From a virus: DNA of 49,416 nt. Each line of letters starts with the position of its first letter. Within the stretch, counting starts at the first letter, position 1. Below are positions 1 through 49,416 of the stretch, piece by piece. The position numbers and the translations under genes are program-made. The stretch covers positions 1 through 49,416 of the IMG/VR virus record IMGVR_UViG_3300042452_000467; one strand, 5' to 3'. Below the pieces are notes generated by a model. That model saw only the letters and a list, made by a program, of their open reading frames with translations, had not been told where the DNA came from and did no database searches.

Positions 1-452
1 CCTGTGTTCAACAGGTGGCGGATCATCATATAGATGATTAGTGATTTTCCTGACGCTGTTGGTGAAATGAGTACAGTTCTCTTCTTCGTAAGTCCGACGC
101 TAGAAGCGAGATACTGATAATCTCTCGGCTCCATCGGAAGTGATAGAGCGTTCGCAAGATTCTTTGTGTCAATCGGGTAGACTTCCTTTTCTTCATCGAT
201 ATACTCGCAGGTGTAATTGCTGTCCTTGCAAAACTTTTTAATGTACGGAACTAAACCAAGATAGATTTGTCGTGTGTTTAGATTCAAAAGTCGAATCTTT
301 CCGTCCCAGTATTTATTGCGAAAGGCAGGAGAAAATTGGTAACCTGGAGTTGAAAATGTAAAAAACTCTGACATCTCTTGCAAGATGGCAGGTTCAGCAG
401 TCACTTGGACATAGATGTTATTTACTTTTTCAACTACAACGTGTTCTATCAT
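1..452 (-). CDS. uvsW: UvsW helicase, N-terminal part (runs off the window)
   Basis: The first ~150 residues of an SF2 DNA/RNA helicase that in T4 resolves branched recombination intermediates and switches origin-dependent to recombination-dependent replication. I translated it from the ATG at 452. The N-terminal small domain carries the UvsW-type stretch FRNKYWDGKIRLL (residues 44-56), and IKKFC follows at 71-75. The helicase core begins with a Q-motif-like PRDYQ (109-113) and a Walker A loop SPTASGKS (130-137). The start codon overlaps the uvsY stop in an ATGA arrangement, so the two are translationally coupled. This matches the functional pairing of UvsY with UvsW in T4 recombination. The rest of the helicase core and the C-terminus lie outside the window. 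The family call is firm; the start is supported by homology and coupling. Confidence 0.93.
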   Translation of the reverse strand, partial: MIEHVVVEKVNNIYVQVTAEPAILQEMSEFFTFSTPGYQFSPAFRNKYWDGKIRLLNLNTRQIYLGLVPYIKKFCKDSNYTCEYIDEEKEVYPIDTKNLANALSLPMEPRDYQYLASSVGLTKKRTVLISPTASGKSLIIYMMIRHLLNT

Positions 453-898
453 CGAGCACCTTGGATAAACTTCTCCCAGCCCATGTACTCTTTCAACTGC
501 CACGTGCGATTGTTGAGTTCCTTCATGACGTTGGTGCAGAAACTTGCTGCTTCCTCATGATAGGCTTTCTTGCGCTTGAGTTTGTTTAGATCATCATCAC
601 CATCAAGATATACAGCAATGTCAGACTTCAATGTGAAACGAAATGGTTCCCAACCAAGTTTATCCAATTCTTCTTGGTCTAACTTGCCGTTGTAATACAT
701 CCATTTGAGTTTCTTGAGTTTGTCAAACTCTAATGCTGCGCGTCTTGCAGCAAGATTATGTAATGACAAGTATTTGTTGTATTTGTTATGAAGTAATGGA
801 ATGCGCAGGATTTCTTTTCCAGGCTCAGTTGTATCAACTTCTGAGTCTTTTTCCCATTGCTGCATTAATTCTTCGAGAGGAGGAGTTTCTATTTTCAT
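449..898 (-). CDS. uvsY: UvsY recombination mediator
   Basis: A 149-residue homologue of T4 UvsY (137 aa), which loads the UvsX recombinase on single-stranded DNA coated with gp32. The similarity covers the whole length: an N-terminal LEELMQQWEKDSEVD block aligns with the T4 start, followed by a basic helical middle (residues ~45-70) with RRAALEFDKLKKLKW, then a YYNGKLDQEELDKLG segment, and a C-terminal helix with the YHEEAASFCTNVMKELNNR pattern. The ATG at 898 is chosen because homology begins there. It has no obvious Shine-Dalgarno sequence and lies only a few bases beyond a sigma70-like -10 box, so the message may be nearly leaderless. Its stop overlaps the uvsW start. Confidence 0.92.
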   Translation of the reverse strand: MKIETPPLEELMQQWEKDSEVDTTEPGKEILRIPLLHNKYNKYLSLHNLAARRAALEFDKLKKLKWMYYNGKLDQEELDKLGWEPFRFTLKSDIAVYLDGDDDLNKLKRKKAYHEEAASFCTNVMKELNNRTWQLKEYMGWEKFIQGAR

Positions 899-905
899 AG
901 AGCAT

Positions 906-934
906 AGTATATAACATCTTCAATCAAAAGACAA
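906..934 (-). promoter_or_regulatory. sigma70-like promoter for uvsY-uvsW
   Basis: On the minus strand TTGTCT (934-929) and TATACT (911-906) are separated by exactly 17 bases. Transcription would begin about at the uvsY start codon (898), leaving almost no leader. There is no T4 late box here, which fits a recombination gene needed before the structural genes. This is sequence inference only. Confidence 0.5.
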
Positions 935-954
935 GTTAAAGCAAGAGTTGTCTT
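928..954. other. Inverted repeat overlapping the uvsY -35 box
   Basis: Seven-base arms (928-934 and 948-954, AAGACAA paired with TTGTCTT) flank a 13-base loop. The left arm covers the -35 hexamer of the putative uvsY promoter. It could be a weak terminator for the preceding gene or an operator. The T-run after the stem is poor, so termination is doubtful. Confidence 0.3.
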
Positions 955-1001
955 ATATAAATTGCACCAGTATAATCACTATGTGGTGTTTCGCGGATAG
1001 T

Positions 1002-1556
1002 CTATACTTCTAGTTTCTCAATATCATAGTAAGAGAATCTAAAAGATACGTCGCAAGTTACTGTCGTTTCTGCATTATCAAGAGTATTAAAATTGATAGA
1101 ACCGACATAGTTTGGGAAAATGTCGCGGAATTTAATTCGGAATCTTGGATTATTTTTGTTTGAATAAATTACAAGAGTTCCGTCAGTATACACTGCAGGT
1201 CTTCTATTTGTTGCCAAACTTTGATCAAATCCTGATCTTGTTGTTCGAGCCAAATTCACATATTCTTCAAAATCAGTAGGAAATGTTGCAGAACGAATCC
1301 AATCGTGCAACTCAAACCATGGACTTAAATCTTCATTGACAAGAAACTGAGTGTTGAAGGTATCATAAATTGCCTTCTCTCCTGGACGAAACAAATCAAT
1401 GAATGGTGTAAAGTGTTGCACTTCTGTCAATGAAATGCCAGGAAGGCTTGCTGTCTGACAGAAGTATGTCACATTTGGCAATCGATCAAATGTGATTTGA
1501 AATTTATGTGGTTGTAATAGATCAGTGTTTACTGGGTTTCGCGTGAGTGCTGTCAT
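1002..1556 (-). CDS. Tail-tube-like virion structural protein (gp19 paralogue)
   Basis: A 184-residue protein lying between the capsid gene and uvsY, a place where marine T4-like phages often carry a virion protein. Reading it beside gp19 of this window (11193-11705) shows the same layout: an opening KFQITF strand, then QTASLPGIS (gp19 has KTAQLPGST), then VNEDLSPWFELHDWI (gp19 has INDEDFVIRNQLEEWM), and a C-terminal FRDIFPNYVGSINF (gp19 has FIDMFPTDISPIDV) leading into alternating beta strands. I infer a tube-fold protein, perhaps part of the tail tube, its terminator or the neck; the exact role is unknown. A strong GGAGGAG ribosome site precedes the ATG, and a late-type box lies 22 bases upstream. 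Confidence 0.7.
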   Translation of the reverse strand: MTALTRNPVNTDLLQPHKFQITFDRLPNVTYFCQTASLPGISLTEVQHFTPFIDLFRPGEKAIYDTFNTQFLVNEDLSPWFELHDWIRSATFPTDFEEYVNLARTTRSGFDQSLATNRRPAVYTDGTLVIYSNKNNPRFRIKFRDIFPNYVGSINFNTLDNAETTVTCDVSFRFSYYDIEKLEV

Positions 1557-1578
1557 CTAATCTCCTCCATCACTCATT

Positions 1579-1586
1579 TATTTAGC
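1579..1586 (-). promoter_or_regulatory. Late-type promoter box GCTAAATA
   Basis: A minus-strand CTAAATA variant of the T4 late box, placed 22 bases before the ATG at 1556 and directly after the gp23 terminator. It would restart transcription for the tube-like gene. Confidence 0.45.
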
Positions 1587-1590
1587 GAAA

Positions 1591-1620
1591 TAAAAAAGGG
1601 GGAGACTTTCGTCTCCCCCC
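1591..1620 (-). terminator. Intrinsic terminator after gp23
   Basis: On the minus strand a nine-pair, GC-rich stem GGGGGAGAC / GTCTCCCCC closes a GAAA tetraloop and is followed at once by TTTTTTA. It is the clearest rho-independent terminator in the window and lies 43 bases beyond the gp23 stop. Confidence 0.93.
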
Positions 1621-1662
1621 GAGTCACATTACCTTATTATTTTTATAAGTTTGGTAATACTA

Positions 1663-2976
1663 TTACTGGTTGATGTTCAACACTTGGAATCTACGATAGT
1701 AGTAGTTTGTGTCGTTTGCGAGAGCACCAAGACCAGCTGCTGTTGCGAATGGGTTTGCTACGAGACCATAACGTGTCTTGAAGCCGACCTTTGGCTGGTA
1801 AGTTGTTGGATCAACTGCACGTACCATTTGTAGCGGAACGTATGGGCAGTAGAACAAGCCAGCGTCATAAGGTGTTGCACCCTTGTAACCAACAACAGCA
1901 TAATCTGTACCAGAGACAGAATATGGGTCAACAAACACTTTGATGCGTCCGAAGAGCAATCCAGCGAATGTGTTGCCTGTATCGTCAACCATTAGATTTG
2001 TGTTGTTTGTTAGAGCAGAGTTGTAGTCCAAAAGACCAGTCATTGAAAGAGCTGATGCAACATCGGTTGAAACGATGAGCATGTTGCCCTTGCCGCGACG
2101 GGTATCTTTTGCGATCTTATTAGCAGCACGCTCAACAGCGAACAAGAGTGACTTGTACTTTTCTACCTGCCAACGACCGCTTGTGTCGCTTGATGAAGAT
2201 AGGTTGAATTGTGCTGTTGATAGACCAGTGATACCGATGTTTGCTGTTGCATAGATCGTACGGACAACTTCGCGGTTGATTTCTGCAAGAATTTCAGTTG
2301 ACAAAATATTTGTCAATTCTGTTTCTGCATCGAGACCGTGGATTGCCTTGAGATCTTGTGCAAGTTCTAGCGTATAGGCTGCTTGCAAACCGCGTGACTT
2401 TGCTGTAACAGCAACGCGATCGATTTGGAAGCCCATATATTCTAGAGTCTTGTCTTCTGCAACTGCAGTTGTCATACCTGTACCAGTGTTGGCTAGGGTG
2501 ACGTTTGCAATGTTTGCGTTCAATGTTGCAAGTGGGTTTGCACCAGCAGCACCAGCATAATGGGTGTTTGCTTCGTTATAGAGAGCTTCACCTGTCATTG
2601 CTGTTGCGTTGGCGTATTGTGAACGCATTGCGAAAATCAAACCTGTTGGACCAGTCATTGGCTGAACGCCGCAGATGTCATAAGCCATTAGGTTTGGTAG
2701 TGCACGACGTACGAGACCAATTAGAACTGGATCAAATCCAGCAACTGGTGCACCTGCTGCGCCTGAAAGACCATTTGGTGAGCCTGTTCCCATAGCGTTA
2801 GCTGGGGATGCTTCCCATAGGTTTTGCATTGAACGAGCTTCTTCTTGTAGAGCACGCTCTTGATTTTCTAGAACGAGAGCAGTAACTGCGCGCTTGTAAG
2901 GGTCGCTGATTGCTGGGAGTTCTGGGTGATCAAGAACTGGTGCCCACTTCTTTGCATATGTTTCGTTGATATACAT
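1663..2976 (-). CDS. gp23: Major capsid protein gp23
   Basis: The 437-residue precursor of the hexameric head shell subunit, close in length to the shorter gp23 proteins of marine T4-like phages (T4 gp23 is 521 aa). Landmarks are RRALPNLMAYDICGVQPMTGP (~90-110), the hallmark N-arm motif of this family, and FAMRSQY just after it. The T4-type propeptide is visible: the first ~55 residues are charged and helical and end in NLWE followed by ASPANA. This fits the gp21 protease rule (hydrophobic-x-Glu) and predicts cleavage after Glu55. A GAGGA ribosome site lies eight bases before the ATG. There is no late box in the 25-base gap to gp22, so it is probably transcribed with gp22. No gp24-like vertex gene follows. 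Confidence 0.97.
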   Translation of the reverse strand: MYINETYAKKWAPVLDHPELPAISDPYKRAVTALVLENQERALQEEARSMQNLWEASPANAMGTGSPNGLSGAAGAPVAGFDPVLIGLVRRALPNLMAYDICGVQPMTGPTGLIFAMRSQYANATAMTGEALYNEANTHYAGAAGANPLATLNANIANVTLANTGTGMTTAVAEDKTLEYMGFQIDRVAVTAKSRGLQAAYTLELAQDLKAIHGLDAETELTNILSTEILAEINREVVRTIYATANIGITGLSTAQFNLSSSSDTSGRWQVEKYKSLLFAVERAANKIAKDTRRGKGNMLIVSTDVASALSMTGLLDYNSALTNNTNLMVDDTGNTFAGLLFGRIKVFVDPYSVSGTDYAVVGYKGATPYDAGLFYCPYVPLQMVRAVDPTTYQPKVGFKTRYGLVANPFATAAGLGALANDTNYYYRRFQVLNINQ

Positions 2977-3001
2977 TTAGTGTTTCCTCAGTTAAATTAA
3001 A

Positions 3002-3868
3002 TTAGGCTTTTGGAGCCGTTTTTGCGATTGCTTTGACATAACGAGCCATAATATTATTGGTTTGTTCTACTTCTGGTTCTTCATTAAGCATTGCTTGTTG
3101 AATTTCCTTTACCTCACTTTTCACTTGTACTTTAGTTGGGAAGTAGTTCTCGCGTAGTACTGCGAGTTTTTCTTCAAAATCACCTTCTGCGGTGAACTCC
3201 ACGCCCTCTGCGAGCGACTTCATTTTTGCTGCTTGGACTGCTGTGAGCCCTTCGCAGAAATTATCAATTGCTTTTTCTTTCTTGACTGCATTCAACTGCT
3301 CTTGAAGATCAGCGATTGCAACGTTTTGTGCTTCAATATGTTGATGAACTGTCTCAACATATTCACCTGCTTGTTCAAGTTCTGCTGCAAGTGTTTCTGC
3401 AACATCAACTTTCTCTTCAGGAATTTCGATATAATGTTCTTGGAACAATGAACGTAGACCAGAGATAAAGTCTTCAGCGAGTTCAGCACGTAGTCCTGTC
3501 TCGATGGCAACTTGATTCTCAGTCATCCATTGCTCAACAACATAATTGAGATACTCATCAACTTGTTCTGTTAGTTGATCTTTGATCTCATCATATGCTT
3601 GGGCAAGAACGGCATCGTTCTGTTCCATAACTTGTTCGAGAATGCTTTCAACGCGAGAAGACACAGCTGATTCGAAAATCAAAGTGGCTTTTGCACGGAA
3701 TTCTTCGGAAAGAGACTCGCCGTTGAAAAGAGCATCAACATCTTCTCTCATGTTTCCTTTGAATTGCTTTACCGCTTCTTTAATAGCGAGCATTCTCTCT
3801 TCACGAATTTGCTCTTCGGTAAGTTCTGTTGTTTCCATTGTTGTTTCTTCTCCGTTTACGTCATTCAT
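3002..3868 (-). CDS. gp22: Nested, in-frame gp22 scaffold start
   Basis: Inside the 1200-residue frame, Met913 is preceded by GAGGA (3880-3876) with a seven-base spacer. This is the same spacing and strength as the ribosome sites of gp18 and of the long frame itself. Starting here gives 288 residues (MNDVNGEE...), the length expected of a stand-alone gp22 and covering exactly the part that resembles it. I infer that a separate short scaffold is made alongside the long fusion, much as lambda Nu3 scaffold is made from a start inside its protease gene. The Shine-Dalgarno and frame are seen; translation is not proven. Confidence 0.6.
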   Translation of the reverse strand: MNDVNGEETTMETTELTEEQIREERMLAIKEAVKQFKGNMREDVDALFNGESLSEEFRAKATLIFESAVSSRVESILEQVMEQNDAVLAQAYDEIKDQLTEQVDEYLNYVVEQWMTENQVAIETGLRAELAEDFISGLRSLFQEHYIEIPEEKVDVAETLAAELEQAGEYVETVHQHIEAQNVAIADLQEQLNAVKKEKAIDNFCEGLTAVQAAKMKSLAEGVEFTAEGDFEEKLAVLRENYFPTKVQVKSEVKEIQQAMLNEEPEVEQTNNIMARYVKAIAKTAPKA

Positions 3869-6604
3869 GTTAGAGTCCTCAAATTGTTCATTTACTCTTG
3901 ATCCTGGTTTCTTATAACCGAGTTCTTTGATTTTGAAAGCCTGTCCTACACCACCAGCAAGACCACCAACGATGTTGGCAATCTCGTTTGGAATTGCTTT
4001 TCTTAGTTTGGTTTTCTCTCCTGTTGGAGTTCTAAAAATACCAACACCTGCTTTCTCTGGTGTTGTTGGTGCCTCTTCATAATCTTCTCTTTCACCAGCA
4101 TCGCCACGAGCAATTGGATTTGCTTCCCATGATGACAAATCATCCCATTTGCTTCCACCAGCAGTCACTGATTGTTGTGCAGGTGTCGTTGCTTGAGTTG
4201 GTTCTGATACTACAGCTGCAGCTGGTGCAGCAGCAGTTGGCTTTTTGCCGTCTTTTAATTTTTGTAGCAATTGCGTATTTGCTTCTGCTGATCCAGGAGC
4301 AGCAGTGATACCCATTGATTGTAGATATGCACTGTCTTTTCTCTTAGCATATGCATCTTTATCAGCACCGCGAATTGCAGCACCAGTTTTGCCATATCGC
4401 TGTTCATCACTCATAGCAGCTGGTTTTGCTGCAGTTACTGCAGGACGTGCTCTTACTTGAGCTGGCGATACACCAAAATCTTTTGATCCTGCTGGACGAC
4501 CAAATTTGTCATATCCAGCTGGTGTGTCAGTTCCAGGAACTGCACTTTTCTTAGTTGGTGCAACTGGTTTCTTTGCTGGCGCAGCGGCTTTTGTTGGTCC
4601 AGGAATTAATCCTAATGTTGCACCAGAAGCAGCACCTTGAAGAGCATTCAATGCTTTCTTGCCTGTTGTTGCATTTGGATCAACATCCCAACCTTTCTTA
4701 GCATCATATGCTGCAAGACCAGCTGTTACTGGTAGGGCAAGTTTTCCTGCAACTCTACCAACTGTCTTAAGCGCAGCACCAGCCTTTGATTTAGTTGCAA
4801 CTTGTGCAGTTATTGCAGCTGCTTTTTCTGCTGCAGAAATTTTCGCAGCCTTTGGACCAGATGCAGCTTTCTTACCAGCAACAACTAGTGCTTTACCTGC
4901 TTTACCAGCAGCAACACCAACACGTGCTAGTGGACCAACAAACTCATTGAGTGCTTCAAATTCTTCTTCACTGAGTGAGCTGATAAATGCATCTAATTGT
5001 TCTTCATTGAGTGCTGATAGTTCATTTAAAAGATCATCAGTTTCTTCAGCAACATTTCGTACAGCAGCACCTCTTGTTGCTGGGCGACGAGCGGCTACTT
5101 TATTTGCTCTCACGCCTCTCATGAAGTTTGATGGGCTATCTGCATCCTCATCTTCTTCTCTTTCTTGTGGTGTTGTTTGGGCAACACGTGTTGGTTGCTC
5201 AACATCATCTTGCTCTGGTGCTTCATCAGAACCTTCTTGATCACCGTATGACGCTGCCTTTGTGCGATTTGCTGCTTTATCAGCAACTGCAGTAGCAACA
5301 TCACGCGCAACATTTCCTGCTGTGTCAGATCCAGTTCTTTGTTGAATGGCATCGCCAATTCCACCAGCAACTCTGCCAACTACTGAACCGATAGCGCCAG
5401 TTTTTGCGCCTTGACTGAAGCTGCCGCCCATTGCCTTGTTTGCAAGACCACCAGCAAGAGCATCTGCTCCTGTTTGACCGATTGCAGCAGAACCAGTGGC
5501 TTTTGCCAAACCACCAGCAACTTTATTAACGATTGGTGAAGCAAGTCCAGTTACTGCGCCCAACTTGGCGCCTTGTGAGAATTTGCCACCTTGTAGTACG
5601 CTTGATACACCACCTTGTAGTGCACTCTTACCTGCTGAAAGTGCTGCTTTGCCAAGTACAGATGAACCGAGTTTTGATGCGCCAGCAGAAACTGCTTTAC
5701 CAAGCGCACTGCCTGCAATCTTTGAACCGATTCCACCCAATAGTTTGCCAGCAACTGCACCGACTGCAGTACCAACACCAGGGATGAATGAAAGAAGTGG
5801 TGCTGCTTTTGCAACAACCTTAACTGCTTTCTTTGCTACCTTACCAACAGCCTTCACACCTTTCTTAAGTGCTTTGCCGATCTTCTTTAAGAATTCAACG
5901 AGATATTCTTCGTTGAGAGACGATAATTGAATTGCGTAAATAAATTCTTCTTCTGTAAGATTTGAGATATAGTTCTCAAAATCTTCTTCAGAAAGAGTTT
6001 GCATTTCGGTGATGAATGAGGTTGATTGTTCTTGAAGAACATTAAATTGTTCTTCAGTTAATTGTTGTTCGTGGAATGCAGGAACTACAGACTCAGCAAT
6101 CAAATCAAGTAATCTTTCATCTCCAATTTCTTCTGACAATGTATCGATGAATGCGTCTGTGACAGCATCTTCACCATACTCGGCAACAAAACTTTCTAGA
6201 ATTTGAGTATACACAGCCTGTTCGCCGTGTTCTGAAATAAGACTTTCGAGGATAACTTGTTCGCCATGCTCTGCAATGAGAGCTTCCATCATTGCTTCTG
6301 GCTTTTCTTCTTCCTCTCCTTCTTCCTCTTCTTCTTCTTCTTTTTCTTCAGTTTCTTCTGATTCGTTTTCGACTGTCTTCATTTCTTCAGCAGGAGCTCC
6401 AGGTTGACCTGGCTTTGGTGATGCTTCCATTGATTGAGAAGCTGCATCACCAACAGCAGTAACATCTCCTGTTGTCATTTCTCCACCTAAATCTACTGGC
6501 GGATTCATTAACATGTCTGACATTGGCAGTGGTTCTTTTCCTGCGCCTGCAACAGACGCTGCAAGAATTTCTGCTGCTGATTCATGTAATGATTTATGTT
6601 TCAT
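3002..6604 (-). CDS. gp22: Giant scaffold precursor: 912-residue extension fused to gp22
   Basis: A 1200-residue reading frame whose last ~288 residues are the gp22 prohead scaffold (T4 gp22 is 269 aa). The scaffold part is highly helical and acidic, with FNGESLSEEFRAKATLIFESAV, WMTENQVAIETGLRAELAEDFI and LFQEHYIEIPEEKVDV. The extension is modular: a Glu-rich run (80-101); three similar helices ending HGEQ/HGEQ/YGED (110-150); LSEE/LTEE/LNEE repeats (182-240); a very basic FLKKIGKALKKGVKAVGKVAKK block (238-260); a Gly/Ala-rich hydrophobic stretch (265-420); an acidic linker; a second LNEEQLDAFISSLSEEEF (532-549) with another basic Gly/Ala region (560-680); and an Ala/Pro-rich part. Its own ATG has AGGAG seven bases upstream and a perfect late box. 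The extension's function is unknown; an internal head protein freed by gp21 is possible. Confidence 0.85.
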   Translation of the reverse strand: MKHKSLHESAAEILAASVAGAGKEPLPMSDMLMNPPVDLGGEMTTGDVTAVGDAASQSMEASPKPGQPGAPAEEMKTVENESEETEEKEEEEEEEGEEEEKPEAMMEALIAEHGEQVILESLISEHGEQAVYTQILESFVAEYGEDAVTDAFIDTLSEEIGDERLLDLIAESVVPAFHEQQLTEEQFNVLQEQSTSFITEMQTLSEEDFENYISNLTEEEFIYAIQLSSLNEEYLVEFLKKIGKALKKGVKAVGKVAKKAVKVVAKAAPLLSFIPGVGTAVGAVAGKLLGGIGSKIAGSALGKAVSAGASKLGSSVLGKAALSAGKSALQGGVSSVLQGGKFSQGAKLGAVTGLASPIVNKVAGGLAKATGSAAIGQTGADALAGGLANKAMGGSFSQGAKTGAIGSVVGRVAGGIGDAIQQRTGSDTAGNVARDVATAVADKAANRTKAASYGDQEGSDEAPEQDDVEQPTRVAQTTPQEREEDEDADSPSNFMRGVRANKVAARRPATRGAAVRNVAEETDDLLNELSALNEEQLDAFISSLSEEEFEALNEFVGPLARVGVAAGKAGKALVVAGKKAASGPKAAKISAAEKAAAITAQVATKSKAGAALKTVGRVAGKLALPVTAGLAAYDAKKGWDVDPNATTGKKALNALQGAASGATLGLIPGPTKAAAPAKKPVAPTKKSAVPGTDTPAGYDKFGRPAGSKDFGVSPAQVRARPAVTAAKPAAMSDEQRYGKTGAAIRGADKDAYAKRKDSAYLQSMGITAAPGSAEANTQLLQKLKDGKKPTAAAPAAAVVSEPTQATTPAQQSVTAGGSKWDDLSSWEANPIARGDAGEREDYEEAPTTPEKAGVGIFRTPTGEKTKLRKAIPNEIANIVGGLAGGVGQAFKIKELGYKKPGSRVNEQFEDSNMNDVNGEETTMETTELTEEQIREERMLAIKEAVKQFKGNMREDVDALFNGESLSEEFRAKATLIFESAVSSRVESILEQVMEQNDAVLAQAYDEIKDQLTEQVDEYLNYVVEQWMTENQVAIETGLRAELAEDFISGLRSLFQEHYIEIPEEKVDVAETLAAELEQAGEYVETVHQHIEAQNVAIADLQEQLNAVKKEKAIDNFCEGLTAVQAAKMKSLAEGVEFTAEGDFEEKLAVLRENYFPTKVQVKSEVKEIQQAMLNEEPEVEQTNNIMARYVKAIAKTAPKA

Positions 6605-6629
6605 TTAAAAACTCCTGAAGAGGTATTAT

Positions 6630-6637
6630 TATTTATA
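6630..6637 (-). promoter_or_regulatory. Late promoter TATAAATA for gp22
   Basis: An exact T4 late promoter box on the minus strand, 25 bases before the ATG at 6604, in the 37-base gap after gp21. Confidence 0.85.
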
Positions 6638-6641
6638 AAAC

Positions 6642-7286
6642 TTATAACTTTGACAAAAAGTTCTCAAAGATCTTCAAAGAGATGTCGTCGAGCTGTTTTT
6701 GCTTTGCTGTTTTAATTTCTTCATAGTATGCATTTACATCAAGTTCTTTGACGAGACCGTTATCCCACACCCACTCTTTACCTTCCATAATACCTTGAAC
6801 GAAAGCACCTGGAGCTGATGGATCTGCAACAATATCAGCTGCAGTAGCGAGATAGAAGTCTGGTTGAACAATGTTTACACCACCTTCGTTTTTGAGAGAA
6901 CCCATTCCGCGCGAAGAAACGCCGAGAGTAGCCCCTGCTTCCATCAAATTCTTGGCAATTTTACCCATAGGCGTGTCAAGAACTTTTGCCTTACCTTCAA
7001 AGACGTTTCCGTTCTTTGTAATATTAGTGATCATATGAGAGACGCGCTCTAGATTAATCGTTGGAGACTCTGGATGTCCGAGCTCACCGAATGCGCGATT
7101 CTTATCAACGTACTCTTTCATATAACGATTTACTTCATTTTCGAGAACGCTAACTGGATATGAGCGCCCATTACGATTCTTTGTTTCAGCAACAAGAAAT
7201 GGACCTTGAATGTAAAGTGTCTTCACACCGTTATTGTCTTCGGTGATATACTTTACTTCTTCGACTGTTTCTGTAATCAATTTCAT
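6642..7286 (-). CDS. gp21: Prohead core protease gp21
   Basis: The serine protease (214 aa, as in T4) that matures the prohead by cutting gp22, gp23 and core proteins after hydrophobic-x-Glu. The family signature is complete: NRNGRSYPVSVLENEV (~37-52), the catalytic histidine in GELGHPE (His71), and the nucleophile region GVSSRG (Ser124/125). The C-terminal helix is Lys-rich and probably a self-cleaved tail. It sits directly upstream of its substrates gp22 and gp23, and its ATG follows the preceding gene by four bases, so it belongs to the gp20-gp21 operon. Confidence 0.95.
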   Translation of the reverse strand: MKLITETVEEVKYITEDNNGVKTLYIQGPFLVAETKNRNGRSYPVSVLENEVNRYMKEYVDKNRAFGELGHPESPTINLERVSHMITNITKNGNVFEGKAKVLDTPMGKIAKNLMEAGATLGVSSRGMGSLKNEGGVNIVQPDFYLATAADIVADPSAPGAFVQGIMEGKEWVWDNGLVKELDVNAYYEEIKTAKQKQLDDISLKIFENFLSKL

Positions 7287-7290
7287 TTTA

Positions 7291-8202
7291 CTATTCCTTT
7301 AATCCAAGAGATGCTCTTTTTCTTAATGAGCGTTTTCTTTTCATTATAGCACGAGACATCTTTGCTTTTCTTTTAATTTTACCAATACGAGCGCCACGTT
7401 TTCTGCGAAGTCTTTCAGCAGCAGACATACGCTTGAGTTTGCCACCGCGAATTGTGTATCCTTTTACAGCAGATACTTTTTTGCGACGCTGCACTTTTCC
7501 ACCACGAACACGAGCCTTGATTACTTTCGTACGACCTTGACGCATCACGTTTGGATTGCGCTTTGCCTCATCAAGTTGCTCTGTTTCTTCTGATGGTGTT
7601 GTATGAAGTTCATTATGTTCGTCGCGGAGTGATTCTGCTGTTCTTCTTAACTCATATGCGCCACCCCAGCTCTTTACTCTCTCGTATCCTTTTGGAACTG
7701 GAAGTCCACCTGGAGGAGCGGGAACTTGGCGTGGCGTTGGCATAAATTTGTCAGACTCGCCAAGTTCAACTGGAAGATTGAGCGCAATTGCATTCTTATA
7801 TGCATTTAATTTTTGTTGAGCAAAACTATTAAGTGTCTTATAAATTTCTTCCTTAATGTTTGATCGATCAACATAGTTCTTTAGTTCTTTTGATTTTACA
7901 ATACGAGGATTTAAGTATTGCATAATCTTAATTTTTAATTCGTTTTTTTGTTCTTTTTCTTTTTGTTTTGCTTCATCTTCTTCATCATCATATTCGTTGT
8001 TATCAATTTCCACATCTTGTGCTGGCATTTCTTCTGCAATAACCTTGTTAATTTTATCAATCATTGTATCTTTTGGTTTAATGCCGTATTTTTTCATCTG
8101 TACTTTTTCTTTTTGGCTCACTGAGTTTTCTACATTTGATCCTTTTCTATCCTGAAATTCAGGAGAACCAAATCGATCTTCAAAACTTTCTTGTGTATTC
8201 AT
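7291..8202 (-). CDS. Prohead core-region protein with very basic C-terminus
   Basis: 303 residues of two contrasting halves. The N-terminal half is acidic and helical, including DNNEYDDEEDEAKQKEKEQK (~67-86) and a Pro-rich bridge. The last ~80 residues are extremely Arg/Lys-rich (for example VRGGKVQRRKKVSAVKGYTI, and MKRKRSLRKRASLGL at the end). The two halves are joined by EQLDE followed by AKRN, which fits the gp21 cleavage rule, so maturation could release a DNA-neutralising basic peptide inside the head. It occupies the gp68 position of T4, but I cannot claim homology. Its start overlaps the preceding stop by four bases. The virion-core role is inferred from position, the candidate cleavage site and composition. 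Confidence 0.6.
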   Translation of the reverse strand: MNTQESFEDRFGSPEFQDRKGSNVENSVSQKEKVQMKKYGIKPKDTMIDKINKVIAEEMPAQDVEIDNNEYDDEEDEAKQKEKEQKNELKIKIMQYLNPRIVKSKELKNYVDRSNIKEEIYKTLNSFAQQKLNAYKNAIALNLPVELGESDKFMPTPRQVPAPPGGLPVPKGYERVKSWGGAYELRRTAESLRDEHNELHTTPSEETEQLDEAKRNPNVMRQGRTKVIKARVRGGKVQRRKKVSAVKGYTIRGGKLKRMSAAERLRRKRGARIGKIKRKAKMSRAIMKRKRSLRKRASLGLKE

Positions 8203-8966
8203 TCTACTAGTAGTGCGAAATCTTTAACTTTGTTAAATGTTTCTTGACTTTCAAGAAGCATATCTGATAATCTTTCTTTATTCTTTTCATTTAAATTATC
8301 AAAAACATTTTTAATTTTATCCATAACAACTTTTTCAACAAGAATTTCTTCGCCTGTGGCAAAAATTACTGGAACTGTTTCTTCATTTACATATCCTGCA
8401 GCAGCTGCAGTTGCAGCGCGCAATCCACCAACTTTTGCACCTGGTCTGAGTGTATTTACAGTACTGAATCCTGGAGCAAATGCGTCATATGGAACTGGAA
8501 ATGAGAGACCATATTTGTTATCAATATAAAGAACAACACGTTTTCCATCTGGAAACATACGAAGTGCTAATCTTTTCAACAGAAGCATTGGAGGAGGATT
8601 GAATTCAGATTGCTCATTTATCATTTTATTCTCTTCCTTAATGTCTCTTAGAACACGTCTAAATTGCGAGTCTGGTGAATTAACAAGCACTGGAATTGGC
8701 ACAATTTGATTGATTTTAGAAACAGCATCTTGTTTTTGACGCCCTAATCTTCTAAAAATATCAGAACTGCTTGCTTTCGGATTTTTTGCTGATATATCAA
8801 CATAATCGGCGATTGCTTTTGTTGCCACAGCTGAATTTAGGTTCATCTTAAATCTGCTTTTAAGAGCAGGAATTCTATTCTGCAAACGACTTTTAATAGA
8901 TGCAGTTGGGCTTGAAGCCTTTGCTGCCTCTGTTAAATTTAAATTGTCTTTTTCTTTATCAGACAT
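8199..8966 (-). CDS. Conserved-position head-region protein, function unknown
   Basis: 255 residues. The N-terminus is basic and helical (KSRLQNRIPALKSRFKMNLN). The middle is a compact mixed domain with FPDGKRVVLYIDNKYGLSFP, and the C-terminus is a charged helix, LNEKNKERLSDMLLESQETF. It lies between the gp67-like gene and the basic core protein and overlaps both neighbours (8 and 4 bases). It is therefore translated with the prohead core set and is probably a prohead component; a highly diverged gp68 is conceivable. I do not recognise a known fold. Several Leu/Ile-x-Glu sites could be cut by gp21, but such sites are common in helices. Confidence 0.55.
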   Translation of the reverse strand: MSDKEKDNLNLTEAAKASSPTASIKSRLQNRIPALKSRFKMNLNSAVATKAIADYVDISAKNPKASSSDIFRRLGRQKQDAVSKINQIVPIPVLVNSPDSQFRRVLRDIKEENKMINEQSEFNPPPMLLLKRLALRMFPDGKRVVLYIDNKYGLSFPVPYDAFAPGFSTVNTLRPGAKVGGLRAATAAAAGYVNEETVPVIFATGEEILVEKVVMDKIKNVFDNLNEKNKERLSDMLLESQETFNKVKDFALLVE

Positions 8967-9177
8967 TTACTTCTGCAGGTGCCTCTGATGCAGTTTCTAC
9001 TGGTTCGCTATATTCAACTTCAGGTGCAGCTGGCGTAGAGATAAAGTTTGAAGCAACTTCAACTTTCTTAACCTCTAATGCATCTGCAATCTTTGCTGCG
9101 AGTGCCCCATTAAATGCTTCTGCTGCCGCATCTGCATTCTGAGAAAAAATCGCACTTAATAAATTTTCACTATTCAT
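8959..9177 (-). CDS. gp67: Prohead core protein gp67-like
   Basis: A 72-residue protein directly after the portal gene, where T4 encodes gp67 (80 aa), a small scaffolding-core protein cut to internal peptides during maturation. The first 45 residues follow the T4 pattern: LLSAIFSQNADAAAEAF parallels T4 LIEAIKSNDLVAARKLF, and ADALEVKKVEVASNF parallels IDLIKEEKIAIARNF. The C-terminal tail is Glu/Ala/Pro-rich and acidic, as in gp67. The GGAG ribosome site is five bases before the ATG. Homology rests on pattern, length and gene order. Confidence 0.7.
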   Translation of the reverse strand: MNSENLLSAIFSQNADAAAEAFNGALAAKIADALEVKKVEVASNFISTPAAPEVEYSEPVETASEAPAEVNV

Positions 9178-9188
9178 ATTTACTCCAA

Positions 9189-9196
9189 TATTTAGA
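9189..9196 (-). promoter_or_regulatory. Possible late box TCTAAATA
   Basis: A CTAAATA-type box only 11 bases before the gp67-like ATG. The start site would fall inside the ribosome-binding region, which weakens the case. Confidence 0.25.
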
Positions 9197-9199
9197 CAA

Positions 9200-10843
9200 T
9201 TATTGCTGTGGTTGTTGCGCCGCAGCTTGTTGTTCAGCAGCTGCTGCCTGTTCAGGTGCTACCATCTGTTCTTGTGGAGGAGCGTACTGAGCCTGTATTT
9301 GCATAATCTGTTGATTCATCGCGGCTTCTTCTTGAGCCTTTTGAATCATCTCTTGTTGTTCTTTCATTCTTTCGAGTTCAATTTGAACATCAATCTTACC
9401 AACTTCTTCTTCATCTAGATGTAGAACGTTCTTCTGCACCCATGCCTTCGAGAAGTATCTTCCTGTAAACTGCTCGACCTGCATCAACAATTGCATTCTA
9501 GAGTTGATAAGATCTGTTTCGCGGAGTTCTGAGAAGTTATTATCCTTCAAGAAGTCATAATGAATCTTTTCTCGTAGTTCTTTCCACTCATCGATAGAAG
9601 CGATACCTTTTAGAGCGAGTTGACGCTCCATAAGTTCATCGAATAGAACTGTAAACTTGGAACGAAGTTTCTCAATAAACTTGTTAAATTTAATTTCGTC
9701 GCGTGTGATCTCTTGTGTGCGACCGAGCATAAAGCCTTGTCCTGATTCCAATCGAGTAATTGGAATGTTTAATGACTTATAGAGTTTCTGCTCGAAGTAT
9801 TTCACATCTGACATTTCGCCAAGATTTTGTCCTGGAGGAAGTGTAGTGATTTCTGTCGACTTACCCTCACCACGACGAGGAATCCAGAAATCTTCCATGA
9901 TTGACATAAACTTGCGATCATCTTTAACTTCACCAGTTGAAGAATCATACACAACTTTGTTTCGGAACTTTGTCATAAAGTCGCGAAGATATTGATCTGC
10001 CTTGATGCGTGGCATGTTACCAACGTCAATATAGAACACACGACGTTCTGGTGCACGTGATAGGCGATAAATTACAACAGCATCTTCAACCATGCGCAAC
10101 TGATTGAGTGGCTTAATGGCTTTGTGCAAATATGACAAAACCATTTGACGTTTTGGATCAAGAAGTCCAGAGTTAATATTGACAATCGCATCAACTGCGA
10201 TCTTAAGAGATGCATCACCAAGAGTACTGACTGATTGTGTTCCTTGAACAGTTGCCTTATCATTGAACACATAGAACTCTTGAACACCAGAAATTAGATC
10301 AGCACCAGTTCGTGGATCTTTTTTCTTTTCGACTGTGCGAACTTTTTTAATCTTTCTTGGATCGATATAAACTAATTCTTGAATGCCAAGTTGTGGTTGA
10401 GCCCGATCAACAAGGACTTGAAAGAATAATCTTCCATCAATATACCAATCTCTAAAGAGACCAGATCCGTCATTAGAGAAGTTAAGAAGTTTCAAGACAT
10501 TCTTAAATTCGTCACGGATGGCTTCTTTGATTTCTTCAGGCTGTTCAAGATCATCAAGAATGATTGTAACTGATTTGCCTGACTCATCGTGAACAATTGC
10601 TTCGTTCACAATTTCATCGATTGCAGATTCGAGTTCTGGTTGGAGTGACATTTCTCGATAGCGAGAAACAAGGTCAGCTTCATTCTTAAAACTGGCTTCA
10701 AGGTCTAGATATGTACCAAAATACCCACCTGCGCTGACTTCAATAGCACCATCGTCAGCAATAGGTGCAGTGATTTGTGGTTGAATATCTGTTTCTGGCT
10801 TTTTGCGTACAAGTTCAAAGCCAAATAAATTAATACCTGCCAT
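9200..10843 (-). CDS. gp20: Portal vertex protein gp20
   Basis: A 547-residue subunit of the dodecameric portal through which DNA is packaged and to which the neck attaches (T4 gp20 is 524 aa). Typical gp20 stretches are ESAIDEIVNEAIVHDE (~74-89), RDWYIDGRLFFQVLVD, IYRLSRAPERRVFYIDVGNMP, MEDFWIPRRGEGKSTEITTLP and LGEMSDVKYFEQKLYKSLNIP. The C-terminus ends in a Gln/Ala-rich, low-complexity tail (QMVAPEQAAAAEQQ) not needed for the fold. It heads the gene block gp20, gp67-like, two core genes, gp21. Confidence 0.97.
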   Translation of the reverse strand: MAGINLFGFELVRKKPETDIQPQITAPIADDGAIEVSAGGYFGTYLDLEASFKNEADLVSRYREMSLQPELESAIDEIVNEAIVHDESGKSVTIILDDLEQPEEIKEAIRDEFKNVLKLLNFSNDGSGLFRDWYIDGRLFFQVLVDRAQPQLGIQELVYIDPRKIKKVRTVEKKKDPRTGADLISGVQEFYVFNDKATVQGTQSVSTLGDASLKIAVDAIVNINSGLLDPKRQMVLSYLHKAIKPLNQLRMVEDAVVIYRLSRAPERRVFYIDVGNMPRIKADQYLRDFMTKFRNKVVYDSSTGEVKDDRKFMSIMEDFWIPRRGEGKSTEITTLPPGQNLGEMSDVKYFEQKLYKSLNIPITRLESGQGFMLGRTQEITRDEIKFNKFIEKLRSKFTVLFDELMERQLALKGIASIDEWKELREKIHYDFLKDNNFSELRETDLINSRMQLLMQVEQFTGRYFSKAWVQKNVLHLDEEEVGKIDVQIELERMKEQQEMIQKAQEEAAMNQQIMQIQAQYAPPQEQMVAPEQAAAAEQQAAAQQPQQ

Positions 10844-10854
10844 ATTTTACTCCG

Positions 10855-10863
10855 ATTATAACA
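10855..10863 (-). promoter_or_regulatory. Possible extended -10 element before gp20
   Basis: The minus strand reads TGTTATAAT 11 bases before the gp20 ATG. There is no convincing -35 box, and the leader would be very short. The same nine bases occur before the sulfotransferase gene. Confidence 0.25.
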
Positions 10864-10884
10864 AAATCAATTAAACATAAAAAA

Positions 10885-11181
10885 TTATCTGATCTTAGAC
10901 CCAAATTTTGCTGGTGCAGCAGGTCTCACTGGTCGAGCATTCGTATTTCTTCCACCAGCTGGTTTACTCACAGGTGTGAGACCGAGAGGTTTGGCTTGTG
11001 GATTTGATGTTGATCCAGTGAACTGCGATGATGGTCGCGGATTTTTCTTGCCACGAAATTGATCTCTCAAAGTTCGAACAGCGCGAGTGCTAGCATTAAA
11101 ACTCGACGCTATTCTTGTGATGTTATTCACACCACGCGTGATATTATTGATCTTCCTTAAAAGGTCATTAAGGCTGCTCAT
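10885..11181 (-). CDS. Small basic protein between tail tube and portal
   Basis: 98 residues from the ATG at 11181 (MSSLNDLLRKINN). Upstream in-frame codons would run into the gp19 coding end, so I reject the longer frame. Residues 1-45 are helical with repeated NNITRxxN elements (NNITRGVNNITRIASSF). The remainder is unstructured and basic, rich in Arg, Pro and Ala. A gene of this size and position is seen between gp19 and gp20 in several marine T4-like phages, but its role is unknown. It belongs to the gp19 transcript. Confidence 0.6.
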   Translation of the reverse strand: MSSLNDLLRKINNITRGVNNITRIASSFNASTRAVRTLRDQFRGKKNPRPSSQFTGSTSNPQAKPLGLTPVSKPAGGRNTNARPVRPAAPAKFGSKIR

Positions 11182-11192
11182 ATTTGATTCAA

Positions 11193-11705
11193 TTATCCAA
11201 CAAAGACTTCTGCAGAATTCCAATACTGATATTGGAACGTTACTGCGTATTCTTCGATTGCATCATTTGCATCCCAGCTGACATCGATTGGTGAAATATC
11301 TGTTGGGAACATATCAATGAAAGTATATGACTTGATAATGTTTCCTTGTTTACCATACTGATAAACTTCAGCATCAAATGTATATTGGCTATAGAATGCT
11401 TCAGCAAGATTACTTTCGTGACCGTTAATTCTTGCCATCCATTCTTCCAACTGATTGCGAATAACAAAGTCTTCATCATTGATCACTGTTACACTCCATT
11501 CAGGGAATGTTCTGTTTCCAGCAACCTTTACAGTTCTACCAAAATAAGGAATTTCAATCGTTCCTACTGTTGAGCCTGGAAGCTGTGCAGTTTTTGCAGT
11601 AAAAGTAAGTTTTTGATCAAAGACTGGAATATTGACTTCAAACAGATTTGGGCGTGCGCCGTCGAAAGGAAAATTTCCTTTAAAGTCTGTAATATTGAAA
11701 GGCAT
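11193..11705 (-). CDS. gp19: Tail tube protein gp19
   Basis: A 170-residue subunit (T4 gp19 is 163 aa) that stacks as hexamers inside the sheath. Tube-fold landmarks are RPNLFEVNIP (~18-27), KTAQLPGSTVGTIEIPYFGR (~38-57), NRTFPEWSVTVINDEDF and the C-terminal YTFIDMFPTDISPIDVSWD followed by a final beta strand YAVTFQYQYW. It follows the sheath gene directly, as in T4, with AGGAG at a normal distance and its own late box 21 bases upstream. Confidence 0.96.
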   Translation of the reverse strand: MPFNITDFKGNFPFDGARPNLFEVNIPVFDQKLTFTAKTAQLPGSTVGTIEIPYFGRTVKVAGNRTFPEWSVTVINDEDFVIRNQLEEWMARINGHESNLAEAFYSQYTFDAEVYQYGKQGNIIKSYTFIDMFPTDISPIDVSWDANDAIEEYAVTFQYQYWNSAEVFVG

Positions 11706-11726
11706 TGCGTTCTCCTGACTTTAGAT

Positions 11727-11734
11727 TATTTATT
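11727..11734 (-). promoter_or_regulatory. Late promoter AATAAATA for gp19
   Basis: A T4-type late box 21 bases before the gp19 ATG. Its first two bases are the end of the gp18 TAA stop codon. Confidence 0.6.
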
Positions 11735-13442
11735 AGAATCTACCAACGACTTCATCAAACGACACACCACTGCGAACTGCAACAAAGTTTAGTTGAATGA
11801 AATTGATGCTACGATTTGGCTTAACATAAATGTCACCAATAAACTCATTGCGATCGATCACATCCGATGTATTGTTTGTTGAGTTACAGACAACCTTGAA
11901 GTCTGTGATTCCACGACGACCCTTCACCGTTCTCAAAAATGGTTCAACAATTGATACGAACTGCGATCTTGTAAACTCGTCGTTAAATTCGAAGAGTTGT
12001 GCCTTCGCAGCACGTGCAATTGCTTTCTCGAGAGTAATAAACAATCTGCGAACATTGATGCGATCAAATGCACTTGGCTTCGATAGCAATGTCTTATCGC
12101 CGAATAGTAGAGTACCCTCACCAGCAAACGATACAACAGGATTGACGCCGTTCTTATAGAGCGTATCTCTGTCGGTCTTCACTGGATAATATGCAAGTTT
12201 AATTACGTTCTTGATTTGACCACGTGATGCGCCAGCTGGTGAATACCATGCATCTCTTTCAAGGTCTGTGCGAACACAGAGACCAGCAACGTCACCATTA
12301 AGTGGAATCCAACGATACTTGTCGTTGTACTTGTCGTATTGATATTTCCAACCGCTATCCATCACTGCGTATGAAGAGCTGACGTTTGAAAGAGCATTCT
12401 TACGATAGTTGACAACGTCGTCAGTTGGTGTTGACGATGTTACATTAGCAAGAGTTGGTGATACGAATACAACGCAGTCCTTACGAACTTCAGCAACGCT
12501 GTTGATTGCATAGAGCTGGACTTGAGCATTTGCGTCTCCAGTCATAACAAGCGATACATCGATCTGATCAGAGTCGATAAACTTGCTATATCCTGTTTGA
12601 ACATTTGCTGCTACTGGGAATCCATCAGCACCACCGCTGAGTGACACAGTGTGAATTGCTGTGACGTTAGCGAGTTGAGCAAATGTCTTGCCAGCAGAAA
12701 CAGTACCCCAAGTTGCTGAGGTGTTTGCTGCGTCTGGATGATCCATCCAGTAGACGTACTTTGACTTTCTCCAAAGAACATCTTTGTAATAATTTGAATT
12801 GCCGACGCTATCTTTTGCATCAGATGCTTTTGATAGGAATGGATAGGTTTCTAGAACCGTACCTGAGGTTCCTGTGAACAATCCGTCTTCATCGACAACT
12901 ACGATATGCAATTCGTCATTCGCACCGCTTACGTTTGATACGAATGCTGAGGTGCCTGGAGCAGAATCGAAATAGTTCTTATATGTCCAAGAGTTGAATG
13001 CAGTTGCGTCAGTGTTTGCCCAAACGCTAACCTTAAGAGAGTCGCCAAGTGCACCAGCGTATCTTGCTGCCCATGCACCAGAAGCTGCAGTGTTTGAAGA
13101 ATAGTAAGAGGTGAAGTATTCATCTTCATTCTTAATCAAGAATGAAGTGTTTCCTGATGATGTTGCAGTTCTTGTGTTTGAGCCGTTTACTGCGCGAACA
13201 ACACGAAGGTCGTTGCCATAGGTCAAAAAGTTTGCACAAGTAAAGAATGAAACTGCGGTATTGTTGTCTGGTTTACCAAAAACTTCTACAAGTCGAACTT
13301 CATTTTCAACCTGTCTTGCAATCTCGGCTGGACCCCATTGAAAAATTCCTGCGAAGGCGCCAGTTGTTGTTCCAGTTGATGGAACGACGGTTGTTAAGTC
13401 AATTTCAGAAGTAACAACACCAGGAGATAATTGAAAAGCCAT
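11733..13442 (-). CDS. gp18: Tail sheath protein gp18
   Basis: The contractile sheath subunit, 569 residues from the ATG at 13442 (MAFQLSPGVVTSEIDLT; T4 gp18 is 659 aa). That ATG has AGGAG seven bases upstream, and the protein then starts as sheath proteins do, so I discard six upstream codons. The conserved start SPGVVTSEIDLT, GTTTGAFAGIFQWGPAE and the C-terminal block FTRSQFVSIVEPFLRTVKG, IGDIYVKPNRSINFIQLNFV are sheath signatures. The central ~250 residues are the variable outer domain. A late box lies 43 bases upstream. Confidence 0.97.
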   Translation of the reverse strand: MAFQLSPGVVTSEIDLTTVVPSTGTTTGAFAGIFQWGPAEIARQVENEVRLVEVFGKPDNNTAVSFFTCANFLTYGNDLRVVRAVNGSNTRTATSSGNTSFLIKNEDEYFTSYYSSNTAASGAWAARYAGALGDSLKVSVWANTDATAFNSWTYKNYFDSAPGTSAFVSNVSGANDELHIVVVDEDGLFTGTSGTVLETYPFLSKASDAKDSVGNSNYYKDVLWRKSKYVYWMDHPDAANTSATWGTVSAGKTFAQLANVTAIHTVSLSGGADGFPVAANVQTGYSKFIDSDQIDVSLVMTGDANAQVQLYAINSVAEVRKDCVVFVSPTLANVTSSTPTDDVVNYRKNALSNVSSSYAVMDSGWKYQYDKYNDKYRWIPLNGDVAGLCVRTDLERDAWYSPAGASRGQIKNVIKLAYYPVKTDRDTLYKNGVNPVVSFAGEGTLLFGDKTLLSKPSAFDRINVRRLFITLEKAIARAAKAQLFEFNDEFTRSQFVSIVEPFLRTVKGRRGITDFKVVCNSTNNTSDVIDRNEFIGDIYVKPNRSINFIQLNFVAVRSGVSFDEVVGRF

Positions 13443-13485
13443 GTTTATGCTCCTATGCATGGAGAATTAAGAAAATCTACGAAAT

Positions 13486-13493
13486 TATTTAGT
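13486..13493 (-). promoter_or_regulatory. Late-type promoter box ACTAAATA for gp18
   Basis: A CTAAATA-type box in the 72-base gp17-gp18 gap, 43 bases before the gp18 ATG. Confidence 0.5.
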
Positions 13494-13514
13494 AAAAAGA
13501 GGATTTGTAGAATT

Positions 13515-15158
13515 TTAATGAACACCCCATTTTTCGTTCTGAACAATGTTCCAAACAGCTCCATCGTGTACAAAAGAATCGCTTTTCTCGTCGGCGACAT
13601 TCGTCAAAGGTAGCGGAAGCATCTCATTTTCGATTTGTCGCATCTGTTCTTCGTGGAGATGCTTCTTAATATTTGTGTCGCTGAGTTCGGAGAAGAAGTT
13701 TTGACTTGTACACCAAGAGAATAAGACCAAACACATCACCAGATCATCATGACTTCCTTCTTCAGCCTCGAAACTTGTTCCTCGAGCAATAAAAGTCGAT
13801 AACTCCGAGATTGTTTCGAAATCTTGAATCAAAATTTGTTGAGATTCAATCAGATTCTTCAAAACCGAGCATCCGAGACGTTTAACGGATTTAGTTGTTC
13901 GAATACCTCGATCAGACTTCTTACCATATCCCCATGTAAGACTCATTCTATTTTTAATTTCGACCGTCGAAAGAATGTTTTCATACTCATAATCTTCGAA
14001 TAAAGAGTCGACAACTTGCTGACCATTATCGTTGATCTCGACGAGAACATAGGCACCGTTATAATACTCAGCCATTCTCTTAATAATACTCGGATAAACA
14101 AGAGGGCTGATGTTATTATCTTTATAGGTCGCGACCAGAGTATATGGAATCTTCGATATATCTACCACAACGAAAGCCGAGTAGTCTAAACCCTTACCTC
14201 GAGATGTATCAGCCACAATGATGTAATTTCTTCCAGTTACTGGTTGATGATAAATCGAAATTCCGCTTTCTGTTTTGCTTAATGGTGTCACAAATGCAAG
14301 ACTTTTAAGCCCTGCTGCTGAGATAAGAGTTCCAGAAGAACCCATAAATTCACATTCAACTTCTTGATAGTATTTTTGATCACCAAGAACTCGCCGCTGC
14401 TCATCCGCCCATCTTTGATCTCGACCTGGAACCTGTCTCCAATTGGCTTCAATATGCATGAACCCATTGTGACCTTCTGTTGCTTCTGTCCACATTTTAT
14501 AAAAGTGATTCATTCCATTCGGAGTTGAAGAGATTAGAATCTTAGAGGACTGACCAGAAGAAATCGTAGGATATACAGAGGTGAAGAATTCTTCAGCAAT
14601 GTTACTTGGAACGAATGCAAATTCGTCAAGATATAGAAGCGAAATAGAGTAACCACGAATTGCGCTTGAGGCAGTAGACGTTGCCATCACACGGCAGTTA
14701 TTCTCAAGTTCAATGTCACCCTTGTTCCAAACTTTAACGCCTTGTTGAATCCAAAGTGGTAATGCTTCATATGCAATCTTGATGCGACTTAAAATTTCAC
14801 GCGCTGTTGGTGCTTTGTTTGCTAGAATTGCGACAAGTTTATCTTGATTGAACAAGATGTACCAAAGAATATATCCAACAACCATGGTTGTTTTGCCAAG
14901 CTGACGTCCTGCTTTTAATATTACACGACGATTTTCGTTAATATCTGCAATGGCTTCTTTCTGAAACGGATACAATGAGATATTCACAAAACCTTTATCA
15001 AGTGTAATGATCTTCACATAACGCTCGATAAAATAAATCGGATCTTCTGAGCAACGCAAAAACTCACGGACTTCATCCTCCGTAAGTGATACTGGCATAT
15101 TGACTCGTTTTAAATTGGGATTACCAAGATAATTTTTAATTTTAGCTGGCAGATTCAT
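13515..15158 (-). CDS. gp17: Terminase large subunit gp17
   Basis: The 547-residue packaging motor ATPase and headful nuclease (T4 gp17 is 610 aa). In the N-terminal ATPase, Walker A is AGRQLGKTT (83-91), Walker B is LLYLDE (174-179), and the coupling motif is SSTPNG (~210-214). In the C-terminal RNase-H-like nuclease, the first acidic site is VADTSRGKGLDYSAF (Asp317, Asp325), with further acidic residues after VLVEIND and EEGSHDDLVM. The start overlaps gp16 by 17 bases; its ribosome site is weak, so translation may depend on coupling to gp16. Confidence 0.97.
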   Translation of the reverse strand: MNLPAKIKNYLGNPNLKRVNMPVSLTEDEVREFLRCSEDPIYFIERYVKIITLDKGFVNISLYPFQKEAIADINENRRVILKAGRQLGKTTMVVGYILWYILFNQDKLVAILANKAPTAREILSRIKIAYEALPLWIQQGVKVWNKGDIELENNCRVMATSTASSAIRGYSISLLYLDEFAFVPSNIAEEFFTSVYPTISSGQSSKILISSTPNGMNHFYKMWTEATEGHNGFMHIEANWRQVPGRDQRWADEQRRVLGDQKYYQEVECEFMGSSGTLISAAGLKSLAFVTPLSKTESGISIYHQPVTGRNYIIVADTSRGKGLDYSAFVVVDISKIPYTLVATYKDNNISPLVYPSIIKRMAEYYNGAYVLVEINDNGQQVVDSLFEDYEYENILSTVEIKNRMSLTWGYGKKSDRGIRTTKSVKRLGCSVLKNLIESQQILIQDFETISELSTFIARGTSFEAEEGSHDDLVMCLVLFSWCTSQNFFSELSDTNIKKHLHEEQMRQIENEMLPLPLTNVADEKSDSFVHDGAVWNIVQNEKWGVH

Positions 15159-15543
15159 TCTTTAATTTCTTTAGCAACTCAGTTGTAGATCCAACAAAAA
15201 CTGCTTTATCAACATTAATATTTGTTTGTGTTGCTTCTTTTGGTTTTAAATCATGTTGTTGTTTCTGAAGAATCATGAGTTTCTCTGTGACATCAGAGAG
15301 ATTCTTGATCATATTTGCAGCAACTTCATATGCTCTTGGGTGTTGTGATTCTCGAGCAACTTCAAGAATACCGTCAAGGGCTTCGTTGCCTTTTTCAATG
15401 AGGTTGTAATAATTTGCACGAGAATAATTCGCGTCTGGATTTTCAGAAGAATCTTGATGAACTGTTATGGGCTTGTCTTCTTTTACAACAGGTACATAAT
15501 CAGTGTTTAGAATTTCTGCTAGGTTTTTATCTGTTTCGCTCAT
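15142..15543 (-). CDS. gp16: Terminase small subunit gp16
   Basis: 133 residues (T4 gp16 is 164 aa). Gp16 oligomers recognise the packaging substrate and stimulate gp17. The middle NYYNLIEKGNEALDGILEVA and SQHPRAYEVAANMIKNL segments match the helical core of T4 gp16 (SPRHMEVFATLMGQM), and the C-terminal VDKAVFVGSTTELLKKL matches T4 ATVFMGSPTELMDEI. The ATG has no visible Shine-Dalgarno but follows the gp15 stop closely. It overlaps gp17. Confidence 0.9.
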   Translation of the reverse strand: MSETDKNLAEILNTDYVPVVKEDKPITVHQDSSENPDANYSRANYYNLIEKGNEALDGILEVARESQHPRAYEVAANMIKNLSDVTEKLMILQKQQHDLKPKEATQTNINVDKAVFVGSTTELLKKLKNESAS

Positions 15544-15546
15544 AAA

Positions 15547-16548
15547 TTATGAAATGTTAGGTGCACTTTCTATTGCTATGTCAAATCCAAATGCAGTATT
15601 TGCATTTGCTGTGTTTGGGTCTGGTGTGACTGTAATGCTATTTAACTGATAATCTGCAGCAGATCTATAACTTGATAAGACATATGATGTATTTGTTACA
15701 GCTCCAGTTACTCTTGTATTCACATCAAATGATCCAGAAATATCATTCACAATCAATGTATTTGCGACAGTATCCCATGAAGAGACAAATCCACTGGCAG
15801 ATGCACCGTCAATATTTCTTCCTTGAAATACCAACTCACCTGCTTGATAATCTCCAGTTCCACTTGACATTAAGAATGCTTGTGGACCTGTATTGCTTGT
15901 ATTAAATTGGAATGTATTTGCTGTTGATTGACGAATGACTCTCACGTTACTTTCTGGTCCATACAAATATCCACGCATCTGGAATCCAAGACTCCATTGT
16001 AATATTCGTAATTCTTGTGGTGGACCATCAGAACCACTAGAATTATAATCAACACTTTGAAGTATTAGTGGAACGTCTACTGGATTGCCAATGTCTACCA
16101 AATTTAATGTCATTGTGTAATCAGGATTAAAATATGGTAGAATTTGTTCAATCAATTGCGTTCCATCTTCTGTATTGCGAACATAGATGTACAATTGAAA
16201 GTTAAAATTGTATGGTGCCATCGTAACAGTTTTAAGTGACGTATCATCTAATGCACCAAATTGTCGAATGTATGGAGAAATTTTACGAGAAGGATCATAT
16301 GCAATAGAACTCAATTCAAATGACATTCTAGGCAAAGTGATTTGAACTTCTTTTTCGAGTTTTGGATCTTGAGTGATGCGCTGATAAAACTTTTCTTTAG
16401 TGACATAATTTAACGGCACTGTAATTCTTTCAATTTCAGTTGTACCTGCTAAATTATAACGATGTAATCTTAAATTATTGAACATGGTGCCGAATGCGAC
16501 GACCATCTTTCGAGTAATTCTGTGATAAAAATGTTGATTTGATAACAT
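15547..16548 (-). CDS. gp15: Tail completion/sheath stabiliser gp15 with C-terminal extra domain
   Basis: 333 residues (T4 gp15 is 272 aa). Gp15 caps the tail and binds gp13/gp14 at the neck. The T4-like core is residues 1-210: FYHRITRKMVVAFGTMFNNL, ITVPLNYVTKEKFYQRI, ITLPRMSFELSSIAYDP, YIYVRNTEDGTQLIEQILPYF and LRILQWSLGFQMRGYLYGP. The final ~100 residues are an added domain (GELVFQGRNIDGASASGFV, SWDTVANTLIVNDISGSF) that also occurs at the same relative place in gp14 of this phage. It is translationally coupled to gp14, sharing one base between stop and start. Confidence 0.94.
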   Translation of the reverse strand: MLSNQHFYHRITRKMVVAFGTMFNNLRLHRYNLAGTTEIERITVPLNYVTKEKFYQRITQDPKLEKEVQITLPRMSFELSSIAYDPSRKISPYIRQFGALDDTSLKTVTMAPYNFNFQLYIYVRNTEDGTQLIEQILPYFNPDYTMTLNLVDIGNPVDVPLILQSVDYNSSGSDGPPQELRILQWSLGFQMRGYLYGPESNVRVIRQSTANTFQFNTSNTGPQAFLMSSGTGDYQAGELVFQGRNIDGASASGFVSSWDTVANTLIVNDISGSFDVNTRVTGAVTNTSYVLSSYRSAADYQLNSITVTPDPNTANANTAFGFDIAIESAPNIS

Positions 16549-17426
16549 CAGAAATTCTCGTCTGTAGTTCCGAATGGATTTGTTTCAGTCCAATCAAGAA
16601 TGTTATCTGCTTCTGTTTCAATGAGAACGTTGTTATCAAACAGATCTGGTTTGTTCTCTTGTGGATTTCCACTTGCAAGAAACCAAGCTGCGCCTGATGT
16701 AGTGCTTCTTACAATTGAGTTTGCAGCAAATGATCCTTTGATATTTCTAAGAGTTAACTTTCCAGTTGGACGATCCCAACTTGAAACATACGCTTTCGCA
16801 GTTGCTGTTTCAAGAGTGAGTCCTTGATAAACAATCTCGTGCTCAAGATAAGTTCCAAATCCACCTGCCTGCATTGTATACTCAATACCGAAGGCGCGAC
16901 TGTCTGCAACGTTGTCAATTTCTTCAATTCCAGTTGTAAGTCGTTCGCCATTATATCTAAAGACTTCGAGATTTAGTCCGTACATATACGGTGCTTGTTT
17001 ACCTGCTTGGAAGAAGTTTTTTTCTTCTTCAACAAATCTGATTTCAAGTAACTTCTTTTGAACACGAAGATAAATCAAATCACCTTCTTTTGGGACATTG
17101 CGAACTGCGGTTGGAACATTTCTTTCAAATGTTCTACGAGCCACAGCAACTCGAGCTTCTTTTTGAATTTGCAAACCAAACTTAGAGAAAAATTCTTGAT
17201 TGCCTTCGAAGTCTTGAAATGACTCGAGATACATCTCTAATGAGTAGGCTGTTGAAAATGATTTGACTGGATCATCGCCAAATAAATCATCAAGTTCAGA
17301 TTGAGATTCTCTTGGGATATAATAAACATCAATTCCATGATTCTTGATTGACTCAATGATCATGTCCTCAATGAGGAACTGCTCACGAGTTGCATCTTGA
17401 TTGTTAAAGTATACTGATGTGCCCAT
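16548..17426 (-). CDS. gp14: Neck protein gp14 with inserted/added domain
   Basis: 292 residues (T4 gp14 is 256 aa). Gp14 forms the neck with gp13. T4-like blocks are LIEDMIIESIKNHGIDVYYIP (~19-38), LDDLFGDDPVKSFSTAYSLE, LESFQDFEGNQEFFSKFGLQ, VPKEGDLIYLRVQKKLLEIRF and PYMYGLNLEVFRYNGE. The C-terminal third contains EIVYQGLTLETATAKAYVSSWD with KLTLRNIKGSF, which is the same accessory domain seen in gp15. The stop is just before gp15, and its own ATG comes two bases after gp13's stop in the reading direction. Confidence 0.94.
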   Translation of the reverse strand: MGTSVYFNNQDATREQFLIEDMIIESIKNHGIDVYYIPRESQSELDDLFGDDPVKSFSTAYSLEMYLESFQDFEGNQEFFSKFGLQIQKEARVAVARRTFERNVPTAVRNVPKEGDLIYLRVQKKLLEIRFVEEEKNFFQAGKQAPYMYGLNLEVFRYNGERLTTGIEEIDNVADSRAFGIEYTMQAGGFGTYLEHEIVYQGLTLETATAKAYVSSWDRPTGKLTLRNIKGSFAANSIVRSTTSGAAWFLASGNPQENKPDLFDNNVLIETEADNILDWTETNPFGTTDENF

Positions 17427-17428
17427 TT

Positions 17429-18190
17429 TTATCCCACAATCATCATTGGTGGATATTCATAAATGTCTCGAAGTTTCTGCTCGAGCAATTCAACTTCTTG
17501 TGTTGCATCTCTGAGAATTGCTTCTCCATTGACGACCAAACCACCAGGAAGTGCATAGTTTGCATACTTACTTAAATTTGCACCCCATTGTTTCTTGAAG
17601 AGTGCAGCTGTATATTCTTTTACCCAAGAATCATTATAAATTTTTGTATAAACTGTCGGATCGATAATTCTTTGTGCTTGCATCACAATATAATCATTCT
17701 CAGATAATCTTGCATTCCAGTCCATGTAGATTGTCACGCGATTCACAGTTTTGTTATATCTAAATGGAACTTCTCCAGTCACGATCATATCAAGCATCGC
17801 AAGATGCGTGCGAGCGATGTAATAGTAAGTGTAACTTGATGCAGTTAAACTGTAGAAGTCATTGAGGCGAAGCTGATAATTGATATCAAAGATGTTAAAT
17901 CCTTGACCATTTTGAGAACTGACGCTATCGCCAGTGATAGGCATAATTCGAGTAATTCCGACGATATTATCGGAGACGTCGACGTAGCCGTTAGCAAGAT
18001 TATTTGCAGTTAACTGAGTCGCAAGATATATTTCTTCTGTTCCATCGTAGTGATAGTCACGATACTTTTGTAAAGCATCGTCAATGCGATCTTCCAATTG
18101 ATCGTCGTCGACATTAATGTCGATAACTGGAAATCCAAGTTTACGAAGAGCGTAATCTTTAAGTTGTTCGCGAGTTGATGGAGATGCCAT
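17429..18190 (-). CDS. gp13: Neck protein gp13
   Basis: 253 residues (T4 gp13 is 309 aa), the head-closure protein that seals the portal after packaging. Characteristic stretches are TREQLKDYALRKLGFPVIDI (5-24), DDQLEDRIDDALQKYRDYH, YYIARTHLAMLDMIVTGEVPF, IYMDWNARLSENDYIVMQAQ and the C-terminal ILRDATQEVELLEQKLRD. A GAGG ribosome site and a late-type box lie upstream. It is the first gene of the neck-terminase-tail block, directly downstream of the propeller genes. Confidence 0.94.
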   Translation of the reverse strand: MASPSTREQLKDYALRKLGFPVIDINVDDDQLEDRIDDALQKYRDYHYDGTEEIYLATQLTANNLANGYVDVSDNIVGITRIMPITGDSVSSQNGQGFNIFDINYQLRLNDFYSLTASSYTYYYIARTHLAMLDMIVTGEVPFRYNKTVNRVTIYMDWNARLSENDYIVMQAQRIIDPTVYTKIYNDSWVKEYTAALFKKQWGANLSKYANYALPGGLVVNGEAILRDATQEVELLEQKLRDIYEYPPMMIVG

Positions 18191-18213
18191 TTGAGACCTC
18201 AGTTTTTATTCTA

Positions 18214-18221
18214 TATTTAGG
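18214..18221 (-). promoter_or_regulatory. Late-type promoter box CCTAAATA for gp13
   Basis: A CTAAATA-type box, continuing as CCTAAATATA, 23 bases before the gp13 ATG. It would start the gp13-gp17 transcript. Confidence 0.55.
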
Positions 18222-18232
18222 TTATGCCCTAT

Positions 18233-19264
18233 TTAAATTTGGAATCCACCAGAGCCTAATCCTCTTGCAACTGTAAGCGACCCCACGCTAACTGCATTAA
18301 AATCAGTTGAGAATGGAAATTTATCAATAGTGGAGACGTTTGTGTAGGAGGGTGGCGCATTTCCTCCATTAGTGTATCCCTCAACAGTTGAAGATGATCC
18401 AGATCCAGTCCATCTAGCTGCAGTTAAACTCCCTACGCTAGTAGCATTCGAATCAGACGCAAATAAAAATTTTTGAATTGTTGCCCCTGAGGTTCCAGGT
18501 GGCCAAGTTCCACCACCACTAGAATAACCATGAGTGGTGGAAGATTGTCCAGTGTGTCGAGTAGATGCGCTGGCTAGATCACCAACATCAGACGCTAATG
18601 CATAACTTGTAGCAGCCATTGGAAATTTATCGATAACATTCAATGCTGTTGCGCCACTAGTAGGTTCCCCACCTGAGTTATATGCATGAGTTGTTGATGA
18701 TTGACCAGCAGCAAATCCACGAGCTACGCTTAAATCCCCAATATCAAATGAAAAACTATCCACAGAAAAGGGAATTTTTTGTATAATATTGCTTGATGTT
18801 GGGTAAACGCTGCCAGCACCAAATCCTAATCCGAATTGTTTAGATGAACTGCCACCACTAGTGTACACAACCTCGCTCAAATCACCAACATCTGAAGCAT
18901 TACCTGCATATGCAAATGCAAATTTATCTATTGTATTTGTTGAAGGTCCACCAGTTGCACCACCAGAAGTATATCCATGCAAATCAGAAGATTGAGACGT
19001 TGCGCCATATCTACCTTGAGTTAAGTCTCCATGATCTGTTGCATTTGAAGTAGAAGTAGCAAAAGGATATTTGTCAATAACATTTGATGATCCACCTGGC
19101 ATTATGTATCCACCAGAAGCAAATCCTGCCACCGATCCTTGAAATGATCCTTCACGCAGTAATGATTCTGCTTTGATCGATCCATCAAACACGAGCCCGC
19201 CTGAACCTTCTTGAATCGTGTATGATCCGATCATAATTTTATTATTGTAAACTTTAATAGCCAT
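18233..19264 (-). CDS. Six-repeat propeller-like tail/fibre protein A
   Basis: 343 residues. A ~40-residue N-terminal segment (MAIKVYNNKIMIGSYTIQEG) is followed by six tandem repeats of ~48 residues. The consensus per repeat is GYxSGG, a Pro/Gly/Ser loop, NxIDKFPFA, NATDVGDL, a few residues ending in R, then GxSSTTHGY. The regular strand-rich kelch-like pattern with exactly six copies suggests a six-bladed beta-propeller, probably receptor- or glycan-binding. It is one of five paralogues in the window, lies directly before the neck genes and overlaps the previous paralogue by one base. Fold and function are inference; the repeats are plainly visible. The third repeat is the most decayed. Confidence 0.7.
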   Translation of the reverse strand: MAIKVYNNKIMIGSYTIQEGSGGLVFDGSIKAESLLREGSFQGSVAGFASGGYIMPGGSSNVIDKYPFATSTSNATDHGDLTQGRYGATSQSSDLHGYTSGGATGGPSTNTIDKFAFAYAGNASDVGDLSEVVYTSGGSSSKQFGLGFGAGSVYPTSSNIIQKIPFSVDSFSFDIGDLSVARGFAAGQSSTTHAYNSGGEPTSGATALNVIDKFPMAATSYALASDVGDLASASTRHTGQSSTTHGYSSGGGTWPPGTSGATIQKFLFASDSNATSVGSLTAARWTGSGSSSTVEGYTNGGNAPPSYTNVSTIDKFPFSTDFNAVSVGSLTVARGLGSGGFQI

Positions 19265-20286
19265 TAGTCTTGTTGTCCACTCATATATCCACGAGATTGA
19301 GTAAGATCGCCAAGATCAACGCAAAGATATGCACCGTCGCTGGCAGAAAATGGAAACTTATCAATAGTGTTCTGAACCGTATATGGCGCAACAGCACCAC
19401 CTGCAGTGAAACCATGAGTTGTACTAGAAGTTCCAGCTGCACCGTACCTACCTTGAGTCAAATCAGCAATATCAGAAGAATTTTGATTTGTGATAAATGA
19501 AAACCTTTGAATCACATTGCTAACAGTTCCTGGCCAACCACCACCAGTCACATAACCATGATGTTGAGAAGAAATGCCTGAGGCGATTTGATATGCAGAA
19601 GCAGATAAGATATCTCCAATATCTGTTGCATTTGCGTCCGATGCGAATGGAAATTTGTCAATGACATTTGAACTGGTTCCGCCAGCAGTATATCCATGAG
19701 TAGTTGATGAATGTCCAGTTGAATAATATCTTGCTTGAGATAAACTTCCAACAGAGGTGGCGTTTAAATCAACAGCAAATGGAAATTTGTCGATCGTTGC
19801 TCTAGTTGGCGGTGTGATGCCACCGCTGCTATATCCTGCAGTATTTGAAGATTGACCAACTGGACCATATCGACCTTGTGTCAAATCACCAACATCTGTT
19901 GCATTACTGTGTATTGCAAATGGGAATTTGTCAATTACATTACTAAATGGTGGTCCCAGATATCCACCTGTTGAATAACCATAGGTTGCTGATGATTGAG
20001 ACGCCAACAAACATCTGGCTTGAGTTAAATCTCCAACGTCAGTTGCATTAGACAATGCAAACACAAAAGAAAATTTGTCAATAACGTTAGATCCAGGAGG
20101 AAGCCATCCTCCACTCGTATATCCTGCCACAGTTCCTTGGAATGGATAGTTTAATGCTTCGATTGAAGTGGCGGTCAACGTTCCCATGGAATTTGAATAA
20201 GATGATTTGACAGAAATTCCAATGTTGTCAACTGATAAACTATAGTTGCCGAAATCAATTCTATTGTCGTAAATGCGAATGGTCAT
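19264..20286 (-). CDS. Six-repeat propeller-like tail/fibre protein B
   Basis: 340 residues of the same architecture as the adjacent paralogues: N-terminal MTIRIYDNRIDFGNYSLSVD, then FQGTVAGYTSGG, then six NATDVGDL-type repeats. Here the copies read NATDVGDL, NATDVGDL, NATSVGSL, NATDIGDI, NSSDIADL and CVDLGDL. The repeat unit SSTTHGYTAGG plus IDKFPFA is nearly invariant, while the loops between them vary in length and sequence, as expected if the loops are the binding face. It overlaps both neighbours by one to four bases, so the three paralogues are made from one message. Confidence 0.7.
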   Translation of the reverse strand: MTIRIYDNRIDFGNYSLSVDNIGISVKSSYSNSMGTLTATSIEALNYPFQGTVAGYTSGGWLPPGSNVIDKFSFVFALSNATDVGDLTQARCLLASQSSATYGYSTGGYLGPPFSNVIDKFPFAIHSNATDVGDLTQGRYGPVGQSSNTAGYSSGGITPPTRATIDKFPFAVDLNATSVGSLSQARYYSTGHSSTTHGYTAGGTSSNVIDKFPFASDANATDIGDILSASAYQIASGISSQHHGYVTGGGWPGTVSNVIQRFSFITNQNSSDIADLTQGRYGAAGTSSTTHGFTAGGAVAPYTVQNTIDKFPFSASDGAYLCVDLGDLTQSRGYMSGQQD

Positions 20287-21290
20287 ACTTGATGCCCCAC
20301 GCTTTGTCTCGCTTGAGTCAAATCACCAATATCAGTTGCATTTGCATCTGTAAAAAACGGAAATTTATCGATAACATTACTGTAGCCACCTGGCCACGAA
20401 GGAACGTAATGACCGCCTGTGGAATATCCATTAGTTGTTGATGAAGAACCAGCAAGCCCAGATCTTTGAAGAGACAAAGTTCCAATAGAAGTTGCATTTG
20501 TATCGGCAGCAAATGGCCATTTATCTATGATATTAACACTCGCGCTTGGTGGGGTGCCATTAAATAAATTTCCGCCAACAGTATATCCATTTGTTGCAGA
20601 AGAAACGCCTCCTGGATAGTATCTTGCTTGAGATAAGTTTCCTACATCTACTGCATTTGTGTCAGTGGCAAAGGGAAATTTATCGATAGTGTCTCTACTA
20701 GTATATGGAGGATATGTTAATCCACCAGAAACATATCCACTGACGCTAGAATTATGTCCAGCGACGCCAAATCTTGCTTGAGTTAAATCGCCAACATCAG
20801 TTGCGTTTTGATTTACGCTAAATGGAAATTTGTCAATAACATTAGAATCAACCGAAGTTAATCCACCGCTACTATAACCGTGTGTTGTAGAGGATTGACC
20901 TGAATGAGATCTAACTGAAGTTGTAGTATCAGAAATATCTGTTGCATTTGCATCTACAGCAAACGGAAATCTATCAATGGTGTTAACGTTACTCCCATTA
21001 TAACCTGCAGAATGATAGCCATGTGTTTTTGAAGATTGCGATGCACCAAAAAATCTTGCTTGGCTTAAATTGCCAACTGGAGTTGCGTTCGCATCAGTTG
21101 CGAATGGAAATTTATCAATAGTTGCTAATGCGCCACCATTGTATCCACTGCTCGCATAACCAGATATTGTCCCTTGAAAAAGATTTATAAAGTTTGATGC
21201 AACTATTCTCCCGTCAAAGGAAAATCCAGTGGGAGTAGCATAAAGAGTATAATCGTCAAATTGTATTCTATCTTTTTGAACACGGATCAT
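20283..21290 (-). CDS. Six-repeat propeller-like tail/fibre protein C
   Basis: 335 residues: N-terminal MIRVQKDRIQFDDYTLYATP, then FQGTISGYASSG, then six repeats (NATPVGNL, NATDISDT, NATDVGDL, NAVDVGNL, NATSIGTL, NATDIGDL). The N-terminal segment shares with proteins A and B the pattern of an initial basic strand, Ile-x-Phe, a Tyr/Leu strand and FDG. This looks like a small capping or attachment strand pair before the propeller. It is translated from an ATG overlapping the stop of the 42-residue gene before it. Confidence 0.7.
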   Translation of the reverse strand: MIRVQKDRIQFDDYTLYATPTGFSFDGRIVASNFINLFQGTISGYASSGYNGGALATIDKFPFATDANATPVGNLSQARFFGASQSSKTHGYHSAGYNGSNVNTIDRFPFAVDANATDISDTTTSVRSHSGQSSTTHGYSSGGLTSVDSNVIDKFPFSVNQNATDVGDLTQARFGVAGHNSSVSGYVSGGLTYPPYTSRDTIDKFPFATDTNAVDVGNLSQARYYPGGVSSATNGYTVGGNLFNGTPPSASVNIIDKWPFAADTNATSIGTLSLQRSGLAGSSSTTNGYSTGGHYVPSWPGGYSNVIDKFPFFTDANATDIGDLTQARQSVGHQV

Positions 21291-21415
21291 AGATCGTCTA
21301 CTGCTTCTTGAAGTGCTTTAAATGCTTCTGGCTCGTTCATTTGCAACTTCATAAGCAGATTGATCAATTCACTCTTATCCAATTCAGATATTTTTTGAGC
21401 AAGAATAATTTCCAT
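21287..21415 (-). CDS. Small helical protein, 42 residues
   Basis: A short frame beginning MEIILAQKISELDKSELINL and ending EAFKALQEAVDDL. It is predicted to be wholly helical with regular Leu/Ile spacing. The stop overlaps the propeller C start as ATGA, and its own start lies just after the 109-residue gene stop, so the packing of the operon supports it as real. Function unknown; a small chaperone or adaptor for the propeller proteins is possible because of the coupling. Confidence 0.6.
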   Translation of the reverse strand: MEIILAQKISELDKSELINLLMKLQMNEPEAFKALQEAVDDL

Positions 21416-21416
21416 T

Positions 21417-21746
21417 TTAACCAGCTGTATTTTTTGCTACAAATCCATCATACCATGATTCTGCAGCTGTTTGCACCTGTTCACTTGTAAGTTGAGCACC
21501 ACCGACTGGAGACTCACCATCATCGCCATGCATTGGGCTGGCAGCATGTATTGCAAGTGCTCGAGTAACAAATTGCTCTTTTGTAAGATAGTTAATTGTA
21601 TCTGGCACATAGTGATCTGGATTTTCTTCAATCCAGCCAATATAGGTGTGATCACTTGGGTTAAACCAGTGACCGCGATCGTCGATAAACTCTGGCACTA
21701 GGCGACGATGACCTTGTTTATGTAACTTGTATTCTGCAACAGGCAT
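21417..21746 (-). CDS. Conserved marine-phage protein of unknown function, 109 residues
   Basis: The N-terminal half is rich in aromatics and charges (KLHKQGHRRLVPEFIDDRGH, then WFNPSDHTYIGWI). The second half includes YVPDTINYLTKEQFVTRALA and a C-terminal QVQTAAESWYDGFVAKN helix. Similar small proteins with a YVPDT..LTKEQ core occur beside fibre genes in marine T4-like phages, as far as I can recall. It has a good AGAGGA ribosome site inside the end of the coiled-coil gene. I cannot assign a function; a tail-fibre accessory role is suggested only by position. Confidence 0.6.
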   Translation of the reverse strand: MPVAEYKLHKQGHRRLVPEFIDDRGHWFNPSDHTYIGWIEENPDHYVPDTINYLTKEQFVTRALAIHAASPMHGDDGESPVGGAQLTSEQVQTAAESWYDGFVAKNTAG

Positions 21747-22667
21747 TTATTCTTCCTCTTTCTTTTCGAGCAATGCTACCTTATTTGAATAAGAAAATTC
21801 CTCAATTGGTTCGCTGCTGAATCCTTGTAGTTTCATTCTAGCAACGTCAACTTTATAAACATCAGCCAATTCGTCAACCAACTTATCAACAAATTCGTAC
21901 AATCCGCTTACGTCCCATGTTTGTTGTTTGGCTTCATTTTCAACATAGGCTCGAAGAACTGCCTGCAACTTCATTGGATTCACACCAATCTGTTCGACGT
22001 ATTCTTGTTCACCTTTCGAAATACTACCAAACTGACGAACATCACGAATGCATTGTACAATTGAACGTTTTAGGTGACTCTTTGTTTCTTCTTTCTCAAT
22101 ATCATGTTCAGTGAAACCAGAAACCTTCTCTTTTAATTCTTCGTAAAGAGCATTCAACGTAAGAACGTCTTTCATTGCTCCTTCAACGTAACTCATACCT
22201 TCAGCCAAACCCTCTTTAAGTTTCGTGAGTTTAACTTTTAATTCTACTTCGCGCCAATAATCGAGACCCTCTTTTTGAAGTTCTTCTTCAATTTTACGAA
22301 TCTTAATCTCAACCTCAACATGGCGCCATTTGGCTTCGTTCAATGCGGCTTTCTTTTTAGCCATCTCAGCAGCAATCTGACGCATATTCTTATATGGTGC
22401 ATGATAACTGAGATTTAGATGCTTCCAAGACCACTGAGAGTGACTATGATTCCAAATGCTTTGCAACTCTTCGACGTTTTGAATCGCCTTATCGACTTTC
22501 GTAGAGTTGACAAGCAACGAAGTGTTACCGAAACTTTGTATTGCCTTTACAGTACCTCGCCCAAAAACATAACTCATTGGGACTTTGAGTTCTGAGGATA
22601 GCGCCAAATCCTTGCGAATTTCCTCAAAAATGGCTAATTCTTTATCTTTCGCTTCATTCTCACTCAT
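21747..22667 (-). CDS. Coiled-coil protein of unknown function, 306 residues
   Basis: A highly helical, charged protein. The central part (~100-200) is a long coiled coil with AEMAKKKAALNEAKWRHVEV, KIRKIEEELQKEG and KVKLTKLKEGLAEG. The C-terminal ~60 residues (SGLYEFVDKLVDELADVY) form another helical unit. The first ~90 residues include LSSELKVPMSYVFGRGTVKA and a Trp-rich segment IWNHSHSQWSWKHLNL. No enzyme motif is seen. It is coupled by a four-base overlap to the tandem 2OG oxygenase, so it may be a partner or substrate of the modifying enzymes; that is inference. Confidence 0.6.
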   Translation of the reverse strand: MSENEAKDKELAIFEEIRKDLALSSELKVPMSYVFGRGTVKAIQSFGNTSLLVNSTKVDKAIQNVEELQSIWNHSHSQWSWKHLNLSYHAPYKNMRQIAAEMAKKKAALNEAKWRHVEVEIKIRKIEEELQKEGLDYWREVELKVKLTKLKEGLAEGMSYVEGAMKDVLTLNALYEELKEKVSGFTEHDIEKEETKSHLKRSIVQCIRDVRQFGSISKGEQEYVEQIGVNPMKLQAVLRAYVENEAKQQTWDVSGLYEFVDKLVDELADVYKVDVARMKLQGFSSEPIEEFSYSNKVALLEKKEEE

Positions 22668-23905
22668 CTAAATCTCCTAGATCCATGAATCCAAATGACT
22701 AATGCATAACGATTTCCTTTCGTAATCGGAGTCACTTTATGCGTCATATAACTTGGGAACAAATGAACCGAACCTCTCTCTTTGGTTGCAACGACTTCTG
22801 TTCCATGATTATTTATAACTAACTCGCACCCCTCATATTCACTGGGATCGCTTAATTGAGCCGTGAAAGAGATCTTTCGAGTCACTGGCTCACCATTTCC
22901 AGCATCAACGTGCCAATCGTAATGACCCTTAACGTCGAAGTCAGAGGAATATTCAATTAACTGAATTCCATGAGTGATTCCAGTTAAATCGTATTGAAAA
23001 TGATGTTCATTCGCAAACGATACAATGTTTGCGACTTTCTGAAAGATCCAATGGTTTTCTTCGTCGTTTTCTAGGATATAGATATTGGCTGAGCGAATAC
23101 CTCTAGAAATACGACTATTTTCTTTCGATCCACCAACACCTGCTGTCGATGGATATGCATCGTTGAGCATTTTAAGTATCGTATCGCATTCTTTATCAGT
23201 AAACTTTAACTCTGGAATGTTTTGACTGTTGATCGGATAATATCCAGGAAAAGTATTATCTAAAGTGCTCGGAATAATAATGGTATTGAATATCGGTTTT
23301 GGAAACTTAAAGTCTTGCTTCTCTGTTTTGGGAAGAACATTTTTGACTTTATCTACACCAAACTTCTCACGACCATCTTTTGCATGAGATGCATATGGAC
23401 CATTCGCATCAACATAATGAAAGAATACTTGAATGTGCCAGTTACCTTTAAACGCTGGACGCCAATGTAAGATATCGCATCCAGCATAAACTGCCATCTC
23501 TCCAATATCAAGATCGACTGGAATCTCTTTTTCTTCATCAAAGAAGATCTTCCAAAGATGTTTAGCGTCGAATCCAAGCGTCATGGTCGCGCTAATCTCA
23601 CAGGCTGGACGATCTTTATGTTTTTTCAGTACCTCGCCAGTTCGATAGATTCGAGCATAGGTATATGTTGGGAGAAGAGTTTTGCCTAGATGATCACCAA
23701 TCGGCTTGGCAAATCTTTGCAATAGTTCATCGAATGTGGGATCTCCATAAACAGAGTCACTCAGTGGGCATTGCTCGTCTTTCACAAGTTTACCCTGCTT
23801 GAGAAGATCAAACATGTAAGTGACTAATTGTTCACAATTTTCTTTTGGCAAGACATTAGATAGGATTACAAATCCGTTATTATCGAAATGCTCTTTTACA
23901 CTCAT
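22664..23905 (-). CDS. Tandem-domain 2-oxoglutarate/Fe(II) oxygenase
   Basis: 413 residues holding two double-stranded beta-helix oxygenase domains. In domain 1 (~1-170), the metal pair is HKD (His96, Asp98) and the distal His is likely His147 in ILHWRP, with a FFHYVD end strand. In domain 2 (~205-410), which is prolyl-4-hydroxylase-like, the metal pair is HVD (His332, Asp334), the distal His389 lies in FPSYMTHKVTPI, and the cosubstrate-binding Arg399 lies in KGNRYALVIW. Both catalytic triads look intact, so both domains could be active. Such enzymes hydroxylate protein or small-molecule substrates; the substrate here is unknown. It sits in an overlapping operon with another 2OG oxygenase and a sulfotransferase. 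Confidence 0.88.
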   Translation of the reverse strand: MSVKEHFDNNGFVILSNVLPKENCEQLVTYMFDLLKQGKLVKDEQCPLSDSVYGDPTFDELLQRFAKPIGDHLGKTLLPTYTYARIYRTGEVLKKHKDRPACEISATMTLGFDAKHLWKIFFDEEKEIPVDLDIGEMAVYAGCDILHWRPAFKGNWHIQVFFHYVDANGPYASHAKDGREKFGVDKVKNVLPKTEKQDFKFPKPIFNTIIIPSTLDNTFPGYYPINSQNIPELKFTDKECDTILKMLNDAYPSTAGVGGSKENSRISRGIRSANIYILENDEENHWIFQKVANIVSFANEHHFQYDLTGITHGIQLIEYSSDFDVKGHYDWHVDAGNGEPVTRKISFTAQLSDPSEYEGCELVINNHGTEVVATKERGSVHLFPSYMTHKVTPITKGNRYALVIWIHGSRRFR

Positions 23906-24465
23906 GATATTTCTCTCTTAATATCAAAATTAAAACTCAAACTAATTCTCTTCTCATCACTCATATTTGGTTCAACATAATGCGAAAGCCAACTTGGAAA
24001 TATAATACAACTTAATGGGCTTGGTTCAACTGGATAATTTCTAATTTTATATGGACTAGTATCGGCTCTTACTGCTGGGCTCTCGAGTATTAATTTGCCG
24101 CAGTTGGGTGGAGTCTTCAAATAAAACACACCAGATAATATTCCTTCGTGTGTATGCGCTGCGTTAAATGAATGTTTGTAATTTATGTTCGCCCACATAC
24201 TGATTAAATGTAATTCTGGTAGGTCTTGCGATTTAGCAATATCATTTGCAAGAATTAATATAACCTTTTTAAACTCTTGGAACAATCCTTCTTTATGAAG
24301 ATCACTTCTAGATTGCCACCCACCAAAATTACTTTTCTTTTTAGATGGCTCTGTTTCTTCTAGATGTGAAATTAAATCTAGATAATCGCTCGAGTGATAT
24401 TTCTCGCTATTAATTATATATCCCCAAATAGGAACAGAAAAAATATTGTGTTGATTAGGATGCAT
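23902..24465 (-). CDS. 2OG-Fe(II) oxygenase, marine-phage type
   Basis: 187 residues resembling the short putative 2OG-Fe(II) oxygenases (the PF13759/TIGR02466 type) common in marine T4-like phages. It starts with an FSVPIWGY strand. The metal-site region is NAAHTHEGILSGVFYL (His104, His106), followed by the distal His162 in FPSWLSHYVEP and Arg173 in EKRISLSFNF for 2-oxoglutarate. It overlaps the sulfotransferase by 11 bases and the tandem oxygenase by four. Substrate unknown; the operon suggests a protein or glycan modification pathway. Confidence 0.85.
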   Translation of the reverse strand: MHPNQHNIFSVPIWGYIINSEKYHSSDYLDLISHLEETEPSKKKSNFGGWQSRSDLHKEGLFQEFKKVILILANDIAKSQDLPELHLISMWANINYKHSFNAAHTHEGILSGVFYLKTPPNCGKLILESPAVRADTSPYKIRNYPVEPSPLSCIIFPSWLSHYVEPNMSDEKRISLSFNFDIKREIS

Positions 24466-25282
24466 CTGGATAAAACCCTTCGTAAAACCATTTATAATTG
24501 TTTAAAACTTCCTGTTGAAAGCGAGTAGAAAATGTTCTCTGTGGTTCTTTATAATATTGAAAAGATGGAGCAGTTTGATGATCAGCACGTTCTTTAAAAT
24601 ATGCATGATCATGTTCGAACAAAACTGATTGACTGATATTTTCTAAATCATGTGAATAATATTCTTCGCCTATATGATTGTAGACTTTCTTAAGAATATA
24701 GATTGGATCTTTTGTAAAATCTTCAAATCGAATAAACAAAACTTTAGATGGATTTTTCTTGAATACATCCATCATTCTAGTAACATCGTTCGCTAATGCA
24801 TCAGACAAAACATTTAATGATTTAAAATAATACCCAAACTTCTCAGACTCAGACATGGCAGGAACAAGAGCATTATCGTCGGCAAAAGAATGAAGAGCAA
24901 GAGTTCGTTGATTTATTTTCTCGAAACTCTCAATAATATCTCTAAGATCACGAACCATGCAAATATACTTGCTATCTGGATATAAATGAAATAGATTTGA
25001 CCAAGAACGATTCTTGGATATTACGACAGGTTTGTTGGTAAGTGCTTCAAACCATCCCTTCGTTGCTCCATGAATTAATCCGTACATGGCTTTATCGGCT
25101 TGCTCCAAACTCATTGCTTGAAATTGCTCGCGATAACGAGACTTGATTAAAACTTGCTGATGCAAGAGATCGGGCAAAGCACAAGTGCCTGTTGTAAATA
25201 TTCTTGGATTTTGCTGCAGGATATTCATAAGCACTGTAGAACCAGTGCGAGGCAATCCGCCACAGAAGAATAATTTGTTCAT
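24455..25282 (-). CDS. PAPS-dependent sulfotransferase
   Basis: 275 residues with both nucleotide-binding motifs of cytosolic/Golgi-type sulfotransferases: the 5'-phosphosulfate loop GGLPRTGSTVL (8-18) at the N-terminus and the 3'-phosphate motif CMVRDLRDIIESF (108-120). The motif FIRFEDFTKDP appears later, as in the family. It would transfer sulfate from PAPS to a hydroxyl on a glycan, lipid or tyrosine; the acceptor cannot be read from sequence. It is first in an overlapping operon with three 2OG-oxygenase domains and, unlike the structural genes, has a sigma70-type promoter. This suggests earlier expression than the virion genes. Confidence 0.9.
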   Translation of the reverse strand: MNKLFFCGGLPRTGSTVLMNILQQNPRIFTTGTCALPDLLHQQVLIKSRYREQFQAMSLEQADKAMYGLIHGATKGWFEALTNKPVVISKNRSWSNLFHLYPDSKYICMVRDLRDIIESFEKINQRTLALHSFADDNALVPAMSESEKFGYYFKSLNVLSDALANDVTRMMDVFKKNPSKVLFIRFEDFTKDPIYILKKVYNHIGEEYYSHDLENISQSVLFEHDHAYFKERADHQTAPSFQYYKEPQRTFSTRFQQEVLNNYKWFYEGFYPDAS

Positions 25283-25300
25283 TATTTACCCAAAAACTAT

Positions 25301-25329
25301 ATTATAACAAAAAGTCAACTAAAAATCAA
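25301..25329 (-). promoter_or_regulatory. sigma70-type promoter of the sulfotransferase operon
   Basis: On the minus strand TTGATT (25329-25324), a 17-base spacer and a consensus TATAAT (25306-25301) preceded by TG at the extended -10 position. The ATG at 25282 follows with a leader of about a dozen bases. The -35 box overlaps the stop codon of the previous gene. Confidence 0.7.
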
Positions 25330-26414
25330 TTTATAAACCCATTAGATTGGAATTTAGGTTCTGTCAAATCCCCAATATCAGTAGCATTGGAATCAGTAGC
25401 AAAAGGAAATTTATCAATTGCATTTGTCGCTGTCACTGGTGCTGGAGGATTATTGCTCGTTGCGCCGCCAAGCATATATCCATGCGTTGCGCTAGATGAT
25501 GAACATGCACTTGCGTTATTTGATGAAAGATCACCAACATAAGTTGACGTTCCCTCAGCTGCAAATGACATTTTGTCAATTGTTCTATATCGTACAACAG
25601 GAGTATTTGCAACCCCGCCCATTGCATAACCATGTGTTGGTGAAGACGCTCCAATCACAAGCCATCTTGCGCGTGTTGTTTCTCCAACCAAAGCTGAATC
25701 TGTTTCGGATGAAAAACGATACTTTTCAATTATATTTGTCAAGATAGTTGCTGGTGGACCAGAACCTAACAATGTTCCATTCATAATGTATCCATCAGTT
25801 AAAGATGCTGCTTCACATGGACCCTGACGATAATATGTCATACCACCAATAATTGCTGTTTCTGCTTCATTTGCAAAAGAAAATCTTTCAATGTCGACAG
25901 GGACTTCATTATATATTTTCATCCCACCAACATATCCATGAGTTGGCGATGCAACACCTACACCGCCATTGACTCGAACAAATTGTAGATTACCAACGCC
26001 AGCTGATGGCGCTTCAGTGGCAAAATTAAATTTTTCAATATTAAAGTAATATGCTAAACCCATTTGAGGTGGGAGTGGGCTAGATTCTGTTGTAGAGTCC
26101 CCACTAACTGCATAACCTGCTAATTCTGAAGAACAAGACCCACCTCTTCTTCTTTTTAATTGCGCGCTTGCAATTGATGTTGCATTTGTATCTGTAGCAA
26201 ACGGAAATCTTTCAATTGTTTGATTGTATACTGGCGGCGGAGATCTGAGTGGATAAATTCCAGCAGAAGCATATCCATATAATGTTCCTGCATGCGGTGG
26301 TGTTGTATTCGCAGCACCAGCGATCATATATCCTAAAGATGATATTGACACTTGCGTCAAATTTGCATTTGAACTATCATCGATAACGGTTATATTATTG
26401 ATTGTAATTGCCAT
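25326..26414 (-). CDS. Six-repeat propeller-like tail/fibre protein D (divergent)
   Basis: 362 residues, the most diverged member of the propeller family. The N-terminus (MAITINNITVIDDSSNANLT) differs from A-C but resembles the opening of the next gene upstream in layout. Six repeats remain countable from the conserved cores NATSIASA, APSAGVGNL, AETAIIGGM, DSALVGET, GTSTYVGDL and NATDIGDL, with HGY..GG and the aromatic-Pro-Phe-Ala strand between them. Loops contain many Pro and Asn. The start overlaps the stop of the 818-residue gene by one base. It is probably a host-recognition or virion-surface protein. Confidence 0.65.
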   Translation of the reverse strand: MAITINNITVIDDSSNANLTQVSISSLGYMIAGAANTTPPHAGTLYGYASAGIYPLRSPPPVYNQTIERFPFATDTNATSIASAQLKRRRGGSCSSELAGYAVSGDSTTESSPLPPQMGLAYYFNIEKFNFATEAPSAGVGNLQFVRVNGGVGVASPTHGYVGGMKIYNEVPVDIERFSFANEAETAIIGGMTYYRQGPCEAASLTDGYIMNGTLLGSGPPATILTNIIEKYRFSSETDSALVGETTRARWLVIGASSPTHGYAMGGVANTPVVRYRTIDKMSFAAEGTSTYVGDLSSNNASACSSSSATHGYMLGGATSNNPPAPVTATNAIDKFPFATDSNATDIGDLTEPKFQSNGFIN

Positions 26415-28870
26415 TAGCCTTGTGAACCTGCAGGGTCAATTCTTGCTTGAGTTAAATCACCAACATCTGTGGCATTCGCGCTTGCAGCAAATAAAAACTT
26501 ATCTATAACATTTCCATAAGTTGGTGAATCTGAGCCACCAGCTGTATACCCATGAGTTGTTGAAGAAGAACCTGTACCAGTTGTTCTTCTAGCCTGAGTT
26601 AGATCACCCACATCTGATGCATTTGTGTCGCTAGAGAATGGAAATCTGTCAATGACATTTGAGTATAATGTAGGAGTTGCGGGGTGTCCACCACCAGAAG
26701 CATACCCATGAGTGGTTGATTGTGTGCCAGCACCAACACGTCTCGCTTCAGTCAAATCTCCAACAAATGTTGCATTTGTATCCGTCGCAAATGGAAATTT
26801 ATCAATTGTTGCGACATTGACGAGAGCAGGAGGTGGAGGCGTTCCACCACCAGAAGCATAACCGTGAGTGCTTGAACTTTGACCCATAGCACCAAATCGC
26901 ACTACTGTCAAATTACCCACAGTTGTGGCAGCAGCAAACTCAGCAGCAAATGGAAATTTTTCTATTGCAGCTGTCCAAGTTACTGGTGGATATGCAGGCA
27001 AATTGGTCTGACCACCGCTTGCATATCCATGTGTAGAAGATTCTGAACCAGCAGGGAAAGCTCTTTTTGTTACAAGCTCGCCAACATAGGTTGAGCCAAT
27101 GTCTACAGCAAATGGGAATCGTTCAATTCTACCAATAGAAGTTTGATTTGCAGGTAAAATCGCAGGTGAAGCAAACTGACCAGCAGCAGTATATCCATTT
27201 GTTGTTGATGATATGCCAGCTGCACCTCTAATTTGTTGCGACAAATAACCTATCGTTGTTGCATTTGTATCTGATGCAAACGGAAACTTATCGATACGAT
27301 CAGACTGAGCTGGGAATGGTAAGAGTGTGAGTCCACCGCTTGCATAGCCATGCGATAATGATACTGAACTGACTTCAATATATCCACTTGAAGGTGTGTT
27401 TACAGTGCTGAAAAATCCTTTTTGATTTGCATCGATAGTAGGATTTTGTCTTCCTGTTCCGACTAATCTTGTTGATGCAACGTTCGTGCTAAATGTGGTG
27501 AAGTCTGAACCGTCATAAGATCCGAACCAACTAAATGATCCAAGTTGATCTGTGCTGTTATAGATATGTGCATCTTCAGATAAGACTTCGTCCATTGGAC
27601 GACCAGCAACTTGATAGATGTCTGCTCTTGTGCTATTGTTTAAAATCCAAGTATTGCCGCTGTCGGTGCTCTTGTATTCACGAATATCCCATTGATTGTT
27701 TACTTCAGCGGCAACTGTGATAGTGTATTTGTCTCTCTCAGAGATTGCCATGCCGCCATAATAGTCACGAACTTGAACACCGTGGAATGGATATCCACCA
27801 GTGCAAACAGTTTTTGTATACCAAGTATTTCCTGTTTTATATGCGACTTTATATTGAATTATATTAACAAGTTTATTGAATGTTCCGAATGCTACAGCAT
27901 CGTCATGAACGTCAAACAAACGAACAGAATTATTTGCCCCTGAATTGGTGAACACTAATTCAAAGTCTGCTTCGTCAAATGGCAATCCAGTTCCATCAGT
28001 TAGATTACCGATGACTGCATTATTCGCATACACATCCCATGGGGCAGTGTTTCCGTTACGAAGAATTTTACCAAAGTAAATGTTATTATTGGAAGTCGAA
28101 TCGTATGGATGCCAGCCCTGAGCAAAATTTAAAATATCTTTATCTTCGTAACTTCTTCTAATTGCAAAATATGGCCAAGTGTAAATTGACTTAAACAATC
28201 CTTTTGGCGTCGACAAATTCGCAACAGGATAATCACCAGTTACAGCCAGCCATTGATTCGCAGTGTTTAAAACTTGTTGACGACCCAATAAAATAAACTT
28301 TCCGTTGGCATTAAATGCGTTTGGATAGAACGATGCCGTTGCTGTTGGGGCAGTCGAGAAAGTTACGTTGACAAGATTTTTATTTGCTGGACTTTCGCCT
28401 TCATTAAATTCAATATAAAACATATTTTTTGTATTTAATACTGCAGAATTTGCCGTACGACCCTGAATAAAAATATAGGCTTTGTTATTGCCAGTTACAA
28501 CTGCGCTGGCATTGTGATCGTCTTTTGAGAAAGTATTTGCTGGTGTAATTGTATACTGCGTTGTGTTTGCAGTATTATGATTGGTAATAGAGACGCCAAC
28601 CGCTCCATTAGATTGTGTGAAGCAAGCATACGTCCAATGATTGGATGCGTTTTTGTCGCGAAGGACTAGTGGCTTGATCCACCAAGACCACATGGCGTTA
28701 TTAATTGTGACGCCAGTAGCACCGAGAGTTATAAAAGAATTCGAATTTGCATTGACGGATGGCGTGGTATCTGGGATTTCGATGTACCCATTACTCGTAA
28801 CAGACACTACATTGAAATTGCCGTTACCTGCGTCGCCAACTACTGTGTTACCCGCCTGTAGAATTGCCAT
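26414..28870 (-). CDS. BNR/Asp-box domain fused to a six-repeat propeller
   Basis: 818 residues. After an N-terminal ~50-residue strand region, residues ~55-500 look like a BNR-type propeller as in some polysaccharide-acting proteins: KDDHNASAVV (116-125), RQQVLNTANQW, WPYFAIRRSYEDKD, ILNFAQGWHPYD, and a textbook Asp-box STDSGNTW (401-408). Residues ~510-818 are six repeats (NATTIGYL to NATDVGDL) of the same family as the four shorter paralogues. The DDHN motif recalls BNR_4 propellers of ulvan-lyase-type enzymes, but catalytic residues cannot be assigned. I infer a glycan-binding or glycan-degrading fibre. The start overlaps the S74 gene by 23 bases. Confidence 0.6.
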   Translation of the reverse strand: MAILQAGNTVVGDAGNGNFNVVSVTSNGYIEIPDTTPSVNANSNSFITLGATGVTINNAMWSWWIKPLVLRDKNASNHWTYACFTQSNGAVGVSITNHNTANTTQYTITPANTFSKDDHNASAVVTGNNKAYIFIQGRTANSAVLNTKNMFYIEFNEGESPANKNLVNVTFSTAPTATASFYPNAFNANGKFILLGRQQVLNTANQWLAVTGDYPVANLSTPKGLFKSIYTWPYFAIRRSYEDKDILNFAQGWHPYDSTSNNNIYFGKILRNGNTAPWDVYANNAVIGNLTDGTGLPFDEADFELVFTNSGANNSVRLFDVHDDAVAFGTFNKLVNIIQYKVAYKTGNTWYTKTVCTGGYPFHGVQVRDYYGGMAISERDKYTITVAAEVNNQWDIREYKSTDSGNTWILNNSTRADIYQVAGRPMDEVLSEDAHIYNSTDQLGSFSWFGSYDGSDFTTFSTNVASTRLVGTGRQNPTIDANQKGFFSTVNTPSSGYIEVSSVSLSHGYASGGLTLLPFPAQSDRIDKFPFASDTNATTIGYLSQQIRGAAGISSTTNGYTAAGQFASPAILPANQTSIGRIERFPFAVDIGSTYVGELVTKRAFPAGSESSTHGYASGGQTNLPAYPPVTWTAAIEKFPFAAEFAAATTVGNLTVVRFGAMGQSSSTHGYASGGGTPPPPALVNVATIDKFPFATDTNATFVGDLTEARRVGAGTQSTTHGYASGGGHPATPTLYSNVIDRFPFSSDTNASDVGDLTQARRTTGTGSSSTTHGYTAGGSDSPTYGNVIDKFLFAASANATDVGDLTQARIDPAGSQG

Positions 28871-29432
28871 TCTTTAGATTCTCAATTTCAGTGCGAAGTA
28901 ATTGTACTTGTGAGTGAAGATCTTTCATTGCTTCAATAAGAATAGCATTGAGACCTGCATAGTTTACAGTATGAACACCTTGTTCGTTGCGTGTAACTAA
29001 TTCTGGTGCAACTAGTAATAATTCTTGAGCAATAACACCAAGAGATGGTGCGCCTGTTTCTTTCCATGTGAAACGAACGCCACGAATATTAGCAAGCATT
29101 TCTACTGCATTTTTTAGCGTCTCAACGTTTTCTTTTTCTTGTAGATCAGAAAGAGAATTGAAATTCGTTGCACTTACAGTACCAGTACTAGGATTAAAGT
29201 ATAACTTCGAAGTGGCAACGTTGGTTGATGTGATATTGCCAGAGGCTGCATTCGTGAATAGAATATAGTAACCCGAACTATTAGTGGTAATTTCGTTAGC
29301 AACGTTGATTGCTCCACCAACCGAACCCCATTCGAGCCCAGTTCCAGTTGAATTGACTTTGAGAGCCTGACCAGCAGTTCCAATAGTTTGGAGATTTGTT
29401 CCGCCGATTTTAGTAGATACAACTGTTGTCAT
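28848..29432 (-). CDS. Small fibre protein ending in an S74 intramolecular chaperone domain
   Basis: 194 residues. Residues 1-90 are short beta elements (TKIGGTNLQTIGTAGQALKV, TGLEWGSVGG). From ~93 the endosialidase-type chaperone (peptidase S74) begins: SDLQEKENVETL with Ser95 and Lys100 at the spacing of the Ser-Lys dyad, then VRFTWKETGAPSLGVIAQEL, and a C-terminal trimerising helix LIEAMKDLHSQVQLLRTEIE. Normally this domain ends a long fibre, folds it as a trimer and cuts itself off. Here it is on a very short protein between a 1522-residue fibre and an 818-residue propeller protein. It may be a small tip fibre or act in trans. Confidence 0.82.
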   Translation of the reverse strand: MTTVVSTKIGGTNLQTIGTAGQALKVNSTGTGLEWGSVGGAINVANEITTNSSGYYILFTNAASGNITSTNVATSKLYFNPSTGTVSATNFNSLSDLQEKENVETLKNAVEMLANIRGVRFTWKETGAPSLGVIAQELLLVAPELVTRNEQGVHTVNYAGLNAILIEAMKDLHSQVQLLRTEIENLKNGNSTGG

Positions 29433-29452
29433 TGAAGTGATCCGTTTTTAGA

Positions 29453-29460
29453 TATTTATC
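29453..29460 (-). promoter_or_regulatory. Late promoter GATAAATA for the S74 gene
   Basis: A late-type box 20 bases before the ATG at 29432. The TAA inside it is the stop codon of the 1522-residue fibre gene. Confidence 0.55.
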
Positions 29461-31408
29461 TAGTTAAATGTGCTGTTGTTGGTAGGGCGAAGTTTTGAGT
29501 GTAACGAGCGATGCCTTTGGTGATGCGAAGATCATCAACATAACCAGTGACATATGAACTATCTCTTGGATTAAATCCAATTCGCAAATCATTTCCTGAT
29601 GTGCAAGTTCCACTTATTGTTGAGCTGTTTGCAAAAACACCATCAACAAATATTCTTACTGAACCAGAAGCCCTTGCAACTGCAACATGATGCCAGCTGC
29701 CGTCATTGACGTTTACTGCTGCAGTAAACTCATCAAAACTCGATCCATTTCCTCTCGCGAAATAAAGCACATTTGCGCTATTGAAACGATTACCAACTCT
29801 CCATGCACCATTATCCGCATTAGAATTTTGTGTTCCAACAACTTGATTATATGTTCCAGAAGCTGATGCATTTATCCAAAACTCAACTGTGAAATCTCCT
29901 GTTCCAAAATCAAAATTATTATTATTTTTCGCAAGCAAAAGATCGCCAGTGCCATCGAAATACATCGACGATCCACCAAATTTGCTCTGCGCTGTGCTAA
30001 TCTTTGCATCACCAACAGTTTCAAAAATAGTTTTGGCTGTCGCGTCAGTGATGCCTGCGTTGGTGAAGTTTAGTAAGAACGAAGTGTTGCTTATGGCAGT
30101 AAGTGGAGCAGTAGGGGGAGTAAAGGTTGTCGTGTAAACAGCCGTGCCTTTTGCAATACGAACATTGCTGATGTATCCCGTAAAGTAATTCGTTGCGCTA
30201 TCGTTCCCAGAACCCACATATAGATTTGGAGGAGACCAATACAAAGTCCCCGCGAAGGTTGCAGTTCCAGCAGAAACACCATTTAGCCAGCATGTGAAGG
30301 TGCTGCCACTTCTCGTAACCGCTATGTGTGTCCAAGTATTTGGCAAGGCAGTTGCGGTAGTTGTAATTGAAATGGCTGGAGAGCCACCCCCAATAGACGG
30401 CGAAGCCCCCTCGACTGTTATTGTTGAATTAGTGTTGCGTGAGACATAGCAAGTCATCCCAGCATAATTGCTGTTTGTTGCGGTAAACAGCACAAAAAGA
30501 CCTTGTGTTGCGGCGTTACTTTGAGGATAAATCCATCCCTCTATCGTAAAATCACCGCTGGAAATGTCGAATGCAGAATTTCCGCTGAGTGAAAGTCTGT
30601 CTCCACTTCCATCAAAGTATCCACTACCACCAACATTCGCTGCAGCATATGATGCTGTTGGTGCGAATGGAGAGAAGGCTTGGACAGAAACATCACCAGC
30701 TCGAGTAATTGTTAGATTATTGGCGCTATTATCTATAAAACGACTTGATTGGCATGTTAATAAGGAAGTATTTGATATAGCAGTTAAAGGTGACGTTGAT
30801 GGAGTAAATTCTGATGTATAAATTGCTGTGCCCTTAATGATGCGCAAATTCGACAAATATCCTGATAGAGGAGCAGCTGCGTGCACGGTATCGCCAATTA
30901 CAAATCCAGCAGTTCTGTCTAAATTTGTACTATATGAAGCTGAATATCCTTGAACACCATTAACGAATATTTTTAAGGTACTTGAAGTTCTTACTGTTGC
31001 AACATGATTCCAAAAATTTATTTGTATTGGTAAACTAGAAGTATATGTGCTTCCATCATAAAAATAAGGGCAATTATTTGTGTCTATAGCCAATACCCAA
31101 GGAGAAGCTGATGCGCTTGATCTGGCGTCAAATACGACTGCATTGACTCCAGAATTTGTTTTATATACCCAATATTCTGTAGTAAAATCGCCTGTTCCAA
31201 ACGAAAGCCCTGGTATTGGCGATGCTCCAGTTAAGCGATCTCCGCTTCCATCAAAGTAATTACTCCATCCAGTTTGACTGAACGGACTAAATGTTCCTTG
31301 AGTTGCATTGCCATTTCTTGTGATAGTAAAATTATTATTCGAAGAATCTAAGAATGTATGGTTGTTTTGATTGTTCGTTCCGTTTCCTGGCAATAACAGT
31401 GTTGTATA
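29456..31408 (-). repeat. LamG triplet, second copy
   Basis: Codes residues 873-1522 and aligns by eye with the first copy, with the linkers ITRNGD/ITRAGDVSVQ and FTPP/FTPS in the same places. The copies have diverged clearly, so the duplication is not recent. Confidence 0.75.
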
Positions 31409-34024
31409 GTCAAAATACTCATCAGCAGTAGCTGCTGGTGCTGTTCCACCCTTTGTTGGAAATGCACGTGTTGGTGGAGTGAATGGGTATCGATAACGAG
31501 CAAGACCTTTGGAGATACGAAGATCATCGATGTAACCATTAAAGTAATAAGATGGTGCAGCTCTTCTATCGATTCCAATTCTCGGTGCACCAGAAGTGGT
31601 AAGATATGTTGTAGAATCAGAATATGTTGACCCGCTTTGAGTTCCATTAATAAACAGTTTAGTTTGTCCACCAGCACGACAAACCGCAACATGATACCAT
31701 GTATTTGCTGATATTGGAGAGCTGGTAATTCTAGTGTTGTTAGAATGAGACCAAAGTATGGTTGCATCTGAGTTCAACACTAATAGAGGATATGCAGCAA
31801 CTGTAGATGCATCACGCCAATCAACAAATGTTTGAACTGAAGATACACCATTAAAGTAAACCCACAATTCTACAGTAAAGTCACCAGATCCAAGATTGGT
31901 TGTTTCTGTAGAAGGCGCATTCGTTATCAAATAATCTCCATTTCCATCAAACGTAATTGATCCTGCGCCATACTTCTTGATCGCTGTGTTGACTTTCGCA
32001 TCGCCAATACATTCAAGAACAGCTCCTGCTGCTGCATCATAAATTTGTGCGTTGGTGAAATTGGCAAGAAAAACTGTATTTGCATCTGCCGCCAACAACG
32101 ATGACGGGACTGCGCTAATTGTTCTTGCGGTGTTAGAAATACGGATATTGGATAAAAATCCAGTCGTAATGTAACCGCCCCAGTTAGTTCCAATCTTTAG
32201 CGTCGTATTTGATGCGTTTGTTGTTGAAGAGGCTGAGGCTATTTCTGTACCGTTTAGGTACATCTTTATGGTTGATCCGCTGTAAACCATAGCAAGGTAA
32301 TGCCATGCGTTTAAAACTGGCGTAACGCTGCTGATAGCCTGTGTCCCACCTACTTGAACAGCCCACTTTGCACCGCTGCTGTTTTCAATTCCCATCCATG
32401 TTCGTGCGCCATCGCCTACGCCAGTCCCTTGTGCAACGATGGTTTGCGTGGAACTACTGTTTGTTATGTAAGCCCACGCCTCAATCGTAAAGTTTCCGCT
32501 AGGAATGATTTGAGAACTAGTGGTTTCAAGATAATCCCCACTCCCATCAAAGAATGCTGACCCGCCATGTGTTGCTGGTGAATATGCAGTAGTTGTTGCG
32601 AATGGAGAGAAGGTTTGAACAGAAACATCGCCATTGCGTGTGATTGCAAAATTATTGGTGCTTGCGTCGCGAAAACGATTGCTCTGGCATGTTAACAATG
32701 CGGTGTTAGAAACAGCAGTCAATGGTGATGTTGGTGGTGTGAATGTAGTTCCACTTGGATATAAACAAGTTCCAGCAACAATACGGGCGTTAGAAATGTA
32801 TCCATTCATTTCATATCCGCCTTCATAATATCGACCAATCACACCTAATGCAAATGAGGTTGAACTTGATCCAGTTCCCTGTTGAATTCCGTCTACATAA
32901 ACGCGACAAGTAGATCCTTCTCTAACCCATGCCAAATGATGCCACATATTAGGAGTAACAGCAACACCGCTTCCAGCAATTATTGTAGATGCTCCGATTA
33001 CGAGCCCTATTGATCCCGCTGTTGTAGCGTCTATGAATAACTGATGATTGCCATTAGAACCTGAAAACACATTTGTGTATCCACTCGCATCTACAGCAGT
33101 TTTGAAAACCCAACATTCAACTGTAAAATCTCCAGAAAGTGTGGATCCACTCCATGTCAAATAATCTCCCGTTCCATCAAAATAATTACTCCACCCAGTC
33201 GGACTGAATGGCGTGAACGAACCTTGAGTTGCGTTTCCATTTCGAGTAATCGTGAAATTATTATTGCTAGAATCTAAAAACGCATGATTGTTGCCGTTGT
33301 TTGTTCCGTCAGCTTGTAATAACAAAGTCGTGTATTGAAACTGCGGATCAACAACAACAGTTACAGAAACACTAAATGCTTTAGGTGTGTCTTGGGATTG
33401 TGGGTCGGTTGCAAGTACTGTAAAATTATATGTTGTGTCGCTTTCTGGCGGAGAGGTCATTGTACCGCTGATTAATCCATTTGCAGCCAATGTAATTCCA
33501 GCAGGTAACGAGCTTCCTGCTTGTAGTGCATAAGTAATTGGTGAATCACCTGTTGCTGAGAGTGAAATGCTCCAAGCAACAGCTGCTTCTTGACCAGTAA
33601 GTGGTGATGTTGTAACCCATGTTGGCATTCCAGAATACTGAATACCAGGAACAAGAATAGCAGTACCGCCGTCATCGGTGTTGATCAAATAGACTAGATA
33701 AGTTCCAGCAGATTGAGCAGCAGTTGTAATTGTGACTGCATTCGCATTGTTGCGAGTTACTGACGGAGCAGCAGTTCCGTTGATATAGACCTGAACGTTA
33801 GTTCCGAATCCAGAACCATTGATGACAATCGAATCACCGCCGCCTGTGTTTGCAGCAGTATCATTCCCAGGATAAGTGATCGAAGAAATTTTAGGATGTA
33901 ATGGTACGGTAACAGCAGCAGCAATTGCAGGATCTAACTGCGTCGTTGTGATTGTGCCAGATTGGATTTTTGTGCCAGGAATTGTATTGGCTACAATTGC
34001 ACCGCCGTCTAATTTGTCTGCCAT
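29456..34024 (-). CDS. Giant tail fibre: IPT/TIG, Ig-like and six LamG-like domains
   Basis: 1522 residues. Order: an N-terminal virion-attachment-like segment MADKLDGGAIVANTIPGTKI (1-40); an IPT/TIG domain (43-132, with VINGSGFGTNVQVYINGTAA); a putative-Ig/cadherin-like domain (133-226, LPAGITLAANGLISGT); then six LamG/concanavalin-like jelly-roll domains starting near 282, 492, 692, 924, 1137 and 1356. Each begins FDGxGDxL and continues SGDFTVExWVY, then W.H.A..R.g....Y.DG and GY.S..RI..G. The six are two copies of a triplet. LamG domains commonly bind sugars, so this is a strong candidate adhesin. Promoter and AGGA ribosome site are clear. Confidence 0.85.
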   Translation of the reverse strand: MADKLDGGAIVANTIPGTKIQSGTITTTQLDPAIAAAVTVPLHPKISSITYPGNDTAANTGGGDSIVINGSGFGTNVQVYINGTAAPSVTRNNANAVTITTAAQSAGTYLVYLINTDDGGTAILVPGIQYSGMPTWVTTSPLTGQEAAVAWSISLSATGDSPITYALQAGSSLPAGITLAANGLISGTMTSPPESDTTYNFTVLATDPQSQDTPKAFSVSVTVVVDPQFQYTTLLLQADGTNNGNNHAFLDSSNNNFTITRNGNATQGSFTPFSPTGWSNYFDGTGDYLTWSGSTLSGDFTVECWVFKTAVDASGYTNVFSGSNGNHQLFIDATTAGSIGLVIGASTIIAGSGVAVTPNMWHHLAWVREGSTCRVYVDGIQQGTGSSSTSFALGVIGRYYEGGYEMNGYISNARIVAGTCLYPSGTTFTPPTSPLTAVSNTALLTCQSNRFRDASTNNFAITRNGDVSVQTFSPFATTTAYSPATHGGSAFFDGSGDYLETTSSQIIPSGNFTIEAWAYITNSSSTQTIVAQGTGVGDGARTWMGIENSSGAKWAVQVGGTQAISSVTPVLNAWHYLAMVYSGSTIKMYLNGTEIASASSTTNASNTTLKIGTNWGGYITTGFLSNIRISNTARTISAVPSSLLAADANTVFLANFTNAQIYDAAAGAVLECIGDAKVNTAIKKYGAGSITFDGNGDYLITNAPSTETTNLGSGDFTVELWVYFNGVSSVQTFVDWRDASTVAAYPLLVLNSDATILWSHSNNTRITSSPISANTWYHVAVCRAGGQTKLFINGTQSGSTYSDSTTYLTTSGAPRIGIDRRAAPSYYFNGYIDDLRISKGLARYRYPFTPPTRAFPTKGGTAPAATADEYFDYTTLLLPGNGTNNQNNHTFLDSSNNNFTITRNGNATQGTFSPFSQTGWSNYFDGSGDRLTGASPIPGLSFGTGDFTTEYWVYKTNSGVNAVVFDARSSASASPWVLAIDTNNCPYFYDGSTYTSSLPIQINFWNHVATVRTSSTLKIFVNGVQGYSASYSTNLDRTAGFVIGDTVHAAAPLSGYLSNLRIIKGTAIYTSEFTPSTSPLTAISNTSLLTCQSSRFIDNSANNLTITRAGDVSVQAFSPFAPTASYAAANVGGSGYFDGSGDRLSLSGNSAFDISSGDFTIEGWIYPQSNAATQGLFVLFTATNSNYAGMTCYVSRNTNSTITVEGASPSIGGGSPAISITTTATALPNTWTHIAVTRSGSTFTCWLNGVSAGTATFAGTLYWSPPNLYVGSGNDSATNYFTGYISNVRIAKGTAVYTTTFTPPTAPLTAISNTSFLLNFTNAGITDATAKTIFETVGDAKISTAQSKFGGSSMYFDGTGDLLLAKNNNNFDFGTGDFTVEFWINASASGTYNQVVGTQNSNADNGAWRVGNRFNSANVLYFARGNGSSFDEFTAAVNVNDGSWHHVAVARASGSVRIFVDGVFANSSTISGTCTSGNDLRIGFNPRDSSYVTGYVDDLRITKGIARYTQNFALPTTAHLTR
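31409..33334 (-). repeat. LamG triplet, first copy of a ~642-residue duplication
   Basis: Codes residues 231-872 of the giant fibre, three LamG domains led by YTTLLLQADGTNN and DSSNNNFTITRNGNATQG. The second copy (29456-31408, residues 873-1522) starts with YTTLLLPGNGTNN and the same DSSNNNFTITRNGNATQG. Domain order and spacing agree between copies. Confidence 0.75.
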
Positions 34025-34047
34025 TCGAAAATCCTATGATTTTTCTT

Positions 34048-34055
34048 TATTTATG
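34048..34055 (-). promoter_or_regulatory. Late promoter CATAAATA for the giant fibre
   Basis: A late-type box 24 bases before the ATG at 34024. The TAA within it is the stop codon of the upstream 130-residue gene. Confidence 0.65.
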
Positions 34056-34443
34056 CATAAACAATTCCAGGCACTAGAATCGCAAATCCTCCATCAGGAT
34101 TAATAGCATAAACCAAATAAGTTCCTGCTTCGTTTCCTGGAGTTGTAAAGGAAACGGAATTGGCATTAGTTCTGGAGACTGCAGGGGCAGCAGAAGTGTT
34201 TACATAAATCTGGATGTTCGCTGCGAAATTGCTGCCTGTCAATCGAACAGTTTGACCACCGCTAGTTGCAGCTGTTGTATTTGAACCGAAGTAACTAATA
34301 GATCTTATAAAAGGTCGACCACCATCGTTGACATAGTTATCAATCGTGGCGTCGCATTGATCAAGAGTAATTGTCCCTGGCACTATTCTATCGACAGGAA
34401 TCGAATTAGTTTGAATTGCTCGACCGTGAAGTTTGTCTGCCAT
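34051..34443 (-). CDS. Free-standing IPT/TIG module, paralogue of the giant fibre N-terminus
   Basis: 130 residues that align from end to end with residues 1-130 of the 1522-residue fibre just downstream: MADKLHGRAIQTNSIPVDRI against MADKLDGGAIVANTIPGTKI, GSNFAANIQIYVNTSAAPAV against GSGFGTNVQVYINGTAAPSV, and GTYLVYAINPDGGFAILVPG against GTYLVYLINTDDGGTAILVP. It stops cleanly at the end of the IPT/TIG domain. It could be an adaptor or collar that assembles with the fibre base, or a remnant of a recombined fibre. It is complete, with good start and stop. Confidence 0.75.
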   Translation of the reverse strand: MADKLHGRAIQTNSIPVDRIVPGTITLDQCDATIDNYVNDGGRPFIRSISYFGSNTTAATSGGQTVRLTGSNFAANIQIYVNTSAAPAVSRTNANSVSFTTPGNEAGTYLVYAINPDGGFAILVPGIVYA

Positions 34444-34454
34444 CTACTTGTATT

Positions 34455-35030
34455 TTACCATGCCCATGAGACATATGAATATCTTGTTCCCTTTGTCACA
34501 GGCATAACCTTATGCGGATACATAAAGTTACTTGGGAAAATCATAATCGATCCTGCTTTGAGATGAATCGCTTCGCTTTCCCAAAATACTAACTCACCGC
34601 CTTCATAATCATCGTTTAACGATCCTAGAATAGAAAGAGTCGGAATACCTTTTCGTGTTCCGTCAAACATACTATGAATATGATCACAGTGCAATTTCAT
34701 TTGCGTGTCAGTGTTATAACGATTATATCGAACCTGAGTATAACCATTCCAACCACTAAACCAATCAGCCATATGCGCATGATCTTTCATCACATATTGC
34801 TCAATCGCAAACCAAATTTTCTTCTGAATCTCTTGAGTTTCTTCTAGATCTTTACCATAAGAAATCGAGAGTTCTTTATCGTAACTAATAAATTCGCCAG
34901 TGGTTGCTTGATAAAATGTATGCAGTTGCCAATCAGCTTTCTTTAACTTCTTGGCAACTGCTTTACATAGTTTCTTATCAAGAAAATCATCATAGATTTT
35001 CACATAATCTTTCACGTTCATTGACATCAT
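34455..35030 (-). CDS. 2OG-Fe(II) oxygenase, prolyl-4-hydroxylase type
   Basis: 191 residues. The metal pair is HCD (His114, Asp116) in MKLHCDHIHS, the distal His173 is in FMYPHKVMPVTKG, and Arg183 in GTRYSYVSW binds the cosubstrate. YEGGELVFWE and GSIMIFPSNF are typical of this fold. It starts with two Met codons (MMSMNVKDYVKIYDDFLDK) after AGGA; the exact start among them is uncertain. It sits between the IPT/TIG protein and a conserved small structural protein, so its substrate could be a fibre component; this is inference. Confidence 0.87.
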   Translation of the reverse strand: MMSMNVKDYVKIYDDFLDKKLCKAVAKKLKKADWQLHTFYQATTGEFISYDKELSISYGKDLEETQEIQKKIWFAIEQYVMKDHAHMADWFSGWNGYTQVRYNRYNTDTQMKLHCDHIHSMFDGTRKGIPTLSILGSLNDDYEGGELVFWESEAIHLKAGSIMIFPSNFMYPHKVMPVTKGTRYSYVSWAW

Positions 35031-35047
35031 AACGAATACTTCCTATT

Positions 35048-35419
35048 TTAGACCATGCCTGGAGTTTCAACCCATGCGCCTGTTTCTTCGTTCCATGAGA
35101 ACATTTTGCCTTCTTCAACAGGCATTGCGACTGGTGCTTCCCAATCAGCAGTGGTGTTGTTCAAAGTCCATGAAGCATATGGCTTTGGTGGGACGAAAGC
35201 GTCTAGATCAGCATTGTATGTGTAGCCAACGCCAGCATAACGCTTGCGAATGTTACCGTTGTAAGATGTTTTCTTCCAAGTGCCACCAAATAGTTTTTCG
35301 CAGAAAGCAGCGCCAATGTGTTCCTTTTCAACACCGCTGGCATCTGATGTGTCTGCATTTCCTACAACGATGACTCGTAAAACAACATTATTTGCGTCTA
35401 ATTCTGCAAAGTGTGCCAT
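35048..35419 (-). CDS. Conserved marine-phage small protein (MAHFAELD family)
   Basis: 123 residues beginning MAHFAELDANNVVLRVIVVG, with CEKLFGGTWKKTSYNGNIRK, YAGVGYTYNADLDAFVPPKP and ending SWNEETGAWV. Proteins with this start and the repeated Asn/Gly-Thr-Trp and Y-A-G-x-G-Y-Y pattern recur beside fibre genes in many marine T4-like phages as far as I recall. They are usually annotated hypothetical or structural. The sequence suggests a small beta-rich protein with several Trp residues. Probably fibre-associated; no biochemical function is claimed. Confidence 0.7.
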   Translation of the reverse strand: MAHFAELDANNVVLRVIVVGNADTSDASGVEKEHIGAAFCEKLFGGTWKKTSYNGNIRKRYAGVGYTYNADLDAFVPPKPYASWTLNNTTADWEAPVAMPVEEGKMFSWNEETGAWVETPGMV

Positions 35420-35421
35420 TT

Positions 35422-36030
35422 TTATTCCTCTATCAATAACTCTGTTAAATTGTGATTACTACCAATAGTTCCCTTCAAAAAAGTATTGAAGGATAAACTA
35501 ATCCTCGTTTCCTCATGCTGAACAGTCTCAACCATGTGAGTCAAAGAAGATGGGAAAAGATATAATACTCCCACACCTACCTCTAACCACCATGATTCAG
35601 AATTATACAAATTAAATTCGATTGGATCTAACTTAATTTGTTTGTACTGCTCATTACCATAAAAAAAGATCTTATCTTTGGTGACATCAGCATTTACATA
35701 AAACACACCAGAAACAAAACTATTCGGATGTGCATGCTTGTGATGATAGCCGCCTTTCTCAGTATAATTCAACCAAGATTGAGTGATATATAGTTTCACA
35801 TCATCTCTTGGTTTGTATATCTCAGTCAAGTATTTATTTGCTGACTCAAGTAGAAAATCGCCAAGTTTCTTTAAAGGCTTTTCTTTCAAGACGTAATTGT
35901 TTACGCTTGTTTGATTGCCCATATTTGGACGACGTTCTGCATCAGCAATAAACTTTAATTCTTGCTTTGTTAATTCTCTATCTAATTGAAACTTACCGAC
36001 TGCTGTTGGAAATAATGTAAAAATATTCAA
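35422..36030 (-). CDS. 2OG-Fe(II) oxygenase, short marine-phage type
   Basis: 202 residues of the same short family as the 187-residue enzyme at 23902-24465 but clearly diverged. It has an FPTAVGKFQL start, the metal region YHHKHAHPNSFVSGVFYV (His99, His101), distal His165 in LFPSSLTHMVE, and Arg176 in EETRISLSFNTF. The active site appears complete. The gene is coupled to the 85-residue gene by a four-base overlap. With three other genes it brings the number of 2OG-oxygenase domains in the window to five. Confidence 0.85.
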   Translation of the reverse strand: MNIFTLFPTAVGKFQLDRELTKQELKFIADAERRPNMGNQTSVNNYVLKEKPLKKLGDFLLESANKYLTEIYKPRDDVKLYITQSWLNYTEKGGYHHKHAHPNSFVSGVFYVNADVTKDKIFFYGNEQYKQIKLDPIEFNLYNSESWWLEVGVGVLYLFPSSLTHMVETVQHEETRISLSFNTFLKGTIGSNHNLTELLIEE

Positions 36031-36284
36031 GTTGTAGCATCCTGTATTTGTTGTTCATATCCGCGGATCTCTTTGATTTGTTCCTCGGTCCATACTGTAT
36101 TAATGGAATCTTCAAATGCTTTGATCTTTTCCATTGTCTCTTCGACTTCTTCTTTTGTAGGAACTGGTCTTGGATCTTCCCAACGAGAGAAACCTACGCC
36201 ACCAGTCCATTCCCACTTTGCGCCTGGACGCAAGAGTTCAACTGCAGTATTAATTCCATACATACGATAAATTTTGTCAGTCAT
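36027..36284 (-). CDS. Conserved small protein, 85 residues
   Basis: Begins MTDKIYRMYGINTAVELLRP, then GAKWEWTGGVGFSRWEDPRP and a C-terminal helix EETMEKIKAFEDSINTVW. Small proteins with the IYRMYGINTAV...RPGAK...WEDPRP pattern occur next to fibre genes in cyanophages as far as I recall; their role is not known. It has a GGGAG ribosome site and a late box upstream, and its stop overlaps the start of the 2OG oxygenase. Confidence 0.7.
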   Translation of the reverse strand: MTDKIYRMYGINTAVELLRPGAKWEWTGGVGFSRWEDPRPVPTKEEVEETMEKIKAFEDSINTVWTEEQIKEIRGYEQQIQDATT

Positions 36285-36317
36285 ACAATTATACTCCCAA
36301 TTACATATTAAAGAAAC

Positions 36318-36325
36318 TATTTATG
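36318..36325 (-). promoter_or_regulatory. Late promoter CATAAATA
   Basis: A late-type box 33 bases before the ATG at 36284. It contains the TAA stop codon of the glycine-rich fibre gene upstream. Confidence 0.6.
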
Positions 36326-38948
36326 ACCAGCGGAGAATGACAATACCTGAGCCACCAGTTCCACCTTGAGCGCCATTGGAATTAGGTCCACCTGGATTCC
36401 AGCCACCACCTCCACCACCGCCACCTGTATTGGTTGTGGCTGAAGTGCTTACAAATCCTGGACCAACTGCGCCATTACCACCGCCTCCAGTGCCACCAAC
36501 GCCACCTAGTGTGTTATTGGTGCTACTATTATGACAGCCACCACCACCGCCACCAGCATAATTTACTGCAATACCTGTGATTGTAGAGGATACTCCTGAA
36601 CCACCAGAACCAGCGCCAGTTGCAGCTGCTGCAGATGTTCCATTTGCACCTGCACCTCCTCCACCACCACCAGAATAAGTTCCACCTGGTGAATTATAAT
36701 TTGCAGTTCCGCCACCATTTCCTTGCGACGGAGAAGTTGCTGGCGTATTTCCTGCGCCTCCAACCCCACCGAGAGATGGTTCACCTATGGCGCCACCGCC
36801 ACCAGAACCACCAGCAACTCCATTTTGATAAGCAGGACCAGCAGAATTATATGCTCCACCACCACCACCACCATTAGATGTAATTGTGCTAAATGTTGAG
36901 TTGCCTCCAGAACCGCCGCTTGATGTTGCATAAGGACTACCAGTTGAACCAGTTGCTGCAGTACCGCCAGCACCCACAGTAACAGTATAAGTTTGACCTG
37001 CAGTTACAGATAACCCACTTCCAACGCGAAGACCTCCTGCACCACCACCACCTGCACTTAACCAACCACCACCGCCTCCGCCAGCAACAACGAGATATTC
37101 AACCTGTGTCGCGCCTGTTGGTGCAGTCCATGAACCTGAAGAAGTAAACGTGGCTAGATTTGCATTCGCACCAGAGATTGCTTTGATGATAACTATTCCA
37201 GATCCGCCAGCACCACCCGCGCCATAGGTGTTAGGATTCCATCCACCGCCACCGCCACCACCGCCAGTGTTTGTTATTGCATTATTTCCTGCATATGGAA
37301 CTGTTGCTGGGTTTCCAGAATTCCCATCGCCGCCACCGCCAGCACCACCAACCCCACGTGTTGTATTTTGCTGTGAACCACCACCACCGCCACCAGAATA
37401 AAAAGTAGAAACACCAGACATCGTAGATGCTATGCCAATTCCACCATTTCCACCTGCAGAACTAGTTCCAGTATTACCTGATGCTCCTCCGCCACCTCCT
37501 CCGCCTCCACCATATCCAGGTGGTGCATTTCCAGCTGCATTGCCGCCATTATTTCCTTGTGATGGACTTACAGCAGGTATATTTCCTGTTCCGCCTGGAC
37601 CAGAACCACCAGATGATCCACCACCACCACCCGATGCACCATTAAATCCTAGATTCGGCGAACCTGCAGCTGGAGAATTGTGACTGCCTCCACCGCCGCC
37701 ACCAGAAGAAAACACGTTTGATGATGCATTGCTTGTAAGAGCAATAATAGATACGCTACCATTTGATGCAGCAGTTGATGATGGATATAATCCACCATTA
37801 CCACCAGCACCCACTGTAATTGTATATGATGTTGCTGGTGTAACTGAGTATCCAGATCCAGTTCTGAACCCACCTGCTCCTCCACCACCACCTAAAAATC
37901 CTCCACCAGCTCCGCCACCAACTACAAGATAATCGATTAAAGTTGTATTGGCTGGAGCAGTCCAAGTTGTTGATGTTCTGAAGACCCAGACATTGGCAGC
38001 AGCATTTGCGTTTGGTCTTGTGTATTTGATGACTACGACGCCAGAGCCACCTGAACCAGAAGCATAAGTTGTTCCTGGATTTGTGCTACCACCACCTCCA
38101 CCACCACCTGTACTTGCAGTGCCGTTATTGGCTGTGCCGTTAGGAACAGAATTTCCACCACCACCAGCACCACCAGTGCTAGCTCCTGCAGCAAATGTTG
38201 CGCCGCCAGCACCACCACCAGCGTAAGTTACAGAAGCACCAGCAATTGTAGAGGAGGATCCAGCACCGCCATTACCACCAACTCCTGGTGATGATCCATT
38301 ATTGCCAACTGCTCCTGCGCCACCTCCACCACCAGCTCCACCTAATGGACCAGCAGCTCCTGTGCCACCATTGTTTCCTTGCGATGGAGATGTGCTTGGC
38401 GTATTTCCGACACCACCGTTGCTTGTGGTTGATCCGCCGCCGCCACCGCCTGAGCCACCACTTAATCCTATGTGTAGTGGTGATGCAGCAGCACCGCCAC
38501 CTCCACCACCCGCCGATGTTATCGCATTTGGAGAATTACCAAATACAGAAGAAGATCCATTTGAACCAAGTGCATTAGTAGCAGGAGAAACGCCATTTCC
38601 ACCTGCTCCAACAGTTACTGTATAAGATACGCCAGGAGTTACAGAATATCCAGTGCCTGTTCTAAATCCACCAGCACCGCCGCCACCTCCACCATAGCCA
38701 GATGAAGGTCCAGCCCCACCACCACCTCCACCACCGACAACAAGATATTCGACTTCGCTTACACCTGTTGGTGCTGTCCACGTAGTTGTATTAGCGAATA
38801 CTTCAACAATAATTTCTTGTGCGGCGACTGGTCCTCTAATAAAATCATAATATCGCATCTGCGTAATATCTTCAGCACGCCAAATGCCTGCTGTATTTGC
38901 AGCATTACTGCCTAGCAAATTGCGTTTACCAAGGAAAAGATAACTCAT
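36321..38948 (-). CDS. Glycine-rich fibre 3 (three modules, 875 residues)
   Basis: A ~40-residue N-terminus (MSYLFLGKRNLLGSN) is followed by three ~280-residue modules that start near 45, 310 and 595. Each opens with a strand pair containing TWTAP..V..VEYLVVGGG, continues TPG.SYTVTVGAGG, SSVF, SAGGGGGG, then SPSQGNNGG, VTYAGGGGGG and ends GGSGIVIIK. The runs of four to eight Gly separated by short polar or Pro segments resemble the polyglycine-II sandwich adhesins of phage S16/T2 gp38 more than collagen, because there is no Gly-x-y periodicity. This is a likely distal adhesin. It overlaps its ~110-residue upstream partner by four bases. Confidence 0.78.
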   Translation of the reverse strand: MSYLFLGKRNLLGSNAANTAGIWRAEDITQMRYYDFIRGPVAAQEIIVEVFANTTTWTAPTGVSEVEYLVVGGGGGGGAGPSSGYGGGGGGAGGFRTGTGYSVTPGVSYTVTVGAGGNGVSPATNALGSNGSSSVFGNSPNAITSAGGGGGGAAASPLHIGLSGGSGGGGGGSTTSNGGVGNTPSTSPSQGNNGGTGAAGPLGGAGGGGGAGAVGNNGSSPGVGGNGGAGSSSTIAGASVTYAGGGAGGATFAAGASTGGAGGGGNSVPNGTANNGTASTGGGGGGGSTNPGTTYASGSGGSGVVVIKYTRPNANAAANVWVFRTSTTWTAPANTTLIDYLVVGGGAGGGFLGGGGGAGGFRTGSGYSVTPATSYTITVGAGGNGGLYPSSTAASNGSVSIIALTSNASSNVFSSGGGGGGSHNSPAAGSPNLGFNGASGGGGGSSGGSGPGGTGNIPAVSPSQGNNGGNAAGNAPPGYGGGGGGGGGASGNTGTSSAGGNGGIGIASTMSGVSTFYSGGGGGGSQQNTTRGVGGAGGGGDGNSGNPATVPYAGNNAITNTGGGGGGGGWNPNTYGAGGAGGSGIVIIKAISGANANLATFTSSGSWTAPTGATQVEYLVVAGGGGGGWLSAGGGGAGGLRVGSGLSVTAGQTYTVTVGAGGTAATGSTGSPYATSSGGSGGNSTFSTITSNGGGGGGAYNSAGPAYQNGVAGGSGGGGAIGEPSLGGVGGAGNTPATSPSQGNGGGTANYNSPGGTYSGGGGGGAGANGTSAAAATGAGSGGSGVSSTITGIAVNYAGGGGGGCHNSSTNNTLGGVGGTGGGGNGAVGPGFVSTSATTNTGGGGGGGGWNPGGPNSNGAQGGTGGSGIVILRWS

Positions 38949-39280
38949 GTCAATTGAAGAATGCTGAGTGAAACATCGATGTGTGCGTTAGAATTTGCAT
39001 TTGCGGAGATATAATCGCCAGCTTCGAGAACGAGTTTGCCAGTCAAGAATGTCGTTGCAGAATCAGCAGGAACAGGAATGTCTCTTGCCAAATACTTTGT
39101 GCTTGCTCCACTGGCATCAGTTGCAGTGACAGAGAACATTGCAGCATTCGCGCCATCACTATTTGCAATCTGCCCCATGAACACAATCGAAGTTGTAAGT
39201 GCTGGGGAAGTATAAAGGTTTTGTGAAGTAATCGCTGCTGTCGTTAGCGTTGCGTTTACAAATTTAAATGTTTCTGCCAT
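38945..39280 (-). CDS. Small beta-rich protein preceding glycine-rich fibre 3
   Basis: 111 residues, strand-rich: FKFVNATLTTAAITSQNLYT, ALTTSIVFMGQIANSDG, TGKLVLEAGDYISANANSN and a final ISILQLT-like strand. Layout and the LTxGDxISANA...xISI ending match the two ~108-residue proteins that precede the other glycine-rich fibres (42043-42369 and 47930-48256), although the sequence is more diverged. The stop overlaps the fibre start (ATGA), which couples them. Probably a fibre base or a decoration protein. Confidence 0.65.
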   Translation of the reverse strand: MAETFKFVNATLTTAAITSQNLYTSPALTTSIVFMGQIANSDGANAAMFSVTATDASGASTKYLARDIPVPADSATTFLTGKLVLEAGDYISANANSNAHIDVSLSILQLT

Positions 39281-39292
39281 TATTGACTCCGA

Positions 39293-39460
39293 TTAGGACA
39301 ACGCGATGACGAGTCCGATTGATGCTTTTGTGTTTGCTTGCGCATATGCATTATTTGCCTGTACATAAGCAGCCGTTGGCGCAGCACCAAGAGCAGTCAA
39401 TGCTGCTGCTGATGTATTTGCTCCTGTTCCACCTTGTGCTACTGATACGACTACTGGCAT
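39293..39460 (-). CDS. 55-residue fibre-motif peptide
   Basis: Starts MPVVVSVAQGGTGANTSAAA and continues LTALGAAPTAAYVQANNAYA. The GGTGANT...A..LG block is a standard piece of phage tail-fibre shafts, and AYVQANNAYAQAN is a seven-residue (heptad) repeat also present in the 58-residue gene and in the 670-residue fibre here. A GAGG ribosome site precedes it. It could be a stand-alone shaft peptide that trimerises with a partner, or a remnant left by fibre recombination; being the first gene of a repeated cassette favours the former. Confidence 0.6.
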   Translation of the reverse strand: MPVVVSVAQGGTGANTSAAALTALGAAPTAAYVQANNAYAQANTKASIGLVIALS

Positions 39461-39476
39461 GAATGTAACCTCTTTG

Positions 39477-39484
39477 TATTTATT
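39477..39484 (-). promoter_or_regulatory. Possible late box AATAAATA
   Basis: A late-type box directly after the stop of glycine-rich fibre 2 in the reading direction, 16 bases before the ATG at 39460. Confidence 0.4.
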
Positions 39485-42043
39485 TTATGACCAACGAAGG
39501 ATGACGATTCCAGAGCCACCATTGCCGCCTATAGATTGTGGTTGTGAACTGCTTTGACCTGATCCACCACCGCCACCACCGAGTCCTGCTGTTCCTGCTG
39601 TTGCAATTGCACCAGATGGTGTTGAAGCAGCACCTGCGCCACCACCGCCAGTTCCACCTGCTCCTGCATTGCCTCCTGGATTTGGATTGTTGCCACCGCC
39701 TCCACCACCAGCATATGTAACTGCTGCACCAGTGATGGTTGAACTTAATCCTGCGCCACCATTGCCACCTTGGTTTGATGCACCATTACTTCCTGCGGCA
39801 CCTGCGCCTCCACCGCCGCCTCCACAATACAGCGGCTGACCTGTTCCATTACCACCACTATTTCCTTGTCCTGGAGTTCCTGCTGATCCTGTGGTAGAAT
39901 AACCATCACCACCACCAGCGCCGCCACCAGAACCTCCTGATGACGCAGCAGGATTATTTGGTCCGTATCCACCACCAAATCCTCCGCCAATAGAAGTAAC
40001 TGCATTAAATGTACTGTTGCTTCCTACTGTACCTGTTGTTGTTAAACTGCCACTTGGACCTAAACTCCAACCAGTTCCGCCGCCACCAACAGTTACTGTG
40101 TATGTTTGTCCAGGAGTAACAGCAAGATTAGTTCCTGTTCTTAAACCACCAGCACCACCGCCACCACCAACCCATGCTCCACCACCGCCACCACCAGCAA
40201 CAACGAGATATTCGACTTGCGTTGCTCCAGTAGGTGCAGTCCAAGAACCAGAGGATGTAAATGTTGCTACGTTTGCGTTAGCACCAGAAACTGCTTTAAT
40301 AATAACAATACCTGAACCACCAGCACCACCTATTCCGCCAACATTTGGACCAGGAGTAAATCCACCGCCGCCGCCGCCACCGCCTGTTCCTGCTGTTCCT
40401 GAAGCGGCAGTAGTTGTGCTAGAAGGAGAAGGCGCACCTGCTCCTCCGCCACCAGCTCCACCAGCACCATTTGTGCCGTTTTGAGAACCTCCACCACCGC
40501 CGCCAGCGTATGTTACTGAGGTGCCAGATAATGATGATGCAGTTCCTGTTCCACCTGCTCCACCAGCCGTAGAGATTCCATTACTGCCAACTGCACCAGC
40601 ACCACCGCCACCGCCGCCACCATAATTTGGCGCGCCTGGACCACCGTTTCCCCCATTATTACCTTGCGATGGTGCAGTTCCTGGCACATTTCCAGAAGCA
40701 CCTGAGTTACTCCAACCTGATCCACCACCAGAACCACCTGCTAAACCAATATTTCCAGGAGCTCCTGGTGATCCAGGATTATTGCCATTTGCTCCTCCCC
40801 CTCCGCCAGAAGATGAGACATTTGCTGAGGAGTTTGATGTAAGCGCAAAAATAGATACAGAGCCGTTTGCTCCTCTTGCATTGGCGTCACCAGCCGAAGG
40901 ATATGTTCCACCGTTACCACCAGATCCACCAGCGCCCACTGTAACTGTGTAAGATGTATTTGATGTAACTGTATATCCAGTTCCAGTACGGAATCCACCT
41001 GCGCCACCGCCGCCTCCCCAATTGCCGCCGCCACCGCCGCCACCACCAACCACCAAATAATCAATCAATGTTGTTCCAGCTGGAGCAGTCCAAGTTGTTG
41101 ATGTTCTGAAGACCCAAACATTGGCATTAGCGTTTGCGTTTGATTTTGTGTATTTAAGAATAACTATACCAGAACCGCCAGCACCACCAACTACGGCACC
41201 AGATGTTGATGGACCAGGAGAACTTCCCCCACCGCCACCGCCGCCAGTGTTTGTTGTTCCAGCAGTTACTGCACCGCCATTTGTACTTCCAGTTCCACCT
41301 CCACCAGAACCACCAGGACCTGCAGTTCCAGGAGCAGCACCGCCTCCTCCACCACCAGCATAAGTTACACTAGAACCTAAAATTGTAGATGTAGTACCGT
41401 CACCACCTGCGCCTGCAATATTTGTGCTTGGACTTGCGTTGCCACCAACACCACCAGCTCCACCGCCACCACCACCGCCACGAGATGCTGGAAAATTATT
41501 ATTTGATGTGCCCCCATTATTTCCTTGCGACGGACTTACAGAAGGGACATTGCCTAAACCAAATATATTTGGTGTTCCTGTAGAACCGTCCCAATTTGCA
41601 CCACCACCAGAACCGCCGTCCGCCCCCTTTATATTTGATGGAGTTCCATTATAACTTCCACCATAACCGCCGCCAGCAGATGTGATGGTGGAAAATATAG
41701 AACTCGATCCGTTAGTTGAACTGTTATATCCACCACTTCCACCAGCACCAACAGTTACTGTATATGTGTTACCTGGAGTCACTGCAAATCCAGTGCCTGT
41801 TCTGAATCCACCAGCACCGCCGCCACCATGACCAACAACTCCTGGTCCAGAACCACCAGCTCCACCGCCACCAACAACCAAATATTCAACACTTGTCACA
41901 CCTTCTGGTGCAGTCCATGTAGTAGTATTGGCAAATGTTTCTACAACAATTTCAAAAACAGTTGGTGCTGGCGTTGCCCCTCGCGGATTTAGTATTCGCG
42001 AAGAACTTCGAAGTGTGTTGAGGAGAAACGACTTTGTTGCCAT
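39485..42043 (-). CDS. Glycine-rich fibre 2 (three modules, 852 residues)
   Basis: Same architecture and module order as the other large glycine-rich fibres. The N-terminus is MATKSFLLNTLRSSSRILNP. Module I has TTTWTAPEGVTSVEYLVVGG, module II NVWVFRTSTTWTAPAGTTL, and module III ATFTSSGSWTAPTGATQVEY. Each has a TVTVGAGG or TVTVGGGG strand; SPSQGNNGG or APSQGNNGG appears in the first two. The chain ends GGSGIVILRWS. Corresponding modules of different fibres are more alike than modules within one fibre, so the three-module gene was duplicated as a whole. It overlaps its upstream partner by one base. Confidence 0.78.
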   Translation of the reverse strand: MATKSFLLNTLRSSSRILNPRGATPAPTVFEIVVETFANTTTWTAPEGVTSVEYLVVGGGGAGGSGPGVVGHGGGGAGGFRTGTGFAVTPGNTYTVTVGAGGSGGYNSSTNGSSSIFSTITSAGGGYGGSYNGTPSNIKGADGGSGGGANWDGSTGTPNIFGLGNVPSVSPSQGNNGGTSNNNFPASRGGGGGGGAGGVGGNASPSTNIAGAGGDGTTSTILGSSVTYAGGGGGGAAPGTAGPGGSGGGGTGSTNGGAVTAGTTNTGGGGGGGSSPGPSTSGAVVGGAGGSGIVILKYTKSNANANANVWVFRTSTTWTAPAGTTLIDYLVVGGGGGGGGNWGGGGGAGGFRTGTGYTVTSNTSYTVTVGAGGSGGNGGTYPSAGDANARGANGSVSIFALTSNSSANVSSSGGGGGANGNNPGSPGAPGNIGLAGGSGGGSGWSNSGASGNVPGTAPSQGNNGGNGGPGAPNYGGGGGGGAGAVGSNGISTAGGAGGTGTASSLSGTSVTYAGGGGGGSQNGTNGAGGAGGGGAGAPSPSSTTTAASGTAGTGGGGGGGGFTPGPNVGGIGGAGGSGIVIIKAVSGANANVATFTSSGSWTAPTGATQVEYLVVAGGGGGGAWVGGGGGAGGLRTGTNLAVTPGQTYTVTVGGGGTGWSLGPSGSLTTTGTVGSNSTFNAVTSIGGGFGGGYGPNNPAASSGGSGGGAGGGDGYSTTGSAGTPGQGNSGGNGTGQPLYCGGGGGGAGAAGSNGASNQGGNGGAGLSSTITGAAVTYAGGGGGGNNPNPGGNAGAGGTGGGGAGAASTPSGAIATAGTAGLGGGGGGSGQSSSQPQSIGGNGGSGIVILRWS

Positions 42044-42369
42044 TAGGTGATTTCTGAACCGAAGATGCTAATTGATAAACTGTTTGCTGATGCGTTTGCT
42101 GAAATCACATCAGTGTTGCCAAGAGTGAGCCCCAAAGTCAAAGCAATTGAATCGCTTGCTGCAGCAATTGCATCATAAGCAATGTAGTGCTGATTGGCTA
42201 ATGCTGCTCCAGCAGGTTGAACTGCGAGTCTGTAGTTTACATTTGAACTTGTTCTATTTGTAATCACAACCGTTGAAACAACTGCTTGAGTTGCAGCAGG
42301 GACAGTATAGACATTTGCTACCGCTGTTGTTACTGCTGCTTGCCCTAATACTTTATAATTTGTTGGCAT
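42043..42369 (-). CDS. Small beta-rich protein preceding glycine-rich fibre 2
   Basis: 108 residues: MPTNYKVLGQAAVTTAVANV, YTVPAATQAVVSTVVITNRT, NYRLAVQPAGAALANQHYIA, LTLGLTLGNTDVISANASAN. It is a clear paralogue of the 108-residue protein at 47930-48256 over its whole length. The pattern of short hydrophobic strands with TVPA..T.VVS...ITNR is typical of small phage structural beta-sandwiches; function unknown. The stop and fibre start share one base. Confidence 0.7.
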   Translation of the reverse strand: MPTNYKVLGQAAVTTAVANVYTVPAATQAVVSTVVITNRTSSNVNYRLAVQPAGAALANQHYIAYDAIAAASDSIALTLGLTLGNTDVISANASANSLSISIFGSEIT

Positions 42370-42370
42370 C

Positions 42371-42580
42371 TTACATACCTGCTAATAAAAATGGATTGAA
42401 CCCTGCATCTGCAGCGGTAAAGGAAACATTCGCGTTTCCTGTTGTTGTATTCGTTACAGTCACTTGAACAGTTCCAGTGTTCACGAAATTATAATTTGTA
42501 ACACCAAGATTGACGCGAGCTGCAGCAGCTGTATTCGCTCCTGTTCCACCGACATCTATTGTTGCGACTGTTGTTGACAT
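42371..42580 (-). CDS. 69-residue fibre-motif protein
   Basis: Starts MSTTVATIDVGGTGANTAAA, then ARVNLGVTNYNFVNTGTVQV, then VTNTTTGNANVSFTAADAGF. It has the shaft motif GGTGANT...A.VNLG, and its second half repeats the NFVNTATVQITV...GNANISF segment found near the N-terminus of the 670-residue fibre. Its stop is followed one base later by the start of the 108-residue gene. It is the first member of the second fibre cassette. Confidence 0.65.
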   Translation of the reverse strand: MSTTVATIDVGGTGANTAAAARVNLGVTNYNFVNTGTVQVTVTNTTTGNANVSFTAADAGFNPFLLAGM

Positions 42581-42590
42581 TTTCTATTCC

Positions 42591-42598
42591 TATTTATT
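42591..42598 (-). promoter_or_regulatory. Possible late box AATAAATA
   Basis: A late-type box next to the stop of the 297-residue gene, but only 11 bases before the ATG at 42580, so the leader would be very short. Confidence 0.3.
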
Positions 42599-43492
42599 TT
42601 ATGCCACTACCACATATAAAATTCCTGGCGCTCCAGCACCACCTGATGGGTTAAGACCTCCATCAATACCGCCAGTTCCACCACCGCCGCCTCCAAAGTA
42701 TAGCGACGAAACAACAGGGAATCTAACCCCTGCGCCAGCACCACCACCGCCACCTGAGTAAAAATAAATTCCACCACGACCAGCAGTCGCAGCAGGAACA
42801 CTAGTTCCATCATTTTGCGCTGGTCCGCCACCACCACCGCTAGTACCTAATGCAAGACTTCCTGGGAAAGTGCTCGTATCTGTAGAACTTCCACCAGAAC
42901 CACCTGCCGCACCATTAATAGGTGGCGAGTTGTCACCGAATCCACCGCCACCACCGCCACCTCTTGCTCCTACGCCAGAAGTGCCTGAACCACCAGGATT
43001 AAATCTTGGTCCACCCGATCCACCTGGACCACCACCATGACTTCCAAATGATCCTAGTGTGCCGCCAGTGCCACCAGTTTGACTGACAGAACCGCCGCCA
43101 CCACCAGCCAACGAGAATATGGTTGAGCCAGATCTTTGAATAATCGTAGATCCGCCAGCACTTCCATCAGCATCAACGCCACCCGAACCACCTGAACCAA
43201 CAGAATATGTTAATGTTTCTCCAGGAGTGACGTTTATTGTATATCCGACAATTTGCGATTCACCACCACCGCCACCAGCACCGCCGTTAGAAGTTGATGG
43301 GCTCGAGTCTGATCCACCACCGCCTCCTGCAGCACCATAAACTTTAATTTGTGCCACGCCGACTGGTATTGTAAATGACGATGACCCACTGGTAACACCT
43401 AAAATCAAAGTTCCAGGAGCTGGACCAGCACGTCCACCACGCCTTCCATAACTTCCTATTGATCCAGCACCAAATGTTCCAATCATTGGCAT
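42599..43492 (-). CDS. Single-module glycine-rich protein, 297 residues
   Basis: The N-terminus MPMIGTFGAGSIGSYGRRGG is unlike the large fibres. A single Gly-rich module follows: FTIPVGVAQIKVYGAAGGGG, a TPGETLTYSVGSGGSGG strand, and runs of Gly with short Pro/Ser/Asn loops. It ends PGILYVVVA. Lower similarity to modules I-III suggests a separate lineage of the same fold. It is likely a small adhesin tip or cap, located between the 670-residue fibre and the second cassette. Confidence 0.65.
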   Translation of the reverse strand: MPMIGTFGAGSIGSYGRRGGRAGPAPGTLILGVTSGSSSFTIPVGVAQIKVYGAAGGGGGSDSSPSTSNGGAGGGGGESQIVGYTINVTPGETLTYSVGSGGSGGVDADGSAGGSTIIQRSGSTIFSLAGGGGGSVSQTGGTGGTLGSFGSHGGGPGGSGGPRFNPGGSGTSGVGARGGGGGGGFGDNSPPINGAAGGSGGSSTDTSTFPGSLALGTSGGGGGPAQNDGTSVPAATAGRGGIYFYSGGGGGAGAGVRFPVVSSLYFGGGGGGTGGIDGGLNPSGGAGAPGILYVVVA

Positions 43493-43504
43493 AGTTTATT
43501 CACC

Positions 43505-45517
43505 TTATGCAAACTGAGTTTTGGAACCAAGAACAGTATAAGTTGCCGAGGCAGTTTTAAAAATTGTAAACGAATACACATCAATTGAATTCGCTGATGC
43601 TGTTGGAGCAGAACCACCTGACCATTTAGGTGTGATTGATGTTCCATCAATTTGAACATTCGCAACTCTATGTGCAGTAGCGCCAGTTGTAACAGCAAAG
43701 GCGATTGTCATAGCCTGATTCGTTGACATCACGCTGTTTAGATTGACTGTTGTATTTCCACGAATGTTCAATGTGCTATTCGCAGTTGTATTTGCTGTGT
43801 AGTAAACCACTGCGCAATCAAGAACATCAAAGTTGACATTCGCGCCCATTGCAGTTGCAGTAATATTAGACTTTTCTAAAACTTCTTCAAGAGTTATCGT
43901 GCCGTTTACATGAAGTCTGGTGTTGGGCGATGTTGTGCCAATACCAATGTTGCCAATATTATCAACATGTAATCTTGCAACTCCACCAGTATAAATGTTC
44001 AAAGGTAGATAATCGCCAGTTCCAGTATTAGTTGATTGGAGTCTAGCATCAGTTGATGTGACGGTAAGTGTGACACGACTCGCATTAGTTGGATCACTAT
44101 TATTAAATGCACCAAATTCTGCTGTTGTTGTTCCGCTCGTTGGTATAGCATCAACACGTGTTGCAGACGATGCTGATGTTGTCTGGAACATCAATCGATT
44201 AGCAACTGTTGTATTGCTGAAGTCACCAAAAATTCTTAATCCTGATCCAGAGAACGTTAAGTTCCCTGTCATCGTATCACCAGCTTTTAATACAGCATTC
44301 GCAGCAACAGCAGCTGCATTATTTGCTTGGCTATACGCCGCAATTGCTGTATTGTATGCAAGATTGGCTTGACCGTATGCAAGATCACCAGTAGAGGTTG
44401 CAAATATAAACGGAGCAACTGATCGAACTTCAATAAATGTTCCTGATGGTGGTGCTTCAGTAAATGTAATAATATTGCCACCGACAGAATAATCTGTTAC
44501 AGGCTTTTGTGCGACACCATCAATAAATGCGAATGTCTTTTTAGTCGTACTGACTGTTGACATCGTGAACGATACAGTATTACCATCGCCAGTAAAGATA
44601 TCTGATTCAATTCTTGATTGATTTTCAGATAATCTAAACGCACCGACTGTTCTAACTTCAAGAACAGACCCATTGGCAGGTGGACTTGTTAATGTAAGTG
44701 TTGTATTACTCACACCACCAACTGTAAAGTCAGTTCCAGGTTTTTGTGAAACACCGTTTAAGAATACAAACGTCGAATCAGTTGTGCCTGTTTGAGATAA
44801 AGTAAACTGAGTGCAAGAACCAGTTCCCGTGAATTTGTCTGAATACAACGAAACTGGTGCAACGTTGATGTCAACAGTATCAAATGCGCTGAGTGTTCGA
44901 GCTTCGATTACTGTTGCGTTTGCTGGAGCAACATTAAATGACAACGTTGTTCCGCTAACTTGATAATCATATTCTGGACGCTGAGCAACGCCATCGAGAT
45001 ATATAAACGTTCTTGATGTTGTTGCTGTTTGTGTTAATTGATAACTAGTGCATGCGCCAGTTCCAGTAAACACATCAGATGTTACGACTGTTGAACCAAC
45101 ACCACCACCGTAGATGTAAACATCGACATTCGCGCCATTATCAGGAGCAGTTCCGAATGTAAGCGTACTTCCACTAATAGAATATGCTGTTTCACTCTGG
45201 AATACAAGATCAACAAACACAAGAGTATGAGTTTGATCTTCTGGTTCTGTCGAAAGTGTGAAGTTTACTGTATTTCCATCGCCAGTAAAGTTATCGCGAA
45301 CAACTACTGTTCCACCACTTGATGCAAAAGAAATATTTGCATTACCGTTTGCACCAGGAGCAACAGTTATTTGAACTGTTGCAGTGTTAACAAAGTTGAA
45401 CCCATTTGCATTGGTCGAGAACACACCATTTGAAGAAACAGAAATGTTCGCAACTGCGGATGCTAGACGATTCTCTAGATTCGCAACTTGGGCTATTCTT
45501 ATAATTGGTTCAGACAT
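43505..45517 (-). CDS. Tail fibre with four tandem repeats, 670 residues
   Basis: N-terminal coiled region (MSEPIIRIAQVANLENRLAS), then four ~75-residue beta repeats with the consensus FTGDGNTVxFTLS, TFVFLDGVxQKP, DYSVxG, TLTFxxAPPxG, IEVRxVxxF (~75-380). A heptad stretch AYGQANLAYNTAIAAYSQAN follows, then AGDTMTGNLTFSGSGLRIFG, GNIGIGTTSPNTRLHVNGTI and a C-terminal domain with IDGTSITPKWSGGSAPTAS and a final YTVLGSKTQF. These are standard parts of marine T4-like long-fibre proteins, so a distal or shaft fibre is likely. Confidence 0.8.
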   Translation of the reverse strand: MSEPIIRIAQVANLENRLASAVANISVSSNGVFSTNANGFNFVNTATVQITVAPGANGNANISFASSGGTVVVRDNFTGDGNTVNFTLSTEPEDQTHTLVFVDLVFQSETAYSISGSTLTFGTAPDNGANVDVYIYGGGVGSTVVTSDVFTGTGACTSYQLTQTATTSRTFIYLDGVAQRPEYDYQVSGTTLSFNVAPANATVIEARTLSAFDTVDINVAPVSLYSDKFTGTGSCTQFTLSQTGTTDSTFVFLNGVSQKPGTDFTVGGVSNTTLTLTSPPANGSVLEVRTVGAFRLSENQSRIESDIFTGDGNTVSFTMSTVSTTKKTFAFIDGVAQKPVTDYSVGGNIITFTEAPPSGTFIEVRSVAPFIFATSTGDLAYGQANLAYNTAIAAYSQANNAAAVAANAVLKAGDTMTGNLTFSGSGLRIFGDFSNTTVANRLMFQTTSASSATRVDAIPTSGTTTAEFGAFNNSDPTNASRVTLTVTSTDARLQSTNTGTGDYLPLNIYTGGVARLHVDNIGNIGIGTTSPNTRLHVNGTITLEEVLEKSNITATAMGANVNFDVLDCAVVYYTANTTANSTLNIRGNTTVNLNSVMSTNQAMTIAFAVTTGATAHRVANVQIDGTSITPKWSGGSAPTASANSIDVYSFTIFKTASATYTVLGSKTQFA

Positions 45518-45540
45518 TTAACACTCTTAGATTTATTGAA

Positions 45541-45548
45541 TATTTATC
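45541..45548 (-). promoter_or_regulatory. Late promoter GATAAATA for the 670-residue fibre
   Basis: A late-type box 23 bases before the ATG at 45517, in the gap after glycine-rich fibre 1. Confidence 0.5.
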
Positions 45549-45555
45549 TGCGCAA

Positions 45556-47928
45556 TTACGACCAACGAATAATAACAATACCAGAACCACCTGCACCAGC
45601 ACCACTGGTGTAAATTCCTCCGCCACCACCACCAGTATTAGGTGATGCAGAACTTGCTGGACCAACACCACCCGATGCACCACCACCAGCTCCTCCTGAT
45701 CCTCCGCCACTTTGACCACCACCGCCACCACCACCAGCATAAATTGCTGATGATCCGCTGATCGTCGAGAATGCTCCTGGTCCACCTACGCCGCCAGTTG
45801 AAGATGCATTTCCGCCAACACCACCAGCTCCGCCGCCTCCACCAGATGCATTAGCAGGAGCATTTCCAGTGCCACCATTAAATCCTTGACCTGGAGTACC
45901 GAGACCAACTGTTGATGGATATTGTCTTTCAGCACCACCACCAGAACCACCTGTTACTTGTCTTCCACCAGCACTATCAACACCACCACCGAGTGATGTA
46001 ATAGTGCTAAACACTGAGTTAGTTCCATTACTTCCTGCAGCACCACCGCCACCAATTGTAACTGTATATGATGATCCAGGCGAAACTGATAATCCAGAAC
46101 CTGTTCTCAATCCACCAGCACCACCACCACCGCCATTACCGCCAGCTCCGCCAGCAATCACAAGGTATTCAACTTGTGTTGCTCCAGTGGGTGCTGTCCA
46201 TGTTCCAGATGAAGTGAATGTTGCAAGGTTTGCGTTTGCGGTTGCATATGCTTTGATAATAACGATACCAGAGCCGCCAGTATTTCCTGTTTGATTGCTA
46301 GGGAATCCTCCTCCTCCACCACCTCCGCCAAGATTTGCGGTGCCAGCTTGGGCAATAGAACTTGGATTGCCATTACTTCCATTTCCACCACCACCAGTTC
46401 CACCATTACCAGCTGTAGCAGGGCTTCCATTATTAGTTCCACCACCACCACCGCCAGCATAAGTTACCGAAGAACCAGACAATGTAGAAGCAGTACCGTT
46501 TCCGCCATTACCACCAGTATTTGTTGCTCCATTAGATCCTGCAGCTGCAGCACCACCACCACCTCCACCTGAATTTCCAGGAGAAACTCCACCAGTGCCA
46601 CCATTGTTACCTTGTGCTGGTGCAACTGCAGGTGTATTACCTGTTCCACCAGCACCAGCAGGAGATGTTCCGCCACCACCGCCACCACCGCTTCCGCCAC
46701 TTAATCCAGTTTGTGTTCCTGAATTGCATCCACCACCACCGCCACCAGCAGAAGAAACATTTGCTGATGTATTTGATGTTAATGCAAAAATAGAGGCAGC
46801 ACCATTTGCGCCTCTATTTGAAATATCACCTGCAGCACCACCTGATCCGACTGTAATAGTATAAGATGTTGCTGGTGATACTGAGTATCCAGTGCCTGTT
46901 CTAAACCCACCTGCACCGCCTGCACCATAACCAGCTCCACCACCGCCACCACCGACGATCAAATAATCGATCAGCGAGACTCCTGTTGGCGCAGTCCATG
47001 ATGTTGATGTTCTGAATACCCAGACATTGGCATTTGCACTTACGTTTGGTTTTGTGTATTTTAAAATTACTACGCCTGAACCGCCACTGCTGCCGTTATA
47101 TCCACTTGGAGAAGGTCCACCACCAGATCCACCACCACCGCTGCCAGTGCTTGCTGGTGCTGCGCTCGGAGCATTTGAACCGCCTGCTCCACCATTGGCT
47201 CCACCTCCAGTTCCACCAGAACCACCAGAAACATCTGAACCACCCCCACCTCCACCTGCATAAGTTACAGAAGTTCCAGTAATTGAAGATGCTGTTCCAT
47301 TTCCACCAGTACCTGCGCTTGATCCGCTGCCATTAGTTCCAACAGCACCCGCACCGCCACCACCGCCTCCAGCATAGAAAGGAGCAGAAGAACTACCATT
47401 TCCACCGTTATTACCTTGCGATGGAGAAGTTGAAGGGGTGTTTCCAGTGCCGCCAGCCCCTCCTGCAAAACCACTTCCGCCGCCGCCAGAGCCACCTGCG
47501 CGTCCATTTTGAGCAGTTCCTGGTGCAGAATTGTCTAATCCAGCTCCTGCACCACCGCCAGCAGATGTAATCGTATCAAATACAGAAGATGATCCATTTG
47601 ATCCATATATGCTTGGTGAGGTTGCACCATTACCGCCAGCGCCCACAGTGATTGTATAAGAAGTATTTGGTGTTACAGCATAACCAGTGCCTGCTCGAAA
47701 TCCGCCAGCACCCCCGCCACCACCGACGAATCTTCCACCCCCTCCGCCTCCACCGCCAATAACAAGATATTCAACTGATGTGACGCCTTCTGGTGCAGTC
47801 CATGTAGTTGTATTGGCGAAAGTTTCTACAACAATTTCTTGCGCTCCAACTGCGGCAGGTGTCGCGCGAGAATTGAAAATTCTCGTGCTTGATGCAAAAC
47901 TTTGAAAGGCAAATAACTTCGAAGCCAT
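45556..47928 (-). CDS. Glycine-rich fibre 1 (three modules, 790 residues)
   Basis: N-terminus MASKLFAFQSFASSTRIFNS, then the three module types in the same order as the other two full fibres: TTTWTAPEGVTSVEYLVIGG, VFRTSTSWTAPTGVSLIDYL, and ATFTSSGTWTAPTGATQVEY. Gly runs, SPSQGNNGG or APAQGNNGG loops and VTYAGGGGGG strands are present. It ends GIVIIRWS. The third module is shorter than in fibres 2 and 3, which accounts for the smaller size. The gene follows its 108-residue partner by one base. Confidence 0.78.
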   Translation of the reverse strand: MASKLFAFQSFASSTRIFNSRATPAAVGAQEIVVETFANTTTWTAPEGVTSVEYLVIGGGGGGGGRFVGGGGGAGGFRAGTGYAVTPNTSYTITVGAGGNGATSPSIYGSNGSSSVFDTITSAGGGAGAGLDNSAPGTAQNGRAGGSGGGGSGFAGGAGGTGNTPSTSPSQGNNGGNGSSSAPFYAGGGGGGAGAVGTNGSGSSAGTGGNGTASSITGTSVTYAGGGGGGSDVSGGSGGTGGGANGGAGGSNAPSAAPASTGSGGGGSGGGPSPSGYNGSSGGSGVVILKYTKPNVSANANVWVFRTSTSWTAPTGVSLIDYLIVGGGGGGAGYGAGGAGGFRTGTGYSVSPATSYTITVGSGGAAGDISNRGANGAASIFALTSNTSANVSSAGGGGGGCNSGTQTGLSGGSGGGGGGGTSPAGAGGTGNTPAVAPAQGNNGGTGGVSPGNSGGGGGGAAAAGSNGATNTGGNGGNGTASTLSGSSVTYAGGGGGGTNNGSPATAGNGGTGGGGNGSNGNPSSIAQAGTANLGGGGGGGGFPSNQTGNTGGSGIVIIKAYATANANLATFTSSGTWTAPTGATQVEYLVIAGGAGGNGGGGGAGGLRTGSGLSVSPGSSYTVTIGGGGAAGSNGTNSVFSTITSLGGGVDSAGGRQVTGGSGGGAERQYPSTVGLGTPGQGFNGGTGNAPANASGGGGGAGGVGGNASSTGGVGGPGAFSTISGSSAIYAGGGGGGGQSGGGSGGAGGGASGGVGPASSASPNTGGGGGGIYTSGAGAGGSGIVIIRWS

Positions 47929-47929
47929 A

Positions 47930-48256
47930 TTAGGTAATTTCTGTTCCGAACACGCTGAACGTGATTACATTTGAAGATGCATTTACAGTGATCACATCAG
48001 TGTTGCCAAGAGTTAATCCAAGTGATAAACCAATCGCATCGCTTCCTGCAATTACAGAATCATAGGCAATATAATATTGATTTGCAACAGCAGCACCTGC
48101 AGGAAGCACTGCGATTCTATAATTCGTATTTGAAGAAGATCGATTCGTGACAATAATTGATGAGACTACTGTTGATGTTGCTGCTGGAACTGTGTAGACA
48201 TTTGCAAACGCAGTTGTTCCAGCCACTTGTCCTAGAATTTTATATCTTTCTGCCAT
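47930..48256 (-). CDS. Small beta-rich protein preceding glycine-rich fibre 1
   Basis: 108 residues: MAERYKILGQVAGTTAFANV, YTVPAATSTVVSSIIVTNRS, NYRIAVLPAGAAVANQYYIA, LSLGLTLGNTDVITVNASSN. It is closely related along its length to the 108-residue protein at 42043-42369 and more distantly to 38945-39280. An AGGA ribosome site precedes it. Its position directly before a glycine-rich fibre is the same in all three cases, which suggests joint assembly. No known domain is claimed. Confidence 0.7.
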   Translation of the reverse strand: MAERYKILGQVAGTTAFANVYTVPAATSTVVSSIIVTNRSSSNTNYRIAVLPAGAAVANQYYIAYDSVIAGSDAIGLSLGLTLGNTDVITVNASSNVITFSVFGTEIT

Positions 48257-48268
48257 TGTAATGTCCTG

Positions 48269-48445
48269 TTATAAACTGAAAAAGACTTTTGCGAATCCAC
48301 CACTAGCACTATTTGCTGCAGCATATGCATTATTCGCTGCAGCATATGCAGCGTTGGCTTGACCATAAGCAGTGTTTGCTTGAGTGTGTATTGTTCCAAG
48401 ATCTGTTTGTAATTCTTGAACTTGATATTGTTTTGGTTTTGCCAT
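48269..48445 (-). CDS. 58-residue heptad-repeat peptide
   Basis: MAKPKQYQVQELQTDLGTIH is followed by the heptads TQANTAYGQANAAYAAANNA and YAAANSASGG, then a short hydrophobic end FAKVFFSL. The seven-residue AYxxANx period indicates a small coiled coil, probably trimeric as in fibre shafts. The start overlaps the stop of the glycine-rich gene at the window edge by one base (TAATG). It is the first member of the first fibre cassette. Short, but supported by coupling, repeat period and the two similar peptides elsewhere. Confidence 0.6.
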   Translation of the reverse strand: MAKPKQYQVQELQTDLGTIHTQANTAYGQANAAYAAANNAYAAANSASGGFAKVFFSL

Positions 48446-49416
48446 TATGCTGCAACCTTAATGATTACTATACCTGATCCACCAGTGCCGCCACCCATAT
48501 AACCAGAAGGACCATTGCCACCGCCACCGCCGCCACCACCAAGACCAGCGGCTCCATTTGTCCCGTTAAGAGTATTTGATCCAGCACCACCACCACCTGA
48601 TCCGCCAGTGCCTGCAGGAGCTGGGGCAACGTTGCCAGCTCCACCACCGCCACCAGCGTAAGTTACAGATGTGCCTGTGATCGTAGATGCTGCACCATTA
48701 CCGCCATTACCACCAGCAGAAGGTGCTGTTCCACCACTATCACCTGCCGCTCCAGCTCCACCTCCGCCACCTGCGCCCTGACCCGCTGCAGCAGAAGGTG
48801 TTGCTGCTCCACCATTATTTCCTTGAGATGGTGATGTTGATGGAGTATTGCCAGCACCACCTGACGATGGTCCACCATTTAAACCGCCACCACCGCCTGA
48901 TCCACCAGCACGTCCATTATTGCCAGCACCTGCAGGAGCATTATACGATCCGCCACCGCCGCCACCTGCAGACGTTATTGTATCAAAAACTGAACTAGAT
49001 CCATTGGATGCTTGTGGATTAGTTGAACTAACACTATTTGGTGATCCTGCACCACCAGATCCGACAGTAATGGTATAAGTGTTTCCAGGTGTAACTGCAA
49101 ATCCAGTCCCTGTTCGGTATCCACCAGCACCACCGCCTCCGCCAATAGTTCCACCTCCTCCACCACCAGCAACAACGAGATAATCAACGGAAGTGACGCC
49201 AGTTGGAGCAGTCCAAGTTCCAGATGTGGTAAATGTATAAACAGTTCCAACAACAGTTGGTTGGGTGTACTTAATAATTGCTAATCCAGAACCACCAGCA
49301 CCGCCAGCTGCAGCATACCAATTCCCACCTCCTCCACCACCAGTGTTTGTTTGACCTGCAGTTGCGAGTGCGCCGTTTCGATATCCGCCATTATTAAGTA
49401 CACCCAACCAACTGTT
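48445..49416 (-). CDS. Glycine-rich fibre 0, C-terminal part (runs off the window)
   Basis: The reading frame is open to the window edge, so the gene begins beyond 49416; no ATG start is visible in this part. It contains the end of one glycine-rich module, then a complete final module: YTFTTSGTWTAPTGVTSVDY, TPGNTYTITVGSGG, SVFDTITSAGGGGGG, SPSQGNNGG, VTYAGGGGGAG. It ends SGIVIIKVAA rather than the usual RWS. Same family as the other glycine-rich fibres, making at least four large ones in tandem. Confidence 0.75.
   Translation of the reverse strand, partial: NSWLGVLNNGGYRNGALATAGQTNTGGGGGGNWYAAAGGAGGSGLAIIKYTQPTVVGTVYTFTTSGTWTAPTGVTSVDYLVVAGGGGGGTIGGGGGAGGYRTGTGFAVTPGNTYTITVGSGGAGSPNSVSSTNPQASNGSSSVFDTITSAGGGGGGSYNAPAGAGNNGRAGGSGGGGGLNGGPSSGGAGNTPSTSPSQGNNGGAATPSAAAGQGAGGGGGAGAAGDSGGTAPSAGGNGGNGAASTITGTSVTYAGGGGGAGNVAPAPAGTGGSGGGGAGSNTLNGTNGAAGLGGGGGGGGNGPSGYMGGGTGGSGIVIIKVAA

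Follow-up and report, generated by a model that had tools for sequence, protein, structure and literature searches.

Phage lambda and the herpesviruses are known to have nested scaffold genes, and in T4 a nested start lies within gene 21. In lambda the scaffold Nu3 is produced from an in-frame start inside the larger gene C (Shaw and Murialdo 1980, cited in PMC8508860), and the N-terminal part of the long product is a protease. The herpesvirus UL26 gene encodes a long scaffold that bears a passenger at its N-terminus, and the abundant short scaffold, which equals the C-terminus of the long one, is encoded by UL26.5, a separate gene within UL26; the long form, VP21, accounts for about 10% of the scaffold (PMC12474303). 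In T4 the internal-start product gp21' is annotated within gene 21 of record AF158101 and has been reported to be essential (PMC9026906). The T4 prohead protease gp21 cuts after L/I-x-E, and the T4 internal proteins are core-held cargo with a short N-terminal capsid-targeting peptide that ends in a gp21 site, are released by gp21 and are delivered with the DNA (PMC9026906). The copy number of the T4 scaffold gp22 is about 580 (PMC9958956).

Here we describe gene 22 of a 49,416-nt virus sequence (IMGVR_UViG_3300042452_000467, positions 1 to 49,416), a linear viral fragment referred to below as the window. As in lambda C/Nu3, the two products of this gene would share the C-terminal scaffold part, and a predicted internal in-frame start has its own ribosome site that is conserved in relatives. 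The N-terminal part is, however, a basic, helical, Gly/Ala-rich insert instead of a protease; the protease gp21 is a separate gene here, and the scaffold is gp22. With UL26/UL26.5 the locus shares a long scaffold bearing a passenger and a short scaffold equal to its C-terminus, but the passenger is not a protease and no late-promoter box precedes the nested start. By analogy, a mixed core would nevertheless find its closest working model in the herpesviruses. T4 gene 21/21' is alike in that translation also starts internally in a gene for the prohead core, one from the same cluster, and unlike in that the truncation is 22 residues by the record coordinates (Met45 in the review) and involves no large insert. 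Whereas T4 internal proteins are encoded by separate small genes, the candidate cargo here lies within the scaffold itself, and its release by gp21 and delivery with the DNA are a proposal only. The gp22 proteins of Kyanoviridae and marine T4-like phages (S-PM2, 392 aa; PHROG 237) have the same gene position, scaffold domain, long N-terminal region and acidic linker, but at 360-530 aa they carry neither a giant insert nor a conserved nested start. No gp22 scaffold this large with a conserved nested start was found in the literature searched nor, by sequence, in 50,697 phage records.

Results

The T4-like head genes all lie on the minus strand of the 49.4-kb window, in the order gp20 - gp21 - gp22 - gp23 that is expected around a T4-type gp22 (compared with T4, HTVC008M and S-PM2):

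9200-10843, minus strand: gp20, head-cluster gene
6642-7286, minus strand: gp21 prohead protease, upstream neighbour of gp22 (PHROG 207, Peptidase_S77)
3002-6604, minus strand: giant gp22 open reading frame, 1200 aa, 126 kDa; frame kept in homologs of 1112-1388 aa
1663-2976, minus strand: gp23 major capsid protein, downstream neighbour of gp22 (PHROG 138)

A preliminary description of this DNA had reported a 1200-residue frame with a gp22-like end, and this was confirmed by matches to T4 gp22 (PHROG 237, residues 906-1195, E 7e-69) and to Pfam T4_CASP (residues 952-1193, E 1e-61). Relatives, designated by L numbers, were collected from viral contigs with a profile of the scaffold domain. The upstream end was closed in 152 distinct gp22 frames, of which 143 were no longer than 531 aa (mostly 350-450) and nine measured 1112-1388 aa, with none of intermediate length. 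The linker is long in S-PM2 gp22 (392 aa) and almost absent from T4 gp22 (269 aa).

The giant gp22 opens with MKHKSLHESAAEILAAS...DLGG and many short gp22 proteins with M[SA]KTLSESAAEILKAS...DLGG. The N-terminal motif L-x-E-[ST]-A-A-E-I-L, with variants, is common to the giant and most short relatives (360-530 residues), reading LHESAAEIL in the giant as against LSESAAEIL and variants in most of the marine T4-like short forms. In short relatives the start precedes the scaffold domain by some 110-200 codons and lies at a position equivalent to 6604. Judging from the alignments, 6604 is the ordinary gp22 start and the conserved N-terminus has not moved. Because most short relatives have the same motif, the extra ~770 residues are an insert within the gp22 linker, between the N-terminus and the scaffold domain, and the alignments establish this architecture directly. 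A normal gp22 preceded by an N-terminal cargo, as originally proposed, is not what is found, since the giant begins with gp22's own N-terminus; the presence of this N-terminus in short relatives also led us to reject the fusion of an unrelated upstream gene to gp22. The giant gene is laid out as follows (the arrow marks a putative cleavage point):

6482-6604, minus strand: conserved gp22 N-terminus, residues 1-41, MKHKSLHE↓SAAEILAAS...DLGG, from alignments with relatives
3869-6481, minus strand: acidic linker together with the variable insert, residues ~42-912, from alignments
5795-6304, minus strand: all-helical acidic-to-basic module, residues 101-270, from a confident AlphaFold model
5024-5893, minus strand: segment free of L/I-x-E, residues 238-527, pI about 9.9, Gly/Ala-rich
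3926-4942, minus strand: second basic segment free of L/I-x-E, residues 555-893, pI about 10, Gly/Ala/Pro-rich

The 170-residue module was modelled with a pLDDT of 87.5, and the full-length protein with 42. The module model had no fold match in the PDB or among viral folds, and profiles gave no credible solved relative. The two basic segments carry net charges of +13 (238-527) and +22 (555-893), and the rest of the giant gp22 is mostly acidic. L/I-x-E sites cluster at residues 112-237, at 528-554 and from 894 on, the scaffold part included, and are absent from 238-527 and 555-893. By the T4 rule, these two segments should not be shredded by a T4-like gp21; as low Glu content alone would remove the sites, their absence is to be taken as a prediction and not as proof of selection. 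An LHE↓S that fits the gp21 rule is present at residue 8 in every giant checked, and the peptide that it ends resembles a capsid-targeting propeptide. The junction between insert and scaffold was rejected as a gp21 site, since L/I-x-E occurs there in L039 and L007 and is absent from the window, L012 and L043. A tblastn search of phage records found no homolog of the insert, and none turned up in viral contigs other than in giant gp22, in seven contigs that carry a short gp22, or among the other window proteins. Matches to endolysin and tail proteins around residues 620-700 were set aside (E 0.1-7).

Instead of being cargo, the insert could serve as a structural spacer or a size-setting core, taking the place of gp67, gp68 and internal proteins and being degraded along with the scaffold. 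Between gp20 and gp21 we recognised no homolog of gp67 or gp68, the N-terminal module resembles core proteins in its acidic, helical character, and there is a very weak match to the head-scaffold family PHROG 1049 (E 0.03). However, in the window neither of the two long basic segments contains an L/I-x-E site, and no other part of the gene varies as much as the insert, which suits a swappable cargo; we regard the spacer as a rather unlikely role. This reading bears on nothing but the insert and can be combined with a nested start, so that its likelihood and that of two products do not exclude each other.

The signals around the two starts are:

6630-6637, minus strand: TATAAATA box, putative T4-type late-promoter box before the full-length start
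6612-6616, minus strand: Shine-Dalgarno (SD) sequence AGGAG of the full-length start
3876-3880, minus strand: nested SD sequence GAGGA, of which GAGG is kept in five of five giant lineages
3002-3868, minus strand: nested cistron with ATG 3868 (3868-3866), predicted 288-aa (32.6 kDa) T4-sized gp22 scaffold

The in-frame ATG at 3868 and the GAGGA (3880-3876) seven bases upstream of it stand as first described. The accompanying statement that the site is as strong as the best of the neighbouring genes was slightly too strong: its anti-SD duplex energy is -5.9 kcal/mol, near that of gp23 (-6.1), and 11 of the 39 gene starts in the window (median -4.0) are equal or better. The nested SD, a 4-nt match as against 5 nt at the full-length start, is of moderate strength. 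When spacing is ignored, the value of -5.9 kcal/mol is reached by 10 of the window's 181 internal ATGs; among the 21 internal in-frame ATGs of the giant frame, none but 3868 has a well-spaced SD. At one further candidate in this frame, the ATG at 3838, the spacing of the SD is marginal. The mRNA folding energy from -30 to +30 around the nested ATG is -3.1 kcal/mol, compared with a median of -10.0 for in-frame positions; this places it in the weakest 3.9% and close to the values at the real starts of full-length gp22 (-3.5) and gp23 (-3.3); the corresponding site in L219 is more structured (-8.2). The gp22-like part had been said to begin exactly at this ATG. Homology to L007 does resume at 3866, which bears this out, but ordinary gp22 starts at the equivalent of 6604, and the predicted nested product is without the gp22 N-terminal motif.

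In 109 of 117 relatives the gp22 start is preceded, at no more than 120 nt, by the TATAAATA box, which we take to be a T4-type late promoter; the gap to the ATG is 22-32 nt. Its single copy in the window could be explained by chance, whereas its conservation in the relatives could not. A search for this box type only, allowing one mismatch, found no copy between 3868 and 6604. A late promoter of its own was therefore rejected for the nested start, and, judged by this box only, the short form has no separate promoter of the UL26/UL26.5 type. Because only the full-length start has the box in front of it, the short form would arise by internal initiation on a single mRNA, as in lambda C/Nu3 and as annotated for T4 gene 21'.

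The giant gp22 proteins form one clade (tree support 1.0) whose sister is the short form L047, and five lineages can be told apart within it: the window with L004, L005 and L042; L006-L007; L008-L012; L043-L044; and L219. The comparison with related phages that had been suggested as a check on the internal GAGGA and ATG shows GAGG with a well-spaced in-frame ATG at the junction of insert and scaffold in all five, downstream of a linker that has diverged or been replaced:

Window: GAGGACTCTAACATG
L005: GAGGAATCTAACATG
L042: GAGGATTCTAACATG
L007: GAGGAATTACATATG
L012: GAGGGACAGACAATG
L043: GAGGATTCGAATATG
L219: GAGGATTCAAACATG

In L043 the site is intact although a 57-residue insertion follows the nested ATG. 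Since the giants form one clade, the nested site was probably acquired once and then inherited. A well-placed SD was present at 112 of 112 gp22 starts tested, and at 65 of 1388 internal ATGs (4.7%) in the 143 short gp22 frames, which have no conserved nested start. Absence of the site from relatives lacking the extension had been named in advance as a refutation; such absence is indeed found, but these relatives start upstream and need no nested start, and it does not refute the production of two proteins.

It could be argued that the giant gp22 alone is made, and that the internal SD and ATG are by-products of a conserved junction peptide, NExxE[DE]xxM. The sequence (N/Y)E-x-x-E-[DE] does precede the nested Met in four of the five lineages, and short relatives live without a nested start. 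Moreover, the SD is not very improbable given the amino acids: conditioned on these and on gene codon usage, its probability at the nested Met is 0.13-1.0 per lineage (product 0.009 over four tested lineages, about 0.04 over the three besides the window), and amino-acid conservation could thus explain part of the SD conservation. In the L012 lineage, however, a different peptide (NEGQTM) contains the GAG, yet GAGG and ATG are spaced by the same 8 bases, which argues that the junction peptide is not what is conserved. The junction Glu codon is GAG in every case, as against 13-32% of Glu codons in these genes, whereas the adjoining Asp, Ser and Asn codons vary synonymously. The low mRNA structure at the nested site and the lack of a conserved gp21 site in the junction peptide likewise speak against a giant product alone, which we consider unlikely. 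Suppression of synonymous change after the nested ATG gave a weak signal and was set aside.

DNA homology between the lineages breaks inside the insert and resumes at 3866 (L007), 3834 (L044) and 3820 (L010). Between the window and L004, synonymous divergence (dS) is 0.47 in residues 1-912 and 0.04 in residues 913-1200, and the break falls at about residue 900, which we interpret as a recombination boundary shortly before the nested SD. Upstream of the junction, dS between lineages is about 1 or more. The N-terminal part of the giant has a dN/dS of 0.27-0.52, as expected of constrained coding sequence, and the frame is open through the junction in every giant lineage despite many indels; on these grounds both the fusion itself and the nested start have been kept. 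That the nested site is a fading relic of a shorter, separate gp22 cistron to which an upstream gene was fused, with internal initiation now irrelevant, is very improbable: the homology boundary lies at the nested ATG and the site resembles an old gene start, but short relatives including the sister L047 already have the giant's N-terminal motif in frame with the scaffold, so that such a fusion is not the simplest history, and a relic should have decayed, yet all five lineages keep the site at this upstream divergence.

Discussion

Our results make it probable that gene 22 makes two in-frame scaffolds, a 126-kDa insert-bearing gp22 and a nested 33-kDa form, which would co-assemble, with the insert being freed by gp21. 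The idea of two products, put forward in the preliminary description, has gained from the conservation of the site in five lineages, the low mRNA structure and the homology boundary at the ATG, and has lost its N-terminal-cargo layout. According to our proposal, translation from 6604 yields the 126-kDa protein, whose linker holds the variable insert of ~770 residues, and we infer that ribosomes also initiate at ATG 3868 on the same mRNA and produce a T4-sized scaffold of 33 kDa. The short form would constitute the bulk of the scaffold and the giant form a minor partner, co-assembling through the shared C-terminus and thereby holding the insert inside the prohead. If the T4 copy number of about 580 is borrowed, the core would weigh 73 MDa with gp22 at 126 kDa throughout, as against 19 MDa at 32.6 kDa, which makes a short form plausible and a mixed core attractive.

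Cleavage of the L/I-x-E sites by gp21 would then leave two basic Gly/Ala-rich fragments to be freed with the DNA; cleavage and cargo release are predicted here from the T4 gp21 rule, and the cargo model is a plausible one. We would go further only tentatively, and with somewhat less than even confidence, to suggest that the gp22 linker is a swappable carrier for a fast-changing basic, Gly/Ala-rich payload, loaded by co-assembly with the nested scaffold, then released by the protease so as to leave the head together with the DNA on ejection.

Should both products be made, T4-like phages would have reached the lambda and herpesvirus solution independently, and would possess a route to load large proteins via the scaffold and not via separate targeted genes. 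In that case automatic annotation will list one protein where two are made.

Sequences around gp22

Upstream of the gp22 start lies a TATAAATA box (window 6630-6637, minus strand), and the same box, 22-32 nt ahead of the gp22 start, is found in 109 of 117 relatives. In one compared sequence, L135 (HTVC008M, KC465899), gp22 is preceded by an annotated 116-aa ORF (3604-3963). This ORF resembles a detached N-terminal half of gp22, separated from the rest by a frameshift at an A-rich run, which would be either a sequencing error or a genuine shift.

Between gp20 and gp21, a protein of no assigned function (8199-8966, minus strand) begins with MSDKEKDNLNLTE followed by AAKAS. Its N-terminal motif, L-x-E|AA, is similar to that of gp22, which suggests, from sequence, a core protein.

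Other genes of the window

Downstream of gp23 is a second tail-tube-like gene (PHROG 45), and a further region contains gene pairs whose N-termini are alike within pairs and which look like duplicated fibre-type genes.

1002-1556, minus: second tail-tube-like gene (usual copy, 11193-11705)
38945-48256, minus: region of paired genes
39485-42043 and 45556-47928, minus: pair 1, similar N-termini
42043-42369 and 47930-48256, minus: pair 2, similar N-termini

The gp22 linker

The short gp22 of relative L112 (518 aa) has a linker with LSEE-type helical repeats and then a basic stretch, resembling in small the module of the giant gp22. Two other relatives, L031 (5194-6714) and L035, encode a gp22 of 507 aa with an insert of ∼125 residues, unlike that of the giant, at the same linker. 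Since these proteins carry another insert there, the linker may be open to repeated insertion.
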